From NCBI GenBank assembly GCA_032433765.1, contig JAVIAB010000160.1:13358358-13422357 (forward strand): a stretch of 64,000 bases of DNA, in the 5' to 3' direction. Positions 1 through 64,000 of this stretch are shown one piece after another. Numbering within the stretch: position 1 is the stretch's first letter; each line of letters begins with the position of its first letter. Source of the DNA: Megaustenia siamemsis. Taxonomy: Eukaryota > Mollusca > Gastropoda > Stylommatophora > Ariophantidae. The notes beneath the pieces are model-generated. The model was not told the DNA's origin, made no database searches, and was given only the letters and a program-made list of their open reading frames with translations. The translations under genes were made by a program, and so were the position numbers.

Positions 1-27
<27 letters not shown>
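1..27. repeat. (TA)n microsatellite at window edge
   Basis: A run of alternating T and A opens the window and passes into TTTA repeats up to about position 45. It is probably cut by the window edge. Confidence 0.95.
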
Positions 28-31
<4 letters not shown>

Positions 32-233
32 TTATTTATTTGTTTAGACTGCCCTTTCTATCTCTTCCTCTCACTCCTCTCTCTCTCTCTGTCCGTTATT
101 CACTCACCAGTAATGGGTGTGTTTCATCTAGGAACGCAACCTTGACAGTTCACTGAGTGCTTCCTGTGTTCATCTCAATTTATTTTTTATTTCTTCCACT
201 TATTACTGTTGTCCAACCTCCACTCTTATTTCG

Positions 234-237
<4 letters not shown>

Positions 238-320
<83 letters not shown>
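238..320. repeat. Compound (TC)n-(TA)n microsatellite
   Basis: About 40 bases of TC repeats run directly into about 40 bases of TA repeats. A second TC tract lies at 497-524. Together they give spurious open reading frames rich in Ser-Leu and Tyr-Ile. Confidence 0.97.
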
Positions 321-323
<3 letters not shown>

Positions 324-491
324 GTATGTCTCGTCCGTCTTATCCTCTTCATCTTCATTTCGTCCATCTCTCATTGCACCACAACTCGGTTTTTTTTATG
401 TTTTCACCTTTTCCTTATATCTCTTATTCTCTTCATCTCTCTTGTTCTTGTTTCACCTCTCAGATCGAATATCCATATCTCGCTGTCGCAT

Positions 492-496
<5 letters not shown>

Positions 497-523
<27 letters not shown>

Positions 524-524
524 C
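497..524. repeat. (TC)n microsatellite
   Basis: A simple TC run within a broadly pyrimidine-rich plus strand (about 325-1150) that contains no recognisable gene. Confidence 0.95.
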
Positions 525-712
525 TTCATTACTTAATCTGGTTTATTCCTTCTCGTTCTCTTCATTATCCTCATTCCGCCTATCTTATTCAATTCACCTC
601 CACCTATTATTTCTTCATCCTTCAACACTTTCTCTTTTCCCATATAAAATTATTCGTCCTGCTTTCACGTCATCGATCACGCTATATCTCATATTATTCC
701 TCTTCTGTGTCC

Positions 713-857
713 TCTTTCTATTCCACTTCATATCTTTATTATTCTTTCCATCTCTGACGCTAAACAAATACATACTTTATCAACCTTTCTATTCCACTTC
801 ATATCTTTATTATTCTTTCCATCACTGACGCTGAACAAATATATACTTTATCAACCT
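713..857. repeat. 71-bp tandem duplication
   Basis: The segment beginning TTTCTATTCCACTTCATATC at 715 recurs at 786, with a few substitutions further along. It is a simple two-copy direct duplication in pyrimidine-rich DNA. Confidence 0.9.
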
Positions 858-1345
858 CTCGTTGACCCATTCTAACACTCCGAATGTTTGTGCCTTTGCC
901 TTCATCTTTCCTGCATGTTCTCATTCCAAAGAGATCCACAACTCTCCATCAAATCGCTCTTCCCCCCCCTCCCCCCGTTCACATATTTCCTATTCTGTTA
1001 GACTCATTAATTAGCTTTAATATTTTAGTAATTTCCCCAAGCTACCTCCATATATCACTTCCTGTGTTCGTGCTCATATTTTATTCTACAACACACTTTC
1101 AAGCTGTATTATATGTTGTTTTCTATTGTCAAGCTCCTTGTTATTAAGTCAAATTTAACCCACCTACCTCGGCCGTTATATTTATACTTCTTGCTGGAAA
1201 CACAGCCCCACAACAAAATGACAGCGATCCAGTTTTATTACTTGATTCAAGGCTTTAAGTGTGCACTATAAATGATGCAGTATCGTCTGGTTATTCTCTC
1301 CATATTGTTATAAATAAAAACTAGTCTACTTACATTCCCTTAAAA
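858..1345. other. Unassigned intergenic stretch
   Basis: Pyrimidine-rich to ordinary AT-rich DNA, including a short C-rich run near 961-976. No gene, RNA gene or mobile-element signature was recognised. Confidence 0.6.
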
Positions 1346-1346
1346 T

Positions 1347-1605
1347 TATAATCTTCTTTTACCTTGCAGCTCCTTGTGGGGTATAGGTCCTCAACAAAAA
1401 CTTTCCCAGCCGTTCTGTTTCTTGCCATTCTTTTAAGATCATTCCATGTTTTCCCCATCATCTTCATCTCTACTTCCATCTGTCTTCTCCAAGAATATTT
1501 TGGTCTTCTTCCTCTTTGTCTTTTTCCTTGGGGATTCCAAAAAAGGGCCGTTGTGTAAAACTCATAGTCAGCTCCCGCAGTGTGTTTCCTATCCAGCGAC
1601 ATCCA
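1347..1605 (-). mobile_element. LINE 3'-end fragment (RT C-terminus)
   Basis: The minus strand encodes the C-terminal tail typical of non-LTR retrotransposon reverse-transcriptase proteins: a basic KRQRGRRPKYSWRR stretch, then an RNRTAGKVFVEDLYP-like end. DNA of the same family recurs at 4022-4235 and 6131-6450, which shows a repeated element. Only the last ~90 codons are present, so this is a strongly 5'-truncated, dead copy. On the minus strand it ends at an AAGAAGA-type tail near 1350. Confidence 0.8.
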
Positions 1606-1609
1606 TGTT

Positions 1610-2480
1610 TATGAATTTTTTTTTTTTCGGCTTATATTTTTTTTTTTTACAATACAGGATAGCCAGTCCCTTGCCCAAATCTCCTTAGTCGTCTCCTACC
1701 AACATGCAAATAAACGTAATCTAAATCGATTTAATTTATTAAACTTAAACTAGACGTCTCACATTTTATTTAAAATTGTTCATTCCTTTTTGCTGATTGA
1801 ACATAGTATGGTTAATTTAATTTATTAAAACGTAATCTAATATGTCCATAATTTAATGAACACAAACCAGTCTCCTCTTCATGGTTTATTAAATATAAAC
1901 TTGTCCTCCTATATTTTACTAAATAATAACGTGTATCTCTATATTTTAAATATAAACTTGTCTTCTTATAATTTATTACATAGAAAATTGTCTTCCGAAA
2001 ATTTATGAAAAAATAAACTTGTCATCCTATATAATTTACTAAATATAAACGATTCTTCCAACAGTTTATAAAACATATCCTAAATATCTAGCAAATATTT
2101 TCACAAATTGCTTGCTAATAAAGAGATTGAAAACAGAACCCAGAAAGCAGCATAAATTGATCCTAACACTCATCTAACAAAATGCTGCTATACAAGCGAA
2201 AAGACCGAACAGAGATACACTGTTTTTACATACATGGTGCTACAAACTACGGACTCTGAGAGTCCTTGAAACACACACGATATGAGATGTACTACAAATG
2301 TAATAAGGAGAGAAAACAATGCGAGAAAACAATAGACATTTAAGGATAAAAAACTGTAAGACCGAGTTAGTGAAATATTATGTGGAAAGCATTAAAGAAT
2401 TACACCGTATGAACTAGTCCGATGAATTAAGTCCCCTGTATTCATTGTTTTCGTAATTTTATTTCCAAGTTATTTTCTTG
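1610..2480. repeat. AT-rich stretch with degenerate ~40-bp repeats
   Basis: Between about 1700 and 2070 a loose motif (TATATTTTACTAAATATAAAC followed by TTGTCTTCC-like bases) recurs several times at roughly 40-bp spacing with heavy divergence. The rest, 2090-2480, holds nothing recognisable. Confidence 0.55.
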
Positions 2481-2530
2481 TTTTTTATTTTATGTATGTG
2501 TTTCTTTATATTGTCTATTTCGCAAAGGGA

Positions 2531-3157
2531 GACCGCCAGCTTTCATGTGTTGTTTATATCCCTGCACAAGTCTGCCAGCTTTCATGGGTTGTTTATAACC
2601 CTGCACAAGTCTGCCAGCTTTCATGTGTTATCTATATCCCTGCACAAGTCTGTCAGCTTTCATGTGTTGTTAATATATCTGCACAAGTCTGTCAGCTTTC
2701 ATGGGTTGTCTATATCTCTGCACACGTCTGTCAGCTTTCATGTGTTGTTAATATCCCTGCACAAGTCTGTCAGCTTTCATGTGTTGTTAATATCTCTGCA
2801 CAAGACTGTCAGCTTTCATGTGTTGTTAATATCTCTGCACAAGTCTGTCAGCTTTCATGTGTTGTTAATATCTCTGCACAAGTCTGTCAGCTTTCATGTG
2901 TTGCTAATATCTCTGCACAAGTCTGCCAGCTTTCATGGGTTGTTAATATCTCTGCACAAGTCTGCCAGCTTTCATGGGTTGTATATATCCCTGCACAAGT
3001 CTGTCAGCTTTCATGGGTTGTATATATCTCTGCACAAGTCTGTCAGCTTTCATGGGTTGTTAATATCTCTGCACAAGTCTGTCAGCTTTCATGTGTTGTT
3101 AATATCTCTGCACAAGTCTGTCAGCTTTCATAGGTTGTCTATATACCCACTCAAGGC
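2531..3157. repeat. 39-bp minisatellite, family A
   Basis: About 16 head-to-tail copies of a 39-bp unit containing CAGCTTTCATGTGTTGTTAA and ending CTGCACAAGTCTG. Copies differ by single substitutions (GGTT/TGTT, CTGCC/CTGTC). Because 39 is a multiple of three and the unit lacks stop codons, several plus-strand frames stay open across the array. The long predicted proteins are therefore most simply by-products of the repeat length. Confidence 0.95.
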
Positions 3158-3900
3158 GGCCAGCTTCCATGTGTTGTTTAAATCCTCACAGGAGGCTGCT
3201 AGTTTCCATGTATTGTCTATATCCCTACAGGAGGATACCAGTTTCCATGTATTGTCTATATCCCTACAGGAGGATACCAGTTTCCATGTATTGTCTATAT
3301 CCCTACAGGAGGATACCAGTTTCCATGTATTGTCTATATCCCTACAGGAGGATACCAGTTTCCATGTATTGCTTCCATGTATTGTCTATATCCCTACAGG
3401 AGGATACCAGCTTCCATGTATTGTCTATATCCCTACAGGAGGATACCAGCTTCCATGTATTGTCTATATCCCTACAGGAGGATACCAGCTTCCATGTATT
3501 GTCTATATCCCTACAGGAGGATACCAGTTTCTATGTATTGTCTATATCCCTACAGGAGGATACCAGTTTCCATGTATTGTCTATATCCCTACAGGAGGAT
3601 ACCAGTTTCCATGTATTGTCTATATCCCTACAGGAGGATGCAAGTTTCCATGTATTGTCTATATCCCTACAGGAGGATACCAGCTTCCATGTATTGCCTA
3701 TATCCCTACAGGAGGATACCAGTTTCCATGTATTGTCTATATCCCTACAGGAGGATACCAGTTTCCATGTATTGTCTATATCCCTACAGGAGGATACCAG
3801 TTTCCATGTATTGTCTATATCCCTACAGGAGGATACCAGTTTCCATGTATTGTCTATATCTCTACAGGAGGATATCAGTTTCCATGTATTGTCTACATTC
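3158..3900. repeat. 39-bp minisatellite, family B
   Basis: About 19 copies of a second 39-bp unit containing CAGTTTCCATGTATTGTCTA and ending ACAGGAGGATAC. It follows family A directly and aligns to it in register (CAGCTTTCATGTGTTGT against CAGTTTCCATGTATTGT), so A and B are diverged blocks of one ancestral satellite. One junction (3360-3385) contains a short internal restart of the unit. The open frame of family A continues through B to 3989. Confidence 0.95.
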
Positions 3901-4021
3901 TAGCAGAAGACCTGTTCACATGCCGCACAGTCAGGCCGTTTTGTATCGCTTATTATCACCGTAAATATGTAACCATATCATCTTTTTAAAAACATATTTC
4001 CTTATTGTTCTTATCTTAATA

Positions 4022-4235
4022 TTGTTCTTCTTCTTCTACCTTTTTAGCTCCCAGTGGAGCATAGGTCTTCAACAAACACTTTCCAAGTCATTCTGTTTTT
4101 GCCATTCTTTTAAGAATAATCCATGTCTTCCCCATCATCTTCATCTCTGCTTCTATCTGTCTTCTCCAAGAATTCCTTGGTCTTACTCTTTGTCTTTTCC
4201 CCTGGGGATTCCAAAAAAGGCCTGTTGTGTAATAC
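4022..4235 (-). mobile_element. LINE 3'-end fragment
   Basis: The DNA is closely related to 1347-1605 and 6131-6330, with shared blocks such as CTTCAACAAACACTTTCCAA and TCTTCTCCAAGAAT. On the minus strand the copy ends in a GAAGAAGAA tail at about 4022, a typical short-repeat LINE 3' end. Frames are broken; it is a dead 5'-truncated copy. Confidence 0.8.
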
Positions 4236-4239
4236 TATA

Positions 4240-4765
4240 GACATAATTGTGTCTTCTGTCTAGATTATATTCAGTACCCAAATGTCCTCTATGGTCCCCA
4301 AGTCTGTTACTTCTGTATACTATAAACATTCCCAGTTGATTTTTCACGTATTCCCGTGCTCATCTTCATTATTTTGATTATTTTTTTTTTTTTTAATCTG
4401 CTTCAATTTGAACAATGACTTCCTGTGATGTGACTCGACCTTGTAGTAAAAGGTGAGCCTATATGTTTGTACATTTTGTAGAGAAGTTAGCCTTTTGTAA
4501 CTAGAAGGGTGCTCCAAATTAGACAAGTTGAAAGGATTATGCCAGACCCACAAGTAAAAACTGGATGCACTGGGATACAGTGAAAAATAGCCACATATAA
4601 ATTATATGTTGTAGTTCTGCGGACACACGTCGGGGCAGTAACAAACGTTTCGATTTCTCAGGTCGCCATGTGTTCACTTGTATACATTCTAACGAAAGAG
4701 TGTGATGTAGTTTTTCACTATGATGACGTCACAATATTCAGTCATGAAATATCTCGTATATTTTA
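4240..4765. other. Unassigned stretch
   Basis: There is a T-run at 4381-4395 and otherwise ordinary AT-rich DNA. No gene or repeat family was recognised. Confidence 0.5.
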
Positions 4766-5105
4766 TTTCTGAATGCTATATCTAGTCAACCTTTCTCTAT
4801 GGTGCACAAACGTGGATATTAAATACGAAACAGAGCAGAAAATTGAAACCTTTGAAATGTGGATCTATAGAAAAATGGGGAGACTTGGGTGGAAGGAAAA
4901 CAAGAAAGTTCAGAATCAGCTGAAAATTAAAGAAGAGCAAATTAGCACAATTCGAATAAGACATCTGAAGAGACATAACACCCTTCTAAATGCCATCTTT
5001 GAAGGGAAGGTACAATGCCGACGAGGCAGAGGCAAACCAAGACTAAAGAGGACTGATAACATCAAAACGTGGACAGATGAACCTAAGACAATAGATAGTA
5101 AAATG
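4766..5105 (+). mobile_element. LINE RT C-terminal fragment
   Basis: The plus strand encodes YETEQKIETFEMWIYRKMGR, then a KRHNTLLNAIFEGKVQ stretch and a GRGKPRL basic motif. This is the C-terminal domain of a non-LTR retrotransposon reverse transcriptase, downstream of the catalytic core. It is the same family as the minus-strand copy at 26004-26665 (EQRIEAFEMWIYRRIGRIGW). The catalytic part is missing and the frame runs into unrelated sequence near 5110. Confidence 0.82.
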
Positions 5106-5179
5106 ACACTCCCTGGTAGTCAACCTTCGATGTGGAGTCGGCACCCAATGAATCAATATATTTTCAGCATTTTATAGAC

Positions 5180-5610
5180 GTTTCTACCATTGCTTACTTA
5201 TACACATTCAACATGAATAATAAATAGGTGCAGGGATTGAGCACACAATAATAGATATACACAGGCACTGAACATATATAAGTAATAAATGTATACAGTA
5301 CTGAACAAACATAAATGATCTCGTACATCTATGTGTTTACATTTGACACATTTTTAGTAACATTTTACTTCCCAGAAAACCATCCCCCTTGGCAGGTGTG
5401 TAATTTCTAGCAATTTTCAAACCAAACCAGATCGTTCAAGGTAATGTCAGAAATGTAATAAAAAAATAAATAGAGTGTACAGCAAGTTCAGTGCAGAATA
5501 AGCTATTGATTGGCTGTGACGGAACTTACACGTGATCAATAAACTCTGAAACTGTTTGGTGATCTCTCGGTAGGGGCATGCAGTCCATCACCCACACACA
5601 TTCTACCTAG
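5180..5610. other. Unassigned AT-rich stretch
   Basis: AT-rich DNA without a recognisable gene or repeat; two short similar phrases (GCACTGAACATATATAAGTA and a variant) lie near 5260-5310. Confidence 0.5.
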
Positions 5611-5611
5611 T

Positions 5612-5975
5612 GTTGGTTGAATGTCTTCTTCTTTCCTTCCTCATTTGCCTTTCAGCGTCGAGGGGCGATATGATTTGCGGTCTTTTGCTCTTCTATTGAC
5701 CTCTTGTGCTGTTATGTTTCTTAATATTTATATTATTCCATTAATCAATCTTTTACGTGGTCTCCTGTTCTCGCAAAGTTTATTGAGGGCTAGTTGTGCA
5801 GTGTTTTAATGTTCTGCCTTATCACATGGTCAAACCATTTTATCTGTTGTTTCTTTATGTACACTATTGGGAGATTTATTCCTAGCTTTTTTCCTCAGTT
5901 CCTCATTTCTAATCTTTTCTCTCTGGCTATATCCTCTCATTCGTCGAACATATTTCATCTCAGTTTTTCCCCATC
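5612..5975 (-). mobile_element. LINE 3'-end fragment
   Basis: Read on the minus strand, this contains EMKYVRRMRGYSQREKIRNEELRKKARN, then CDKAEH- and RPRKR-like remnants with in-frame stops. It ends in the tail AGCAAAAGACCGCAAAT followed by CGCTGAAAGGCAAATG. The same tail occurs at 17262-17330 and at 33520-33590, where it closes the plus-strand LINE, so all three are one family. This copy is 5'-truncated and degraded. Confidence 0.75.
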
Positions 5976-5978
5976 TAT

Positions 5979-6130
5979 TTGATTGAATGTCGACAAGCAC
6001 AAACATCACGAATATCCTGCTCCTTTATTGCAAGTGCCCCAAATGCTTGTCCGATCCAATTGATATTTTTTTTTAATTAATTATTTTTATATCTTAGGGG
6101 GTGTTCCCGGTGGATGCCATTTTCTTTATT
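5979..6130. repeat. Direct repeat flanking a LINE, left copy
   Basis: About 152 bp starting GATTGAATGTCGACAAGCAC and ending CATTTTCTTTATT. It matches 8271-8429 in the same orientation with scattered differences. The two copies abut the 3' and 5' sides of the minus-strand LINE at 6131-8268. Each contains GACAAGCA and, ~50 bases on, TGCTTGTC, so each can form a hairpin. Confidence 0.85.
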
Positions 6131-8268
6131 CTTCTTCTACCTTTTCAGCTCCCTGTGGAGCATCGGTCTTCAACAAACACTTTCCAAGCCGTTCTGTTTC
6201 ATGCCATTCTTTTAAGACCATTACATGTCTTCCTCAGCATATGTTCTGCTTCCATCTGTCTTCTCCAAGAATACTTTGGTCTTTCTCTTTGTCTTTTTCC
6301 TTGGGGGTTCCAAAAATGGGTCTGTTGTGTATTACTCTCAGTTGGCTTCCGCAGTGTGTGTCCTATCCACGCCATCGTCTTCGCTGTATCACTTTATCCA
6401 CATATATTTGACTGGTACTTTTCCATAATTCTATGTTAGTAATTTTGTCCTGCCATTTCCATCCTTTTATTCTGCGTAAGCATCCATTAATGAAGGTTTG
6501 TATCTTCATGATTGTAATTTTTGTTTTTCTCCATGTTTCACAGCCATATAATAAGACTGACTTAACATTGGAGTTGAAAATTTGTATTTTTGTATTTAAC
6601 CTAATTTCTTTGGACATCCATATTTTTCACAGTGCAATGAATGCTCCTCTTGCTTTTGATATCCTTATTTTGGTATCATTCTCTGTTCTTCCTTCTTTGT
6701 CTATATTACTGCCCAGATATATGTAAGATTGTACGTCTAGTAGGGGTATTCCTCCTATTATTATTTGATTATTGCCAACTGCATTAATTCTCATAATTTG
6801 TGTCTTATCTCTATTTATTTCCAGTCCCAGCTAATTTGGTCTCTCATCAAGTATGCTCATTTTATTTGCATCCGTTGGTGGTTGTGTGATAGGAGGGCTG
6901 TATCATCAGTCAAGTCTGAATCATCTAGTTGCATGGTCAGTGACCACTGGATTCCATTTCTGTTGTTCTGAGTTATTTTCGTAATCCAATTTATGACCCG
7001 TAGAAAGAGAAATGGAGATAGAAGGCATCCCTGCCTTACTCCCTTGTATATTTCAAATGCTTCTGTAAGCTGTCCTTCGTGCACAACACTATTTTTCATT
7101 ACTTCATATATTGTTTTTATCAGGTTAATAAATTTTATGGGGATTCCGTAATGACTCGGGAACTTTCAAAGCATTCCTGTGTCTAAACTATGAAATGCCT
7201 TTTTCGTAATCTTTGAATGCAATATAAAGTGGGGACTATAGCTCTAAACTTTGTTCAACGTTATATGTAGGGTAGTTTTTTGATCAGCACATGATCTGTT
7301 CTTCCTAAAACCTGCTTGTTCATCTCTCAAATGTTTTTTATATGGCCTCTTTTAGTCTCTCCAGAAAGATTCATCTTAATATTTTTCCTGGCACTGATAG
7401 CAGCATAATTCCTCTATAATTTGTGCACTCCTGTAAACTTCCTTTCTTTGGTAGTTTAATCATATCCTTTCTAGTCTTATTCTTTCCAGACTTTAGATAT
7501 TTCTTCCCTCTCCCAAATTTTATCTAATAGATTATGTGACATCTTAGTAAAGGTGTTAATATGTGCGTTGAAGGCTTCTGAAGGAATTTCATCTGGTCCT
7601 GCGGCTTTACCATTTGTAAATAAATTGATGACTTTCATTTTTACTTCCTTGCTTGGTTTTTCCACAGTTAATGTGTAACTCCTCTTCTGCTGGTAGTTTA
7701 TCTGGAGGGTTATTTGGGCTTGGTCTGTTCAAGAGTTCTTCAAAGTGCTCCTTCCATCTCTTCATTTGTTCTCTTATATTACTAAGCAGATTTCCTTTCT
7801 TTTCTCTAATAAAAGCATTGATCTGTTTGTATTTTCCACTGTATTTCTATGTGCTGGTGCACAGTTTTTTTTTTCCATATTCTCTTTATATGCTGCTTCC
7901 TCTGCCTCTTTAGCTAGTTCATCTATATATTTCATCGTATCCCTTTTAAAGGATCTTTTCATTTATTTGTTCATCTCTGTGTATGTTTCCTGTGTCGTGG
8001 CATTAGTACTTCTCGTTTTGCTATTATTTCTGTCTGCCTTCTTATTCTTTCTTTCTTTAATTTTATCCAGGGTCTCTGCTGTCATCCATGCCTTATTCTG
8101 GCGTTCTCTTTTCCCCAATGTTTCTTCGCATGTCTGTTTCCATATATTCTTAACCTCTTTCTAATGATCTCTATATTTATTGTATTTTCTAGTTGTTGGT
8201 GGACTTGGAATTTTTTTTTTTTTTTTTTTGTGACTGCAAATTTATCTTTAATTCCAATTTTTTTTCTA
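6131..8268 (-). mobile_element. Degraded LINE (RT remnants)
   Basis: On the minus strand, reading from 8268 towards 6131, successive frames encode recognisable reverse-transcriptase pieces. There is a KSFKRDTMKYIDELAKEAEEAA segment, then NGKAAGPDEIPSEAF (fingers region) and GVRQGCLLSPFLF (motif B). A decayed motif C follows (LTDDTALLSH where FADD is expected), then SVLLYGCETW and a C-terminal CLRRIKGWKWQDKITN stretch. Stops and frameshifts separate the pieces, so it is inactive. No N-terminal endonuclease was recognised. The 3' tail on the minus strand is GAAGAAGAA at about 6131. It lies exactly between the direct repeats 5979-6130 and 8271-8429. Confidence 0.85.
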
Positions 8269-8270
8269 GT

Positions 8271-8429
8271 TGATTGAATTTCGACAAGCACAAACATCAC
8301 GGATATCTTACTTCTTTATTGGAAGTGTCTCAAATGCTTGTCGGATCTAATTGATTGGGTTTTTTAAAAAATTAATTAATAATTTTTATATCTGAGGGCG
8401 TGTTCCCGGGTGGGTGCCATTTCTTTATT
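8271..8429. repeat. Direct repeat flanking a LINE, right copy
   Basis: The counterpart of 5979-6130: same order and orientation, beginning GATTGAATTTCGACAAGCAC and ending CCATTTCTTTATT. It begins where LINE homology ends. Substitutions and small length differences between the copies suggest an old event. Confidence 0.85.
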
Positions 8430-8559
8430 GCCTCTATTTTTTTGTAAGGAAAAGATAAAGATATTCACATAATGTATTATGTCGTAAATGGGTGACAGGT
8501 TTTAACTTCACAAAAAAAGTTATCGAAGGAGTGTTTGAGAAATGTCGTTACTCTTTGTT

Positions 8560-9630
8560 ATTACCTTCCACCGCGGGCTATCAGGTACACATTTTTAAAG
8601 CTGAAGAGATTTGAAGACTCCCACGATGTCAAGGTCATGGACAACACGTGAACTCCCACACCACACTTCTAATGTATTTTAATTTTGTTAAAAAAAAGAG
8701 GGAAAATTGGGGTATTGTTCGGTGTCTCTACGGAGAAGGGCACCCCGGAAAATTAACCACTGCAGCCTAGCAGTTACCATAGAGAGAAGGAAAGGCTATG
8801 GCAGAACACCCATACAAACCACGGGCAGGGTGGTCCCGTAGCTACCTATATCTCTTAGCCAATCCACTGAGGGGAATCGACTAATACCTGTGACGTTTTC
8901 AGCATTGCGAGCAGGGGCGGTTGTGGGTAAAATCAGATCGGTTGTCTAAAGTTCGCATAGCTCGAGACGTCACAAGTTTTGGGTTGTTTTCGGGAAAATC
9001 ATCTCAGTGGGCAGGCTCAGAGATATCAGTGGGAACGGTGTGCCAACAGGCATGCGCCCTGCAAGAAGGGAAAACTCCTACCTTAAACCTAGATCCGGCG
9101 TGCCGAAGACGGAGCGTGTCAGCCACGGTGCAGATTTATGGGAAAAATCAGGACACACGCGTATATACGAGTACTGAATATGTGACCAGCTCATCGTGTG
9201 TCATAATGTTATCCTTACCCCTCCGTATACGAGTACTGACCATGCGACCAGCTCATCGTGTGCCATGATGTTGTGCTTACCCCTCCATATGCGAGTACTG
9301 AATATGTGACCAGCTCATCGTGTGTCATAATGTTATCCTTACCCCTCCGTATACGAGTACTGACCATGCGACCAGTTCATCGTGTGTCATGATGTTGTGC
9401 TTACCCCTCCATATGAGAGTACTGAATATGTGACCAGCTCATCGTGTGTCATGATGTTGTCCTTACCCCTCCGTATACGAGTACTGACCATGCGACCAGC
9501 TCATCGTGTGTCATGATGTTGTCCATACCCCTCCATTTACGAGTACTGACCATGCGAGCGGCTCATCGTGTGTCATGATGTTGTTCTTACCCTTCCATCA
9601 TGAAACTGGATAAGAGTCAAATGTGCATGA
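8560..9630. mobile_element. Dispersed element with internal 62-bp minisatellite, copy 1
   Basis: The unique part (roughly 8740-9150) and the following tandem array have a second, similarly ordered copy at about 30200-31440. Shared landmarks are ACCATAGAGAGAAGGAAAGG / ACCATCGAGAGAAGGAAAGG, GTGTCAGCCACGG, and GGGAAAAATCAGGACAC just before the array, then CATGAAAC / CATGAAAT just after it. Order and spacing are conserved, so this is a repeated unit with the minisatellite inside, not two independent satellites. The outer boundaries are approximate. No protein was recognised; a short segment (8889-8935) also occurs inverted at 24190-24232. Confidence 0.7.
9160..9597. repeat. 62-bp minisatellite array 1 (~7 copies)
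   Basis: The unit contains GAGTACTGACCATGCGACCA, GCTCATCGTGTGTCATGATG and TTACCCCTCC. Adjacent copies start at 9231 and 9293, giving the 62-bp period. Two variants alternate (CTGACCATGCGACC and CTGAATATGTGACC), which suggests a dimeric higher-order unit. The same unit forms the longer array at 30465-31425. Confidence 0.95.
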
Positions 9631-9654
9631 TTATAAGACTTGAACGCTGAAGAA

Positions 9655-10560
9655 GGAATATGGTTACAGCTTCACTTAGGTATGAGCAAAAACGACGTTG
9701 CGGCTCAGTAGGCCTCCAGCTGGTACAGTAGACACAACACAAACATATATAGATACATACAGAAATATAATGACATGGCGGTACTATGCTAGAGTATCCG
9801 AGATGAAAAAAGATAATAGATAAGTCACTTCCCTTGAGGCACTGGTCCGAAGCGAAGTGTAGTCAACTGCAGGCTGAGCTAGAATCACATGTGCTGTAAG
9901 AGCGGCGCAGTTTAAAAAAAAAAAAAAAACTGGGTAGTGTTCTAAAAATATGTGGATGAGGGCTATTTCTATACCACTTCTAAATGACATTCTCGTCAAC
10001 AATTTCTGAGGACATAGAACTGGGCATGGGAGGAGGAAGAATCGATCAGGAACGAGTCTTGAACTACACAGAAACAATGGTTCGTCCACTTGAAGAAAAT
10101 ATCTCGTGTTTCATTACCATACAAGCAAATGCAAAATAAGGAGGAGAGTAATGACGTAAAAATACAACAAGATGCATAGTAATGCGGAGCTGTTGTAAAA
10201 CTGATGATTAGAATGAAAATTTAAAAAAAAGAAAAAAGTGGAATGGGAACAGCTTTACGCAAGATAGAGAAAAAAGCAAAAGTAGATCGACGTTTCGGTC
10301 CAGTAGGCCTCAGCTGGAACGATAACCAACAACACAAAAATATATAATGATATACACATAAATCTACCTACGTGGCGATAATATAGGGTTAAGGCATAAA
10401 AATGCGAAGCTGCAGTAAAGCTGAATATGAGGAAAAATAAAAAAAATGGTATGTAAGAAGCTTTACGTGATAAGTGGACGACACAGACTAAACAACGTTT
10501 CGGCTCAATAGGCCTTCATCAGGAACAAACAAAAAACACACACACAAAACTAATAACGAA
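9655..10560. repeat. Partly tandem dispersed repeat with hammerhead-like core
   Basis: At least three diverged, head-to-tail partial copies share an AGCTTTACG phrase, then ACGTTTCGG, TAGGCCT and CAGCTGGA / CATCAGGA. After this come AACACAAA-rich DNA and GTGGCGATAATAT. Copies centre on 9695-9723, 10291-10317 and 10496-10523. Tandem, partial-copy organisation with a small self-cleaving-ribozyme-like motif is known for Penelope-like elements and retrozymes. The reverse transcriptase of a Penelope element was not found here, so the family is an inference. Confidence 0.5.
10496..10523 (-). other. Hammerhead-ribozyme-like core motif
   Basis: Read on the minus strand: CTGATGA, a short GGC...GCC stem, then GAAAC, which is the order of the hammerhead core CUGANGA - stem II - GAAA. 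The base after CUGAUGA is A rather than the usual G paired to C at the base of stem II, so it departs from the canonical consensus. Related motifs lie at 9695-9723 and 10291-10317 (decayed), 37041-37065 and 37304-37328. Catalysis is not shown. Confidence 0.35.
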
Positions 10561-11690
10561 ACAACCAAAACAAAGACAATCGAAATGTGTTAAAGAAAAC
10601 AAAATAAATTAAACTATCCAAAAGGAAATCGTAACCAAGTGCGGCTGTCGTGAACGTCGAGAAACGTGCAAAAATGTGCGTAAATGTACACAGAACCAGA
10701 GGAGTTCACACAGGGGTCAGTGTGCAAACACAAAGGAGAAAGAATCGAATAGTAGACTAACAGGTATTCAAAAGGCGGTAAGAGTGAGATGTCTGAGAGT
10801 GGGGTACAATAAAAACAAATGAGGGGTAAGGAGCACAGAAAAAAAAATGGTATAGAGGAGAAAACCGAAGTGTCTCATAAGGGACTAGAGGAGAAGAACT
10901 ATAAATAGCATGGCATAGTAAGTAGACCAAAGAACCCAAATATGTGTAGTAGAGAAGTGGCGATAATATGCTAGACTCTCTAAAAAGCAATATAAGTCAC
11001 TTTCGTGTGGTCTGGAGCTTGGTCAGACACCGACCTAAAATGAGGAGGAGGAGGAAACTGCGCGAGACAGACCCGGAGTATGATTTGAGGACACATTAAA
11101 GCAACATCACCTGACAGTCATTGAGACAGCCAGAAAAGTGAGAGATAGAACTTAATATCCACTCTTTTCTTTTCTAATGCTCTCTCTTTCATTCCTCACT
11201 CGCATTAAAAAAAAATTTCTTTCCTTTCTCATGCTCTCTCTCTCTCTATCTCTCTCTCTCTCTCGCTCTTATTCTCCTCTCTTTCATGTATCCTCACAAA
11301 GACGCCCCTATATTTATTTTTAAAATAAAGCAAAAAATCAGCGCATCGATCCACATAGCGCAAACCTATAGGCGGACAGAGTCAGCCGGTGCTAGCGTGA
11401 TAATAACCTCAGTCAACATATTATCTGCAAGTCTGTTAACATATCTACTGCTCCGGTAATTAACAACATCTTAGTCAAAAACATATTTGTTTTTAAACAA
11501 ATGTATTCTTTGTAGTCAGTCGAACATCAATGTTCATGTGTCTTCACGACAATCACATCAGATAATATGTTATGAAAGTCTTCCTCCCTGGACAACCCTG
11601 TGTCAAGACAGTCACCGGAAAGCAAACGTACTTTCCCCAATTAATTAATTCTTTCCGTACGTTTCGACGCACAATGCGCCATGCCGAAAT
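10560..11690. other. Unassigned stretch with TC microsatellites
   Basis: A-rich to ordinary DNA. TC tracts occur at about 11228-11270, and GTGGCGATAATATGCTAGA near 10961 repeats a phrase of the preceding repeat (9777-9795, 10374-10388). No gene was recognised. Confidence 0.5.
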
Positions 11691-11923
11691 CGGTCATGTA
11701 CGTTTAGCCGCACTGTGCGTCACCATCAATTTGATTAGTGTAATCCATCATCAATCCATATTCTGTTTATGTCTTGTATCATCTTGGTATTGGTGAAATC
11801 TAATTCGGCTGTGTACGTTTAGCCTCACAGTGCATCACTCTCAATTTGATCAGTGTAAACTGTCATCAAACCATATTCTTTTTATATGTCTTGTATCATC
11901 GTGGTATTGGTGAAATCTAATTC
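11691..11923. repeat. ~115-bp tandem duplication
   Basis: The segment starting CGGTCATGTACGTTTAGCC at 11691 recurs, diverged, from 11806 (CGGCTGTGTACGTTTAGCC). Both copies end in GTATTGGTGAAATCTAATTC. Confidence 0.9.
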
Positions 11924-12112
11924 CTTGTTTATAAAAAATGTATATGTAATATGTTAAGTGTTAGTTAAATATAAACATATATATTAATATTTAAAAATAT
12001 GAACACAATTGTCTCTGAAATGTCTAACGCTAAATTGATTAAAAAAAAACCTTCCGTACTGAAAGAGTTAATGAATGAAGTTATCTATGTCCAAATGAGT
12101 AGACTATAAACT

Positions 12113-12127
12113 GGGGGGGGGGGGGGG
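12113..12127. repeat. Poly-G run
   Basis: A run of about 15 G. A second G run (about 12 G) lies at 12232-12243. Such runs are assembly-sensitive. Confidence 0.9.
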
Positions 12128-12198
12128 TGTTAATAAGAGTTTCTAGCAGTGACGGCGGGTAGGAATTGACGTACCGTGTTCTAGCAAAAAACGATATG

Positions 12199-12605
12199 AG
12201 TTGTGTTAGTTGTCTCTTTATGTTAAATAAGAGGGGGGGGGGGGTGTGCTAATTGTCTCTTTATGTTAAATATAGTGGATTGTGTTAGTTGTCTCTTTAT
12301 TTAAACAAATAAAGTGAGTCGTGTTAGTTGTATCTTTATGTTAAATAAAGTGGGTTTGTTTCTTGTCTCTTTATGTTAAATAAATTGGGTTGTGTTGTCT
12401 CTTTGATAGTGGGTTGTGATAATTGTCTCTTTAAGTTAAATAAAGTGGGTTGTGATAAGTGTCTCTTTATATCAAATAAAGTGGGTTGTGATAATTGTCT
12501 CTTTATGCTAAAAAAAAGTGGGTTGTGTTAGTTGTCTCTTTATTTAAAAATAAAGTGGGTTGTGTTAGTTGTCTCTTTGTGTTAAATAAAGTAGGTTTTG
12601 ATAGT
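12199..12605. repeat. ~36-bp minisatellite
   Basis: About eleven degenerate copies of a unit TGTTAGTTGTCTCTTTATGT followed by TAAATAAAGTGGGT, with deletions and substitutions. The phrase TTTATnnTAAATAAAG is a weak internal palindrome. Confidence 0.88.
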
Positions 12606-12606
12606 T

Positions 12607-12666
12607 CTCTCAATATATGTTAATCGAGGTGTTTTTCTCTCAATATATGTTAATCGAGGTGTTTTT
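12607..12666. repeat. 30-bp perfect duplication
   Basis: Two adjacent copies of a 30-bp unit starting CTCTCAATATATGTTAATCG at 12607 and 12637, directly after the 36-bp minisatellite. Confidence 0.92.
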
Positions 12667-12743
12667 GTAAACTGAATATGCTTTATCTAAAGTAGCAGAC
12701 ATTGCCACCTTTCTCTACATTGCTACACAACAGTAACAACGCG

Positions 12744-12771
12744 TTTTTTTTTTTTTTTTTTTTTTTTTTTT
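12744..12771. repeat. Poly-T run
   Basis: About 28 consecutive T. It could be the A-tail of an unrecognised minus-strand retroelement, but no flanking element was identified. Confidence 0.9.
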
Positions 12772-13008
12772 GCGTCAATGCAATGGAGCAGTTTAAACGA
12801 GGACATCCAAGGTCGCTATGGTATTGAGTTACATTGCTTATATCTCATCCATTAAATATATGTTTCATACCTGGATATTTTCCTGGGATATCTCAGATTA
12901 AACACAGGAGATCGAATACATAGTCTTTCTGTTTGAAATGGGAAATAAATTGTAGGTTCCAAGTTCATATTTTTGTGAGAGCCAAAGAAAGCATTATCAG
13001 TTAAAAAT

Positions 13009-13637
13009 ATAAAAGAGTGGACAATATGTCACTGCTCATGGCAACTAGAGCCATTAGTTCTGATAGTCTAAAAGAGTGGACAATATGTCCCTGCTCATGG
13101 CAACTAGAACTATTAGTTCTGATAGTCTAAAAGAGTGGACAATATGTCACTGCTCATGGCAACTAAAACTATTAGTTCTGATAGTCTAAAAGAGTGGACA
13201 ATATGTCACTGCTCATGGCAACTAAAACTATTAGTTCTGATAGTCTAAAAGAGTGGACAATATGTCAATGCTCGTGGCAACTAGAGCTATTAGTTCTGAT
13301 AGTCTAAAAGAGTGGACAATATGCCACTGCTCATGGCAACTAGAACTATTAGTTCTGATAGTCTAAAAGAGTGGACAATATGCCACTGCTCATGGCAACT
13401 AGAACTATTAGTTCTGATAGTCTAAAAGAGTGGACAATATGCTACTGCTCATGGCAACTAGAACTATTAGTTCTGATAGTCTAAAAGAGTGGACAATATG
13501 CCACTGCTCATGGCAACTAGAACTATTATTTCTGATAGTCTAAAAGAGTGGACAATATGCCACTGCTCATGGCAACTAGAACTGTTAGTTCTGATAGTCT
13601 AAAAGAGTGGACAATATGCCACTGCTCATGGCAACTA
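13009..13637. repeat. 59-bp minisatellite, left part
   Basis: About 10-11 copies of a 59-bp unit (GTCTAAAAGAGTGGACAATA, then TGCCACTGCTCATGGCAACT, then AGAACTATTAGTTCTGATA). Each unit contains the near-palindrome GAACTATTAGTTC. The array is cut at a TA dinucleotide by the transposon 13638-15317 and resumes at 15318. Confidence 0.96.
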
Positions 13638-15317
13638 TAGTCCGTTCAGAAATTCATAATCACACCTGAATTAGCTTTGCGTCATAACCGCTTGTTATTT
13701 TGGTTTCAAACTTTGCATGCAATCTTAGAATATTGATGACGTTATAGTAATATTTTTTGCTCTGAGAAATTTGATCTAGTTTAAAAGTTTTTTTCTTTAG
13801 GCTATATTAAATTCACCCTGTTTGAATTTGACACCATTTTAGGACATCTACATTAATTTGGTGCGGTCGTTCACGTAAAATAGTTTGGCTATTGCAGAAA
13901 CACTAACTTCAGGAAAATCCCGTGCACAAAACTTAATTGTTATTGAACGACATGACGCACCACGCCCTTGGCATTAATTACCGAAGAGAAGGCGTATCTA
14001 TTTTAATTTTGTGAAGACTCAGTAGACAATTTGTTGACTTTAAATACTAACATTTATATCTAAATTACAATGAGTTTGAAATGCAAATGTATAACTATGC
14101 AAAAGGTTACTGTTTTACTATATCAGCACTTCCTTAGGGAATCCAAGATGGGGCATTTATATTGTGATATTCATGACCCAGAGAGATGAACGCAACTCGC
14201 GCTTGGTCTTAATAAATCGTCATTTTCTCGTTGGATTAAACAAGACTCAGAGTGCACTATGTCAATCAAGGAAGGAAAAGGAAAGTCGACAGCTTTTGAT
14301 TTTCCAATCAAAAAGTACCGACGGTAGGGACTACCATACTGAAATGAATGGAAACATTTTCAGGCACTGGTTGGAGAACGATCTTTTACCAATCCTGGAG
14401 AGACCTTCATGCATAGTCATGAATAATGCATCATACCACAGTGTCGTATCAGAGGAAGACAAAGTGCCTACTGCATCAAATACAAAAGAGCAAATTAGGA
14501 CATGGCTTGCGAATGAAAATGTCAAATTTGACGACACATATTTAAAACCCGAATTGTTACAACTTGTGAAGAATACGAATAAGAAAAAGGTGTACCACTT
14601 TGACAAAATCATTGAGAAATACAGCCACACCTCTCTTCGACTTCCTGCATATCATGCGCACCTTAATCCAATCGAACTTGTCTGGGCTTACGTCAAAGGA
14701 CAAGTTGCAGAACAGAACAGGACGTTTGAAATGTGTGATGTTGAAGTTCTGACACGCGAGTCTCTCTCAAAAATAGACATTCCGTTCTGGATGAAGTGTG
14801 TTGAACATGTGCTGCGGGTGGAAGATGAGTACTGGAAACGAGATGGATTACTATTTGTCCAGCCAGTAATGATTATCAACCTCTTGGAATCGTCAGATTC
14901 GGAATGATTAAAATTAAGATGAATTCAATTCCAGCTGCAGTTAGGACGTCCTGGGGTCTAATGGTGACCGAAGGACAAGACTAATTGTAACCAATTGAAT
15001 TCATGTTTGCAAATACACATAACGAACAACACCCACAATTAAGCTCTATGTAGATACGCCTCTGACAAGAATTGCAGTAACCAAAAAATTTAACACGATT
15101 ACTGTAAACTCTAAAATTTGAATCAACTTGTATGATATCGTCATAAAAGATCAAAGGAATTCGCTGATGTGGAAAATCTGTTGTGTTTGTGGAATAAAAA
15201 ATACCAAAATCTTTGCGTCATCAAGTCTAAGATTACATGCAAAATTTGAAACCAAAATAACAAGCGGTTATCACGCAAAGCTAATTAATGTGTGATTATG
15301 AATTTCTGAACGGACTA
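13638..15317 (+). mobile_element. Tc1/mariner-like transposon, 1,680 bp, with TA target duplication
   Basis: It begins TAGTCCGTTCAGAAATTC and ends with the inverse GAATTTCTGAACGGACTA. Terminal inverted repeats are about 100 bp (13638-13737 and 15218-15317) with few mismatches. The flanking dinucleotides are TA on both sides (13636-13637 and 15318-15319), and removing element plus one TA restores the 59-bp minisatellite unit AACTAGAACTATTAG. Inside lies one transposase pseudogene on the plus strand. TA target choice, inverted repeats and transposase type all fit the IS630-Tc1-mariner superfamily. Confidence 0.93.
14173..14907 (+). pseudogene. DDE transposase, Tc1/mariner superfamily, inactivated
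   Basis: This encodes the cut-and-paste transposase of the surrounding element, which would cut the terminal repeats in the nucleus. The frame is open from upstream; the first ATG in frame is 14173 (an upstream GTG at 14164 is not a plausible start). Counting residues from 14164, visible landmarks are DYHTEMNGNIFRHWL (56-70), IVMNNASYHS (84-93), LRLPAYHAHLNPIELVWAYVKG (158-179). IVMDNASYHS is the usual form of the second motif, so the second catalytic Asp is Asn at residue 87; the last acid, Glu171, is kept. The ~83-residue gap between them resembles Tc1/mariner lineages with unusually long spacing. The N-terminal DNA-binding domain and a clear first Asp motif are missing; the first ~45 residues look scrambled, probably by frameshifts. 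An inactive copy is the best reading. Confidence 0.85.
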
Positions 15318-15452
15318 TAGAACTATTAGTTCTGATAGTCTAAATGGGTGGACAATTTGCCACTTCTCATGGCAGCTACAACTATTAGTTCTGATAATCT
15401 AAAAGAGTGGAAAATATGCCACTGCTCATGGCAACTAGAGCTAAAAAGTTCT
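15318..15452. repeat. 59-bp minisatellite, right part
   Basis: The array interrupted at 13637 continues here with about two and a third units, more diverged than the left ones (CACTTCTCATGGCAGCTAC), and fades near 15452. Confidence 0.92.
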
Positions 15453-15835
15453 GATTCTCATAGATCTTTACCATGTTCGTTCTTTGCAGCAGATAAAGAG
15501 CCGTGTAAACTCACTCTATACAGCAGTGTGATCAAACACTGTCAGGACCATCAGCACGCGTTAAGCAAACTCAACTGTCTCTCCTCAGCATTTTAGCTTT
15601 AACAGGAGAAAATGAGTGACTTGAGGAATTTCACAATATTAGCTCAAGGAAGAGTTAGCCAAATCGTTACAGCAAGAGTACTGTATAATAATAGGGAGAT
15701 CATGTTGAACTATGTGTATGAGCAGTCTCGTTAGTCAGAGATACGGCTTGATTATACCTTAAGAGGCACTGAATAATTACCGACATCATTATGTGTTTGT
15801 GTGCGCGCGGGCATATACGCAAATATATCAACATA

Positions 15836-15838
<3 letters not shown>
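15453..15838. other. Unassigned stretch
   Basis: No convincing gene. A short open segment (15470-15594) has moderately complex composition but lacks any family resemblance, splice context or conserved partner in the window. Confidence 0.4.
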
Positions 15839-15891
<53 letters not shown>

Positions 15892-15892
15892 A
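15839..15892. repeat. (CT)n microsatellite
   Basis: About 50 bases of CT repeats with one interruption (TTTC). Confidence 0.96.
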
Positions 15893-16505
15893 TCAAAGGA
15901 AAGAATCAATTTTTCATTCATTCATTTATTTTCCTTTCAGGCCGAAGACAGCACATAGGGCGGAAGTCTTAGTTCTTCACGATTCACTATCTGCTGCTAG
16001 TTCTTGTAGTTCTTCGTTGTTTCTAGTTTCATGGTTGAGACGTCTCTAGTAATTGTTCTACGTGGCGATTCTCTTGATGTGCCTTGTTTTCTTATACCTA
16101 ATGGTTTTCACTAGAATGCCTGATAGGGAAGTATTTCTTTTTTCATTGTCAGCTCGTGGCAGATGTATTTGCAACGCCTACTTCTTATAAAGCTCTACGC
16201 GTATTCTAGTTTAGATTCGTCTCTTATCTGTTCACTTGACGTATATTCTTGCCAGCATATGTTGAAGAGTTTTGTATTTTAATAAATAAACTAGAAATAA
16301 CATTGCAATGAAAATAAATGTGCATGAAGCGGAACGCATCTAATTACGCAATCTGTTTACCTTGAGTTTGCGATGACAGATCGTGATAGTTATGATAATG
16401 AATCAACGTCATTGTATTTCTGGAAAACTCATAGGTATACAGTATCCCATTTTTAGAGAACAAAGCACAGGCATACTAAGGACTTCCATAGCTCATTTAC
16501 TGTAC
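15893..16505. other. Unassigned stretch
   Basis: Ordinary AT-rich DNA; the phrase TTTCCTTTCAGGCCGAAGACAGCACATAGG near 15930 includes a splice-acceptor-like pyrimidine-AG, but no exon was recognised after it. Confidence 0.4.
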
Positions 16506-16509
16506 GTTC

Positions 16510-16800
16510 AAACGCGCCTGTAAAAAAAAGTAAAGTACCCCCGTCACGCCAAGTGGCGTATAGGGAAATATGGTGTTAGTGACCCTATATTTTACAGACC
16601 TTCAGCACATGATTTTTGGGGTAATGTGGTCGGTATTACGCCCGTGCTGCTTTACTTTCCCAGAAAAAAATTCGGTACCCATTTAAGGCTGGGTGAACCT
16701 GGAAGCCGTCGGTTGGGATCGAACCCTACCCCTTGTCCTTTGTAGTCCAGTTCACTAACCATTCAGACATTTCAGCATTTCAGGCAGACATAGAGCGTTG
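16510..16800 (-). mobile_element. SINE with tRNA-derived head
   Basis: Read on the minus strand, a tRNA-like head at about 16700-16790 has a box-A-like TGAATGGTTAGTGAACTGG and a box-B-like GGGTTCGATCCC, as Pol III promoters of SINEs do. A body follows with CAGCCTTAAATGGGTACCGA, and the element closes with CGTGACGGGGGTACTTTAC and a T/A run (16520-16527). Part of the same body and head recurs at 34065-34205. The body phrase TTAAATGGGTACC suggests a conserved SINE central domain, but the exact family was not identified. Confidence 0.72.
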
Positions 16801-17250
16801 CATGAAAACAAATTATGTCTATTATATCATTCATTTACAAATAGGTGGGTGTTTCATTCTATAAAATGTAGTTTATTTACGAAAACAGTAATTAATAATG
16901 AGACATCGTTGATGACCATAAGGTGACCAGTGTTTCCTCCTTGTGTTGATAATACTAACATCTCTTCGTCTTGACTTCTTTTAGGACATTATCGCTATTA
17001 TTTATGTGTTTTTTTTAAGTTACCCATTGTATCCCTACCATTTTTGTCTAGAAACAAGTTTGTGTCCCGTCTAAGGATGTGCGTGTCCGTGACTGATTAT
17101 CCAGGATTCCCTTCCATTATGTTCTACATGGCATATATTGTATATCTGTCATCTGATGCTAATTAATATCATTCCCGAGGACTTGAGTTCTCTCAAGTGA
17201 GATAAAGGGAAGATAGATAGAGGGAGGGAGGGTGAAATAGAATGAGAGAT
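16801..17250. other. Unassigned stretch
   Basis: AT-rich DNA followed by a purine-rich tract (GATAGATAGAGGGAGGGAGG at 17211-17230). No gene was recognised. Confidence 0.45.
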
Positions 17251-17254
17251 TAGC

Positions 17255-17335
17255 AACAGAAGAGCAAACGACCGCAAATATCTCCCCACGTCGCTGAAAG
17301 GTAAATGTGGAAGCAACAAAGAAGAAGAAATAAAT
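17255..17335 (+). mobile_element. LINE 3'-tail fragment
   Basis: AGCAAACGACCGCAAATATC, then CGCTGAAAGGTAAATGTGGA and a GAAGAAGAAA tail. It matches the tails at 5612-5690 (inverted) and 33530-33590, and represents only the last ~75 bp of that LINE family. Confidence 0.7.
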
Positions 17336-17599
17336 TGTAAATGGCTGTTTACGACGTGTTGATTTGTTTTACTGACAGTGATATCTCGGTATTAAAATGT
17401 TGATAAAATGTTACTGCCTGGTTGGGAAATACGAACAGGATGGTTACTGTGCTATGTTTGTTATTTGCTCTCATGGAGTGATTTAAGTTTATGATTCTTT
17501 TGTTTCAATCCAACAAATGGCTATTTTAGAATGTTGTTATATCTAAAACTTGTGGACGGACATGATCGCCAATCGGTATTTCACATGATGATGATATAA

Positions 17600-18190
17600 A
17601 ACAGGTGCAAAGCATCAAATACTTGGACACAATAATAACATCAGACGAAATATGTGCCATATAAATAAAAAGCAGAATAGCACAAGCCAAAGTAGCATTT
17701 CAGAAAGTGAAAAACGTCTTGTACAACAAATCGATGTCAATAGAAACGAGAAAGAGAGTTCATCAGTGTTATATAGAACCAGTTATGACCCCAGGACTGT
17801 GGGCAAACAATTGAAAAGACGATCAGAAGCCACAGAGATGGGATTTCTCAGAAGAATGTTGAGAGTTCCCTCCCTGGACATCTGAAAAGACAAACGAGGA
17901 AATTCTCAAAGATGCCGACACGATATGGAAGCTCTTAAAAAAAAAAAAAACATCAGAAAGAAACAATCGATATTTTTAAGGAATATCATGATAAGAGGAA
18001 AGTTGAAATACTTGGTTACAACTGACAAATTACAGGAAAAGAGGGATCGCGGACGACAAAGAGAGAAGATATTAGATCGCCTTTTTTCGTGACACTGAAA
18101 ACAGCCATGAATAGAATTGATTCCATGTACTGTGGACAGAAAATTGTGGAAGGTTATTATCACCTACGCGAAACGGTGTGACACATGATG
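17600..18190 (+). mobile_element. LINE RT C-terminal fragment
   Basis: Broken plus-strand frames encode QSIKYLDTIITSD (KYLGTLLTSDG in related copies), IAQAKVAFQKVKNVLYNKSM and SIETRKRVHQCYIEPVMT. GFLRRMLRVPSLD and a decayed tail to about 18190 follow. It is the same family as the minus-strand copy 22250-23240 (MAQAKSAFQKMRKILCNPFF, IETRKRVLKCYIETV). The catalytic domain is absent and an A-run at 17938-17950 splits the coding. It is dead and 5'-truncated. Confidence 0.82.
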
Positions 18191-18945
18191 ATGGTGGTAT
18201 CCGAAACATATTAATGGCAAACTTCTCAATGTTAATTAGAAACTAGCGCAAAACCAGATCACATTCATCATTATGTGTCTTGGCGACTCAACATCACCAA
18301 ATTAACTTTCTACCGGTTAATGTCTTGCCTTCCTGTAACGGTTTACACTCTTAAAGTAACGAATAGTTATGTTCCCAATTAGATAAGAAATGTCCTTGGA
18401 GATGTACTAATCAATGTTTGTAATAGCACTACTCGTGGCACTAAACTAAAGCTAACATGAATATGCATACAAACGAGGCTTGAGAAAATCAATGTTATTA
18501 TACTTGACTGTTGGAGAGGCTTTTTTGTGTCGTTATATTTCTGGAAGTGTTGTTCCTGTATACAGTACACTAGACATTAGGAGAACTGTAGGTAATTAAA
18601 CGTGGTGCGTATGGAGGAAACGTGGAGTCATTGTTAATAATGTTGAAATATAACTCATTAGAAATGGCTGTGACATAATTATGGTTAATGACGCTCGGTA
18701 TGTTATGTTAGGTCTAAAATCTGGTTATTTTCAACGTATGCGTATGTGGTGGTGTGTGAATAGTGAATACCATTGTAATACCTTCTGTATACAGGATGTT
18801 AAGATGAACAGCTTTGCCCCGTGCGCTTTCTTTTGTTGAAATGTGAGTTTCTCTGTTTCAGCGTTGCCAGGATGGCGTTGTGTTCTCAGTAGACTTTCAA
18901 ACGTCACGTGGTAGATTACCAGATCCAACATTCGTGGCTCATAAT
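18191..18945. other. Unassigned stretch
   Basis: Nothing recognised on either strand beyond short chance open frames. Confidence 0.45.
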
Positions 18946-18949
18946 TAGC

Positions 18950-19680
18950 ACAACTTTGTGATGGCTCTTTTTATCAACTTTGACGTGGTTCATTTTAGCA
19001 CAACTTTGTTATGGCTCTTTTTATCAACTTTGACGTGGTTCATTTTAGCACAACTTTGTTATGGCTCTTTTTATCAACTTTCATTTTAGCACAACTTTGT
19101 GGTTTCACATTTTAGCACAACTCCGTCGTGGTTCTTTTTAGTACAACTTTGTTTGTTGCTCATTTTAGTACAATTTTATGATGACTCATTTTAGTACAAT
19201 TTTGTGATGGCTCATTTTAGTACAACTGTGTGGTGGCTCATTTTAGTACAACTTTGTGGTGGCACATTTTAGCACAACTCCGTCGTGGTTCTTTTTAGTA
19301 CAACTTTTTTTGTTGCTCATTTTAGTACAATTTTGTGATGACTCATTTTAGTACAATTTTGTGATGGCTCATTTTAGTACAACTGTGTGGTGGCTCATTT
19401 TAGTACAACTTTGTGGTGGCACATTTTAGCACAACTCCGTCGTGGTTCTTTTTAGTACAATTGTGTTTGTTGCTCATTTTAGTACAATTTTGTGGTGGCT
19501 CATTTTAGTACAACTGTGTGGTGGCTCATTTTAGTACAACTTTGTGGTGGCACATTTTAGCACAACTCCGTCGTGGTTCTTTTTAGTACAATTTTGTTTG
19601 TTGCTCATTTTAGTACAATTTTGTGGTGGCTCATTTTAGTACAACTGTGTGGTTGCTCATTTTAGTACAACTTTGTGCAG
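18950..19680. repeat. ~26-bp minisatellite with higher-order structure
   Basis: The basic unit is CTCATTTTAGTACAACTTTG TGGTGG (about 26 bp). Variants occur in a fixed order (GATGACTCA, GATGGCTCA, CTGTGTGGTGGCTCA, GGCACATTTTAGCACAACTCC, TTTTTAGTACAA) that repeats about every 150 bp from 19130 onward. The first part, 18950-19080, is a different ~52-bp block (TTATCAACTTTGACGTGGTT). Confidence 0.92.
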
Positions 19681-19689
19681 TGTGGTTTG

Positions 19690-20750
19690 ACTTTCAAAAA
19701 GTGACATCTCGGTTTTGTCATTGTCACCTATTCGTCACTATTACGAAAACGTCACACATTTGACGATTTGAGCATTCACAATAACATATCTGATCCATGT
19801 GCTGGGCCAAAAGATGGAAAATACATGACAACAAATGACTTCAACGCCCACGTAACACCCTATTTAAGGAGCAGACAATGAAGAGACACAAGGGACAATT
19901 GCTGTTGTCGGCGGTGTATGCAAACAAGAAGCACTTCATGTTGACGTCTTTCTCATGCACAGCAGTCATCGTTCTTGTTAGGATGACGTCACACACACGA
20001 TGGTTGATGTTGACATAACATGTGAAGTACCTATAGTGTGAGGCACTTCTTTTGCGTCAGAGTAATAGAAGGAATAATGCGCTTCAAACATATTATTATT
20101 ATCTGTGACTTTTTCCACCGGAACGGCATGGAACGCGTTCTGTTAAAATTTTAGTATTTAACGGTGTTTCTATATGTGTTTATAAGTTATTGAAAACTAA
20201 GGCTGTCACGTTTTATCGAATTTATGGTAGAGTATCAGTAAATGGGTAAAATGAATGGTATTATTAATGTATTTATTACCAGACTGTCTACTGTACGCGA
20301 TTCGGGTTGTAACTGGAATATTATAGGTGGCTCTCAAAGTAACGATTAGATTCTTCAAATGTTCTATACAAGTCTGTTTATGTAATGGTGGTTAGTATTA
20401 TATAGCAGCAAGCAGCTGAAAGGCTGAATTAAAAACTTCACTATTAAAACAATCTTTACGGCATTTTCCCCATTATTGAGGTCTGCCGGGGGAAATGGTA
20501 GAACTGTAGAATAAAGGCCGCTTGTCCAGTGCAGTCGCCGCGAGGTGTTCCAGTTGAGTTTGTAATTTCACCCCGATAGAGAACAAGAAACCTTAGAAAA
20601 CACTATAGACCCTACCAGGATTTAAACCCGCACGTGTTATCTATACAGCTACCCGAACTCATATGACTTCACTATGTGTGAACGTATTTCATTATGCCCT
20701 TCCCAATCTTTGCCTCGGCTACCGACCGATAAAGCAGTTACTGATCTACT
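19690..20750. other. Unassigned stretch
   Basis: No gene was recognised. A weak tRNA-like motif (GCGGGTTTAAATCC on the minus strand near 20610-20625) is noted, but its A- and B-box spacing is too short to call a SINE. Confidence 0.4.
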
Positions 20751-20751
20751 A

Positions 20752-21579
20752 TAGTCCGTTCAGAAATTCATAATCACACCTGAATTAGTTTTGCGTGATA
20801 ACCGCTTGTTATTTTGGTTTAACATTTTGCATGCAATCTTAGAATATTGATGACGCAAAGATTTTGGTATTTTTTTATTCCACAAACACAACAGATTTTG
20901 CACATCAGCGAATTCCTTTGATCTTTTATGACGATATCACACAAGTTGATTCAAATTTGAGAGTTTACAGTAATCGTGTTAAATTTTCCAGTTTACTGGA
21001 ATTCTTGTCAGAGGCGTATCTACATGGTGCTTAATTGTGGGTGTTGTTCGTTATGTGTATTTGCAAACATGAATTCAATTGGTTACAATTGCTGATATAG
21101 TAAAAAGTAACCTTTTGCATAGTTATAAATTTGTATTGCAAACTCATTGTAATTTAGATATAAATGTTGGTATGTAAAGTCAACAAATTGTCTACTTAGT
21201 CTTCACAAAATTAATAAAGATACGCCTTCCCTTCGCTAATTAATGCCCAGGCCGTGGTGCGTCATGTCGTTCAATAACAATTCAGTTTTGTGCACGGGAT
21301 TTTCCTGAAGTTAGTGTTTCTGCAATAGCCAAACTATTTTACGTGAACGACCGCACCAAATTAATGTATTTATCCTAAAATGGTGTCAAATTCGAACAGG
21401 GTGAATTTAATATTGCCTAAAGAAGAAAACTTTTTAACTAGATCAAATTTCTCAGAGCAAAAAATATTTCTATAACGTTATCAATATTCTAAGATTAAAT
21501 ACAAAATTTGAAACCAAAATAGCAAGCGGTTATCACGCAAAACTAATTCAGGTGTGATTATGAATTTCTGAACGGACTA
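20752..21579 (-). mobile_element. Non-autonomous deletion derivative of the 13638-15317 transposon
   Basis: It starts TAGTCCGTTCAGAAATTC and ends in the inverse, with TA on both sides (20750-20751 and 21580-21581). It matches the parent in inverted orientation: the left part equals the parent's right end and vice versa. The whole recognisable transposase is deleted (parent about 14129-14982), with the junction near 21080-21100 joining ...GTTACAATT to GCTGATATAG. The 828-bp size equals parent minus deletion. It keeps both ~100-bp termini, so it could have moved with transposase supplied in trans. Confidence 0.93.
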
Positions 21580-21589
21580 TAGCCTTGTC

Positions 21590-22245
21590 CCGTCCTTTTG
21601 GCCAATAGCAAAGTTTCTCTCTTTTCTACGGTCTGTGGTCATTTTTGCAGGGTGCTCATGGACTGCTCCACACTTTTCATCTTAGTTTTCACTAAATGCA
21701 GTGTTCTCTTAGTAGATACCAGTGTCTGTCTATTTACTAAGTCCATGCCTCGTAATTTAAATCAGTTGTCACTATCTGTGAGAAATAGCTATTGTGACAT
21801 TCTCTTATAAATGTTAGTTACAATAACTATTCTTAAATGACTTTAAACTAATGGTCATTTTTTTTTCACGTAAAATCACGGACACGTCCCTTAATCCAAG
21901 TCATAATCAAGTTATTAAAATCGTGGTGGTGGCTCAAATCGTTCACATATCTAGTTAGTTGAAGTTAATCTAAATATTTAAGGGAGTCCTCAAATTTTTT
22001 CATCAGGTTGCACGTCCTTTCCACAACGTTGCATTTACCACAGCTCGACCCTGTGTTAAGTCACTGGCTACTAAATGTCGTTTCCCCATCTACAGGTGTT
22101 ACCGCAAAGCAATGGATGTTATTTGTTACTGTTTCTTTCTGATGTTTCATCTAATCATATCAAACAATTCAACACGTGCACAATAAAAGAATTTTAAAAA
22201 ACACCTTTGAATGTGAGCTTTAATATCACAATCATCATAACTTAA
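21590..22245. other. Unassigned stretch
   Basis: AT-rich DNA; the short open frame at 21598-21810 lacks any recognisable similarity. Confidence 0.4.
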
Positions 22246-22249
22246 TCAT

Positions 22250-23240
22250 CATCATCAAGTACCTGGCCTGCTTGCGTAGGTGATCATGTCTCTCCACAAC
22301 TTTCGATCTCGGCAGCTATTTATTATTTCTGTTGTTGACCTTCTGCCAAGCCATTCTCTTAAGCTGTCTGTTATTTTTTCTCTTTGCTTCCCTCTATCTC
22401 TTCGTCTCTCAATTTTTCCAGTTGTTACAATATATTCCAGTTGTTCTCTTCTCATTACATGGCCAAAAAAATGATGATTGTTTCTTCCTAATATTGGAAA
22501 TTAGCTCTCTTTTTGCTTTGACCTCTCTCAGAACATCTTCATTACTCTTCTTAGCTGTCCATGGTACTCTCAACATTCTTCTGTAAAACCACATTTCTAC
22601 AGACTCCAATGATTTTCTTGTCTGTTGTCCTTATTGTCCATGATTCGCATCCATATGTTAAGACTGTCTCTATGTAACATTTAAGAACTCTTTTTCTTGT
22701 TTCTATTGTAAAAAATGGATTGCATAGTATCTTCCTCATTTTTTGGAAAGCTGATTTTGCCTGAGCCATTCTGCATCTTACCTCTTATGTACATCTTCCG
22801 TCTGAGGTTAACAAAGTTCCCAAATATTTAAATTCATTTACCTGTTTTAATATTGTTCCACTTGTCTTTATTTTGCACTGAGGTGATGTCTTTTTCTTTG
22901 TTGTTATCATTATTACCTCTGTCTTTTTGCTATTAAGGCTGGGTCCTTTCTTTTTGCTTTCTTTCACTATAATGTCCAACATTTCAACATTTCTTGTAAC
23001 TCATTTTCACTCTTAGCAATTAAGACTGTATCATCAGCATACCTTAGATTATTTATATTATGACCCCCAATTGTTATTCCAGGCATGTTCCTTATGGATC
23101 TTAAAATAATCTATAAATATTAAACAAATCTGGTGACAGCACACAACCTTGTCTAACACCCTGTTTTATTTGTTGAATAAAAGTTAATACCTTATTTATT
23201 TGAAATGTATTTATACAGTTTAGTGGCATTGAGTGTTATA
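22250..23240 (-). mobile_element. Degraded LINE (RT fragments)
   Basis: The minus strand, from about 23200 downward, encodes GVRQGCVLSPDLFNIY (motif B). It continues with MLDIIVKESKKKGPSLNSKK, then EFKYLGTLLTSDGRCT, IETRKRVLKCYIETVLTYGC and GVCRNVVLQKNVEST. MWFYRRMLRVPWTAKKSNED and a KITDSLREWLGRRSTTEIIN end follow. In-frame stops and frameshifts separate the parts, so it is inactive. The same family lies on the plus strand at 17600-18190. Motifs upstream of B are missing, which marks a 5' truncation. Confidence 0.88.
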
Positions 23241-23564
23241 TAGCCGTTCTTTTATCAACGAAATGTCCACTCCACCAGCTTCATGATCGTCGTCAGCAGT
23301 TATCAGAAGATCTAAATCCTTTGTCTCATTGGAACAATAATCATGTAATCTCATAGGAAACTTGCGACTATAAAGTAACATACAGCGCAGAACTGATCAC
23401 CGAACCAATGACTTCACAGATTAAATGCCGAGGTTACGGTACTGTCAGCGAACATCCCACGCAAAGAGCACACCTGGGGCCTACACGCGAGTTAGGTATA
23501 GAGAGAAAAGGAAACGCAGCCTAAAATTCACTCACGGGGAGCATGATTATCAGAGCGGATCGTT
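23241..23564. other. Unassigned stretch
   Basis: No gene or repeat family recognised. Confidence 0.4.
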
Positions 23565-23889
23565 GAAGGAAGGGAAATATGTAAATCAATCTCGTTAGTC
23601 GGGTAAGACACCTGTGATGGAAGAAATGTGAAGGAAGGGAAATATGTAAATCAATCTCGTTAGTCAGGTAAGACACCTGTGATGGAAGAAATGTGAAGGA
23701 AGGGAAATATGTAAATCAATCTCGTTAGTCGGGTAAGACACCTGTGATGGAGGAAATTTGAAGGAAGGAAAATATGTAAATCAATCTCGTTAGTCAGGTA
23801 AGACACCTGTGATGGAAGAAATGTGAAGGAAGGAGAATATGTAAATCAATCTCGTTAGTCAGGTAAGACACTTGTGATGGAAGAAATGG
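23565..23889. repeat. 65-bp minisatellite, 5 copies
   Basis: Five nearly identical 65-bp units (GAAGGAAGGGAAATATGTAA, ATCAATCTCGTTAGTC, AAGACACCTGTGATGG). GTAAATCAATCTCG starts at 23581, 23646 and 23711, giving the period. Confidence 0.96.
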
Positions 23890-25685
23890 TCAGTGCTTTA
23901 CTTCTCAAGCTCGGATAGGTATTTACAATGGTGGATAAAATGTGGACTCTGTATATTTTACTTTAAAAGCGTAAAGTCTGTACATTACCACCTCCTAATT
24001 GGACATTTTCGTGTATTGTGGTATTATTGTGTAATAATAACGTCCATTTTACTGTTAATGCTGCGACACATGTGACCCAGACATGGCCAACTATAGATTC
24101 ACTAAGGCCTGCGGGCAGAAAATTATACCGGAAAACCCTAGCATGAAATGCTTAGCTATATTAGCTAAAGATGGCGGACATTACCCTACTCACAACCGCC
24201 CCTGCTTGCAAAGCTGAAAACGTCACGCCAGTTGGATGCTTTCCAAGAATTTCTTATAATCCCGCATGACTTATTAAAGCTATAGATGGCTGTGATCCAC
24301 AGAGTGCTAACATATCACATTTTAACAGCATTAACACAAACGCGTTGTCACTAACGGTAATGCACGTTTCACTGAGCTCGTCTGCACAGGTGATAAAACA
24401 TACATATACCACTAATGTTGAGACACGAGTTCAAATATTATCGAGATTATACATCCCCCATGAGACGCAAATCTCACTAATGGCCAGACAATCATCTTCA
24501 CTCACTTTGAACACACACATCCCACTAATGGCTAAACGTCATTTTATTTATCTGGTGTGCACTTTTTTTAAATATTTAAACTGATTTCATCCCTCAGTTT
24601 ATCTCTTCTACCTTCTCCCACTCCTTCGCTCTTTCACTATTTTCACTGTCTCTCTTCTTCTCGTATGTTGTCTGCATTTTCTCTAACATTTATCTTGCAG
24701 TCCTTGTATCTTAAGCTTTCAGATTTCTCTGTTTTTTTTTCTAGATTTTCTTTGTGCCTGTCTTTCTTGTCTGCCTGTCTTTCTTGTCTGCCTGTATGGC
24801 TGCCACACTTGTCTGCCTGCCTTGTATATGTTCGTCCGTCTGTAATTCCTACAATACCTGCCTTTTTCGCAGATCTCATCAATTCTTTACTCTATATCTC
24901 TCATTCGTTATCCCTCTCACAACAATGCAAATCGCTTATTTGATTCAATATTTGTACTTCTACATCGAGATGTGTGTAAATTTGAATTACCAGAGAAACT
25001 TTCTTTGTCGTGGATGCTGATATGGTCCTTCGTTCTTCTATTAACTCCAGATAATAGCGACTTCAATTCTGTGGCAAGAACTATACGACTTAACTATGTT
25101 CAAGTTATAATTGCAAAATTAATCACCCACGGCGCTTTGTTTTCTAAATAACGATAACTATTTTAGTTGTGTCTTCAAGGATAACTCTGCAAGTACTTTT
25201 CATCACTAACTATTACACGCCCCCCCCCCCCCCCCCCCCCGCCAGACTAGGGGGTTGACCTTATATTATTTTAGAAGACGATATCAAAGTTCCTTGTTAC
25301 TGTTGCATGTTTTTTCTTTCCAACATTTCAGTAGTGGAATTAAACTGGTGAAGCATCTTATTTGATTATGTTCTTACATTTTTGCCGTCCATTGGGGCAT
25401 TTACTATGAAATAGAGCTCGATAGTTATTTTTTTTTTCTGCTCAGAGCTGTCTCTTCCATGTCTTCTCTAGATATCATTTATTGTTGTGGTCTCTGTCTC
25501 AAGATCTCGTCTCCATGTGTTTCCAGGTCTTTCTCTTTCCCATTCTGGTTCCAAGTGAATGCCCATGTAATCAAATATGTGGTAACATCTAGAAAAGTAT
25601 ACCCTCTCCTACCTATTTACTACCATCACCTTCTATTTGTCATTTCTTCAATGAAGCATCAAATGAAGTTAATTATGCTGTCAGA
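23890..25685. other. Unassigned stretch with small repeats
   Basis: It contains a segment (24190-24232) that is the inverse of 8889-8935 (GCAGGGGCGGTTGTG and ACGTTTTCAGC), probably a relic of the same dispersed element. Three short repeats of ATCTCACTAATGGC / ATCCCACTAATGGC type lie near 24470-24535. A C-run is at 25220-25240. No gene was recognised. Confidence 0.5.
25220..25240. repeat. Poly-C run
   Basis: About 21 consecutive C: an assembly-sensitive homopolymer. Confidence 0.9.
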
Positions 25686-25687
25686 GC

Positions 25688-25998
25688 TACTGAGTTGAGT
25701 GCTCTGTGCACACTGTGAGCTGTGTTTTTCATCCGGATCGTGTTTCGAAATTCCGATTGCTTACGATGAATGATATCGTGTGACGAATGGCAATTCAGTT
25801 GCGTTCACTTTCAGTACGGCTACGTTTTATGCCTTTTGGCGTGTGCTATAGCTGCTGTGATCGAGATTGCAGATGTATTTCTATGTTTGGATCTTTCAAT
25901 GAGATAAGATGTTAATTTGGATGATTTCACAGGCACGGGCGGTTGAGCAATTATGGATTTTAATTCGTTTGCAGTGAAAACGGGGCCTTCGACTAACT
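25688..25998 (-). mobile_element. Dispersed repeat R, uninterrupted copy
   Basis: Homologous to 37505-37549 joined to 40214-40490, where the 438-bp array splits the repeat. Shared landmarks are GTGCTCTGTGCACAC, TTTCATCCGGAT, TTACGATGAATGAT, GGCACGGGCGGTT and TTCGTTTGCAGTGA. On the minus strand both copies encode a similar peptide (FTANELKSIIAQPPVPVKSS here, ITANEWKPIIAKPPVPVESS in the other). Substitutions keep the peptide similar, so this was probably part of a transposon-encoded protein. The protein family was not recognised. Confidence 0.7.
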
Positions 25999-26003
25999 CA
26001 TCA

Positions 26004-26665
26004 TCATCGATTGTCGTCTCCGCAACGAAGGTTGGCTACCATGGAGCGCCATTCTGCTCTGTCTCTTGCTTTGATGGTGCAGGTTGTCATAGGCTGATTT
26101 GTCCATCTTTTGATGTTACTCGTCCATCTTAGTCTTGGTCTGCCTCTGCCTCTTTTACCTTGTATTTTCCACTCCAGGATTACATTTAGTAGGCTGTTGT
26201 GTCTTTTAACATGGCTCAGAAATCGCATTTGTCTTGTTTGAATTTTGTTTAGTAGTTCTCTTTTCATTTTTAGTTGTTTTAAGACTTCGTCATTTGTTTT
26301 CTTTTCCTTCCATCCAATTCTACCTATTCTTCTATATATCCACATTTCAAAGGCTTCAATTCTCTGTTCCGTTTTCTTGTCTAATGTCCATTGTTTCTGC
26401 ACCATATAGGAATATTGAGAAGATGTAACATTTTGCTGCTCTTAGTTTTAGCTCTGGTGTTATTTGTTTTGATGTTAGTATGTTCTTCATGGCATTAAAA
26501 TTACATTTTGCCATTCCTATTCTTTTGTTTATTTCAGTTGTACATTTTCCATCACTGGTTATAGTATGCCCAAGGTAGTTGTAGTTCTGAACTGTCTCCA
26601 GGTCTATTCCTTCAATTTGATATCCATTTGTGGGTTTTGAGTATTTCCTTTGTTTATGATCATAG
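26004..26665 (-). mobile_element. LINE RT C-terminal fragment
   Basis: Minus-strand reading gives ETVQNYNYLGHTITSDGKCT, EINKRIGMAKCNFNAMKNIL, YIFSIFLYGAET. A frame change follows, then EQRIEAFEMWIYRRIGRIGW, RHNSLLNVILEWKIQGKRGR and a terminal RDRAEWRSMVANL. This is the post-catalytic part of a non-LTR reverse transcriptase. It is the same family as 4766-5105 and, for its last ~90 bp, 34345-34435. One frameshift near 26405 and the missing catalytic motifs make it inactive. Confidence 0.87.
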
Positions 26666-28040
26666 TTTTAGTTCGACTAACTACAACTACTATAATTACG
26701 TGGATTCTCTAATGGTTTTGTGTTTTGGAAATATTTAAGTAAAGTTATCTTTGGGAGTATGTTTAGATAAGTCAAGTGTAAAGTTATTCTTTGGTAGGTA
26801 TTCCTTGAAAGTTATTAGCGAAGTTGTTATTACGAAACCATATAGAAGATCTTTAGAAGTTATTATTGTGAAGTCTCTAATAAAATCGTAACGTGGAAGC
26901 CAGTGCTGATGTTATGTTTTTTTTTTTTTTTTGTCAATGAAATCTGCAGTGAAGTTATTCATATCATTGTTAAATACTTAGTGCCAATTACTTTGTAAAC
27001 ACATTTCAAAATCGTAATTGCATGTTAACTGTAGCAGTTGATCTAACAGGAGTGATTATTTTGAAATGCAGATTTGCTGCTAAGATGTGTCTGGTTTCAG
27101 CGGTTACAGCTAATTTAAGTCGTAAAGATCTGATTTTTAAAATGCATTACCCAAAAAGGATAACTTACATTACATTGAACACAAAAATGTAGTTTTCACT
27201 ACATTAACAATTGCTCAAATTGTTTTTGCAGTCTGTTATATAACCTAGAAAACAGTCTGAGGTTGATGGAAGGGATCATGCCTCGCCAAGATGTAGGCAA
27301 ACATCTCCAAGGCCAAACATCTGTTTAAAATTACCCTAAAAGGTTTAACAGTGGGGATAAGATGTCAAGCAATATCTGATCTGCAAGTGGTCAGCGACCC
27401 ATAGCTGACTGGATGCGTTAGGATCAGCGAACAATAATTGATCAAGACTCTTCTTTAAATCCTCTCCCACTACATTCAGTGTATTTTTTTTTCTCATTTA
27501 AGAATTGCAGTGCATTATTATATCTCTTTGTAGTAAATGTTGTCTCTGAGAACAAATAACAGTTTATGTATATACTATTATTTGTTGTTATTGTGAGGTT
27601 TGAGATGGGTGAAATAGCGTGATAAATAGTGAGAAGATAGAAAGAAATCGAGAAAGAGAGAGAAAGAGAAAGAAATTGAATCGTTGCCAAGGAGTTTTGA
27701 TTGTTTGGATATCGCGAGATTTGCTTATTGTTTTCTGTTTGAAGTGCGATTATTTATTTTAGTTTTGCGTAAAATGTTTTTTTTTTCTTCAAAATATAAC
27801 TTCAAACTGTCCATACAAGGATTAGAAATATCCCTTCAAGGTATTATAACAGTTTAATCCAGCGAGAACGTAATACTCAACCCAGATATTTAAACCATTC
27901 AATCCGGGATTATGATCATTCAATGCACGGTTTTGAAGCATCATTCCTGGAATTTAAAACGTTCAAGTCATGAATGTGACCGTTTTTTGATCAAGTGATC
28001 TCCAGTGGGTGTACGGGAGAGACGTCGATTTAAGCTCTTG
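26666..28040. other. Unassigned stretch
   Basis: AT-rich DNA with loosely repeated TTATTnnGAAGTT phrases near 26730-26900, T-runs near 26920 and 27778, and a GA tract at 27650-27680. Nothing coding was recognised. Confidence 0.45.
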
Positions 28041-28044
28041 ATAA

Positions 28045-28222
28045 ATGGATGACACGACGGTCATCATGTGGCCGGTCCGACGGACGTCACGTCACAGCTT
28101 GTGGGGATCAAGCTCCGAGGATAACCTTCACTTCCACGGCTGGGAGGACATGGCCAAGAAGCAGCGGAGTCGCAGTCGGTCGCGCTGTTTTAATCGGACA
28201 CTAGCCCTGCCGGACATTTGTG
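28045..28222 (+). CDS. Possible host coding exon ending at a splice donor
   Basis: An ATG at 28045 opens a frame of 59 codons with markedly higher GC than its surroundings and high complexity: MDDTTVIMWPVRRTSRHSLW, SSSEDNLHFHGWEDMAKK, then a QRSRSRSRCF basic-serine run and LALPDICG. It runs into TTTGTG|GTAAGTG, a strong 5' splice-site consensus (GT at 28223-28224), leaving one extra base (phase 1). The RS-rich, charged N-terminal style suits a first coding exon of a signalling or scaffold protein, but the family was not recognised. No downstream exon was identified in the window. Chance is possible; the composition contrast and the donor are the only support. Confidence 0.45.
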
Positions 28223-28289
28223 GTAAGTGATTGGCAGTGATTGTGTGCTTGTAGACTTGGACTGTAGAGTATCCGGTTATAGGTCGTAT

Positions 28290-28485
28290 AATGATAGACA
28301 GTATAACCTTTTAATTGTTGACCACGTGATTGTTAACCTTTCAATTAGTGACCATGAGATTGTTTACCTTATAAATGCTGACCATATAATAGTTGACTTT
28401 GTTATTATTTACCTTATAATTGTTAATCTTACAATTCTTTACCTTATAAATGTTGACCGTGTGATTGTTAACCTTGTGCCCCGTG
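28290..28485. repeat. Degenerate short tandem repeat
   Basis: About ten diverged copies of an 18-25-bp phrase (GTTGACCACGTGATTGTTAA, CCTTATAAATGCTGACCAT). They lie directly downstream of the possible exon, in what would be its intron. Confidence 0.7.
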
Positions 28486-28970
28486 CCACAATCTATACGG
28501 AGCTACTATTTTACTGTGTGTAGACACGCCCCTACCAAATTATCAGCGCCAAACATTGTGTATTAATGTTTCGAAAATATCCACTTCCACAGGCGACCAC
28601 TTTAGCACTTCAATAATTGCACATCTGCTGACCACGTGGGTTTGAGGCCAGACTGTGACGAATTACGTTTCTTTAATGAACAACATGTAACATTAGGTAC
28701 GCTTAGAACAATGTATTCATCTCAACACACTGCTTCCAATGTAAAACTGTAATAGTTAATGCTAAAACAAAACGAAACGGAAAAAAAGTAGATTTAATAG
28801 AAAAGTTATATCTTAGAAGAATACTTAATATAGCAAAAGGAGGCAGAATAGAGGGGAAAACAACCTACTAATAAGAGTTGTATCAGTGATGTATTATTAC
28901 ATCAGGTAATAGCGTGGTTATCATATGTAACATGATTCACGTCAGGCATCATTCTACCTGAGGGCATTAA
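28486..28970. other. Unassigned stretch
   Basis: No gene or repeat recognised. Confidence 0.4.
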
Positions 28971-28974
28971 CACC

Positions 28975-29110
28975 ATTTTGGGAAAACCAGAATAGATACA
29001 ATTGTTACCAGAAGAATTTCCAAAACCGGGCTTTTGCAACTAGAAGAATTTCCCACATTTGACAATTGCTACCAGAAGAATTTCCCATGCCAGACAAAGA
29101 ATTATGCCAT
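28975..29110. repeat. Degenerate ~40-bp repeat
   Basis: Three diverged units built on ACCAGAAGAATTTCC, preceded by ACAATTGYTACCAG. A related phrase (TCGTTACCAGAGCGATCTCC) appears at 29537. Confidence 0.7.
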
Positions 29111-30195
29111 TTCACACGAAGACCGTAGCGATGGCGCAGAATCCTTAAAGTGAAACCCTCGATCGACTTGGCACAAAAATCCATTTAAGGAGCCGAAAGT
29201 AATTAACCCCCCGAACAAATCCAGCCACGGTTATTGAACGGCTTTTAATGTAATGCCTTAAAACCGATGTCGACTTCACAATGGAGGAAGGCTGCATTCA
29301 TATCACCTGATTTGCCAAAAATGACTTCAGGCCAGGTGCACGGGCTCCGTAGCACCGGCTCAAATCCCTTAAGTGGAACATTCTACTGACTTTAGCGCAA
29401 CGATCTGCAATAGAGAGCTGAAATTAATCAGTCTCCAATGGCAAATCCTGCAGCGATCGATAGAACACAAACTTTATTCCATAATCTTAGAAGCGGAAGT
29501 CCGGACACTACTATAAATACCTCCTAAAATAGACATCGTTACCAGAGCGATCTCCCAAGTCAAACCTTACTGGCAAAGGTGTTAAAATCCTGATAAACCA
29601 AATAATGGATTGAAATGTGCATAAACGAGACCAAATACAAAAAGGAAATAGAGGCATTTTGAAATAATATACTTGTGATTTCCTACCTAAGTAAATGACG
29701 TGTTTGCCGATATTCCTTCAAATAAATCGTTGACTAAATCTGAAACATTCCCTGTTGTCTTGTATCGCCCTTCGATACTTTCAAAGCTGAAAACGTCATG
29801 ATAAAAGTGCTATTACCTTTTGAAACAGTCTTTTCTTTATAAGAACTTGTCACCTCATTTCTCTCCATACATTCTTGTATTCCGTCTCGAATGTGTTGTT
29901 CTACTAGACATTGAAATGTTTCCTGATGGCAGTACATTTATCATGATGACAATCATCTTTAAGCTAAACGCTAGTTTCTCCTAATGATCTGAAAAATATA
30001 ACTTGTCGTATGTTATCAACGGTCTCATGCTAACAAAGTCCCAGCGATGAAGGTATAATTTGTCAAGATCTTAAAGGACCGCATACCGCTCTTGCTGTCA
30101 GATTAACAGTTGGGCACCAAATCGAAAGCTAAATGACAGCGGTTCTCATCCTTTGTGAGTAATGCGAACAGCACGTGGAAGTCATATCCGTGGTG
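29111..30195. other. Unassigned stretch with weak internal duplication
   Basis: Segments around 29140-29210 and 29370-29440 resemble each other weakly (CTTAAAGTGAAAC / CTTAAGTGGAACA, GAGCCGAAAGTAATTAA / GAGCTGAAATTAATCAG). No gene was recognised. Confidence 0.4.
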
Positions 30196-30199
30196 TTAG

Positions 30200-31440
30200 C
30201 GCAGATTGTAGTCGCTTCAAAAGCTCTACCCACGAGGAAGGACTTCCCGGAAAACAAATCATTAGCATTTACCATCGAGAGAAGGAAAGGTAATGCGACA
30301 ACACCCAAACAGAACCACGCGCAGTGTGGGTTCAACAGCTCTGGACAGCATCCACCCTCCGATAAGGAAAACTCCCACACCAAAACCAAGACTCAGCCTG
30401 CCGTAGACGGAGTGTGTCAGCCACGGCGCAGGTTTAGGGGAAAAATCAGGACACGTACGCATAAACGAGTAATGACCATGCGACCAGCTCATCGTGCGTC
30501 ATGATGCGGTTCTTACCCCTCCATATACGAGTAATGACCATGCGACCAGCTCATCGTGCGTCATGATGCGGTTCTTACCCCTCCATATACGAGTAATGAC
30601 CATGCGACCAGCTCATCGTGTGTCATGATGCTGTTCTTACCCCTCCATATACGAGTAATGACCATGCGACCAGCTCATCGTGTGTCATGATGCTGTTCTT
30701 ACCCCTCCATATACGAGTAATGACCATACGACCAGCTCATCGTGTGTCATGATGCTGTTCTTACCCCTCCATATACGAGCACTGACCATGCGACCAGCTC
30801 ATCGTGTGTCATGATGCTGTTCTTACCCCTCCATATACGAGCACTGACCATGCGACCAGCTCATCGTGTGTCATGATGCTGTTCTTACCCCTCCATATAC
30901 GAGCACTGACCATGCGACCAGCTCATCGTGTGTCATGATGCTGTTCTTACCCCTCCATATACGAGCACTGACGATACAACAAGCTCATTGTGTATAATGA
31001 TGTTGTTCTTACCTCTCCATATACAAGCACTGACCATGCGACCAGCTCATCGTGTGTCATGATGTTGTTCTTACCTCTCCATATACGAGTAATGACCATG
31101 CGACCAGCTCATCGTGTGTCATGATGTTGTTCTTACCCCTCCATATACGAGTAATGACCATGCGACCAGCTCATCGTGTGTCATGATGTTGTTCTTACCT
31201 CTCCATATACGAGTAATGACCATGCGACCAGCTCATCGTGTGTCATGATGTTGTTCTTACCCCTCCATATACGAGTACTGACTGTCATGATGTTGTTCTT
31301 ACCCCTCCATATACGAGTACTGACGATACAACAAGCTCATCGTGTGTCATGATGCTGTTCTTACCTCTCAATATACAAGCACTGACCATACGACCAGCTC
31401 ACTGTGTCATGATGTTGATCTTTCCCCTCCGTCATGAAAT
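30200..31440. mobile_element. Dispersed element with internal 62-bp minisatellite, copy 2
   Basis: Second copy of the element at 8560-9630, with the same order of unique landmarks (ACCATCGAGAGAAGGAAAGG, GTGTGTCAGCCACGG, GGGAAAAATCAGGACACG), then the array, then CCTCCGTCATGAAATAGGAT. The array is more than twice as long as in copy 1. The short open frames here are not conserved between the copies and are not annotated. Confidence 0.7.
30465..31425. repeat. 62-bp minisatellite array 2 (~15 copies)
   Basis: Same unit as 9160-9597 (GAGTAATGACCATGCGACCA, GCTCATCGTGTGTCATGATG, TTACCCCTCCATATAC). Neighbouring copies start at 30529 and 30591. Sub-blocks carry shared variants (GATGCGG, then GATGCTG, then GATGTTG; GAGTAATG against GAGCACTG), showing local amplification in steps. 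One shortened unit lies near 31278. Confidence 0.96.
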
Positions 31441-31785
31441 AGGATGAGTGAAGTTCGTATTATCACAAAGAAGTAGTCACGTGCAGATTTATCGAATGAT
31501 TGATAAGTAAAATAGCCAGCAAGCACCTTTTAGATAAGACATGGACGTTGTACAATAGGGAAAGCTTCAATTTAAGAACCTTCATTAATGTGGGTTCGGT
31601 CGTTTCGGTAGTTGAAGGCTACTTGGTATGTAGATATTGATGTTGCATTAAGCAGCTAATTAAACATAGCGGTATTTTAAGTTTACCAGAGTGTGCTCTA
31701 AAAACAAGAGCGAGAAAGAAAACTACAATCCTACTTAGCTCATAAACGACAAAGACGGACCGCCGATATCAAATAACCAACATAT
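31441..31785. other. Unassigned stretch
   Basis: No gene or repeat recognised. Confidence 0.4.
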
Positions 31786-31789
31786 GCAC

Positions 31790-33595
31790 TAGAGATGGGA
31801 ATATATTTGGAAGACCTATTAAACATGTCATCAACTACAAAGATCACACCAAAAACCACGCAAGGATGCACAAACACTGAACCCAACATCATGAAAGAGG
31901 AAATTGAAGAAATAATCAAATATGCACCAAGAAATAAAGCATCGGGGATAGATAGCATACCAGTAGAAATAATAGCAGGAGAAACAGGAGTGACATGCTG
32001 CATAGAATATTAAATGCAGCATGGTACCAACAAAAAGCCCCCAGAAGATTGGCAACAGGCAATCATGGTACCACTATCGGAAGAGAAAGGCTACAAGAGA
32101 GACTGCAATCAATGTGGAGGCATATCGCTTCTGAGCCATATAGGAAAGCTATACGCCAAAATTGTGGGGAAAAGGTTGAGACCAATAATAGAACTACAGT
32201 TAAACAATTCTCAAATGGGGTTCCGAAAAAAAAGAAAATGTACTGACGCATATTAACCTTAAAACAACTAGCAGAAAATAAGACAGAATACAATCTAAAT
32301 TTGTACATAGCTTTCATTGACCAAGAAAAAGCATTCTTCCTTGTAAACAGAGAACATTTGTGTGAGATACTAACAACATATGGAATAAACCAACATCTAA
32401 CGAACCTAATTAAACGTCTCTACATTAATAGCAGCTGCACAATCAGAACAGCAGAAGGTTACTCAGACTACTTCGAAGTTAGATCAGGTGTAAGATAACA
32501 GGGGTGCGTACTATCTCCCCCCCTCCCACTAACTGTTTATTACATACATGGATTATGTATGCATGTTAGCCAACCCATCAGAGACAGGAGATGCTTGCTT
32601 GCTTGCGTTCGCCAGATGACTAAAGTATTCTAGAGTGTTCTGGTAGACTAGAGAATTCCTCTTCATCATCCGCCCTTAAAAGGACGTTAAGTGGGTGTGT
32701 CTGCGTTGTGTTGTGGTTTTCAGCACAACTGTGATATTTGCGCCTTTCGGCCCAACACATCCGACTTCAGCATGTGAGACAGGAGATAACGAGCTTGTGT
32801 TTGCAGACGATCAGACACTAATACATGGGAAAATAGAAGACCCACAAGAACACTTAAATAGAATCAATAGCTCAGGCACAAAATACAACATGAAAATCAA
32901 CATCAACAAAACAGAAGCCATGAATATCGCAAAAGAGAAACAGAACATCAACATAACTATAGACGGCAGACAACTAAAACAAGCAGGTGAATTTAAATAC
33001 CTAGGACATCTAGTGACAAACGACAACTCACAAACAGCAGAAACAGACTCAAGATGCAACAAAGCTCGTCAAATCATAGGACGCCTATCACCACTATTGT
33101 TCAACAATGAAATAACTCTAGCGGCAAAGCCAGCACTCTACAATACAATATTCGTCCCAACGTTGTGCTACCAATGCCATTCCTGGACCCTAGATGTAAA
33201 AACAATAAGAAAAATAACCTCTACTGGGGATGTGTCAGACGAATGACAGGAAACAGTTGAGAGATAATATCAGAAATGAAGAACTGAGAAAAAAAGCTAG
33301 GAATAACCCCCCCCCCCCCCCTTTTTTTTTCCCCTCCATGGAATATAAAAAGACACAACAGATAAAGTATTTTGGCCACGTGAGACAAGGCAGACAGAAC
33401 AAAACACAGCACAACAAGCTTTCAGTAAATGTGAGAACTCCAGACCCAAAGGTCGACCACGAAAAAGATGGATAGGAGGAATATTAGAAATTCTAGGAAA
33501 CATAGCAGCAGCAGCAGAGGCGAACAGAAAAGCAAAAGACTGAAAATTATATCTCCCCTTGACACTGAAAGGCAAATGTAGAAGGAAAGACGAAA
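31790..33595 (+). mobile_element. Degraded LINE with most of the RT domain
   Basis: Plus-strand frames encode successive reverse-transcriptase blocks: KYAPRNKASGIDSIPVEIIA, then PPEDWQQAIMVPLSEEKGYK and CGGISLLSHIGKLYAKIVGK. MYIAFIDQEKAFFLVNREHL follows (motif A, Asp kept), then a GVRxQGC-like motif B with a stop, and NELVFADDQTLIHGK (motif C, FADD kept). EFKYLGHLVTNDN and SWTLDVKTIRKIT come next, and the tail at 33530-33590 is shared with 5612-5690 and 17262-17330. Frameshifts, stops and a C-run (33307-33320) break it. A 183-bp insert (32593-32775) lies just before motif C. Confidence 0.9.
32593..32775. mobile_element. 183-bp insert with 12-bp target duplication
   Basis: GAGACAGGAGAT occurs at 32581-32592 and again at 32776-32787. 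Deleting insert plus one copy rejoins the LINE peptide as NPSETGDNELVFADDQ, so the site before insertion is reconstructed in frame. The insert starts with GCTTGC repeats and ends TTCAGCATGT, and has no terminal inverted repeats. A 12-bp duplication fits retroposition (SINE-type), but no clear Pol III boxes or A-tail are visible. Confidence 0.85.
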
Positions 33596-34060
33596 TGAGC
33601 TGAGCGCGTTAAGTAGGTGCGCGAGTTAGGTGGCTGCGCGGGTTAGTTCACTGTATTCGATCATGTAATCACTCAAACTACTAAGATGGCACGAAGTTCA
33701 GTAGCAGAGCTGGAAGTTATCAGTGAATCTTAGCTGGTGGTTTGCGTCAGGGTTGTTGATCCAGAACTATCCAGATGTGATTCCATCTCTTCTCAGTGTC
33801 CATAGAAAGAGACTAACTAATCTATCCAAGTTAGTGATCGAGAGAGAAGGCAACCATGTACACAGAAAAGTCTTGCCCAAGTCGGATGAGTGGCACCAAA
33901 AGGTGTAAATATCAATGTTTAACTGCAATCAACAACACAACGCCTTTACGCCCACTCAACGTCATTTTAAGGGTCAATGACGAAGAGGTCTAACTGTTCC
34001 TTTTGTTATCCCGTGAACACAAGCAAACTCCACACACACATACACACACGCACACACAGA
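33596..34060. other. Unassigned stretch with CA/GA microsatellite
   Basis: Short GTGCGCGAGTTAGG / GCTGCGCGGGTTAG repeats occur near 33617-33645, and a CACACA/GAGAGA tract at 34033-34066. Nothing coding was recognised. Confidence 0.5.
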
Positions 34061-34064
34061 GAGA

Positions 34065-34205
34065 GAGGTCATGTTTTTCTAAGAAAAAAAATCAGTTACC
34101 CATTTACGGCTGGTTGAACTTAGAAACAAATAATTCTCAATGGAGATCGAGCCTTGTCTCGTATCACCAGTAAGCCAATTCAGTAAACACTGCTGTGCCG
34201 CATCT
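34065..34205 (-). mobile_element. SINE fragment
   Basis: Matches the head and adjacent body of 16510-16800: AAAAATCAGTTACCCATTTA against AAATTCGGTACCCATTTAAG, then GGCTGGTTGAAC against GGCTGGGTGAAC. It ends in a degenerate tRNA-like head (minus strand: TTTACTGAATTGGCTTACTG and GGCTCGATCTCC). The distal body is missing. Confidence 0.65.
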
Positions 34206-34344
34206 AAGGAAGCAAGTGTTCTTGTTTATATAAAATACACTTCATGAGTTAGAAGATAGAAAACAATAAGTAAGACTCTACAGCATCAACCACCTTTGTT
34301 CGATCTAGTCTCAGGAATGTCATTCAACTATTTACGACTTCATC

Positions 34345-34435
34345 ATAGAGTGTCGTCTCGGCATCGAAGGTTAGCTACCATGGAGCGCCATTCCTCTCTG
34401 TCTCTTGCTTTAATAGTGCAGATTTTCTTTAATTT
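34345..34435 (-). mobile_element. Short LINE 3'-end relic
   Basis: About 85 bp match 26010-26095 (GGTTAGCTACCATGGAGCGC, CTCTGTCTCTTGCTTTAAT), the last codons of that LINE family. Only the extreme 3' end survives. Confidence 0.8.
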
Positions 34436-34509
34436 TCCTTCTTGGTAAAGAGTCAAAACATTCCATGTACATATTTGTAGATCTTACATCAGTTAGAATT
34501 CCTCTCCAT

Positions 34510-36680
34510 ATATATATGGCCCTTTTCGTCTTGTCAGACGGTCTAGTGGAGGCTATTGCGTATTTTTTTGAGGTATTGTTTTTGCCGAACAGCTTCTCTC
34601 GTGGCTAATTCTACCAATGTTTGACAAACACACGCGGTCACATAATGAACAGGTCAGGCTCGCTGGTCCACAGGGTTTACCATCCTTTTTCATGAGTCTC
34701 TTCTCTTCTAAGTCCTGTCTTAGAACAGTCTCAAATGTTGTTATACCGTTCCTTATACGTGCTCTCCATGATGTGCGATCACTTGCCAGATGTTGCCAGT
34801 CGTTTTCACAGATGGCGAAGTCTTTCAGAGATGATTTGCAGATATCTCTATATCGTAGTTTAGGTCTGCCGATTTGTCGTTTTCCGTGTTTTAGCTCGCC
34901 ATATAGTATTTGCCTAGGAATGCGTTTTTCTTCCATCCGTTGGACATGCCCCAGCCATCTTAGCCTTCGACTTCTGAGCATCGACATGATTGTTAGGGTC
35001 TTAGCACGTTGCAGGACAGTTAAGTTGGTTATTTTGTCCTGCCATTTGATGTGCATTATTTTGCGGAGACATCGCATGTGGAAGACATTTAGTCTTTTTT
35101 CCTGGTTTGAGTATGTTGTCCAGGTTTCGGATCCATATAGTAGTGTGCTAAGCACACAAGTTTGATATATTAAGAGTTTAGTCTTTTGAGTTAGTTTCGT
35201 GTTGTTCCATGCCCTTTTTGTGAGTTTGCCGAAGGTCGTAGCTGCCTTACCAATTCGACAGTTTATTTCTTTATCAAGAGAGATGGTTTGCGTAACTGTG
35301 GATCCAAGATATGTAAATTTCTGTACTGATTCTAGTGGGCAGTCTTTTAGAGTAATAGATATAGGTTTGAAGTCACCTTGATTTAGTATTACTGTCTTCT
35401 GAACATTAATTGACAGTGAAAAAAGGTCGCATGCTTTATCCAGGTTGTTGATCAGCGACTGTAGGGTGGCCTCACTATGAGCGACTAGGGCTGCATCGTC
35501 AGCAAATAAAAATTCTTTAAGTAGGGCAACATTTGTTTTGGTTTTTGCTCTTAGTCGTGCTAGGTTGAACAGTGAGCCATCTGGTCTAGTGCGAATGTAA
35601 ATATCTCCTGAGCTGTTTTCGAAGGCGTAATTTAGGAGGGCAGCAAAAAATATACCAAAAAGGGTGGGGGCGAGGACACATCCCTGTTTCACTCCTTTGT
35701 TGACTTTGAAATTCTCTGATGGGCTCCCATCAAAATGGACTTTGCCATTCATGTCTTCATGGAAGGAAATTATCAGCCTAAGTAATTTAGGAGGGCAGCC
35801 TATGCCTTCTAACACCTTGTAGAGACCATCTCTGTTTACTGTGTCGAATGCCTTTGTGAGATCCACAAAGGCAATATAGAGCGGCATATTTTGTTCCCGA
35901 CATTTTTCCTGCAGTTGTCTAAGAGTGAAGATCATATCTATGGTTGATCTCCCGGGTCTGAAACCGTATTGGGACTCGGGAAGCACCCGTTCTGCAAGTC
36001 TATGCAGGCGATTAAGTACGACTCTAGCAAAAGCTTTGCCTGTTGTGCTAAGGAGAGAAATGCCTCTGTAATTGTTGCAGTCACCCCTGTCTCCTTTATT
36101 CTTGTACAGCGTTATAATCTTAGCATTTCTCATATCATGAGGTATTTCTCCGTTTCTCCAGCATTTAATTAGCAGTTTGTATAGGTGTGGAAGTAGTACG
36201 CTTAGGTTGTCCTTTAGTACATCTGTGGGAATGTTGTCATTTCCTGCAGCTTTTCCTCTTGAGAGGGCATTTATAGCGTCAGCAAGTTCGTTCATAGTAG
36301 GCTCAACATCCAGTTCAAACATTGTAGGATATTTGGGTATTGATTGTGCTAGAGCTGTGTTTGCTGGTCTGTCGTCACTGTATAGATTAGAGTAGTGTTC
36401 AACCCATCTTTGCATTTGTTGTCCCTTGTCAGTAATAGGTTCTCCAAACTTGGATTTTAGGGGGCTAATTTTGTTATTTTTGGTCCAAGGGCCTTTTTTA
36501 TATTGTCATGCATGGTTTTTGAGTCGCCCCTGTCTGAGGCTTTCTGTATTTCAGAGCATAGATTGTTCCAGTATTCGTTTGCGCATCTTCTTGCTTCGCG
36601 TTGTAGGGTGGCTTGCGCATGTTTTCCTCTCCATAGCTTTCTTTGGAATAGTACGGGATGATGCTCTAATCTCATTCACA
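34510..36680 (-). mobile_element. Best-preserved LINE in the window, 5'-truncated
   Basis: A minus-strand non-LTR retrotransposon with a long intact frame (34553-36415). A further upstream segment of the same protein (36457-36675) lies in another frame: HPVLFQRKLWRGKHAQATLQ through MHDNIKKALGPK. The join near 36450-36457 is a single-base frameshift beside a run of five C (KLAP-stop in one frame, SPLKSKFGEP in the next). The endonuclease domain expected at the N-terminus is not present, so the copy is 5'-truncated. It is the only long LINE frame kept open here, so it inserted more recently than the others. Confidence 0.9.
34553..36415 (-). CDS. LINE reverse transcriptase, C-terminal 620 residues
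   Basis: This is a reverse transcriptase that copies retrotransposon RNA at a nicked genomic site (target-primed reverse transcription). Residues are counted from Met at 36415: fingers GKAAGNDNIPTDVL (54-67), NYRGISLLSTTGKAFARVVLNR (115-136), QYGFRPGRST (149-158). Motif A is LYIAFVDLTKAFDTVNRDGL (179-198) with Asp185, motif B GVKQGCVLAPTLFGIF (241-256), motif C FADD (304-307). KFTYLGSTVT (366-375), LLYGSETWT (425-433) and RRLRWLGHVQRM (483-494) follow. A Cys589-x2-Cys592-x12-His605-x3-Cys609 zinc-finger-like motif closes the protein. All catalytic Asp are kept. The Met is only the first in this frame; the true protein began further upstream, before a one-base frameshift. The LINE clade was not settled. 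Confidence 0.9.
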   Translation of the reverse strand: MQRWVEHYSNLYSDDRPANTALAQSIPKYPTMFELDVEPTMNELADAINALSRGKAAGNDNIPTDVLKDNLSVLLPHLYKLLIKCWRNGEIPHDMRNAKIITLYKNKGDRGDCNNYRGISLLSTTGKAFARVVLNRLHRLAERVLPESQYGFRPGRSTIDMIFTLRQLQEKCREQNMPLYIAFVDLTKAFDTVNRDGLYKVLEGIGCPPKLLRLIISFHEDMNGKVHFDGSPSENFKVNKGVKQGCVLAPTLFGIFFAALLNYAFENSSGDIYIRTRPDGSLFNLARLRAKTKTNVALLKEFLFADDAALVAHSEATLQSLINNLDKACDLFSLSINVQKTVILNQGDFKPISITLKDCPLESVQKFTYLGSTVTQTISLDKEINCRIGKAATTFGKLTKRAWNNTKLTQKTKLLIYQTCVLSTLLYGSETWTTYSNQEKRLNVFHMRCLRKIMHIKWQDKITNLTVLQRAKTLTIMSMLRSRRLRWLGHVQRMEEKRIPRQILYGELKHGKRQIGRPKLRYRDICKSSLKDFAICENDWQHLASDRTSWRARIRNGITTFETVLRQDLEEKRLMKKDGKPCGPASLTCSLCDRVCLSNIGRISHERSCSAKTIPQKNTQ

Positions 36681-36960
36681 GTGGTCAGCTACTTTCGTCT
36701 TTCGTGTCCTGAATATATCTCTCTTGTACCATACACTTTGCTGTTTTCACTTTTTGGGCCATTGATCATTTCCAATTCATCCGCCCTATCTACCATCACT
36801 GACTTTGTACATTCGAGAAGGACATTCCCGCTAGACGCCATTTTTACAACGTCAGGTATGAGAACATTTGTTTTGCGAAACTGCGTCTGTCGATTACTAC
36901 TGAAGATGCACAACAGCCCTTTATCAGTTGTCTGTACGGAGAGGCCAACAAATATACTTA
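36681..36960. other. Unassigned 5' flank of the LINE
   Basis: An open minus-strand frame (36689-36913) carries no reverse-transcriptase or endonuclease similarity that can be seen. It may be 5' LINE sequence or unrelated flank. Confidence 0.4.
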
Positions 36961-36964
36961 AGAC

Positions 36965-37340
36965 ACACCGTCACATATCTTAAATAAACATAAAATGGTA
37001 AGGAGTTATTAAACTAATAGAAAGACAAGACAAACTACGACGTTTCGACAAAAGCCTTCATTAGATATAACAAACTAACTAGACAAATTAAACAAACAAA
37101 TCCAAGCCAGCAAAAAACCATAGCCGCTACTCTTGTCACAAGTGCCAACACCACCAATCTCTATAACGATTTGTGGAGATAAGTATCAATATATAAAATA
37201 TAAAATAATAGGCAGGGCCGTGAGTAGAGCTGTAGAGAGCATGTAAAATAAACATGAAATTGTATCTAGAAGCTAATAATTAGAGAGGCGAGACAAACAA
37301 CAACGTTTTGGCAAAAGCCTTCATCAGGTACAAAACGAAA
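36965..37340 (-). repeat. Two copies of a repeat with hammerhead-like core
   Basis: Two diverged copies about 263 bp apart share AAATAAACATAAAAT / AAATAAACATGAAAT, then GACAAACTACGACGTTTCG / GACAAACAACAACGTTTTG and AAAGCCTTCAT. On the minus strand they read CTAATGA...GAAAC at 37041-37065 and CTGATGA...AAAAC at 37304-37328, around a GGCTTTTGCC/GTC stem. They are related to 9655-10560. Each copy has one change in the hammerhead core, so neither is likely to cleave. Confidence 0.55.
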
Positions 37341-37504
37341 AGAAGCATGCAAAGACAGGCAAATACTATTCTAAAATAAAACAAAGAAATATGAGGACTT
37401 CCGGGAAATATGACGGTTAGGCAATAGGGATATGTTAAGGCACTGTCTGAAAAGTGTTCATTGTTGCAGTTTCCTCATATTCCAAGTCTGGCTTGCTGCC
37501 GAAG

Positions 37505-37549
37505 CTACTGAGTAGTGCTCTGTGCACACCGTGAGCTGTGTGTTTCATC
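37505..37549 (-). mobile_element. Repeat R, left piece of the interrupted copy
   Basis: CTACTGAGTAGTGCTCTGTG and CACACCGTGAGCTGTG match 25688-25733. The last 9 bases, TGTTTCATC (37541-37549), are repeated at 40214-40222 on the other side of the tandem array. Confidence 0.85.
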
Positions 37550-40213
37550 GAGTGCTAACACATACTTCTTTGTTCTATTATTCCCTATTATCGCCTCGGA
37601 AGTTCCCCATATAATAATATTTATGTATTATTATTTGTACCCAGTATATAACCACTGGGAACTACTATTCGTGCTGTTTCGTCCAATAAATGTTTGTCTA
37701 CAACACAAGTATTCAGCCCTACTGGGAGATACTTGCATTAATAGGAAAGTACAAATATACAATTTATTTCCGGTCTGTGATCGTTACCCTATGCTATAGT
37801 CATTGAGATCGCCTTTCGTGGAAGACACTACTGCAATAGCCAATTTTTTAGTTGGCTGCGTGGCAGTGTACCAAGCGTTCGGCTTCTCGTGGCAAGGCGC
37901 GGTGCCACTGAGTACGGGTTCGATCCCACTTCGGACCATATATTGTTCTTCGTTTTTTTCTATTGTTGTTTGTCTGTCAATTTTTCCGAGTGCTAACACA
38001 TACTTCTTTGTTCTATTATTCCCTATTATCGCCTCGGAAGTTCCCCATATAATAATATTTATGTATTATTATTTGTACCCAGTATATAACCACTGGGAAC
38101 TACTATTCGTGCTGTTTCGTCCAATAAATGTTTGTCTACAACACAAGTATTCAGCCCTACTGGGAGATACTTGCATTAATAGGAAAGTACAAATATACAA
38201 TTTATTTCCGGTCTGTGATCGTTACCCTATGCTATAGTCATTGAGATCGCCTTTCGTGGAAGACACTACTGCAATAGCCAATTTTTTAGTTGGCTGCGTG
38301 GCAGTGTACCAAGCGTTCGGCTTCTCGTGGCAAGGCGCGGTGCCACTGAGTACGGGTTCGATCCCACTTCGGACCATATATTGTTCTTCGTTTTTTTCTA
38401 TTGTTGTTTGTCTGTCAATTTTTCCGAGTGCTAACACATACTTCTTTGTTCTATTATTCCCTATTATCGCCTCGGAAGTTCCCCATATAATAATATTTAT
38501 GTATTATTATTTGTACCCAGTATATAACCACTGGGAACTACTATTCGTGCTGTTTCGTCCAATAAATGTTTGTCTACAACACAAGTATTCAGCCCTACTG
38601 GGAGATACTTGCATTAATAGGAAAGTACAAATATACAATTTATTTCCGGTCTGTGATCGTTACCCTATGCTATAGTCATTGAGATCGCCTTTCGTGGAAG
38701 ACACTACTGCAATAGCCAATTTTTTAGTTGGCTGCGTGGCAGTGTACCAAGCGTTCGGCTTCTCGTGGCAAGGCGCGGTGCCACTGAGTACGGGTTCGAT
38801 CCCACTTCGGACCATATATTGTTCTTCGTTTTTTTCTATTGTTGTTTGTCTGTCAATTTTTCCGAGTGCTAACACATACTTCTTTGTTCTATTATTCCCT
38901 ATTATCGCCTCGGAAGTTCCCCATATAATAATATTTATGTATTATTATTTGTACCCAGTATATAACCACTGGGAACTACTATTCGTGCTGTTTCGTCCAA
39001 TAAATGTTTGTCTACAACACAAGTATTCAGCCCTACTGGGAGATACTTGCATTAATAGGAAAGTACAAATATACAATTTATTTCCGGTCTGTGATCGTTA
39101 CCCTATGCTATAGTCATTGAGATCGCCTTTCGTGGAAGACACTACTGCAATAGCCAATTTTTTAGTTGGCTGCGTGGCAGTGTACCAAGCGTTCGGCTTC
39201 TCGTGGCAAGGCGCGGTGCCACTGAGTACGGGTTCGATCCCACTTCGGACCATATATTGTTCTTCGTTTTTTTCTATTGTTGTTTGTCTGTCAATTTTTC
39301 CGAGTGCTAACACATACTTCTTTGTTCTATTATTCCCTATTATCGCCTCGGAAGTTCCCCATATAATAATATTTATGTATTATTATTTGTACCCAGTATA
39401 TAACCACTGGGAACTACTATTCGTGCTGTTTCGTCCAATAAATGTTTGTCTACAACACAAGTATTCAGCCCTACTGGGAGATACTTGCATTAATAGGAAA
39501 GTACAAATATACAATTTATTTCCGGTCTGTGATCGTTACCCTATGCTATAGTCATTGAGATCGCCTTTCGTGGAAGACACTACTGCAATAGCCAATTTTT
39601 TAGTTGGCTGCGTGGCAGTGTACCAAGCGTTCGGCTTCTCGTGGCAAGGCGCGGTGCCACTGAGTACGGGTTCGATCCCACTTCGGACCATATATTGTTC
39701 TTCGTTTTTTTCTATTGTTGTTTGTCTGTCAATTTTTCCGAGTGCTAACACATACTTCTTTGTTCTATTATTCCCTATTATCGCCTCGGAAGTTCCCCAT
39801 ATAATAATATTTATGTATTATTATTTGTACCCAGTATATAACCACTGGGAACTACTATTCGTGCTGTTTCGTCCAATAAATGTTTGTCTACAACACAAGT
39901 ATTCAGCCCTACTGGGAGATACTTGCATTAATAGGAAAGTACAAATATACAATTTATTTCCGGTCTGTGATCGTTACCCTATGCTATAGTCATTGAGATC
40001 GCCTTTCGTGGAAGACACTACTGCAATAGCCAATTTTTTAGTTGGCTGCGTGGCAGTGTACCAAGCGTTCGGCTTCTCGTGGCAAGGCGCGGTGCCACTG
40101 AGTACGGGTTCGATCCCACTTCGGACCATATATTGTTCTTCGTTTTTTTCTATTGTTGTTTGTCTGTCAATTTTTCCGAGTGCTAACACATACTTCTTTG
40201 TTCTATTATTCCC
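37550..40213. mobile_element. Inserted tandem multimer: 6 x 438 bp + 36 bp, 9-bp target duplication
   Basis: It starts GAGTGCTAACACATACTTCT and ends with the same first 36 bases of the unit (...TTCTATTATTCCC). Its length, 2,664 bp, is exactly 6 x 438 + 36. The flanks carry TGTTTCATC on both sides, and the repeat-R copy at 25688-25998 shows the unoccupied arrangement. Units appear identical: the same 144-residue open frame recurs at 438-base steps from 37803. That frame has no family resemblance and is not called a gene. Each unit holds a tRNA-like region, and hairpins such as AGTTCCC...GGGAACT and AGCCAA...TTGGCT. No protein for movement is encoded, so it must have used enzymes from elsewhere. 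Confidence 0.92.
37845..37938 (+). other. tRNA-like (Pol III promoter-like) segment, one per 438-bp unit
   Basis: A box-A-like TGGCTGCGTGGC at 37853 and a box-B-like GGTTCGATCCC at 37917 are ~64 bases apart, the spacing of class-II tRNAs (Ser/Leu) with a long variable arm. The acceptor and T stems do not pair well, so this is a tRNA-derived relic, not a working tRNA. It recurs every 438 bp (about 38283, 38721, 39159, 39597, 40035). Confidence 0.6.
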
Positions 40214-40490
40214 TGTTTCATCCGGATGGTGTTTCTAAATCCAGATTTCTTACGATGAATGATGGTATCGTATGACGAAAGAGAGTTTAGTTGCGTTCAC
40301 TATCGGTGCTATAATACGCATTACGTCTTTTGACGTGTGCTGTGTTTGCTACGCTGGGGACTGCAACTTCCTTTCTTGGTTTGGATACTCGATGAGATGT
40401 TAATTCGGATGATTCCACTGGCACGGGCGGTTTAGCAATTATGGGTTTCCATTCGTTTGCAGTGATACCGAGGCCTTCGAATGACAATAA
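40214..40490 (-). mobile_element. Repeat R, right piece of the interrupted copy
   Basis: Continues repeat R after the tandem insert: TTTCATCCGGATGGTGTTTC, TTACGATGAATGATGG, ACGTCTTTTGACGTGTGCTG, and GGCACGGGCGGTTTAGCAAT on to about 40485. The minus strand encodes ITANEWKPIIAKPPVPVESS, similar to the peptide of 25688-25998. Confidence 0.8.
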
Positions 40491-41817
40491 CCATATAGAA
40501 ATATGAACACAGAAGCCAAACACTGATCTGAAAAATGACGGAAAGAAATAATTTATCATTTCTATTGTTTGCTTATCTTTTTTCTGAAGTGGACGCTTCA
40601 GTCGGTGCGCGTCAGTGTTCTGATAAAATGGTTCCTGCTTTAGTTGCAAGAATGTTTTCCCACTGTCAAGAATTGAAAAAAAAGGAAAGATAAAAATCAA
40701 TTAGGTGTGGATTTAATGAAAACAGCCGTCATCAACTGCATGTAAAAACTAAAACATACAGTGTTTTGTTGTTAAGTGATGTTTGTCCGTTACCGTGTGT
40801 TGATGTTTATATTTCAATTAATATTCTTTTAATGTCTATATATTTAATCTAGACAGACACATTTTGAACGTGAGACTTACTCTGTCGTTCGTTATTCGAT
40901 ATGTGTCTATCAACGTCACTGTTTAGTCTTCCACTGTCATATTTATCAACGTTTATAGTGTTACGCCTTTCCATACATGTTTGATGGTGCCACTTGTGTC
41001 TTTTATACTCAAAGTGTTTGTTGAAAGCTGTGGATCTTTATTAGACATTTCTGTCTGGTCACGTGGCAAAATAGTATAATTTGTTGGTTATTTATACTTC
41101 TGATAAGGGTAAATTGTGACACGTGACATATTGTAATGTCGTATGGAAAAGTTGGTGTACAATAAAAGAAGGGAAAACATAAATTGTTTTGTAACAGCTT
41201 AATAAATATGGGCTCTTTCGAAGCAGTCGTAGAGCTGAGTGATAACATATAAATGTCCTTCTTTAATTTCTTGATGCGACACGTATTTTATTATTAATTA
41301 GTTACTGATTTATTTATTCGTTTGTCAATGACTGTATTTGTTTATTTTTTTCCTTTTTATGTCAAGAACATGAACACATAAATTCCTATATGTCGTCTAT
41401 ATGCCCAAACACTGTTGCGCGTGTCTTCTGTCTCTATAGATTTGTTGTTCATTCCAGTAATAATTTAATATGGTAAACATCAAATTACTGTTCAATTGTC
41501 ATCTATTATTTGTGCACAAATGGAGAGATAGGCACATGGAAAACAAAAGTTTAAACAATGGCACAACAATTTTTAAGGCAGTGCTGATATCATATTCAGA
41601 AGACAAAAGGCCAAAGGAGAAAGGAGACGAGGCAATGCGCCACGAATACATCTTGTTCGTTCTGCGGATAGATCTGTCTATCCAATATTGGCAGATTCAG
41701 CCACGAGAGAAACTGTTCAGCAAAGCTAGCATTCACCATAAGACACTAATATTTGTACTAAACTACTGACTTATCGTGATTGTTTGCTACCAGCAGTCTG
41801 TCAAGAAGCCAAAGGCC

Positions 41818-41855
<38 letters not shown>

Positions 41856-42748
41856 TGTGCTGTTATTCTTAATTCTTTACCTCCAGAAGACAGTTTTGTC
41901 TTTAATGAAATTATGTTGGCTATATTGTGTGTTTTTTTTGTTTAATACTCTTGTGTTAAGATGAGCACTGCTTTATACAGCTCACGGCAGCAACTTTGAT
42001 AGCTTGCCAATGAATTGTTTTGAATTCAATCTTTCCAGGTTGATATCAGAGACACAAACGTTGGCAATGCTCGTGTTAGTCTGTGCAGAAACCGCTGTTG
42101 CTTAGTGGCAAGTGCCCTCATTACTGACCAAAATCGTCCAGGCTCTATTCTCATATGTGGCGATATTGCTTCGAAGTTTACACAAGCTTATAAACACTGG
42201 TAGCAGAAATTTATTCTGGGGAATGTAGAACGACTTGGCGTGGTGCCGATCATATCATCCATAACACACGCAGTTAGCCGTTTCAACTTGAGCATTAACA
42301 CTGTATTTCTCTTACGCCTTAAGTTGTGGAGTTAGATGTATTGATGTGTACAGTGGGCCAAGATTTACCGTGATTGATTGTTGGGTAAAACATTCACAAT
42401 GTCCAGATCAATCATAATCTTCTGTGGGCACTGTAACCAATGAAAGTCGTCAATGAAGAATTACTCAAAGAGCACAACCAAAGAAAGATCAATAACAGGC
42501 AGATGATGATGGTGCAGGTCACGTTCTCATAGGAAGTGGGCCCCGGGTAAGTGGGCGAATTGGGAGGGGCATTGGCGAGCTGTCGGTGGACAGTAGAAAC
42601 ATTGTTAAACAGCGTGAGAGTCGGACATGGGTCACTCTGTGAAAAGTGACCACATGCTACATTAAGCAGAGGAAGATTTGTTGTTGATTACTAGGACGTC
42701 ACAAGGCGGAACAGCCACTGACAGCTTTGTGATCGTGGAAAGAAGTAG
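40491..42748. other. Unassigned stretch
   Basis: AT-rich DNA. A TTA microsatellite (about 11 units) lies at 41819-41853. An open frame at 41470-41769 has no recognised similarity and weak coding character. A weak tRNA-like phrase (TTGCTTAGTGGCAAGTG) is at 42098-42114. No gene is supported. Confidence 0.45.
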
Positions 42749-42754
42749 AATGTG
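42749..42754. repeat. Target duplication AATGTG, left
   Basis: AATGTG lies directly before the first base of the 20.8-kb inverted structure and is repeated at 63543-63548 directly after its last base. Confidence 0.8.
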
Positions 42755-43885
42755 AGTAGTATAGCAGGAAGGATTTGACCCGTATTTAGGCGCTAAATTA
42801 ACAAAGATATATAGTAGGCGCGCGGCGCGCCTAATGTACCGTAGGCGCAGGGGGAGTTGACCGTGACATTTCGTGGCCGGATATTGACCGCTAGTCCAGG
42901 TGCTCCGTATTTTAAAAATTCCGAATTATTTTAAAAAAACAGTCTCCATCTGATTTCGAACACGGGTCTACGGCGTGCCAGGCCAGACACTTACCACTAT
43001 GCTACAGGCGATCACAGAATTAGAGGCTGAATGAGACAGGTGAAGCGTGAGGCTTTTGTTGGTACCTGACAGCTAGCTAGTAGTAGAGAAAGATTGACCC
43101 GCATTTAGGCGCTAAATTAACAAAGATATATAGGGCGGCACGCGGCGTGCATAAACCGGGCAGCGCAGGGGGAGTTAACCATGACATTTCGTGTCGGGAT
43201 GCCTGGTGACCGCTCGTTGACCTCTCAACCTCTCGGCGCCATGGGCGGGGTGAGCTCTCGTAGTGGGGGACCTGTTATGATCAAAGACCCTATTTCTCTG
43301 TGAAATTTCTCACTTGGGTAACTTAAGCTGGTCTAGCCGTCTAACAGAGAGACAGTAAATTAATGTACTTTTGATATTCTATTACTGTTGTGCTTTTTTT
43401 TTTTTTTTGTAGTGGTTGTAGTAATAGTAGTAGTAGTTAAAGTCGTTATTGAAGTTGTACAACTAGTGTGACTTGTATTTTGTAGAGTTATAACAGACAA
43501 GTGGGGGCTATGCCTTTTTTTTCATGTATAGTAGAGAGATGGTAGAGTCTTATAGTTATTTTTATGCATGACAACTTTAATGTATCTATAAAATTCATTT
43601 TGAAATTAATGGAAACATACAACTTACTCAGGGCTTGGCCAACTAACAGCAACGGTCTTGCTAATATATTTAACCCGTGGAAACATCAGCATCATGAGAC
43701 TTATTAATGTCCAAATTGAACGCTTGTTCATAACACGGAGACGACAGCGATGATGACTTTAACGGGTACACAATCAAAGATCCCGTGGGTTTTGTTTTAG
43801 TCGATGACAACTTTTGAAATAGTAGCTGACAACTTTTGTATTAGCAGATGACAGCTTTCAATGACTGTTTACATGCTATGTCATT
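42755..43885. repeat. Left outer arm of the foldback element
   Basis: It contains two copies of a ~125-bp segment (42773-42900 and 43085-43205). Both have GGCGCTAAATTAACAAAGAT, a GC-rich self-complementary core (GGCGCGCGGCGCGCC in the first), then GCAGGGGGAGTT and GACATTTCGTG. A tRNA-like sequence lies between them. The arm also has a T-run (about 43387-43400), AGT triplets, and GACAACTTTTG repeats (43806-43855) before the satellite. Confidence 0.9.
42950..43018 (-). other. tRNA-derived segment in left arm
   Basis: The minus strand has the box-A-like TAGCATAGTGGTAAG and the box-B-like TGTTCGAAATC at tRNA-Ala/Gly-like spacing, with an anticodon-like loop CTGGCAC on a GGC/GCC stem. The T stem does not pair, so it is a SINE-type relic. 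The identical mirror copy is at 63282-63350. Confidence 0.6.
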
Positions 43886-46800
43886 GTAGCAGTCATGTAT
43901 GTCATGTCGATGTAGTAGACACGTATGTCATGTCATTGTAACAGTCATGTCAATGTAACAGTTATTTCGTTGTAATAGTCATCTCGTTGTAACAGTCACG
44001 GGTGTCATGTCGTTTTATCAGATACGTATGGTATGTCGTTGTAACAGTCATTTCGTTGTAATAGTCATCTCGTTGTAACAGACACGTATGTCATGTCGTT
44101 TTATCAGAGACGTATGGTATGTCGTTGTAACAGACATGTCGTTGTATCAGTCATATCGATGTAGTAGACACGTATGTCATGTCATTGTAACAGTCATGTC
44201 AATGTAACAGTCATGTCAATGTAACAGTCATTTCGTTGTAATAGTCATCTCGTTGTAACAGTCACGTATGTCATGTCGTTTTATCAGACACGTATGGTAT
44301 GTCGTTGTAACAGACATGTCGTTGTATCAGGCATGTCGATGTAGTAGACACGTATGTCATGTCATTGTAACAGTCATGTCAATGTAACAGTCATGTCAAT
44401 GTAACAGTCATTTCGTTGTAATAGTCATCTCGTTGTGACAGTCATGTATGTCATGTCGTTTTATCAGAGACGTATGGTATGTCGTTGTAACAGACATGTC
44501 GTTGTATCAGTCATGTCGATGTAGTAGACACGTATGTCATATCATTGTAACAGTCATGTCAATGTAACAGTCATTTCGTTGTAATAGTCATCTCTTTGTA
44601 ACAGACACGTATGTCATGTGGTTTTATCAGACACATATGGTATGTCGTTGTAACAGACATGTCGTTGTATCAGTCATGTCTATGTAGTAGACACGTATGT
44701 CATGTCATTGTAACAGGCATGTCAATGTAACAGTCATGTCAATGTAACAGTCATTTCGTTGTAATAGTCATCTCGTTGTAACAGGCACGTATGTCATGTC
44801 GTTTTATCAGAGACGTATGGTATGTCGTTGTAACAGACATGTCGTTGTATCAGTCATGTCGATGTAGTAGACACGTATGTCATGTCATTGTAACAGTCAT
44901 GTCAATGTAACAGTCATTTCGTTGTAATAGTCATCTCGTTGTAACAGACATGTATGTCATGTCGTTTTATCAGTGACGTATGGTATGTCGTTGTAACAGA
45001 CATGTCGTTGTATCAGTCATGTCGATGTAGTAGACACGTATGGCATGTCATTGTAAGAGGCATGTCAATGTAACAGTCATGTCAATGTAACAGTCATTTC
45101 GTTGTAATAGTCATCTCGTTGTAACAGTCACGTATGGCATGTCGTTTTATCAGAGACGTATGGTATGTCGTTGTAACAGACATGTCGTTGTATCATTCAT
45201 GTCGATGTAGTAGACACGTATGTCATGTCATTGTAACAGTCATGTCAATGTAACAGTCATTTCGTTGTAATAGTCATCTCGTTGTAACAGACATGTATGT
45301 CATGTCGTTTTATCAGTGACGTATGGTATGTCGTTGTAACAGACATGTCGTTGTATCATTCATGTCGATGTAGTAGACACGTATGTCATGTCATTGTAAC
45401 AGTCATGTCAATGTAACAGTCATTTCGTTGTAATAGTCATCTCGTTGTAACAGACATGTATGTCATGTCGTTTTATTAGTGACGTATGGTATGTCGTTGT
45501 AACAGACATGTCGTTGTATCAGTCATGTCGATGTAGTAGACACGTATGTCATGTCATTGTAACAATCATATCAATGTAACAGTCATGTCAATGTAACAGT
45601 CATTTCGTTGTAATAGTCATCTCGTTGTAACAGTCACGTATGGCATGTCGTTTTATCAGAGACGTATGGTATGTCGTTGTAACAGACATGTCGTTGTATC
45701 AGTCATGTCGATGTAGTAGACACGTATGGCATGTCATTGTAAGAGGCATGTCAATGTAACAGTCATGTCAATGTAACAGTCATTTCGTTGTAATAGTCAT
45801 CTCGTTGTAACAGTCACGTATGTCATGTCGTTTTATCAGAGACGTATGGTATGTCGTTGTAACAGACATGTCGTTGTATCATTCATGTCGATGTAGTAGA
45901 CACGTATGTCATGTCATTGTAACAGTCATGTCAATGTAACAGTCATTTCGTTGTAATAGTCATCTCGATGTAACAGACACGTATGTCATGTCATTGTAAC
46001 AGTCATGTCAATGTAACAGTAATTTCATTGTAATAGTCATCTCGTTGTAACAGTCACGTATGTCATGTCGTTTTATCAGAGACGTATGGTATGTCGTTGT
46101 AACAGACATGTCGTTGTATCAGTCATGTCGATGTAGTAGACACGTATGTCATGTTGTTGTAACAGACACGTATGGTATGTCGTTGTAACAGACATGTCAT
46201 TGTATCAGGCATGTCGATGTAGTAGACACGTATGTCATGTCATTGTAACAGTCATGTCAATGTAACAGTCATGACAATGTAACAGTCATTTCGTTGTAAT
46301 AGTCATCTGGTTGTAACAGTCACGTATGTCATGTCGTTTTATCAGAGACGTATGGTATATCGTTGTAACAGACATGTCGTTGTATCAGTCATGTCGATGT
46401 AGTAGACACGTATGTCATGTCATTGTAACAGTCATGTCAATGTAACAGTCATGTCAATGTAACAGTCATTTCGTTGTAATAGTCATCTCGTTGTAACAGT
46501 CACGTATGTTATGTCGTTTGTCAGAGACGTATGGTATGACGTTGTAACAGACATGTCGTTGTATCAGGCATGCCGATGTAGTAGACACGTATGTCATGTC
46601 ATTGTAACAGTCATGTCAATGTAACAGTCATTTCGTTGTAATAGTCATCTCGTTGTAACAGACACGTATGTCATGTCGTTTTATCAGACACGTATGGTAT
46701 GTCGTTGTAACAGACATGTCGTTGTATCAGTCATGTCGATGTAGTAGACACGTATGTCATGTCATTGTAACAGTCATGTCAATGTAACGGTCATGTCAAT

Positions 46801-47355
46801 GTAACAGTCATTTCGTTGTAATAGTCATCTCGTTGTAACAGTCACGTATGTCATGTCGTTTTATCAGACACGTATGGTATGTCGTTGTAACAGACATGTC
46901 GTTGTATCAGTCATGTCGATGTAGTAGACACGTATGGCATGTCATTGTAACAGTCATGTCAATGTAACAGTCATGTCAATGTAACAGTCATTTCGTTGTA
47001 ATAGTCATCTCGTTGTAACAGCCACGTATGTCATGTAGTTTTATCAGAGACGTATGGTATGTCGTTGTAACAGACATGTCGTTGTATCAGTCATGTCGAT
47101 GTAGTAGACACGTATGTCATGTCATTGTAACAGTCATGCCAATGTAACAGTCTTTTCGTTGTAATAGTCATCTCGTTGTAACAGACACGTATGTCATGTC
47201 GTTGTAACAGACACGTATGTCATGTCGTTTATCAGAGACGTATGGTATGTCGTTGTAACAGACATGTCCATGTATCAGTCATATCGATGTAGTAGACACG
47301 TATGTCATGTCATTGTAACAGTCATGTCAGTGTAACAGTCATGTCAATGTAACAC
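43886..47355. repeat. Left satellite array (163/180-bp units)
   Basis: The unit carries GATGTAGTAGACACGTATG, CATTGTAACAGTCATGTC, AATGTAACAGTCAT, TTTCGTTGTAATAGTCATC, GTTTTATCAGAGACGTATGG and TGTCGTTGTATCAG. GATGTAGTAG starts at 44338, 44518, 44681, 44861 and 45024. Spacings of 180 and 163 thus alternate, the difference being one 17-bp sub-motif (GTCAATGTAACAGTCAT). About 20 units are present. Confidence 0.95.
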
Positions 47356-47653
47356 GTGTCAGTTCTGTTGTTAACTGTTTTCCATGTCATGTCGTTGTAG
47401 TAGTCATAGGTGTCACACCGTCGTATGTATGTTGTCCAGTGTGACATGATAGTTGTATGTAGGTTGTCTAGTGTGTCGTGATGGCTGTATGTAGATTGTC
47501 TAGTGTGTCGTGATCTTCATACAGCCATCACGACACACTAGACAACCTACATACAACTATCATGTCACACTGGACAACATACAAACGACGGTGTGACACC
47601 TATGACTACTACAACGAAATGACATGGAAAACAGTTAACAACAGAACTGACAC
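47356..47653. repeat. Central palindrome with 26-bp spacer
   Basis: Arms 47356-47491 and 47518-47653 are reverse complements around the spacer 47492-47517. The spacer repeats a phrase of the arm (TGTCTAGTGTGTCGTGAT). The arms differ at a few positions (for example GTCATGTCG against the mirror of GAAATGACA, and GTCGTATG against GTCGTTTG). Confidence 0.95.
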
Positions 47654-50600
47654 GTGTTACATTGACATGACTGTTACACTGACATGACTGTTACAATGAC
47701 ATGACATACGTGTCTACTACATCGATATGACTGATACATGGACATGTCTGTTACAACGACATACCATACGTCTCTGATAAACGACATGACATACGTGTCT
47801 GTTACAACGACATGACATACGTGTCTGTTACAACGAGATGACTATTACAACGAAATGACTGTTACATTGACATGACTGTTACAATGACATGACATACGTG
47901 TCTACTACATCGACATGACTGATACAACGACATGTCTGTTACAACGACATACCATACTTCTCTGATAAAACTACATGACATACGTGACTGTTACAACGAG
48001 ATGACTATTACAACGAAATGACTGTTACATTGACATGACTGTTACATTGACATGACTGTTACAATGACATGCCATACGTGTCTACTACATCGACATGACT
48101 GATACAACGACATGTCTGTTACAACGACATACCATACGTGTCTGATAAAACGACATGACATACGTGACTGTTACAACGAGATGACTATTACAACGAAATG
48201 ACTGTTACATTGACATGACCGTTACATTGACATGACTGTTACAATGACATGACATACGTGTCTACTACATCGACATGACTGATACAACGACATGTCTGTT
48301 ACAACGACATACCATACGTGTCTGATAAAACGACATGACATACGTGTCTGTTACAACGAGATGACTATTACAACGAAATGACTGTTACATTGACATGACT
48401 GTTACAATGACATGACATACGTGTCTACTACATCGGCATGCCTGATACAACGACATGTCTGTTACAACGTCATACCATACGTCTCTGACAAACGACATAA
48501 CATACGTGACTGTTACAACGAGATGACTATTACAACGAAATGACTGTTACATTGACATGACTGTTACATTGACATGACTGTTACAATGACATGACATACG
48601 TGTCTACTACATCGACATGACTGATACAACGACATGTCTGTTACAACGATATACCATACGTCTCTGATAAAACGACATGACATACGTGACTGTTACAACC
48701 AGATGACTATTACAACGAAATGACTGTTACATTGTCATGACTGTTACATTGACATGACTGTTACAATGACATGACATACGTGTCTACTACATCGACATGC
48801 CTGATACAATGACATGTCTGTTACAACGACATACCATACGTGTCTGTTACAACGACATGACATACGTGTCTACTACATCGACATGACTGATACAACGACA
48901 TGTCTGTTACAACGACATACCATACGTCTCTGATAAAACGACATGACATACGTGACTGTTACAACGAGATGACTATTACAATGAAATTACTGTTACATTG
49001 ACATGACTGTTACAATGACATGACATACGTGTCTGTTACATCGAGATGACTATTACAACGAAATGACTGTTACATTGACATGACTGTTAAAATGACATGA
49101 CATACGTGTCTACTACATCGACATGAATGATACAACGACATGTCTGTTACAACGACAAGCCATACGTCTCTGATAAAACGACATGACATACGTGACTGTT
49201 ACAACGAGATGACTATTACAACGAAATGACTGTTACATTGACATGACTGTTACATTGACATGCCTCTTACAATGACATGCCATACGTGTCTACTACATCG
49301 ACATGACTGATACAACGACATGTCTGTTACAACGACATACCATACGTCTCTGATAAAACGACATGCCATACGTGACTGTTACAACGAGATGACTATTACA
49401 ACGAAATGACTGTTACATTGACATGACTGTTACATTGATATGACTGTTACAATGACATGACATACGTGTCTACTACATCGACCTGACTGATATAACGACA
49501 TGTCTGTTACAACGACATACCATACGTCACTGATAAAACAACATGACATACATGTCTGTTACAACGAGATGACTATTACAACGAAATGACTGTTACATTG
49601 ACATGACTGTTACAATGACATGACATACGTGTCTACTACATCGACATGACTGATACAACGACATGTCTGTTACAACGACATACCATACGTGTCTGATAAA
49701 ACGACATGACATACGTGACTGTTACAACGAGATGACTATTACAACGAAATGACTGTTACATTGACATGACTGTTACAATGACATGACATACGTGTCTACT
49801 ACATCGACATGACTGATACAACGACATGTCTGTTACAACGACATACCATACTTCTCTGATAAAACTACATGACATACGTGACTGTTACAACGAGATGACT
49901 ACTCCAACGAAATGACTGTTACATTGACATGACTGTTACATTGACATGACTGTTACAATGACATGCCATACGTGTCTACTACATCGACATGACTGATACA
50001 ACGACATGTCTGTTACAACGACATACCATACGTGTCTGATAAAACGACATGACATACGTGACTGTTACAACGAGATGACTATTACAACGAAATGACTGTT
50101 ACATTGACATGACCGTTACATTGACATGACTGTTACAATGACATGACATACGTGTCTACTACATCGACATGACTGATACAACGACATGTCTGTTACAACG
50201 ACATACCATACGTGTCTGATAAAACGACATGACATACGTGTCTGTTACAACGAGATGACTATTACAACGAAATGACTGTTACATTGACATGACTGTTACA
50301 ATGACATGACATACGTGTCTACTACATCGGCATGCCTGATACAACGACATGTCTGTTACAACGTCATACCATACGTCTCTGACAAACGACATAACATACG
50401 TGACTGTTACAACGAGATGACTATTACAACGAAATGACTGTTACATTGACATGACTGTTACATTGACATGACTGTTACAATGACATGACATACGTGTCTA
50501 CTACATCGACATGACTGATACAACGACATGTCTGTTACAACGATATACCATACGTCTCTGATAAAACGACATGACATACGTGACTGTTACAACCAGATGA

Positions 50601-53600
50601 CTATTACAACGAAATGACTGTTACATTGTCATGACTGTTACATTGACATGACTGTTACAATGACATGACATACGTGTCTACTACATCGACATGCCTGATA
50701 CAATGACATGTCTGTTACAACGACATACCATACGTGTCTGTTACAACGACATGACATACGTGTCTACTACATCGACATGACTGATACAACGACATGTCTG
50801 TTACAACGACATACCATACGTCTCTGATAAAACGACATGACATACGTGACTGTTACAACGAGATGACTATTACAATGAAATTACTGTTACATTGACATGA
50901 CTGTTACAATGACATGACATACGTGTCTGTTACATCGAGATGACTATTACAACGAAATGACTGTTACATTGACATGACTGTTACAATGACATGACATACG
51001 TGTCTACTACATCGACATGAATGATACAACGACATGTCTGTTACAACGACAAGCCATACGTCTCTGATAAAACGACATGACATACGTGACTGTTACAACG
51101 AGATGACTATTACAACGAAATGACTGTTACATTGACATGACTGTTACATTGACATGCCTCTTACAATGACATGCCATACGTGTCTACTACATCGACATGA
51201 CTGATACAACGACATGTCTGTTACAACGACATACCATACTTCTCTGATAAAACGACATGCCATACGTGACTGTTACAACGAGATGACTATTACAACGAAA
51301 TGACTGTTACATTGACATGACTGTTACATTGATATGACTGTTACAATGACATGACATACGTGTCTACTACATCGACCTGACTGATATAACGACATGTCTG
51401 TTACAACGACATACCATACGTCACTGATAAAACAACATGACATACATGTCTGTTACAACGAGATGACTATTACAACGAAATGACTGTTACATTGACATGA
51501 CTGTTACAATGACATGACATACGTGTCTACTACATCGACATGACTGATACAACGACATGTCTGTTACAACGACATACCATACGTGTCTGATAAAACGACA
51601 TGACATACGTGACTGTTACAACGAGATGACTATTACAACGAAATGACTGTTACATTGACATGACTGTTACAATGACATGACATACGTGTCTACTACATCG
51701 GCATGCCTGATACAACGACATGTCTGTTACAACGTCATACCATACGTCTCTGACAAACGACATAACATACGTGACTGTTACAACGAGATGACTATTACAA
51801 CGAAATGACTGTTACATTGTCATGACTGTTACATTGACATGACTGTTACAATGACATGACATACGTGTCTACTACATCGACATGCCTGATACAATGACAT
51901 GTCTGTTACAACGACATACCATACGTGTCTGTTACAACGACATGACATACGTGTCTACTACATCGACATGACTGATACAACGACATGTCTGTTACAACGA
52001 CATACCATACGTCTCTGATAAAACGACATGACATACGTGACTGTTACAACGAGATGACTATTACAATGAAATTACTGTTACATTGACATGACTGTTACAA
52101 TGACATGACATACGTGTCTGTTACATCGAGATGACTATTACAACGAAATGACTGTTACATTGACATGACTGTTAAAATGACATGACATACGTGTCTACTA
52201 CATCGACATGAATGATACAACGACATGTCTGTTACAACGACAAGCCATACGTCTCTGATAAAACGACATGACATACGTGACTGTTACAACGAGATGACTA
52301 TTACAACGAAATGACTGTTACATTGACATGACTGTTACATTGATATGACTGTTACAATGACATGACATACGTGTCTACTACATCGACCTGACTGATATAA
52401 CGACATGTCTGTTACAACGACATACCATACGTCACTGATAAAACAACATGACATACATGTCTGTTACAACGAGATGACTATTACAACGAAATGACTGTTA
52501 CATTGACATGACTGTTACAATGACATGACATACGTGTCTACTACATCGACATGACTGATACAACGACATGTCTGTTACAACGACATACCATACGTGTCTG
52601 ATAAAACGACATGACATACGTGACTGTTACAACGAGATGACTATTACAACGAAATGACTGTTACATTGACATGACTGTTACAATGACATGACATACGTGT
52701 CTACTACATCGACATGACTGATACAACGACATGTCTGTTACAACGACATACCATACTTCTCTGATAAAACTACATGACATACGTGACTGTTACAACGAGA
52801 TGACTACTCCAACGAAATGACTGTTACATTGACATGACTGTTACATTGACATGACTGTTACAATGACATGCCATACGTGTCTACTACATCGACATGACTG
52901 ATACAACGACATGTCTGTTACAACGACATACCATACGTGTCTGATAAAACGACATGACATACGTGACTGTTACAACGAGATGACTATTACAACGAGATGA
53001 CTATTACAACGAATGACTGTTACATTGACATGACTGTTACAATGACATGACATACGTGTCTACTACATCGACATGACTGATACAACGACATGTCTGTTAC
53101 AACGACATACCATACTTCTCTGATAAAACTACATGACATACGTGACTGTTACAACGAGATGACTACTCCAACGAAATGACTGTTACATTGACATGACTGT
53201 TACATGACATGACTGTTACAATGACATGCCATACGTGTCTACTACATCGACATGACTGATACAACGACATGTCTGTTACAACGACATACCATACGTGTCT
53301 GATAAAACGACATGACATACGTGACTGTTACAACGAGATGACTATTACAACGAAATGACTGTTACATTGACATGACCGTTACATTGACATGACTGTTACA
53401 ATGACATGACATACGTGTCTACTACATCGACATGACTGATACAACGACATGTCTGTTACAACGACATACCATACGTGTCTGATAAAACGACATGACATAC
53501 GTGTCTGTTACAACGAGATGACTATTACAACGAAATGACTGTTACATTGACATGACTGTTACAATGACATGACATACGTGTCTACTACATCGGCATGCCT

Positions 53601-56600
53601 GATACAACGACATGTCTGTTACAACGTCATACCATACGTCTCTGACAAACGACATAACATACGTGACTGTTACAACGAGATGACTATTACAACGAAATGA
53701 CTGTTACATTGACATGACTGTTACATTGACATGACTGTTACAATGACATGACATACGTGTCTACTACATCGACATGACTGATACAACGACATGTCTGTTA
53801 CAACGATATACCATACGTCTCTGATAAAACGACATGACATACGTGACTGTTACAACGAGATGACTATTACAACGAAATGACTGTTACATTGTCATGACTG
53901 TTACATTGACATGACTGTTACAATGACATGACATACGTGTCTACTACATCGACATGCCTGATACAATGACATGTCTGTTACAACGACATACCATACGTGT
54001 CTGTTACAACGACATGACATACGTGTCTACTACATCGACATGACTGATACAACGACATGTCTGTTACAACGACATACCATACGTCTCTGATAAAACGACA
54101 TGACATACGTGACTGTTACAACGAGATGACTATTACAATGAAATTACTGTTACATTGACATGACTGTTACAATGACATGACATACGTGTCTGTTACATCG
54201 AGATGACTATTACAACGAAATGACTGTTACATTGACATGACTGTTACAATGACATGACATACGTGTCTACTACATCGACATGAATGATACAACGACATGT
54301 CTGTTACAACGACAAGCCATACGTCTCTGATAAAACGACATGACATACGTGACTGTTACAACGAGATGACTATTACAACGAAATGACTGTTACATTGACA
54401 TGACTGTTACATTGACATGCCTCTTACAATGACATGCCATACGTGTCTACTACATCGACATGACTGATACAACGACATGTCTGTTACAACGACATACCAT
54501 ACTTCTCTGATAAAACGACATGCCATACGTGACTGTTACAACGAGATGACTATTACAACGAAATGACTGTTACATTGACATGACTGTTACATTGATATGA
54601 CTGTTACAATGACATGACATACGTGTCTACTACATCGACCTGACTGATATAACGACATGTCTGTTACAACGACATACCATACGTCACTGATAAAACAACA
54701 TGACATACATGTCTGTTACAACGAGATGACTATTACAACGAAATGACTGTTACATTGACATGACTGTTACAATGACATGACATACGTGTCTACTACATCG
54801 ACATGACTGATACAACGACATGTCTGTTACAACGACATACCATACGTGTCTGATAAAACGACATGACATACGTGACTGTTACAACGAGATGACTATTACA
54901 ACGAAATGACTGTTACATTGACATGACTGTTACAATGACATGACATACGTGTCTACTACATCGGCATGCCTGATACAACGACATGTCTGTTACAACGTCA
55001 TACCATACGTCTCTGACAAACGACATAACATACGTGACTGTTACAACGAGATGACTATTACAACGAAATGACTGTTACATTGTCATGACTGTTACATTGA
55101 CATGACTGTTACAATGACATGACATACGTGTCTACTACATCGACATGCCTGATACAATGACATGTCTGTTACAACGACATACCATACGTGTCTGTTACAA
55201 CGACATGACATACGTGTCTACTACATCGACATGACTGATACAACGACATGTCTGTTACAACGACATACCATACGTCTCTGATAAAACGACATGACATACG
55301 TGACTGTTACAACGAGATGACTATTACAATGAAATTACTGTTACATTGACATGACTGTTACAATGACATGACATACGTGTCTGTTACATCGAGATGACTA
55401 TTACAACGAAATGACTGTTACATTGACATGACTGTTAAATGACATGACATACGTGTCTACTACATCGACATGAATGATACAACGACATGTCTGTTACAAC
55501 GACAAGCCATACGTCTCTGATAAAACGACATGACATACGTGACTGTTACAACGAGATGACTATTACAACGAAATGACTGTTACATTGACATGACTGTTAC
55601 ATTGATATGACTGTTACAATGACATGACATACGTGTCTACTACATCGACCTGACTGATATAACGACATGTCTGTTACAACGACATACCATACGTCACTGA
55701 TAAAACAACATGACATACATGTCTGTTACAACGAGATGACTATTACAACGAAATGACTGTTACATTGACATGACTGTTACAATGACATGACATACGTGTC
55801 TACTACATCGACATGACTGATACAACGACATGTCTGTTACAACGACATACCATACGTGTCTGATAAAACGACATGACATACGTGACTGTTACAACGAGAT
55901 GACTATTACAACGAAATGACTGTTACATTGACATGACTGTTACAATGACATGACATACGTGTCTACTACATCGACATGACTGATACAACGACATGTCTGT
56001 TACAACGACATACCATACTTCTCTGATAAAACTACATGACATACGTGACTGTTACAACGAGATGACTACTCCAACGAAATGACTGTTACATTGACATGAC
56101 TGTTACATTGACATGACTGTTACAATGACATGCCATACGTGTCTACTACATCGACATGACTGATACAACGACATGTCTGTTACAACGACATACCATACGT
56201 GTCTGATAAAACGACATGACATACGTGACTGTTACAACGAGATGACTATTACAACGAAATGACTGTTACATTGACATGACCGTTACATTGACATGACTGT
56301 TACAATGACATGACATACGTGTCTACTACATCGACATGACTGATACAACGACATGTCTGTTACAACGACATACCATACGTGTCTGATAAAACGACATGAC
56401 ATACGTGTCTGTTACAACGAGATGACTATTACAACGAAATGACTGTTACATTGACATGACTGTTACAATGACATGACATACGTGTCTACTACATCGGCAT
56501 GCCTGATACAACGACATGTCTGTTACAACGTCATACCATACGTCTCTGACAAACGACATAACATACGTGACTGTTACAACGAGATGACTATTACAACGAA

Positions 56601-59600
56601 ATGACTGTTACATTGACATGACTGTTACATTGACATGACTGTTACAATGACATGACATACGTGTCTACTACATCGACATGACTGATACAACGACATGTCT
56701 GTTACAACGATATACCATACGTCTCTGATAAAACGACATGACATACGTGACTGTTACAACCAGATGACTATTACAACGAAATGACTGTTACATTGTCATG
56801 ACTGTTACATTGACATGACTGTTACAATGACATGACATACGTGTCTACTACATCGACATGCCTTATACAATGACATGTCTGTTACAACGACATACCATAC
56901 GTGTCTGTTACAACGACATGACATACGTGTCTACTACATCGACATGACTGATACAACGACATGTCTGTTACAACGACATACCATACGTCTCTGATAAAAC
57001 GACATGACATACGTGACTGTTACAACGAGATGACTATTACAATGAAATTACTGTTACATTGACATGACTGTTACAATGACATGACATACGTGTCTGTTAC
57101 ATCGAGATGACTATTACAACGAAATGACTGTTACATTGACATGACATGACATGACGTGTCTACTACATCGACATGAATGATACAACGACATGTCTGTTAC
57201 AACGACAAGCCATACGTCTCTGATAAAACGACATGACATACGTGACTGTTACAACGAGATGACTATTACAACGAAATGACTGTTACATTGACATGACTGT
57301 TACATTGACATGCCTCTTACAATGACATGCCATACGTGTCTACTACATCGACATGACTGATACAACGACATGTCTGTTACAACGACATACCATACGTCTC
57401 TGATAAAACGACATGCCATACGTGACTGTTACAACGAGATGACTATTACAACGAAATGACTGTTACATTGACATGACTGTTACATTGATATGACTGTTAC
57501 AATGACATGACATACGTGTCTACTACATCGACCTGACTGATATAACGACATGTCTGTTACAACGACATACCATACGTCACTGATAAAACAACATGACATA
57601 CATGTCTGTTACAACGAGATGACTATTACAACGAAATGACTGTTACATTGACATGACTGTTACAATGACATGACATACGTGTCTACTACATCGACATGAC
57701 TGATACAACGACATGTCTGTTACAACGACATACCATACGTGTCTGATAAAACGACATGACATACGTGACTGTTACAACGAGATGACTATTACAACGAAAT
57801 GACTGTTACATTGACATGACTGTTACAATGACATGACATACGTGTCTACTACATCGGCATGCCTGATACAACGACATGTCTGTTACAACGTCATACCATA
57901 CGTCTCTGACAAACGACATAACATACGTGACTGTTACAACGAGATGACTATTACAACGAAATGACTGTTACATTGTCATGACTGTTACATTGACATGACT
58001 GTTACAATGACATGACATACGTGTCTACTACATCGACATGCCTGATACAATGACATGTCTGTTACAACGACATACCATACGTGTCTGTTACAACGACATG
58101 ACATACGTGTCTACTACATCGACATGACTGATACAACGACATGTCTGTTACAACGACACACCATACGTCTCTGATAAAACGACATGACATACGTGACTGT
58201 TACAACGAGATGACTATTACAATGAAATTACTGTTACATTGACATGACTGTTACAATGACATGACATACGTGTCTACTACATCGACATGAATGATACAAC
58301 GACATGTCTGTTACAACGACATACCATACGTCTCTGATAAAACGACATGCCATACGTGACTGTCACAACGAGATGACTATTACAACGAAATGACTGTTAC
58401 ATTGACATGACTGTTACATTGACATGCCTCTTACAATGACATGCCATACGTGTCTACTACATCGACATGACTGATACAACGACATGTCTGTTACAACGAC
58501 ATACCATACGTCACTGATAAAACGACATGACATACATGTCTGTTACAACGAGATGACTATTACAACGAAATGACTGTTACATTGACATGACTGTTACAAT
58601 GACATGACATACGTGTCTACTACATCGACCTGACTGATATAACGACATGTCTGTTACAACGACATACCATACGTCACTGATAAAACAACATGACATACAT
58701 GTCTGTTACAACGAGATGACTATTACAACGAAATGACTGTTACATTGACATGACTGTTACAATGACATGACATACGTGTCTACTACATCGACATGACTGA
58801 TACAACGACATGTCTGTTACAACGACATACCATACGTGTCTGATAAAACGACATGACATACGTGACTGTTACAACGAGATGACTATTACAACGAAATGAC
58901 TGTTACATTGACATGACTGTTACAATGACATGACATACGTGTCTACTACATCGGCATGCCTGATACAACGACATGTCTGTTACAACGTCATACCATACGT
59001 CTCTGACAAACGACATAACATACGTGACTGTTACAACGAGATGACTATTACAACGAAATGACTGTTACATTGTCATGACTGTTACATTGACATGACTGTT
59101 ACAATGACATGACATACGTGTCTACTACATCGACATGCCTGATACAATGACATGTCTGTTACAACGACATACCATACGTGTCTGTTACAACGACATGACA
59201 TACGTGTCTACTACATCGACATGACTGATACAACGACATGTCTGTTACAACGACACACCATACGTCTCTGATAAAACGACATGACATACGTGACTGTTAC
59301 AACGAGATGACTATTACAATGAAATTACTGTTACATTGACATGACTGTTACAATGACATGACATACGTGTCTACTACATCGACATGAATGATACAACGAC
59401 ATGTCTGTTACAACGACATACCATACGTCTCTGATAAAACGACATGCCATACGTGACTGTCACAACGAGATGACTATTACAACGAAATGACTGTTACATT
59501 GACATGACTGTTACATTGACATGCCTCTTACAATGACATGCCATACGTGTCTACTACATCGACATGACTGATACAACGACATGTCTGTTACAACGACATA

Positions 59601-62412
59601 CCATACGTCACTGATAAAACGACATGACATACATGTCTGTTACAACGAGATGACTATTACAACGAAATGACTGTTACATTGACATGACTGTTACAATGAC
59701 ATGACATACGTGTCTACTACATCGACATGAATGATACAACGACATGTCTGTTACAACGACATACCATACGTCTCTGATAAAACGACATGCCATACGTGAC
59801 TGTTACAACGAGATGACTATTACAACGAAATGACTGTTACATTGACATGACTGTTACATTGACATGACTGTTACAATGACATGCCATACGTGTCTACTAC
59901 ATCGACATGAATGATACAACGACATGTCTGTTACAACGACATACCATACGTCTCTGATAAAACGACATGCCATACGTGACTGTCACAACGAGATGACTAT
60001 TACAACGAAATGACTGTTACATTGACATGACTGTTACATTGACATGCCTCTTACAATGACATGCCATACGTGTCTACTACATCGACATGACTGATACAAC
60101 GACATGTCTGTTACAACGACATACCATACGTCACTGATAAAACGACATGACATACATGTCTGTTACAACGAGATGACTATTACAACGAAATGACTGTTAC
60201 ATTGACATGACTGTTACAATGACATGACATACGTGTCTACTACATCGACATGAATGATACAACGACATGTCTGTTACAACGACATACCATACGTCTCTGA
60301 TAAAACGACATGCCATACGTGACTGTTACAACGAGATGACTATTACAACGAAATGACTGTTACATTGACATGACTGTTACATTGACATGCCTCTTACAAT
60401 GACATGCCATACGTGTCTACTACATCGACATGACTGATACAACGACATGTCTGTTACAACGACATACCATACGTCACTGATAAAACGACATGACATACAT
60501 GTCTGTTACAACGAGATGACTATTACAACGAAATGACTGTTACATTGACATGACTGTTACAATGACATGACATACGTGTCTACTACATCGACATGACTGA
60601 TACAACGACATGTCTGTTACAACGACATACCATACGTCTCTGATAAAACGACATGACATACGTGCCTGTTACAACGAGATGACTATTACAACGAAATGAC
60701 TGTTACATTGACATGACTGTTACATTGACATGCCTGTTACAATGACATGACATACGTGTCTACTACATAGACATGACTGATACAACGACATGTCTGTTAC
60801 AACGACATACCATATGTGTCTGATAAAACCACATGACATACGTGTCTGTTACAAAGAGATGACTATTACAACGAAATGACTGTTACATTGACATGACTGT
60901 TACAATGATATGACATACGTGTCTACTACATCGACATGACTGATACAACGACATGTCTGTTACAACGACATACCATACGTCTCTGATAAAACGACATGAC
61001 ATACATGACTGTCACAACGAGATGACTATTACAACGAAATGACTGTTACATTGACATGACTGTTACATTGACATGACTGTTACAATGACATGCCATACGT
61101 GTCTACTACATCGACATGAATGATACAACGACATGTCTGTTACAACGACATACCATACGTCACTGATAAAACGACATGACATACATGTCTGTTACAACGA
61201 GATGACTATTACAACGAAATGACTGTTACATTGACATGACTGTTACAATGACATGACATACGTGTCTACTACATCGACATGAATGATACAACGACATGTC
61301 TGTTACAACGACATAGCATACGTCTCTGATAAAACGACATGCCATACGTGACTGTTACAACGAGATGACTATTACAACGAAATGACTGTTACATTGACAT
61401 GACTGTTACATTGACATGCCTCTTACAATGACATGCCATACGTGTCTACTACATCGACATGACTGATACAACGACATGTCTGTTACAACGACATACCATA
61501 CGTCACTGATAAAACGACATGACATACATGTCTGTTACAACGAGATGACTATTACAACGAAATGACTGTTACATTGACATGACTGTTACAATGACATGAC
61601 ATACGTGTCTACTACATCGACATGACTGATACAACGACATGTCTGTTACAACGACATACCATACGTCTCTGATAAAACGACATGACATACGTGCCTGTTA
61701 CAACGAGATGACTATTACAACGAAATGACTGTTACATTGACATGACTGTTACATTGACATGCCTGTTACAATGACATGACATACGTGTCTACTACATAGA
61801 CATGACTGATACAACGACATGTCTGTTACAACGACATACCATATGTGTCTGATAAAACCACATGACATACGTGTCTGTTACAAAGAGATGACTATTACAA
61901 CGAAATGACTGTTACATTGACATGACTGTTACAATGATATGACATACGTGTCTACTACATCGACATGACTGATACAACGACATGTCTGTTACAACGACAT
62001 ACCATACGTCTCTGATAAAACGACATGACATACATGACTGTCACAACGAGATGACTATTACAACGAAATGACTGTTACATTGACATGACTGTTACATTGA
62101 CATGACTGTTACAATGACATGACATACGTGTCTACTACATCGATATGACTGATACAACGACATGTCTGTTACAACGACATACCATACGTCTCTGATAAAA
62201 CGACATGACATACGTGTCTGTTACAACGAGATGACTATTACAACGAAATGACTGTTACAACGACATACCATACGTATCTGATAAAACGACATGACACCCG
62301 TGACTGTTACAACGAGATGACTATTACAACGAAATAACTGTTACATTGACATGACTGTTACAATGACATGACATACGTGTCTACTACATCGACATGACAT
62401 ACATGACTGCTA
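47654..62412. repeat. Right satellite array, inverted and re-amplified
   Basis: The same satellite as the left array in reverse orientation, ~14.8 kb against ~3.5 kb. The part nearest the centre mirrors the left array position for position (left variant GGCATGCCGATG at 46567-46578, mirror at 48431-48442). That variant then recurs at 50325, 51696, 53588, 54959, 56492, 57852 and 58949. The spacings are 1894, 1371, 1892, 1371, 1533, 1360 and 1097 bp, which shows large block duplications. Confidence 0.93.
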
Positions 62413-63542
62413 CAATGACATAGCATGTAAACAGTCATTGAAAGCTGTCATCTGCTAATACAAAAGTTGTCAGCTACTATTTCAAAAGTTGTCATCGACT
62501 AAAACAAAACCCACGGGATCTTTGATTGTGTACCCGTTAAAGTCATCATCGCTGTCGTCTCCGTGTTATGAACAAGCGTTCAATTTGGACATTAATAAGT
62601 CTCATGATGCTGATGTTTCCACGGGTTAAATATATTAGCAAGACCGTTGCTGTTAGTTGGCCAAGCCCTGAGTAAGTTGTATGTTTCCATTAATTTCAAA
62701 ATGAATTTTATAGATACATTAAAGTTGTCATGCATAAAAATAACTATAAGACTCTACCATCTCTCTACTATACATGAAAAAAAAGGCATAGCCCCCACTT
62801 GTCTGTTATAACTCTACAAAATACAAGTCACACTAGTTGTACAACTTCAATAACGACTTTAACTACTACTACTATTACTACAACCACTACAAAAAAAAAA
62901 AAAAGCACAACAGTAATAGAATATCAAAAGTACATTAATTTACTGTCTCTCTGTTAGACGGCTAGACCAGCTTAAGTTACCCAAGTGAGAAATTTCACAG
63001 AGAAATAGGGTCTTTGATCATAACAGGTCCCCCACTACGAGAGCTCACCCCGCCCATGGCGCCGAGAGGTTGAGAGGTCAACGAGCGGTCACCAGGCATC
63101 CCGACACGAAATGTCATGGTTAACTCCCCCTGCGCTGCCCGGTTTATGCACGCCGCGTGCCGCCCTATATATCTTTGTTAATTTAGCGCCTAAATGCGGG
63201 TCAATCTTTCTCTACTACTAGCTAGCTGTCAGGTACCAACAAAAGCCTCACGCTTCACCTGTCTCATTCAGCCTCTAATTCTGTGATCGCCTGTAGCATA
63301 GTGGTAAGTGTCTGGCCTGGCACGCCGTAGACCCGTGTTCGAAATCAGATGGAGACTGTTTTTTAAAATAATTCGGAATTTTTAAAATACGGAGCACCTG
63401 GACTAGCGGTCAATATCCGGCCACGAAATGTCACGGTCAACTCCCCCTGCGCCTACGGTACATTAGGCGCGCCGCGCGCCTACTATATATCTTTGTTAAT
63501 TTAGCGCCTAAATACGGGTCAAATCCTTCCTGCTATACTACT
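62413..63542. repeat. Right outer arm of the foldback element
   Basis: Reverse complement of 42755-43885, including the duplicated GGCGCTAAATT segments, the GC-rich cores, the tRNA-like sequence (plus strand here, 63282-63350) and an A-run matching the left T-run. It ends CTATACTACT at 63542. Confidence 0.93.
63282..63350 (+). other. tRNA-derived segment in right arm
   Basis: Mirror of 42950-43018. Box-A-like TAGCATAGTGGTAAG is near 63294 and box-B-like TGTTCGAAATC at 63336-63346. It is a degenerate relic, not a working tRNA. Confidence 0.6.
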
Positions 63543-63548
63543 AATGTG
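63543..63548. repeat. Target duplication AATGTG, right
   Basis: Direct repeat of 42749-42754, immediately after the last base of the foldback element. Confidence 0.8.
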
Positions 63549-64000
63549 TACCTAGTTTTGATTTCCCTTTATTCTTATGTAGCAAGCTTGTTGTGTATTA
63601 TTCCGTTTTGTTTTTTTAATGTTTTTTTGTGGTTGGGATATCTCGTGTTTCTCTTGACTAAAGTTCACCGTCGTGGACTTATGGAAATCATTGTTCAAGA
63701 ACTACAATAGTTTTTACAATAGTTGCCCCTCATTACTGATGCAAAAGTTGTTCCCTTACTTCATCTATTCCACACTACTTCCGTTTCTGCCTAACTAACT
63801 TATCGGAAAAGATTCCAAAGATTTCCTTTACCAGCTTCTCTAAACTTCTCCAGAGAGTCAGTGGTCAAGATGCCCATTTTCAAGCCAGTTTCTTGACATA
63901 TCAGAATCTGTGTATACCCCTCCTCTCTCTCTCTCTTCCCTCCCCACCCTTTTTCCTTCCTTCAAATCGATTGGAAAATCTAATTTCCTGGCTGACTTTT
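63549..64000. other. Unassigned right flank
   Basis: Ordinary AT-rich DNA with a short CT tract near 63922-63935. No gene was recognised. Confidence 0.5.

Follow-up and report, generated by a model that had tools for sequence, protein, structure and literature searches.

Vertebrate Mavericks have (AGT)2//(ACT)2 ends, 6-bp target-site duplications, terminal inverted repeats of 46-1,447 bp and lengths of 12.7-24.6 kb (PMC8097293). Foldback elements are mostly assigned to Mutator and Galileo to P, according to the account of Tetris, an element with 8-10-bp duplications that its authors take as a clue to Mutator (PMC4079207). Ginger elements are described with 4-bp duplications and TGTNR ends (PMC2836005). 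The element reported here lies in a 64-kb stretch of DNA from Megaustenia siamemsis, referred to below as the window. With a probability of roughly 0.8, it is a non-autonomous Maverick/Polinton derivative in which an inverted satellite has taken the place of the polymerase genes, and its integration would depend on an enzyme provided in trans.

Structure of the window element

The element is a foldback of 20,788 bp with AGTAGT/ACTACT ends, and the AATGTG copies that a sequence-only reading had placed around the inverted ends are right base for base (Table 1). The duplication is exactly 6 bp, because the seventh flanking base is G on one side and T on the other; random pairs of 6-mers drawn from the window agree by chance with a frequency of 0.0005. 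When the right end is inverted and set against the left, the first 1,500 bp of the two agree at 99.87% identity, and the alignment has two gaps. The length of about 1.1 kb that the reading gave to the inverted arms holds for the non-satellite arm, and the fold-back runs on past it through two oppositely oriented satellite arrays, the left of about 3.5 kb, which meet in a near-perfect palindrome.

Table 1. Features of the foldback element, in window coordinates
Feature	Position	Strand	Remark
Left target-site duplication AATGTG	42749..42754	.	6 bp
Left arm, non-satellite terminal inverted repeat, begins AGTAGTATAGCAGG	42755..43877	+	
Terminal end domain, first ~128 bp	42755..42882	+	84% over 121 bp vs polymerase-bearing element
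Nested second (AGT)2 end within left arm, arm position 325	43079..43199	+	~82% like terminus
Left satellite array, forward orientation	43878..47354	+	17/26/60/180/343-bp periods
Palindromic centre	47355..47655	.	301 bp; present in 13/14 subfamily-1 copies
Right satellite array, inverted orientation	47656..62421	-	~14.8 kb
Right arm, inverted copy of left arm, finishes ...CTATACTACT	62422..63542	-	
Right target-site duplication AATGTG	63543..63548	.	6 bp

The 6-bp duplication, the termini (of the (AGT)2//(ACT)2 or (AG)3//(CT)3 type) and the long terminal inverted repeats are those of Mavericks/Polintons, and the Maverick/Polinton-type ends that the reading had recognised agree with the (AGT)2//(ACT)2 ends and 6-bp duplications reported for vertebrate Mavericks (PMC8097293). 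The long inverted arms, internal tandem repeats and middle domain place the element in the foldback structural class as well. The element has no stop-to-stop open frame longer than 150 aa and hence no family-B polymerase, which is present in elements with related ends; no retroviral-type (rve) integrase was found in it, and a tRNA search with ARAGORN gave none. At the centre, matches to the Rfam families mir-8489, mir-9 and mir-784 were rejected, as all fall below the gathering score, and they are attributed to the palindrome. A reverse-transcriptase frame is also present in the 64-kb window.

A mobile family of satellite foldbacks

The window element is one member of a family of mobile elements. 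Fourteen copies of its subfamily (subfamily 1) were compared, the window element and 13 others, and exact 6-bp duplications flank 13 of them (12 of the others), the last agreeing at 5 of 6 bases, so that the further insertions with their own duplications that the reading had anticipated do exist. The duplicated 6-mers all differ save AATGTG, which is seen twice. That of copy C51, GGGGGG, is not informative because it lies within a run of G, and that of C59b was judged by eye beyond an extra end triplet. The counts cover copies with both ends in view; ten further ends (L031-L040) were seen singly. All 14 copies have the layout arm, satellite, inverted satellite, arm; 13 end in AGTAGT...ACTACT on both sides, and the left end of C59b starts with a three-triplet variant. 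The arms, of about 1.1 kb, are 98.6-100% identical to each other within each of 13 copies, and of the 13 copies measured over their full length, 12 fall short of the 12.7 kb that marks the lower limit in vertebrate Mavericks. Related ends were counted at about 775, and 238 of the 300 listed stand in plus/minus pairs. Conversion between the two arms of a copy is weakly indicated: four variants, three of them in the window element, occur in a single copy and there in both arms, and 146, including 63 substitutions, are private to one arm.

The empty site with a single 6-mer that had also been predicted was found at paralogous positions for three other insertions, and not for the window's own site. 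The empty site of C59a, with one AATGTG, lies in the repeat flanking C105a, and that of C105a, with one GCTGGG, in the flank of C59a; likewise, the flank of C51 holds the empty site of C143, with one CCTACG. For the window site the assembly contains no empty paralogue, the only matches being the two flanks themselves. Arm copies without a 6-bp duplication, named in advance as evidence against the reading, are represented by one subfamily-2 copy (C105:65462494-65480082; duplication in 0/1), whose host flanks are exact reverse complements of each other over 100 bp, owing either to a subsequent inverted duplication or to a fold-back in the assembly; in subfamily 1 the duplications stand as given above. 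The 17.6-kb subfamily-2 copy was considered as a possible coding copy and rejected, its first 9 kb being satellite.

Polymerase-bearing relatives

Elements with related ends carry a family-B DNA polymerase as an inverted gene pair within one element of about 12-13 kb. The coding relatives are themselves foldbacks already, their two polymerase genes being inverted, which had not been foreseen. Exact 6-bp duplications flank all three polymerase-bearing copies checked (CACATA, TCTGCT and ATTGTG). The element that starts at C25:18655377, with its partner end at 18668250, is the one whose likeness to the window arm is given in Table 1, and an interior sample of it (L060) encodes a 300-aa polymerase piece. 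At 54% identity over 284 aa the piece matches a protein of Plakobranchus that lies above the PF03175 cut-off; it matches another PF03175 polymerase of the same genome at 28% over 206 aa and L051, itself above the cut-off, at 90% over 296 aa. A PF03175 profile search gave 12 matches at six loci, among them L051 (C124), which is of the same polymerase family as the related-ended elements; two polymerase pieces searched at E<=1 had no match in Pfam and weak matches only in PHROGs.

Polymerase matches were scored for 107 of 4,696 candidates. Among these 107 listed matches there are 14 neighbour pairs closer than 10 kb, every one arranged minus-then-plus, and the other 79 have no listed neighbour. 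Only three of the 14 inverted pairs lie between listed ends; six more are on contigs whose end lists are seemingly complete and in contig order, and their ends must therefore fall outside the search patterns. Only four of the 40 listed subfamily-4 pairs contain a listed polymerase match.

The reading had expected autonomous elements of the same ends with both a polymerase B and an integrase. Polymerase B, a related end and 6-bp duplications do occur together; an integrase alongside them was not found. For one type of integrase, none of 116 listed matches (1,871 candidates) lies less than 30 kb from the 107 listed polymerase matches or from 189 listed ends, and none of 127 A32 ATPase matches lies within 30 kb of the same polymerase matches. 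The C137 locus, with Endonuclease_7, rve and A32 genes, was rejected as a coding partner because the stretches read hold no similar end or inverted repeat. Its integrase leads to a different kind of element (L056), whose listed matches are not near the listed ends or polymerase matches; in L057 no terminus is visible in the sequence read.

A satellite copy of a sister subfamily, L059, links the two kinds of element. Over some 430 bp it tracks the polymerase element L058 (83.5%); it then skips to a point of L058 about 270 bp further inward and ends at the satellite. In one frame the piece beyond the skip reads YDKISCKGLS, and this frame recurs in L051 (97% over 36 aa) within an open frame holding PF03175 positions 335-432. 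L059 thus retains a scrap of the 3' coding part of the polymerase right beside its satellite. The 91-aa 3' piece has no match in Pfam or among the 360 proteins compared, and the partner end of L059 is not among the ends observed. Together with the inverted polymerase pairs, the scrap supports the earlier proposal that satellite stands in place of Maverick coding DNA. The polymerase pieces read, which make up a partial polymerase sequence, detect no relic in the arms of the window element or of subfamily 2. Since the window arms share only about 120 bp and the nested end with the polymerase-element arms, their interiors being different, and no relic is detectable, the replacement is evidenced in the sister subfamily and not in the window element.

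Origin of the element

An improbable alternative, though the most probable of those considered, is that the satellite foldback arose as an independent non-autonomous element and exchanged ends with the polymerase foldbacks, the satellite never having replaced polymerase in the window subfamily. The restriction of the shared arm sequence to the outer 120 bp or so would fit such an exchange, as would the second end nested inside the arm, from which it follows that ends get stacked or swapped. L059 argues the other way with its 430 bp of common arm and its displaced polymerase scrap flush with satellite, as does the foldback layout common to polymerase and satellite elements.

Less probable still is a foldback of another superfamily (Mutator, P, hAT or IS3EU-like) with convergent 6-bp duplications, whose ends were acquired by polymerase-bearing elements. 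Some hAT and IS3EU elements do make 6-bp duplications, and the duplication length of P elements falls within the 7-10-bp range of Mutator/P foldbacks, a range that the 6 bp found here does not reach. The lack of an integrase adjoining the listed polymerase copies, for the one integrase type queried, would agree with another superfamily; elements with the same ends, however, encode family-B polymerase. The usual placement of foldbacks in Mutator, and of Galileo in P, also speaks for it, but the duplication is shorter than the 8-10 bp of Tetris (PMC4079207), the 4-bp duplications and TGTNR ends of Ginger (PMC2836005) are not those of this element, and its ends fit the (AGT)2//(ACT)2 motif of Mavericks (PMC8097293).

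That the structure is an artefact of the assembly folding back on itself, or an isolated inverted segmental duplication, is suggested by the inverted host flanks of the one subfamily-2 copy over the 100 bp read, but it is highly improbable and already contradicted for the window's subfamily. Thirteen subfamily-1 copies examined on this point have direct 6-bp repeats and unrelated outer flanks, which after inversion agree at 12-21 of 60 bases, and the three paralogous empty sites speak against it too.

Under the preferred reading, a Maverick derivative with inverted satellite in place of polymerase, a Maverick end and the adjacent polymerase gene would have formed an inverted dimer, probably through the folding back onto itself of a copy made by protein priming and strand displacement. 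Deletion between short repeats would then have taken out the polymerase, and a tandem repeat would have expanded there in both arms. Such palindromes may be copied by a Maverick polymerase, with their insertion left to a Maverick-type integrase encoded elsewhere, and we infer that the window element moved by enzymes in trans. Array length would afterwards drift via slippage or unequal exchange.

A bolder proposal, which we hold tentatively and at somewhat less than even odds, is that a Maverick lineage exists as a self-complementary inverted dimer that replicates as a snap-back molecule, borrows its integrase and sheds commoner satellite progeny resembling defective interfering genomes. This lineage would have two outward-facing polymerase genes and neither an integrase nor a packaging ATPase of its own; the end triplets would permit slide-back protein priming, and in the progeny the inverted satellite would take the place of the polymerase. 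On the same proposal, satellites would be made and dispersed by protein-primed replication.

Studies of Mavericks treat them as gene-rich elements akin to viruses. In the present case one lineage of them appears to have lost its genes and turned into a carrier of palindromic satellite, and coding relatives persist in the same genome, which offers a possible route to dispersed satellite arrays. Such arrays may well be labelled plain satellite by automatic annotation. Any action of Maverick integrases in trans, the formation of palindromic DNA genomes in protein-primed replication and a possible origin of foldback architecture outside Mutator- and P-type transposons now become testable.

Comparison with known systems

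No non-autonomous, satellite-bearing, foldback or palindromic Maverick was found in the open-access literature searched, and the accounts of Tetris and Galileo, in the portions consulted, name no Maverick foldback (PMC4079207, PMC3573991). Vertebrate Mavericks, as described in PMC8097293, share with the window element the end motif, the 6-bp duplications and the range of inverted repeats; its 20.8 kb fall inside their range of length, and the related-ended elements encode a family-B polymerase. Unlike them, the window element is without genes and has an inverted satellite for its interior, each foldback among its polymerase-bearing relatives holds two polymerase genes in inverted arrangement, and none of the listed integrase or A32 ATPase matches is near those relatives.

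Tetris (PMC4079207) and Galileo (PMC3573991) likewise have long inverted arms that contain tandem repeats, and Tetris, which has no coding capacity and is the source for a satellite, is comparable to the window element in these respects (PMC4079207). However, Tetris has 8-10-bp duplications and is assigned to Mutator (PMC4079207), and Galileo is assigned to P (PMC3573991).

Among molluscs, the non-autonomous Helentrons Cg_HINE of oyster likewise spread satellite-like arrays through the genome, but in the portion of that account consulted they are not characterised as inverted foldbacks or as related to Mavericks (PMC7492417). The oyster satellite CgiSat52 is annotated as similar to DNA/Polinton; it is apparently a 1,656-bp unit matching Polinton and not an inverted satellite in a mobile element (PMC8268682). 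In Large retrotransposon derivatives, coding DNA between working ends has been exchanged for other DNA and the elements are moved in trans, as proposed here, although their LTR ends and RNA intermediate set them apart from the window element (PMC6431247).

Copies and insertion sites

The window element belongs to a mobile family. A search of the genome (2.59 Gb, 155 contigs) with the first 200 bp of its arm, which placed the window at C155:13358358-13422357, gave 2,754 candidates; the best 40 were scored, and 13 further copies of the same group (subfamily 1) were fetched. The foldback with inverse ends bracketed by AATGTG, as described in the sequence-only reading, is borne out, the two ends being 99.87% alike over 1,500 bp. 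Other insertions had been expected to carry 6-bp duplications, and these are exact in 13 of the 14 copies, window included, with five of six bases matching in C124b; the exact cases include C51, whose duplication lies inside a G run and is hence uninformative, and C59b, whose duplication was read by eye beyond an extra end triplet. AATGTG occurs twice among the copies, in the window and in C59a, with different flanks. The anticipated empty site with a single 6-mer was recovered in paralogous form, as unoccupied repeats, for three copies (AATGTG for C59a, GCTGGG for C105a and CCTACG for C143), and a search of the assembly found no unoccupied paralogue of the window's own insertion site.

The arms are about 1.1 kb each, and inward of them lies satellite with periods of 17, 26, 60, 180 and 343 bp, forward in the left array and inverted in the right. 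This layout is found in all 14 copies, and the 301-bp centre in all except C154. The 13 copies measured whole range from 7,750 to 20,788 bp; the window element owes its place at the top of this range to a right array of about 14.8 kb. The element contains no stop-to-stop frame longer than 150 aa.

A diverged (AGT)2 end, about 82% like the outer end, is nested 324 bp inside each arm and gives the appearance of one end stacked upon another. A tRNA-like arm stretch, perhaps a SINE fragment, has A- and B-box-like motifs by eye, and ARAGORN makes no call there. The outer ~37 bp of the centre recurs near a Maverick on C137 (L053 4707-4743) and in the host flank right of copy C103, and is therefore not confined to these elements.

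Features of the window
Feature	Window positions	Strand	Remarks
Window element	42755-63542		20,788 bp; AATGTG on either side
tRNA-like arm stretch	~42950-43017	minus	
Nested (AGT)2 end	43079-43199		mirrored in right arm
Palindromic centre	47355-47655		301 bp; meeting point of the two arrays
Outer ~37 bp of centre	47355-47391 and 47619-47654		
62-bp satellite	9163-9598 and 30460-31282		two separate arrays
59-bp satellite	13010-13637 and 15321-15437		two arrays
Reverse transcriptase open frame	34556-36505	minus	650 aa; 54-65% identity to best-listed RT (PF00078) proteins
438-bp tandem units	37549-40214		about six, identical-looking; five listed 145-codon open frames, one each

Related ends across the genome

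Five end patterns matched 46, 156, 140, 385 (up to two mismatches allowed) and 52 places, against 0, 0, 3, 0 and 3 for the reversed-pattern controls; allowing for a few places counted twice, this amounts to about 775 end places. Among 300 listed ends of three patterns (those with 156, 140 and 385 places), neighbours less than 30 kb apart were plus/minus in 119 cases, plus/plus in 2, minus/minus in 6 and minus/plus in 2. The plus/minus pairs have median spacings of 9.4-10.4 kb (range 0.7-25.8 kb), their interiors being read in a minority.

A 6-bp duplication at every copy does not hold, as it is absent from a 17.6-kb subfamily-2 copy (G000:C105:65462494-65480082; L029, L030, L042). The host flanks of this copy are perfect inverted copies over the 100 bp read, so that the palindrome extends beyond the element into host DNA; either the region was duplicated in inverted form at a later time or the assembly folds back here.

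Polymerase-bearing relatives

The end domain of the window arm is also present in subfamily 4, whose C25:18655377 element matches the window at 84% over 121 bp. A 2-kb sample inside the C25 element (L060) holds, on the minus strand, two family-B DNA polymerase pieces in different frames. At E<=0.001 the 385-aa piece has 302 relatives, some with PF03175, and the 300-aa piece has 609; for example, a Plakobranchus protein that scores 26.3 bits for PF03175, above the cut-off, is 54% identical to the latter over 284 aa. L051, one of six PF03175 loci, matches the two pieces at 72-86% and 90%, respectively.

The 385-aa piece gave 4,696 candidates in the genome, of which 107 were scored (88-100% identity). 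Seventy-nine of these have no listed neighbour, and the others include 14 neighbour pairs less than 10 kb apart, every one minus-then-plus and hence mirror-image. Listed subfamily-4 end pairs, 11.8-12.9 kb apart, enclose three such pairs and a single match in a fourth element; some coding relatives are therefore foldbacks too, with the polymerase carried twice. Six of the 14 pairs have no listed end although the end lists for their contigs look complete, and thus polymerase foldbacks with other ends exist. Stop-to-stop frames around some matches reach 1,473 aa and above.

Outside the C25 element, many listed polymerase copies match over the full 385 aa and have open frames that run to about 745 aa, and others have a 1,473-aa open frame. 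The left- and right-arm copies of the C25 element are 98% identical over 365 aa, and the 385-aa frame, which ends in a break, is shared by the left-arm copy only.

Elements with the same ends and a polymerase/integrase cargo had been predicted. Polymerase is present in elements with a related end, and the three pair-bearing ones are flanked by CACATA, TCTGCT and ATTGTG duplications; as to integrase, none of 116 listed matches to the one type queried lies near the 107 listed polymerase matches or 189 listed end places. Likewise, none of 127 listed A32 ATPase matches falls within 30 kb of polymerase matches, and 99 of them have a listed integrase match no more than 10 kb away. Integration of the polymerase lineage may be non-autonomous as well, unless its integrase is of another type than the one queried. 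A repeated element of another kind (L056, G000:C91:161433600-161437900) has a retroviral-type integrase (rve below cut-off here), an A32 packaging ATPase, a frame resembling a helicase (AAA_30 at 26.8 bits against a cut-off of 27) and one protein that combines DUF5679 with a phospholipase-A2-like part.

Satellite next to a polymerase relic

The start of a subfamily-4 satellite copy known from one end (L059, C107:70505214) aligns with the polymerase element L058 over ~430 bp at 83.5%; next comes a piece whose counterpart in L058 (644-709) is situated about 270 bp deeper in that element, and then satellite begins. A minus-strand frame in L059 reads ...YDKISCKGLS..., the corresponding L058 frame ...GDYDKISCKGLSKQ.... 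The first 36 aa of the L058 frame recur at 97% in the L051 open frame 2757-3590, which also holds PF03175 positions 335-432 (23.2 bits, slightly below the 25.8 cut-off), positions 72-260 (31.4 bits) lying in a frame upstream. Through L051 the frame is thus identified as the 3' part of the polymerase, and the relic is the most direct sign of satellite having replaced polymerase. In the window arms no relic is detectable with the polymerase pieces examined and the arm interior differs from that of the polymerase elements, so for the window element we infer this replacement by kinship.

Proposed mechanism

If a strand-displaced, protein-primed copy has complementary ends, it could fold onto itself by snap-back and be turned into an inverted dimer. 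Slide-back priming is known from other protein-primed systems, and the end triplets and the three-triplet C59b variant would be compatible with it. The left end of C59b (G000:C59:64703716) starts with AGTAATAGTATAGC, which exceeds the family end by one triplet, and CCCGAG lies intact beyond it; the additional triplet is a possible trace of terminal triplet slide-back. For both polymerase and integrase the satellite form would then depend on supply in trans.

Comparison with known elements

Foldbacks with tandem-repeat arms are already described, mostly for Mutator and, in P, for Galileo (PMC4079207). In oyster, satellite is carried by non-autonomous Helentrons (PMC7492417) and one satellite is annotated as Polinton-like (PMC8268682). 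Among the open-access papers listed by the searches, none on a Maverick derivative that is a satellite-filled foldback turned up. Mavericks encode a retroviral-like integrase and a protein-primed polymerase (PMC6431247). As such gene-based defining features are absent from the window element, it is classed as a derivative that is non-autonomous and has Maverick-type ends, and the name Maverick is not applied to it in the strict sense; the likeness lies in the end motif and 6-bp duplication of its family, which match those described for Mavericks (PMC8097293).
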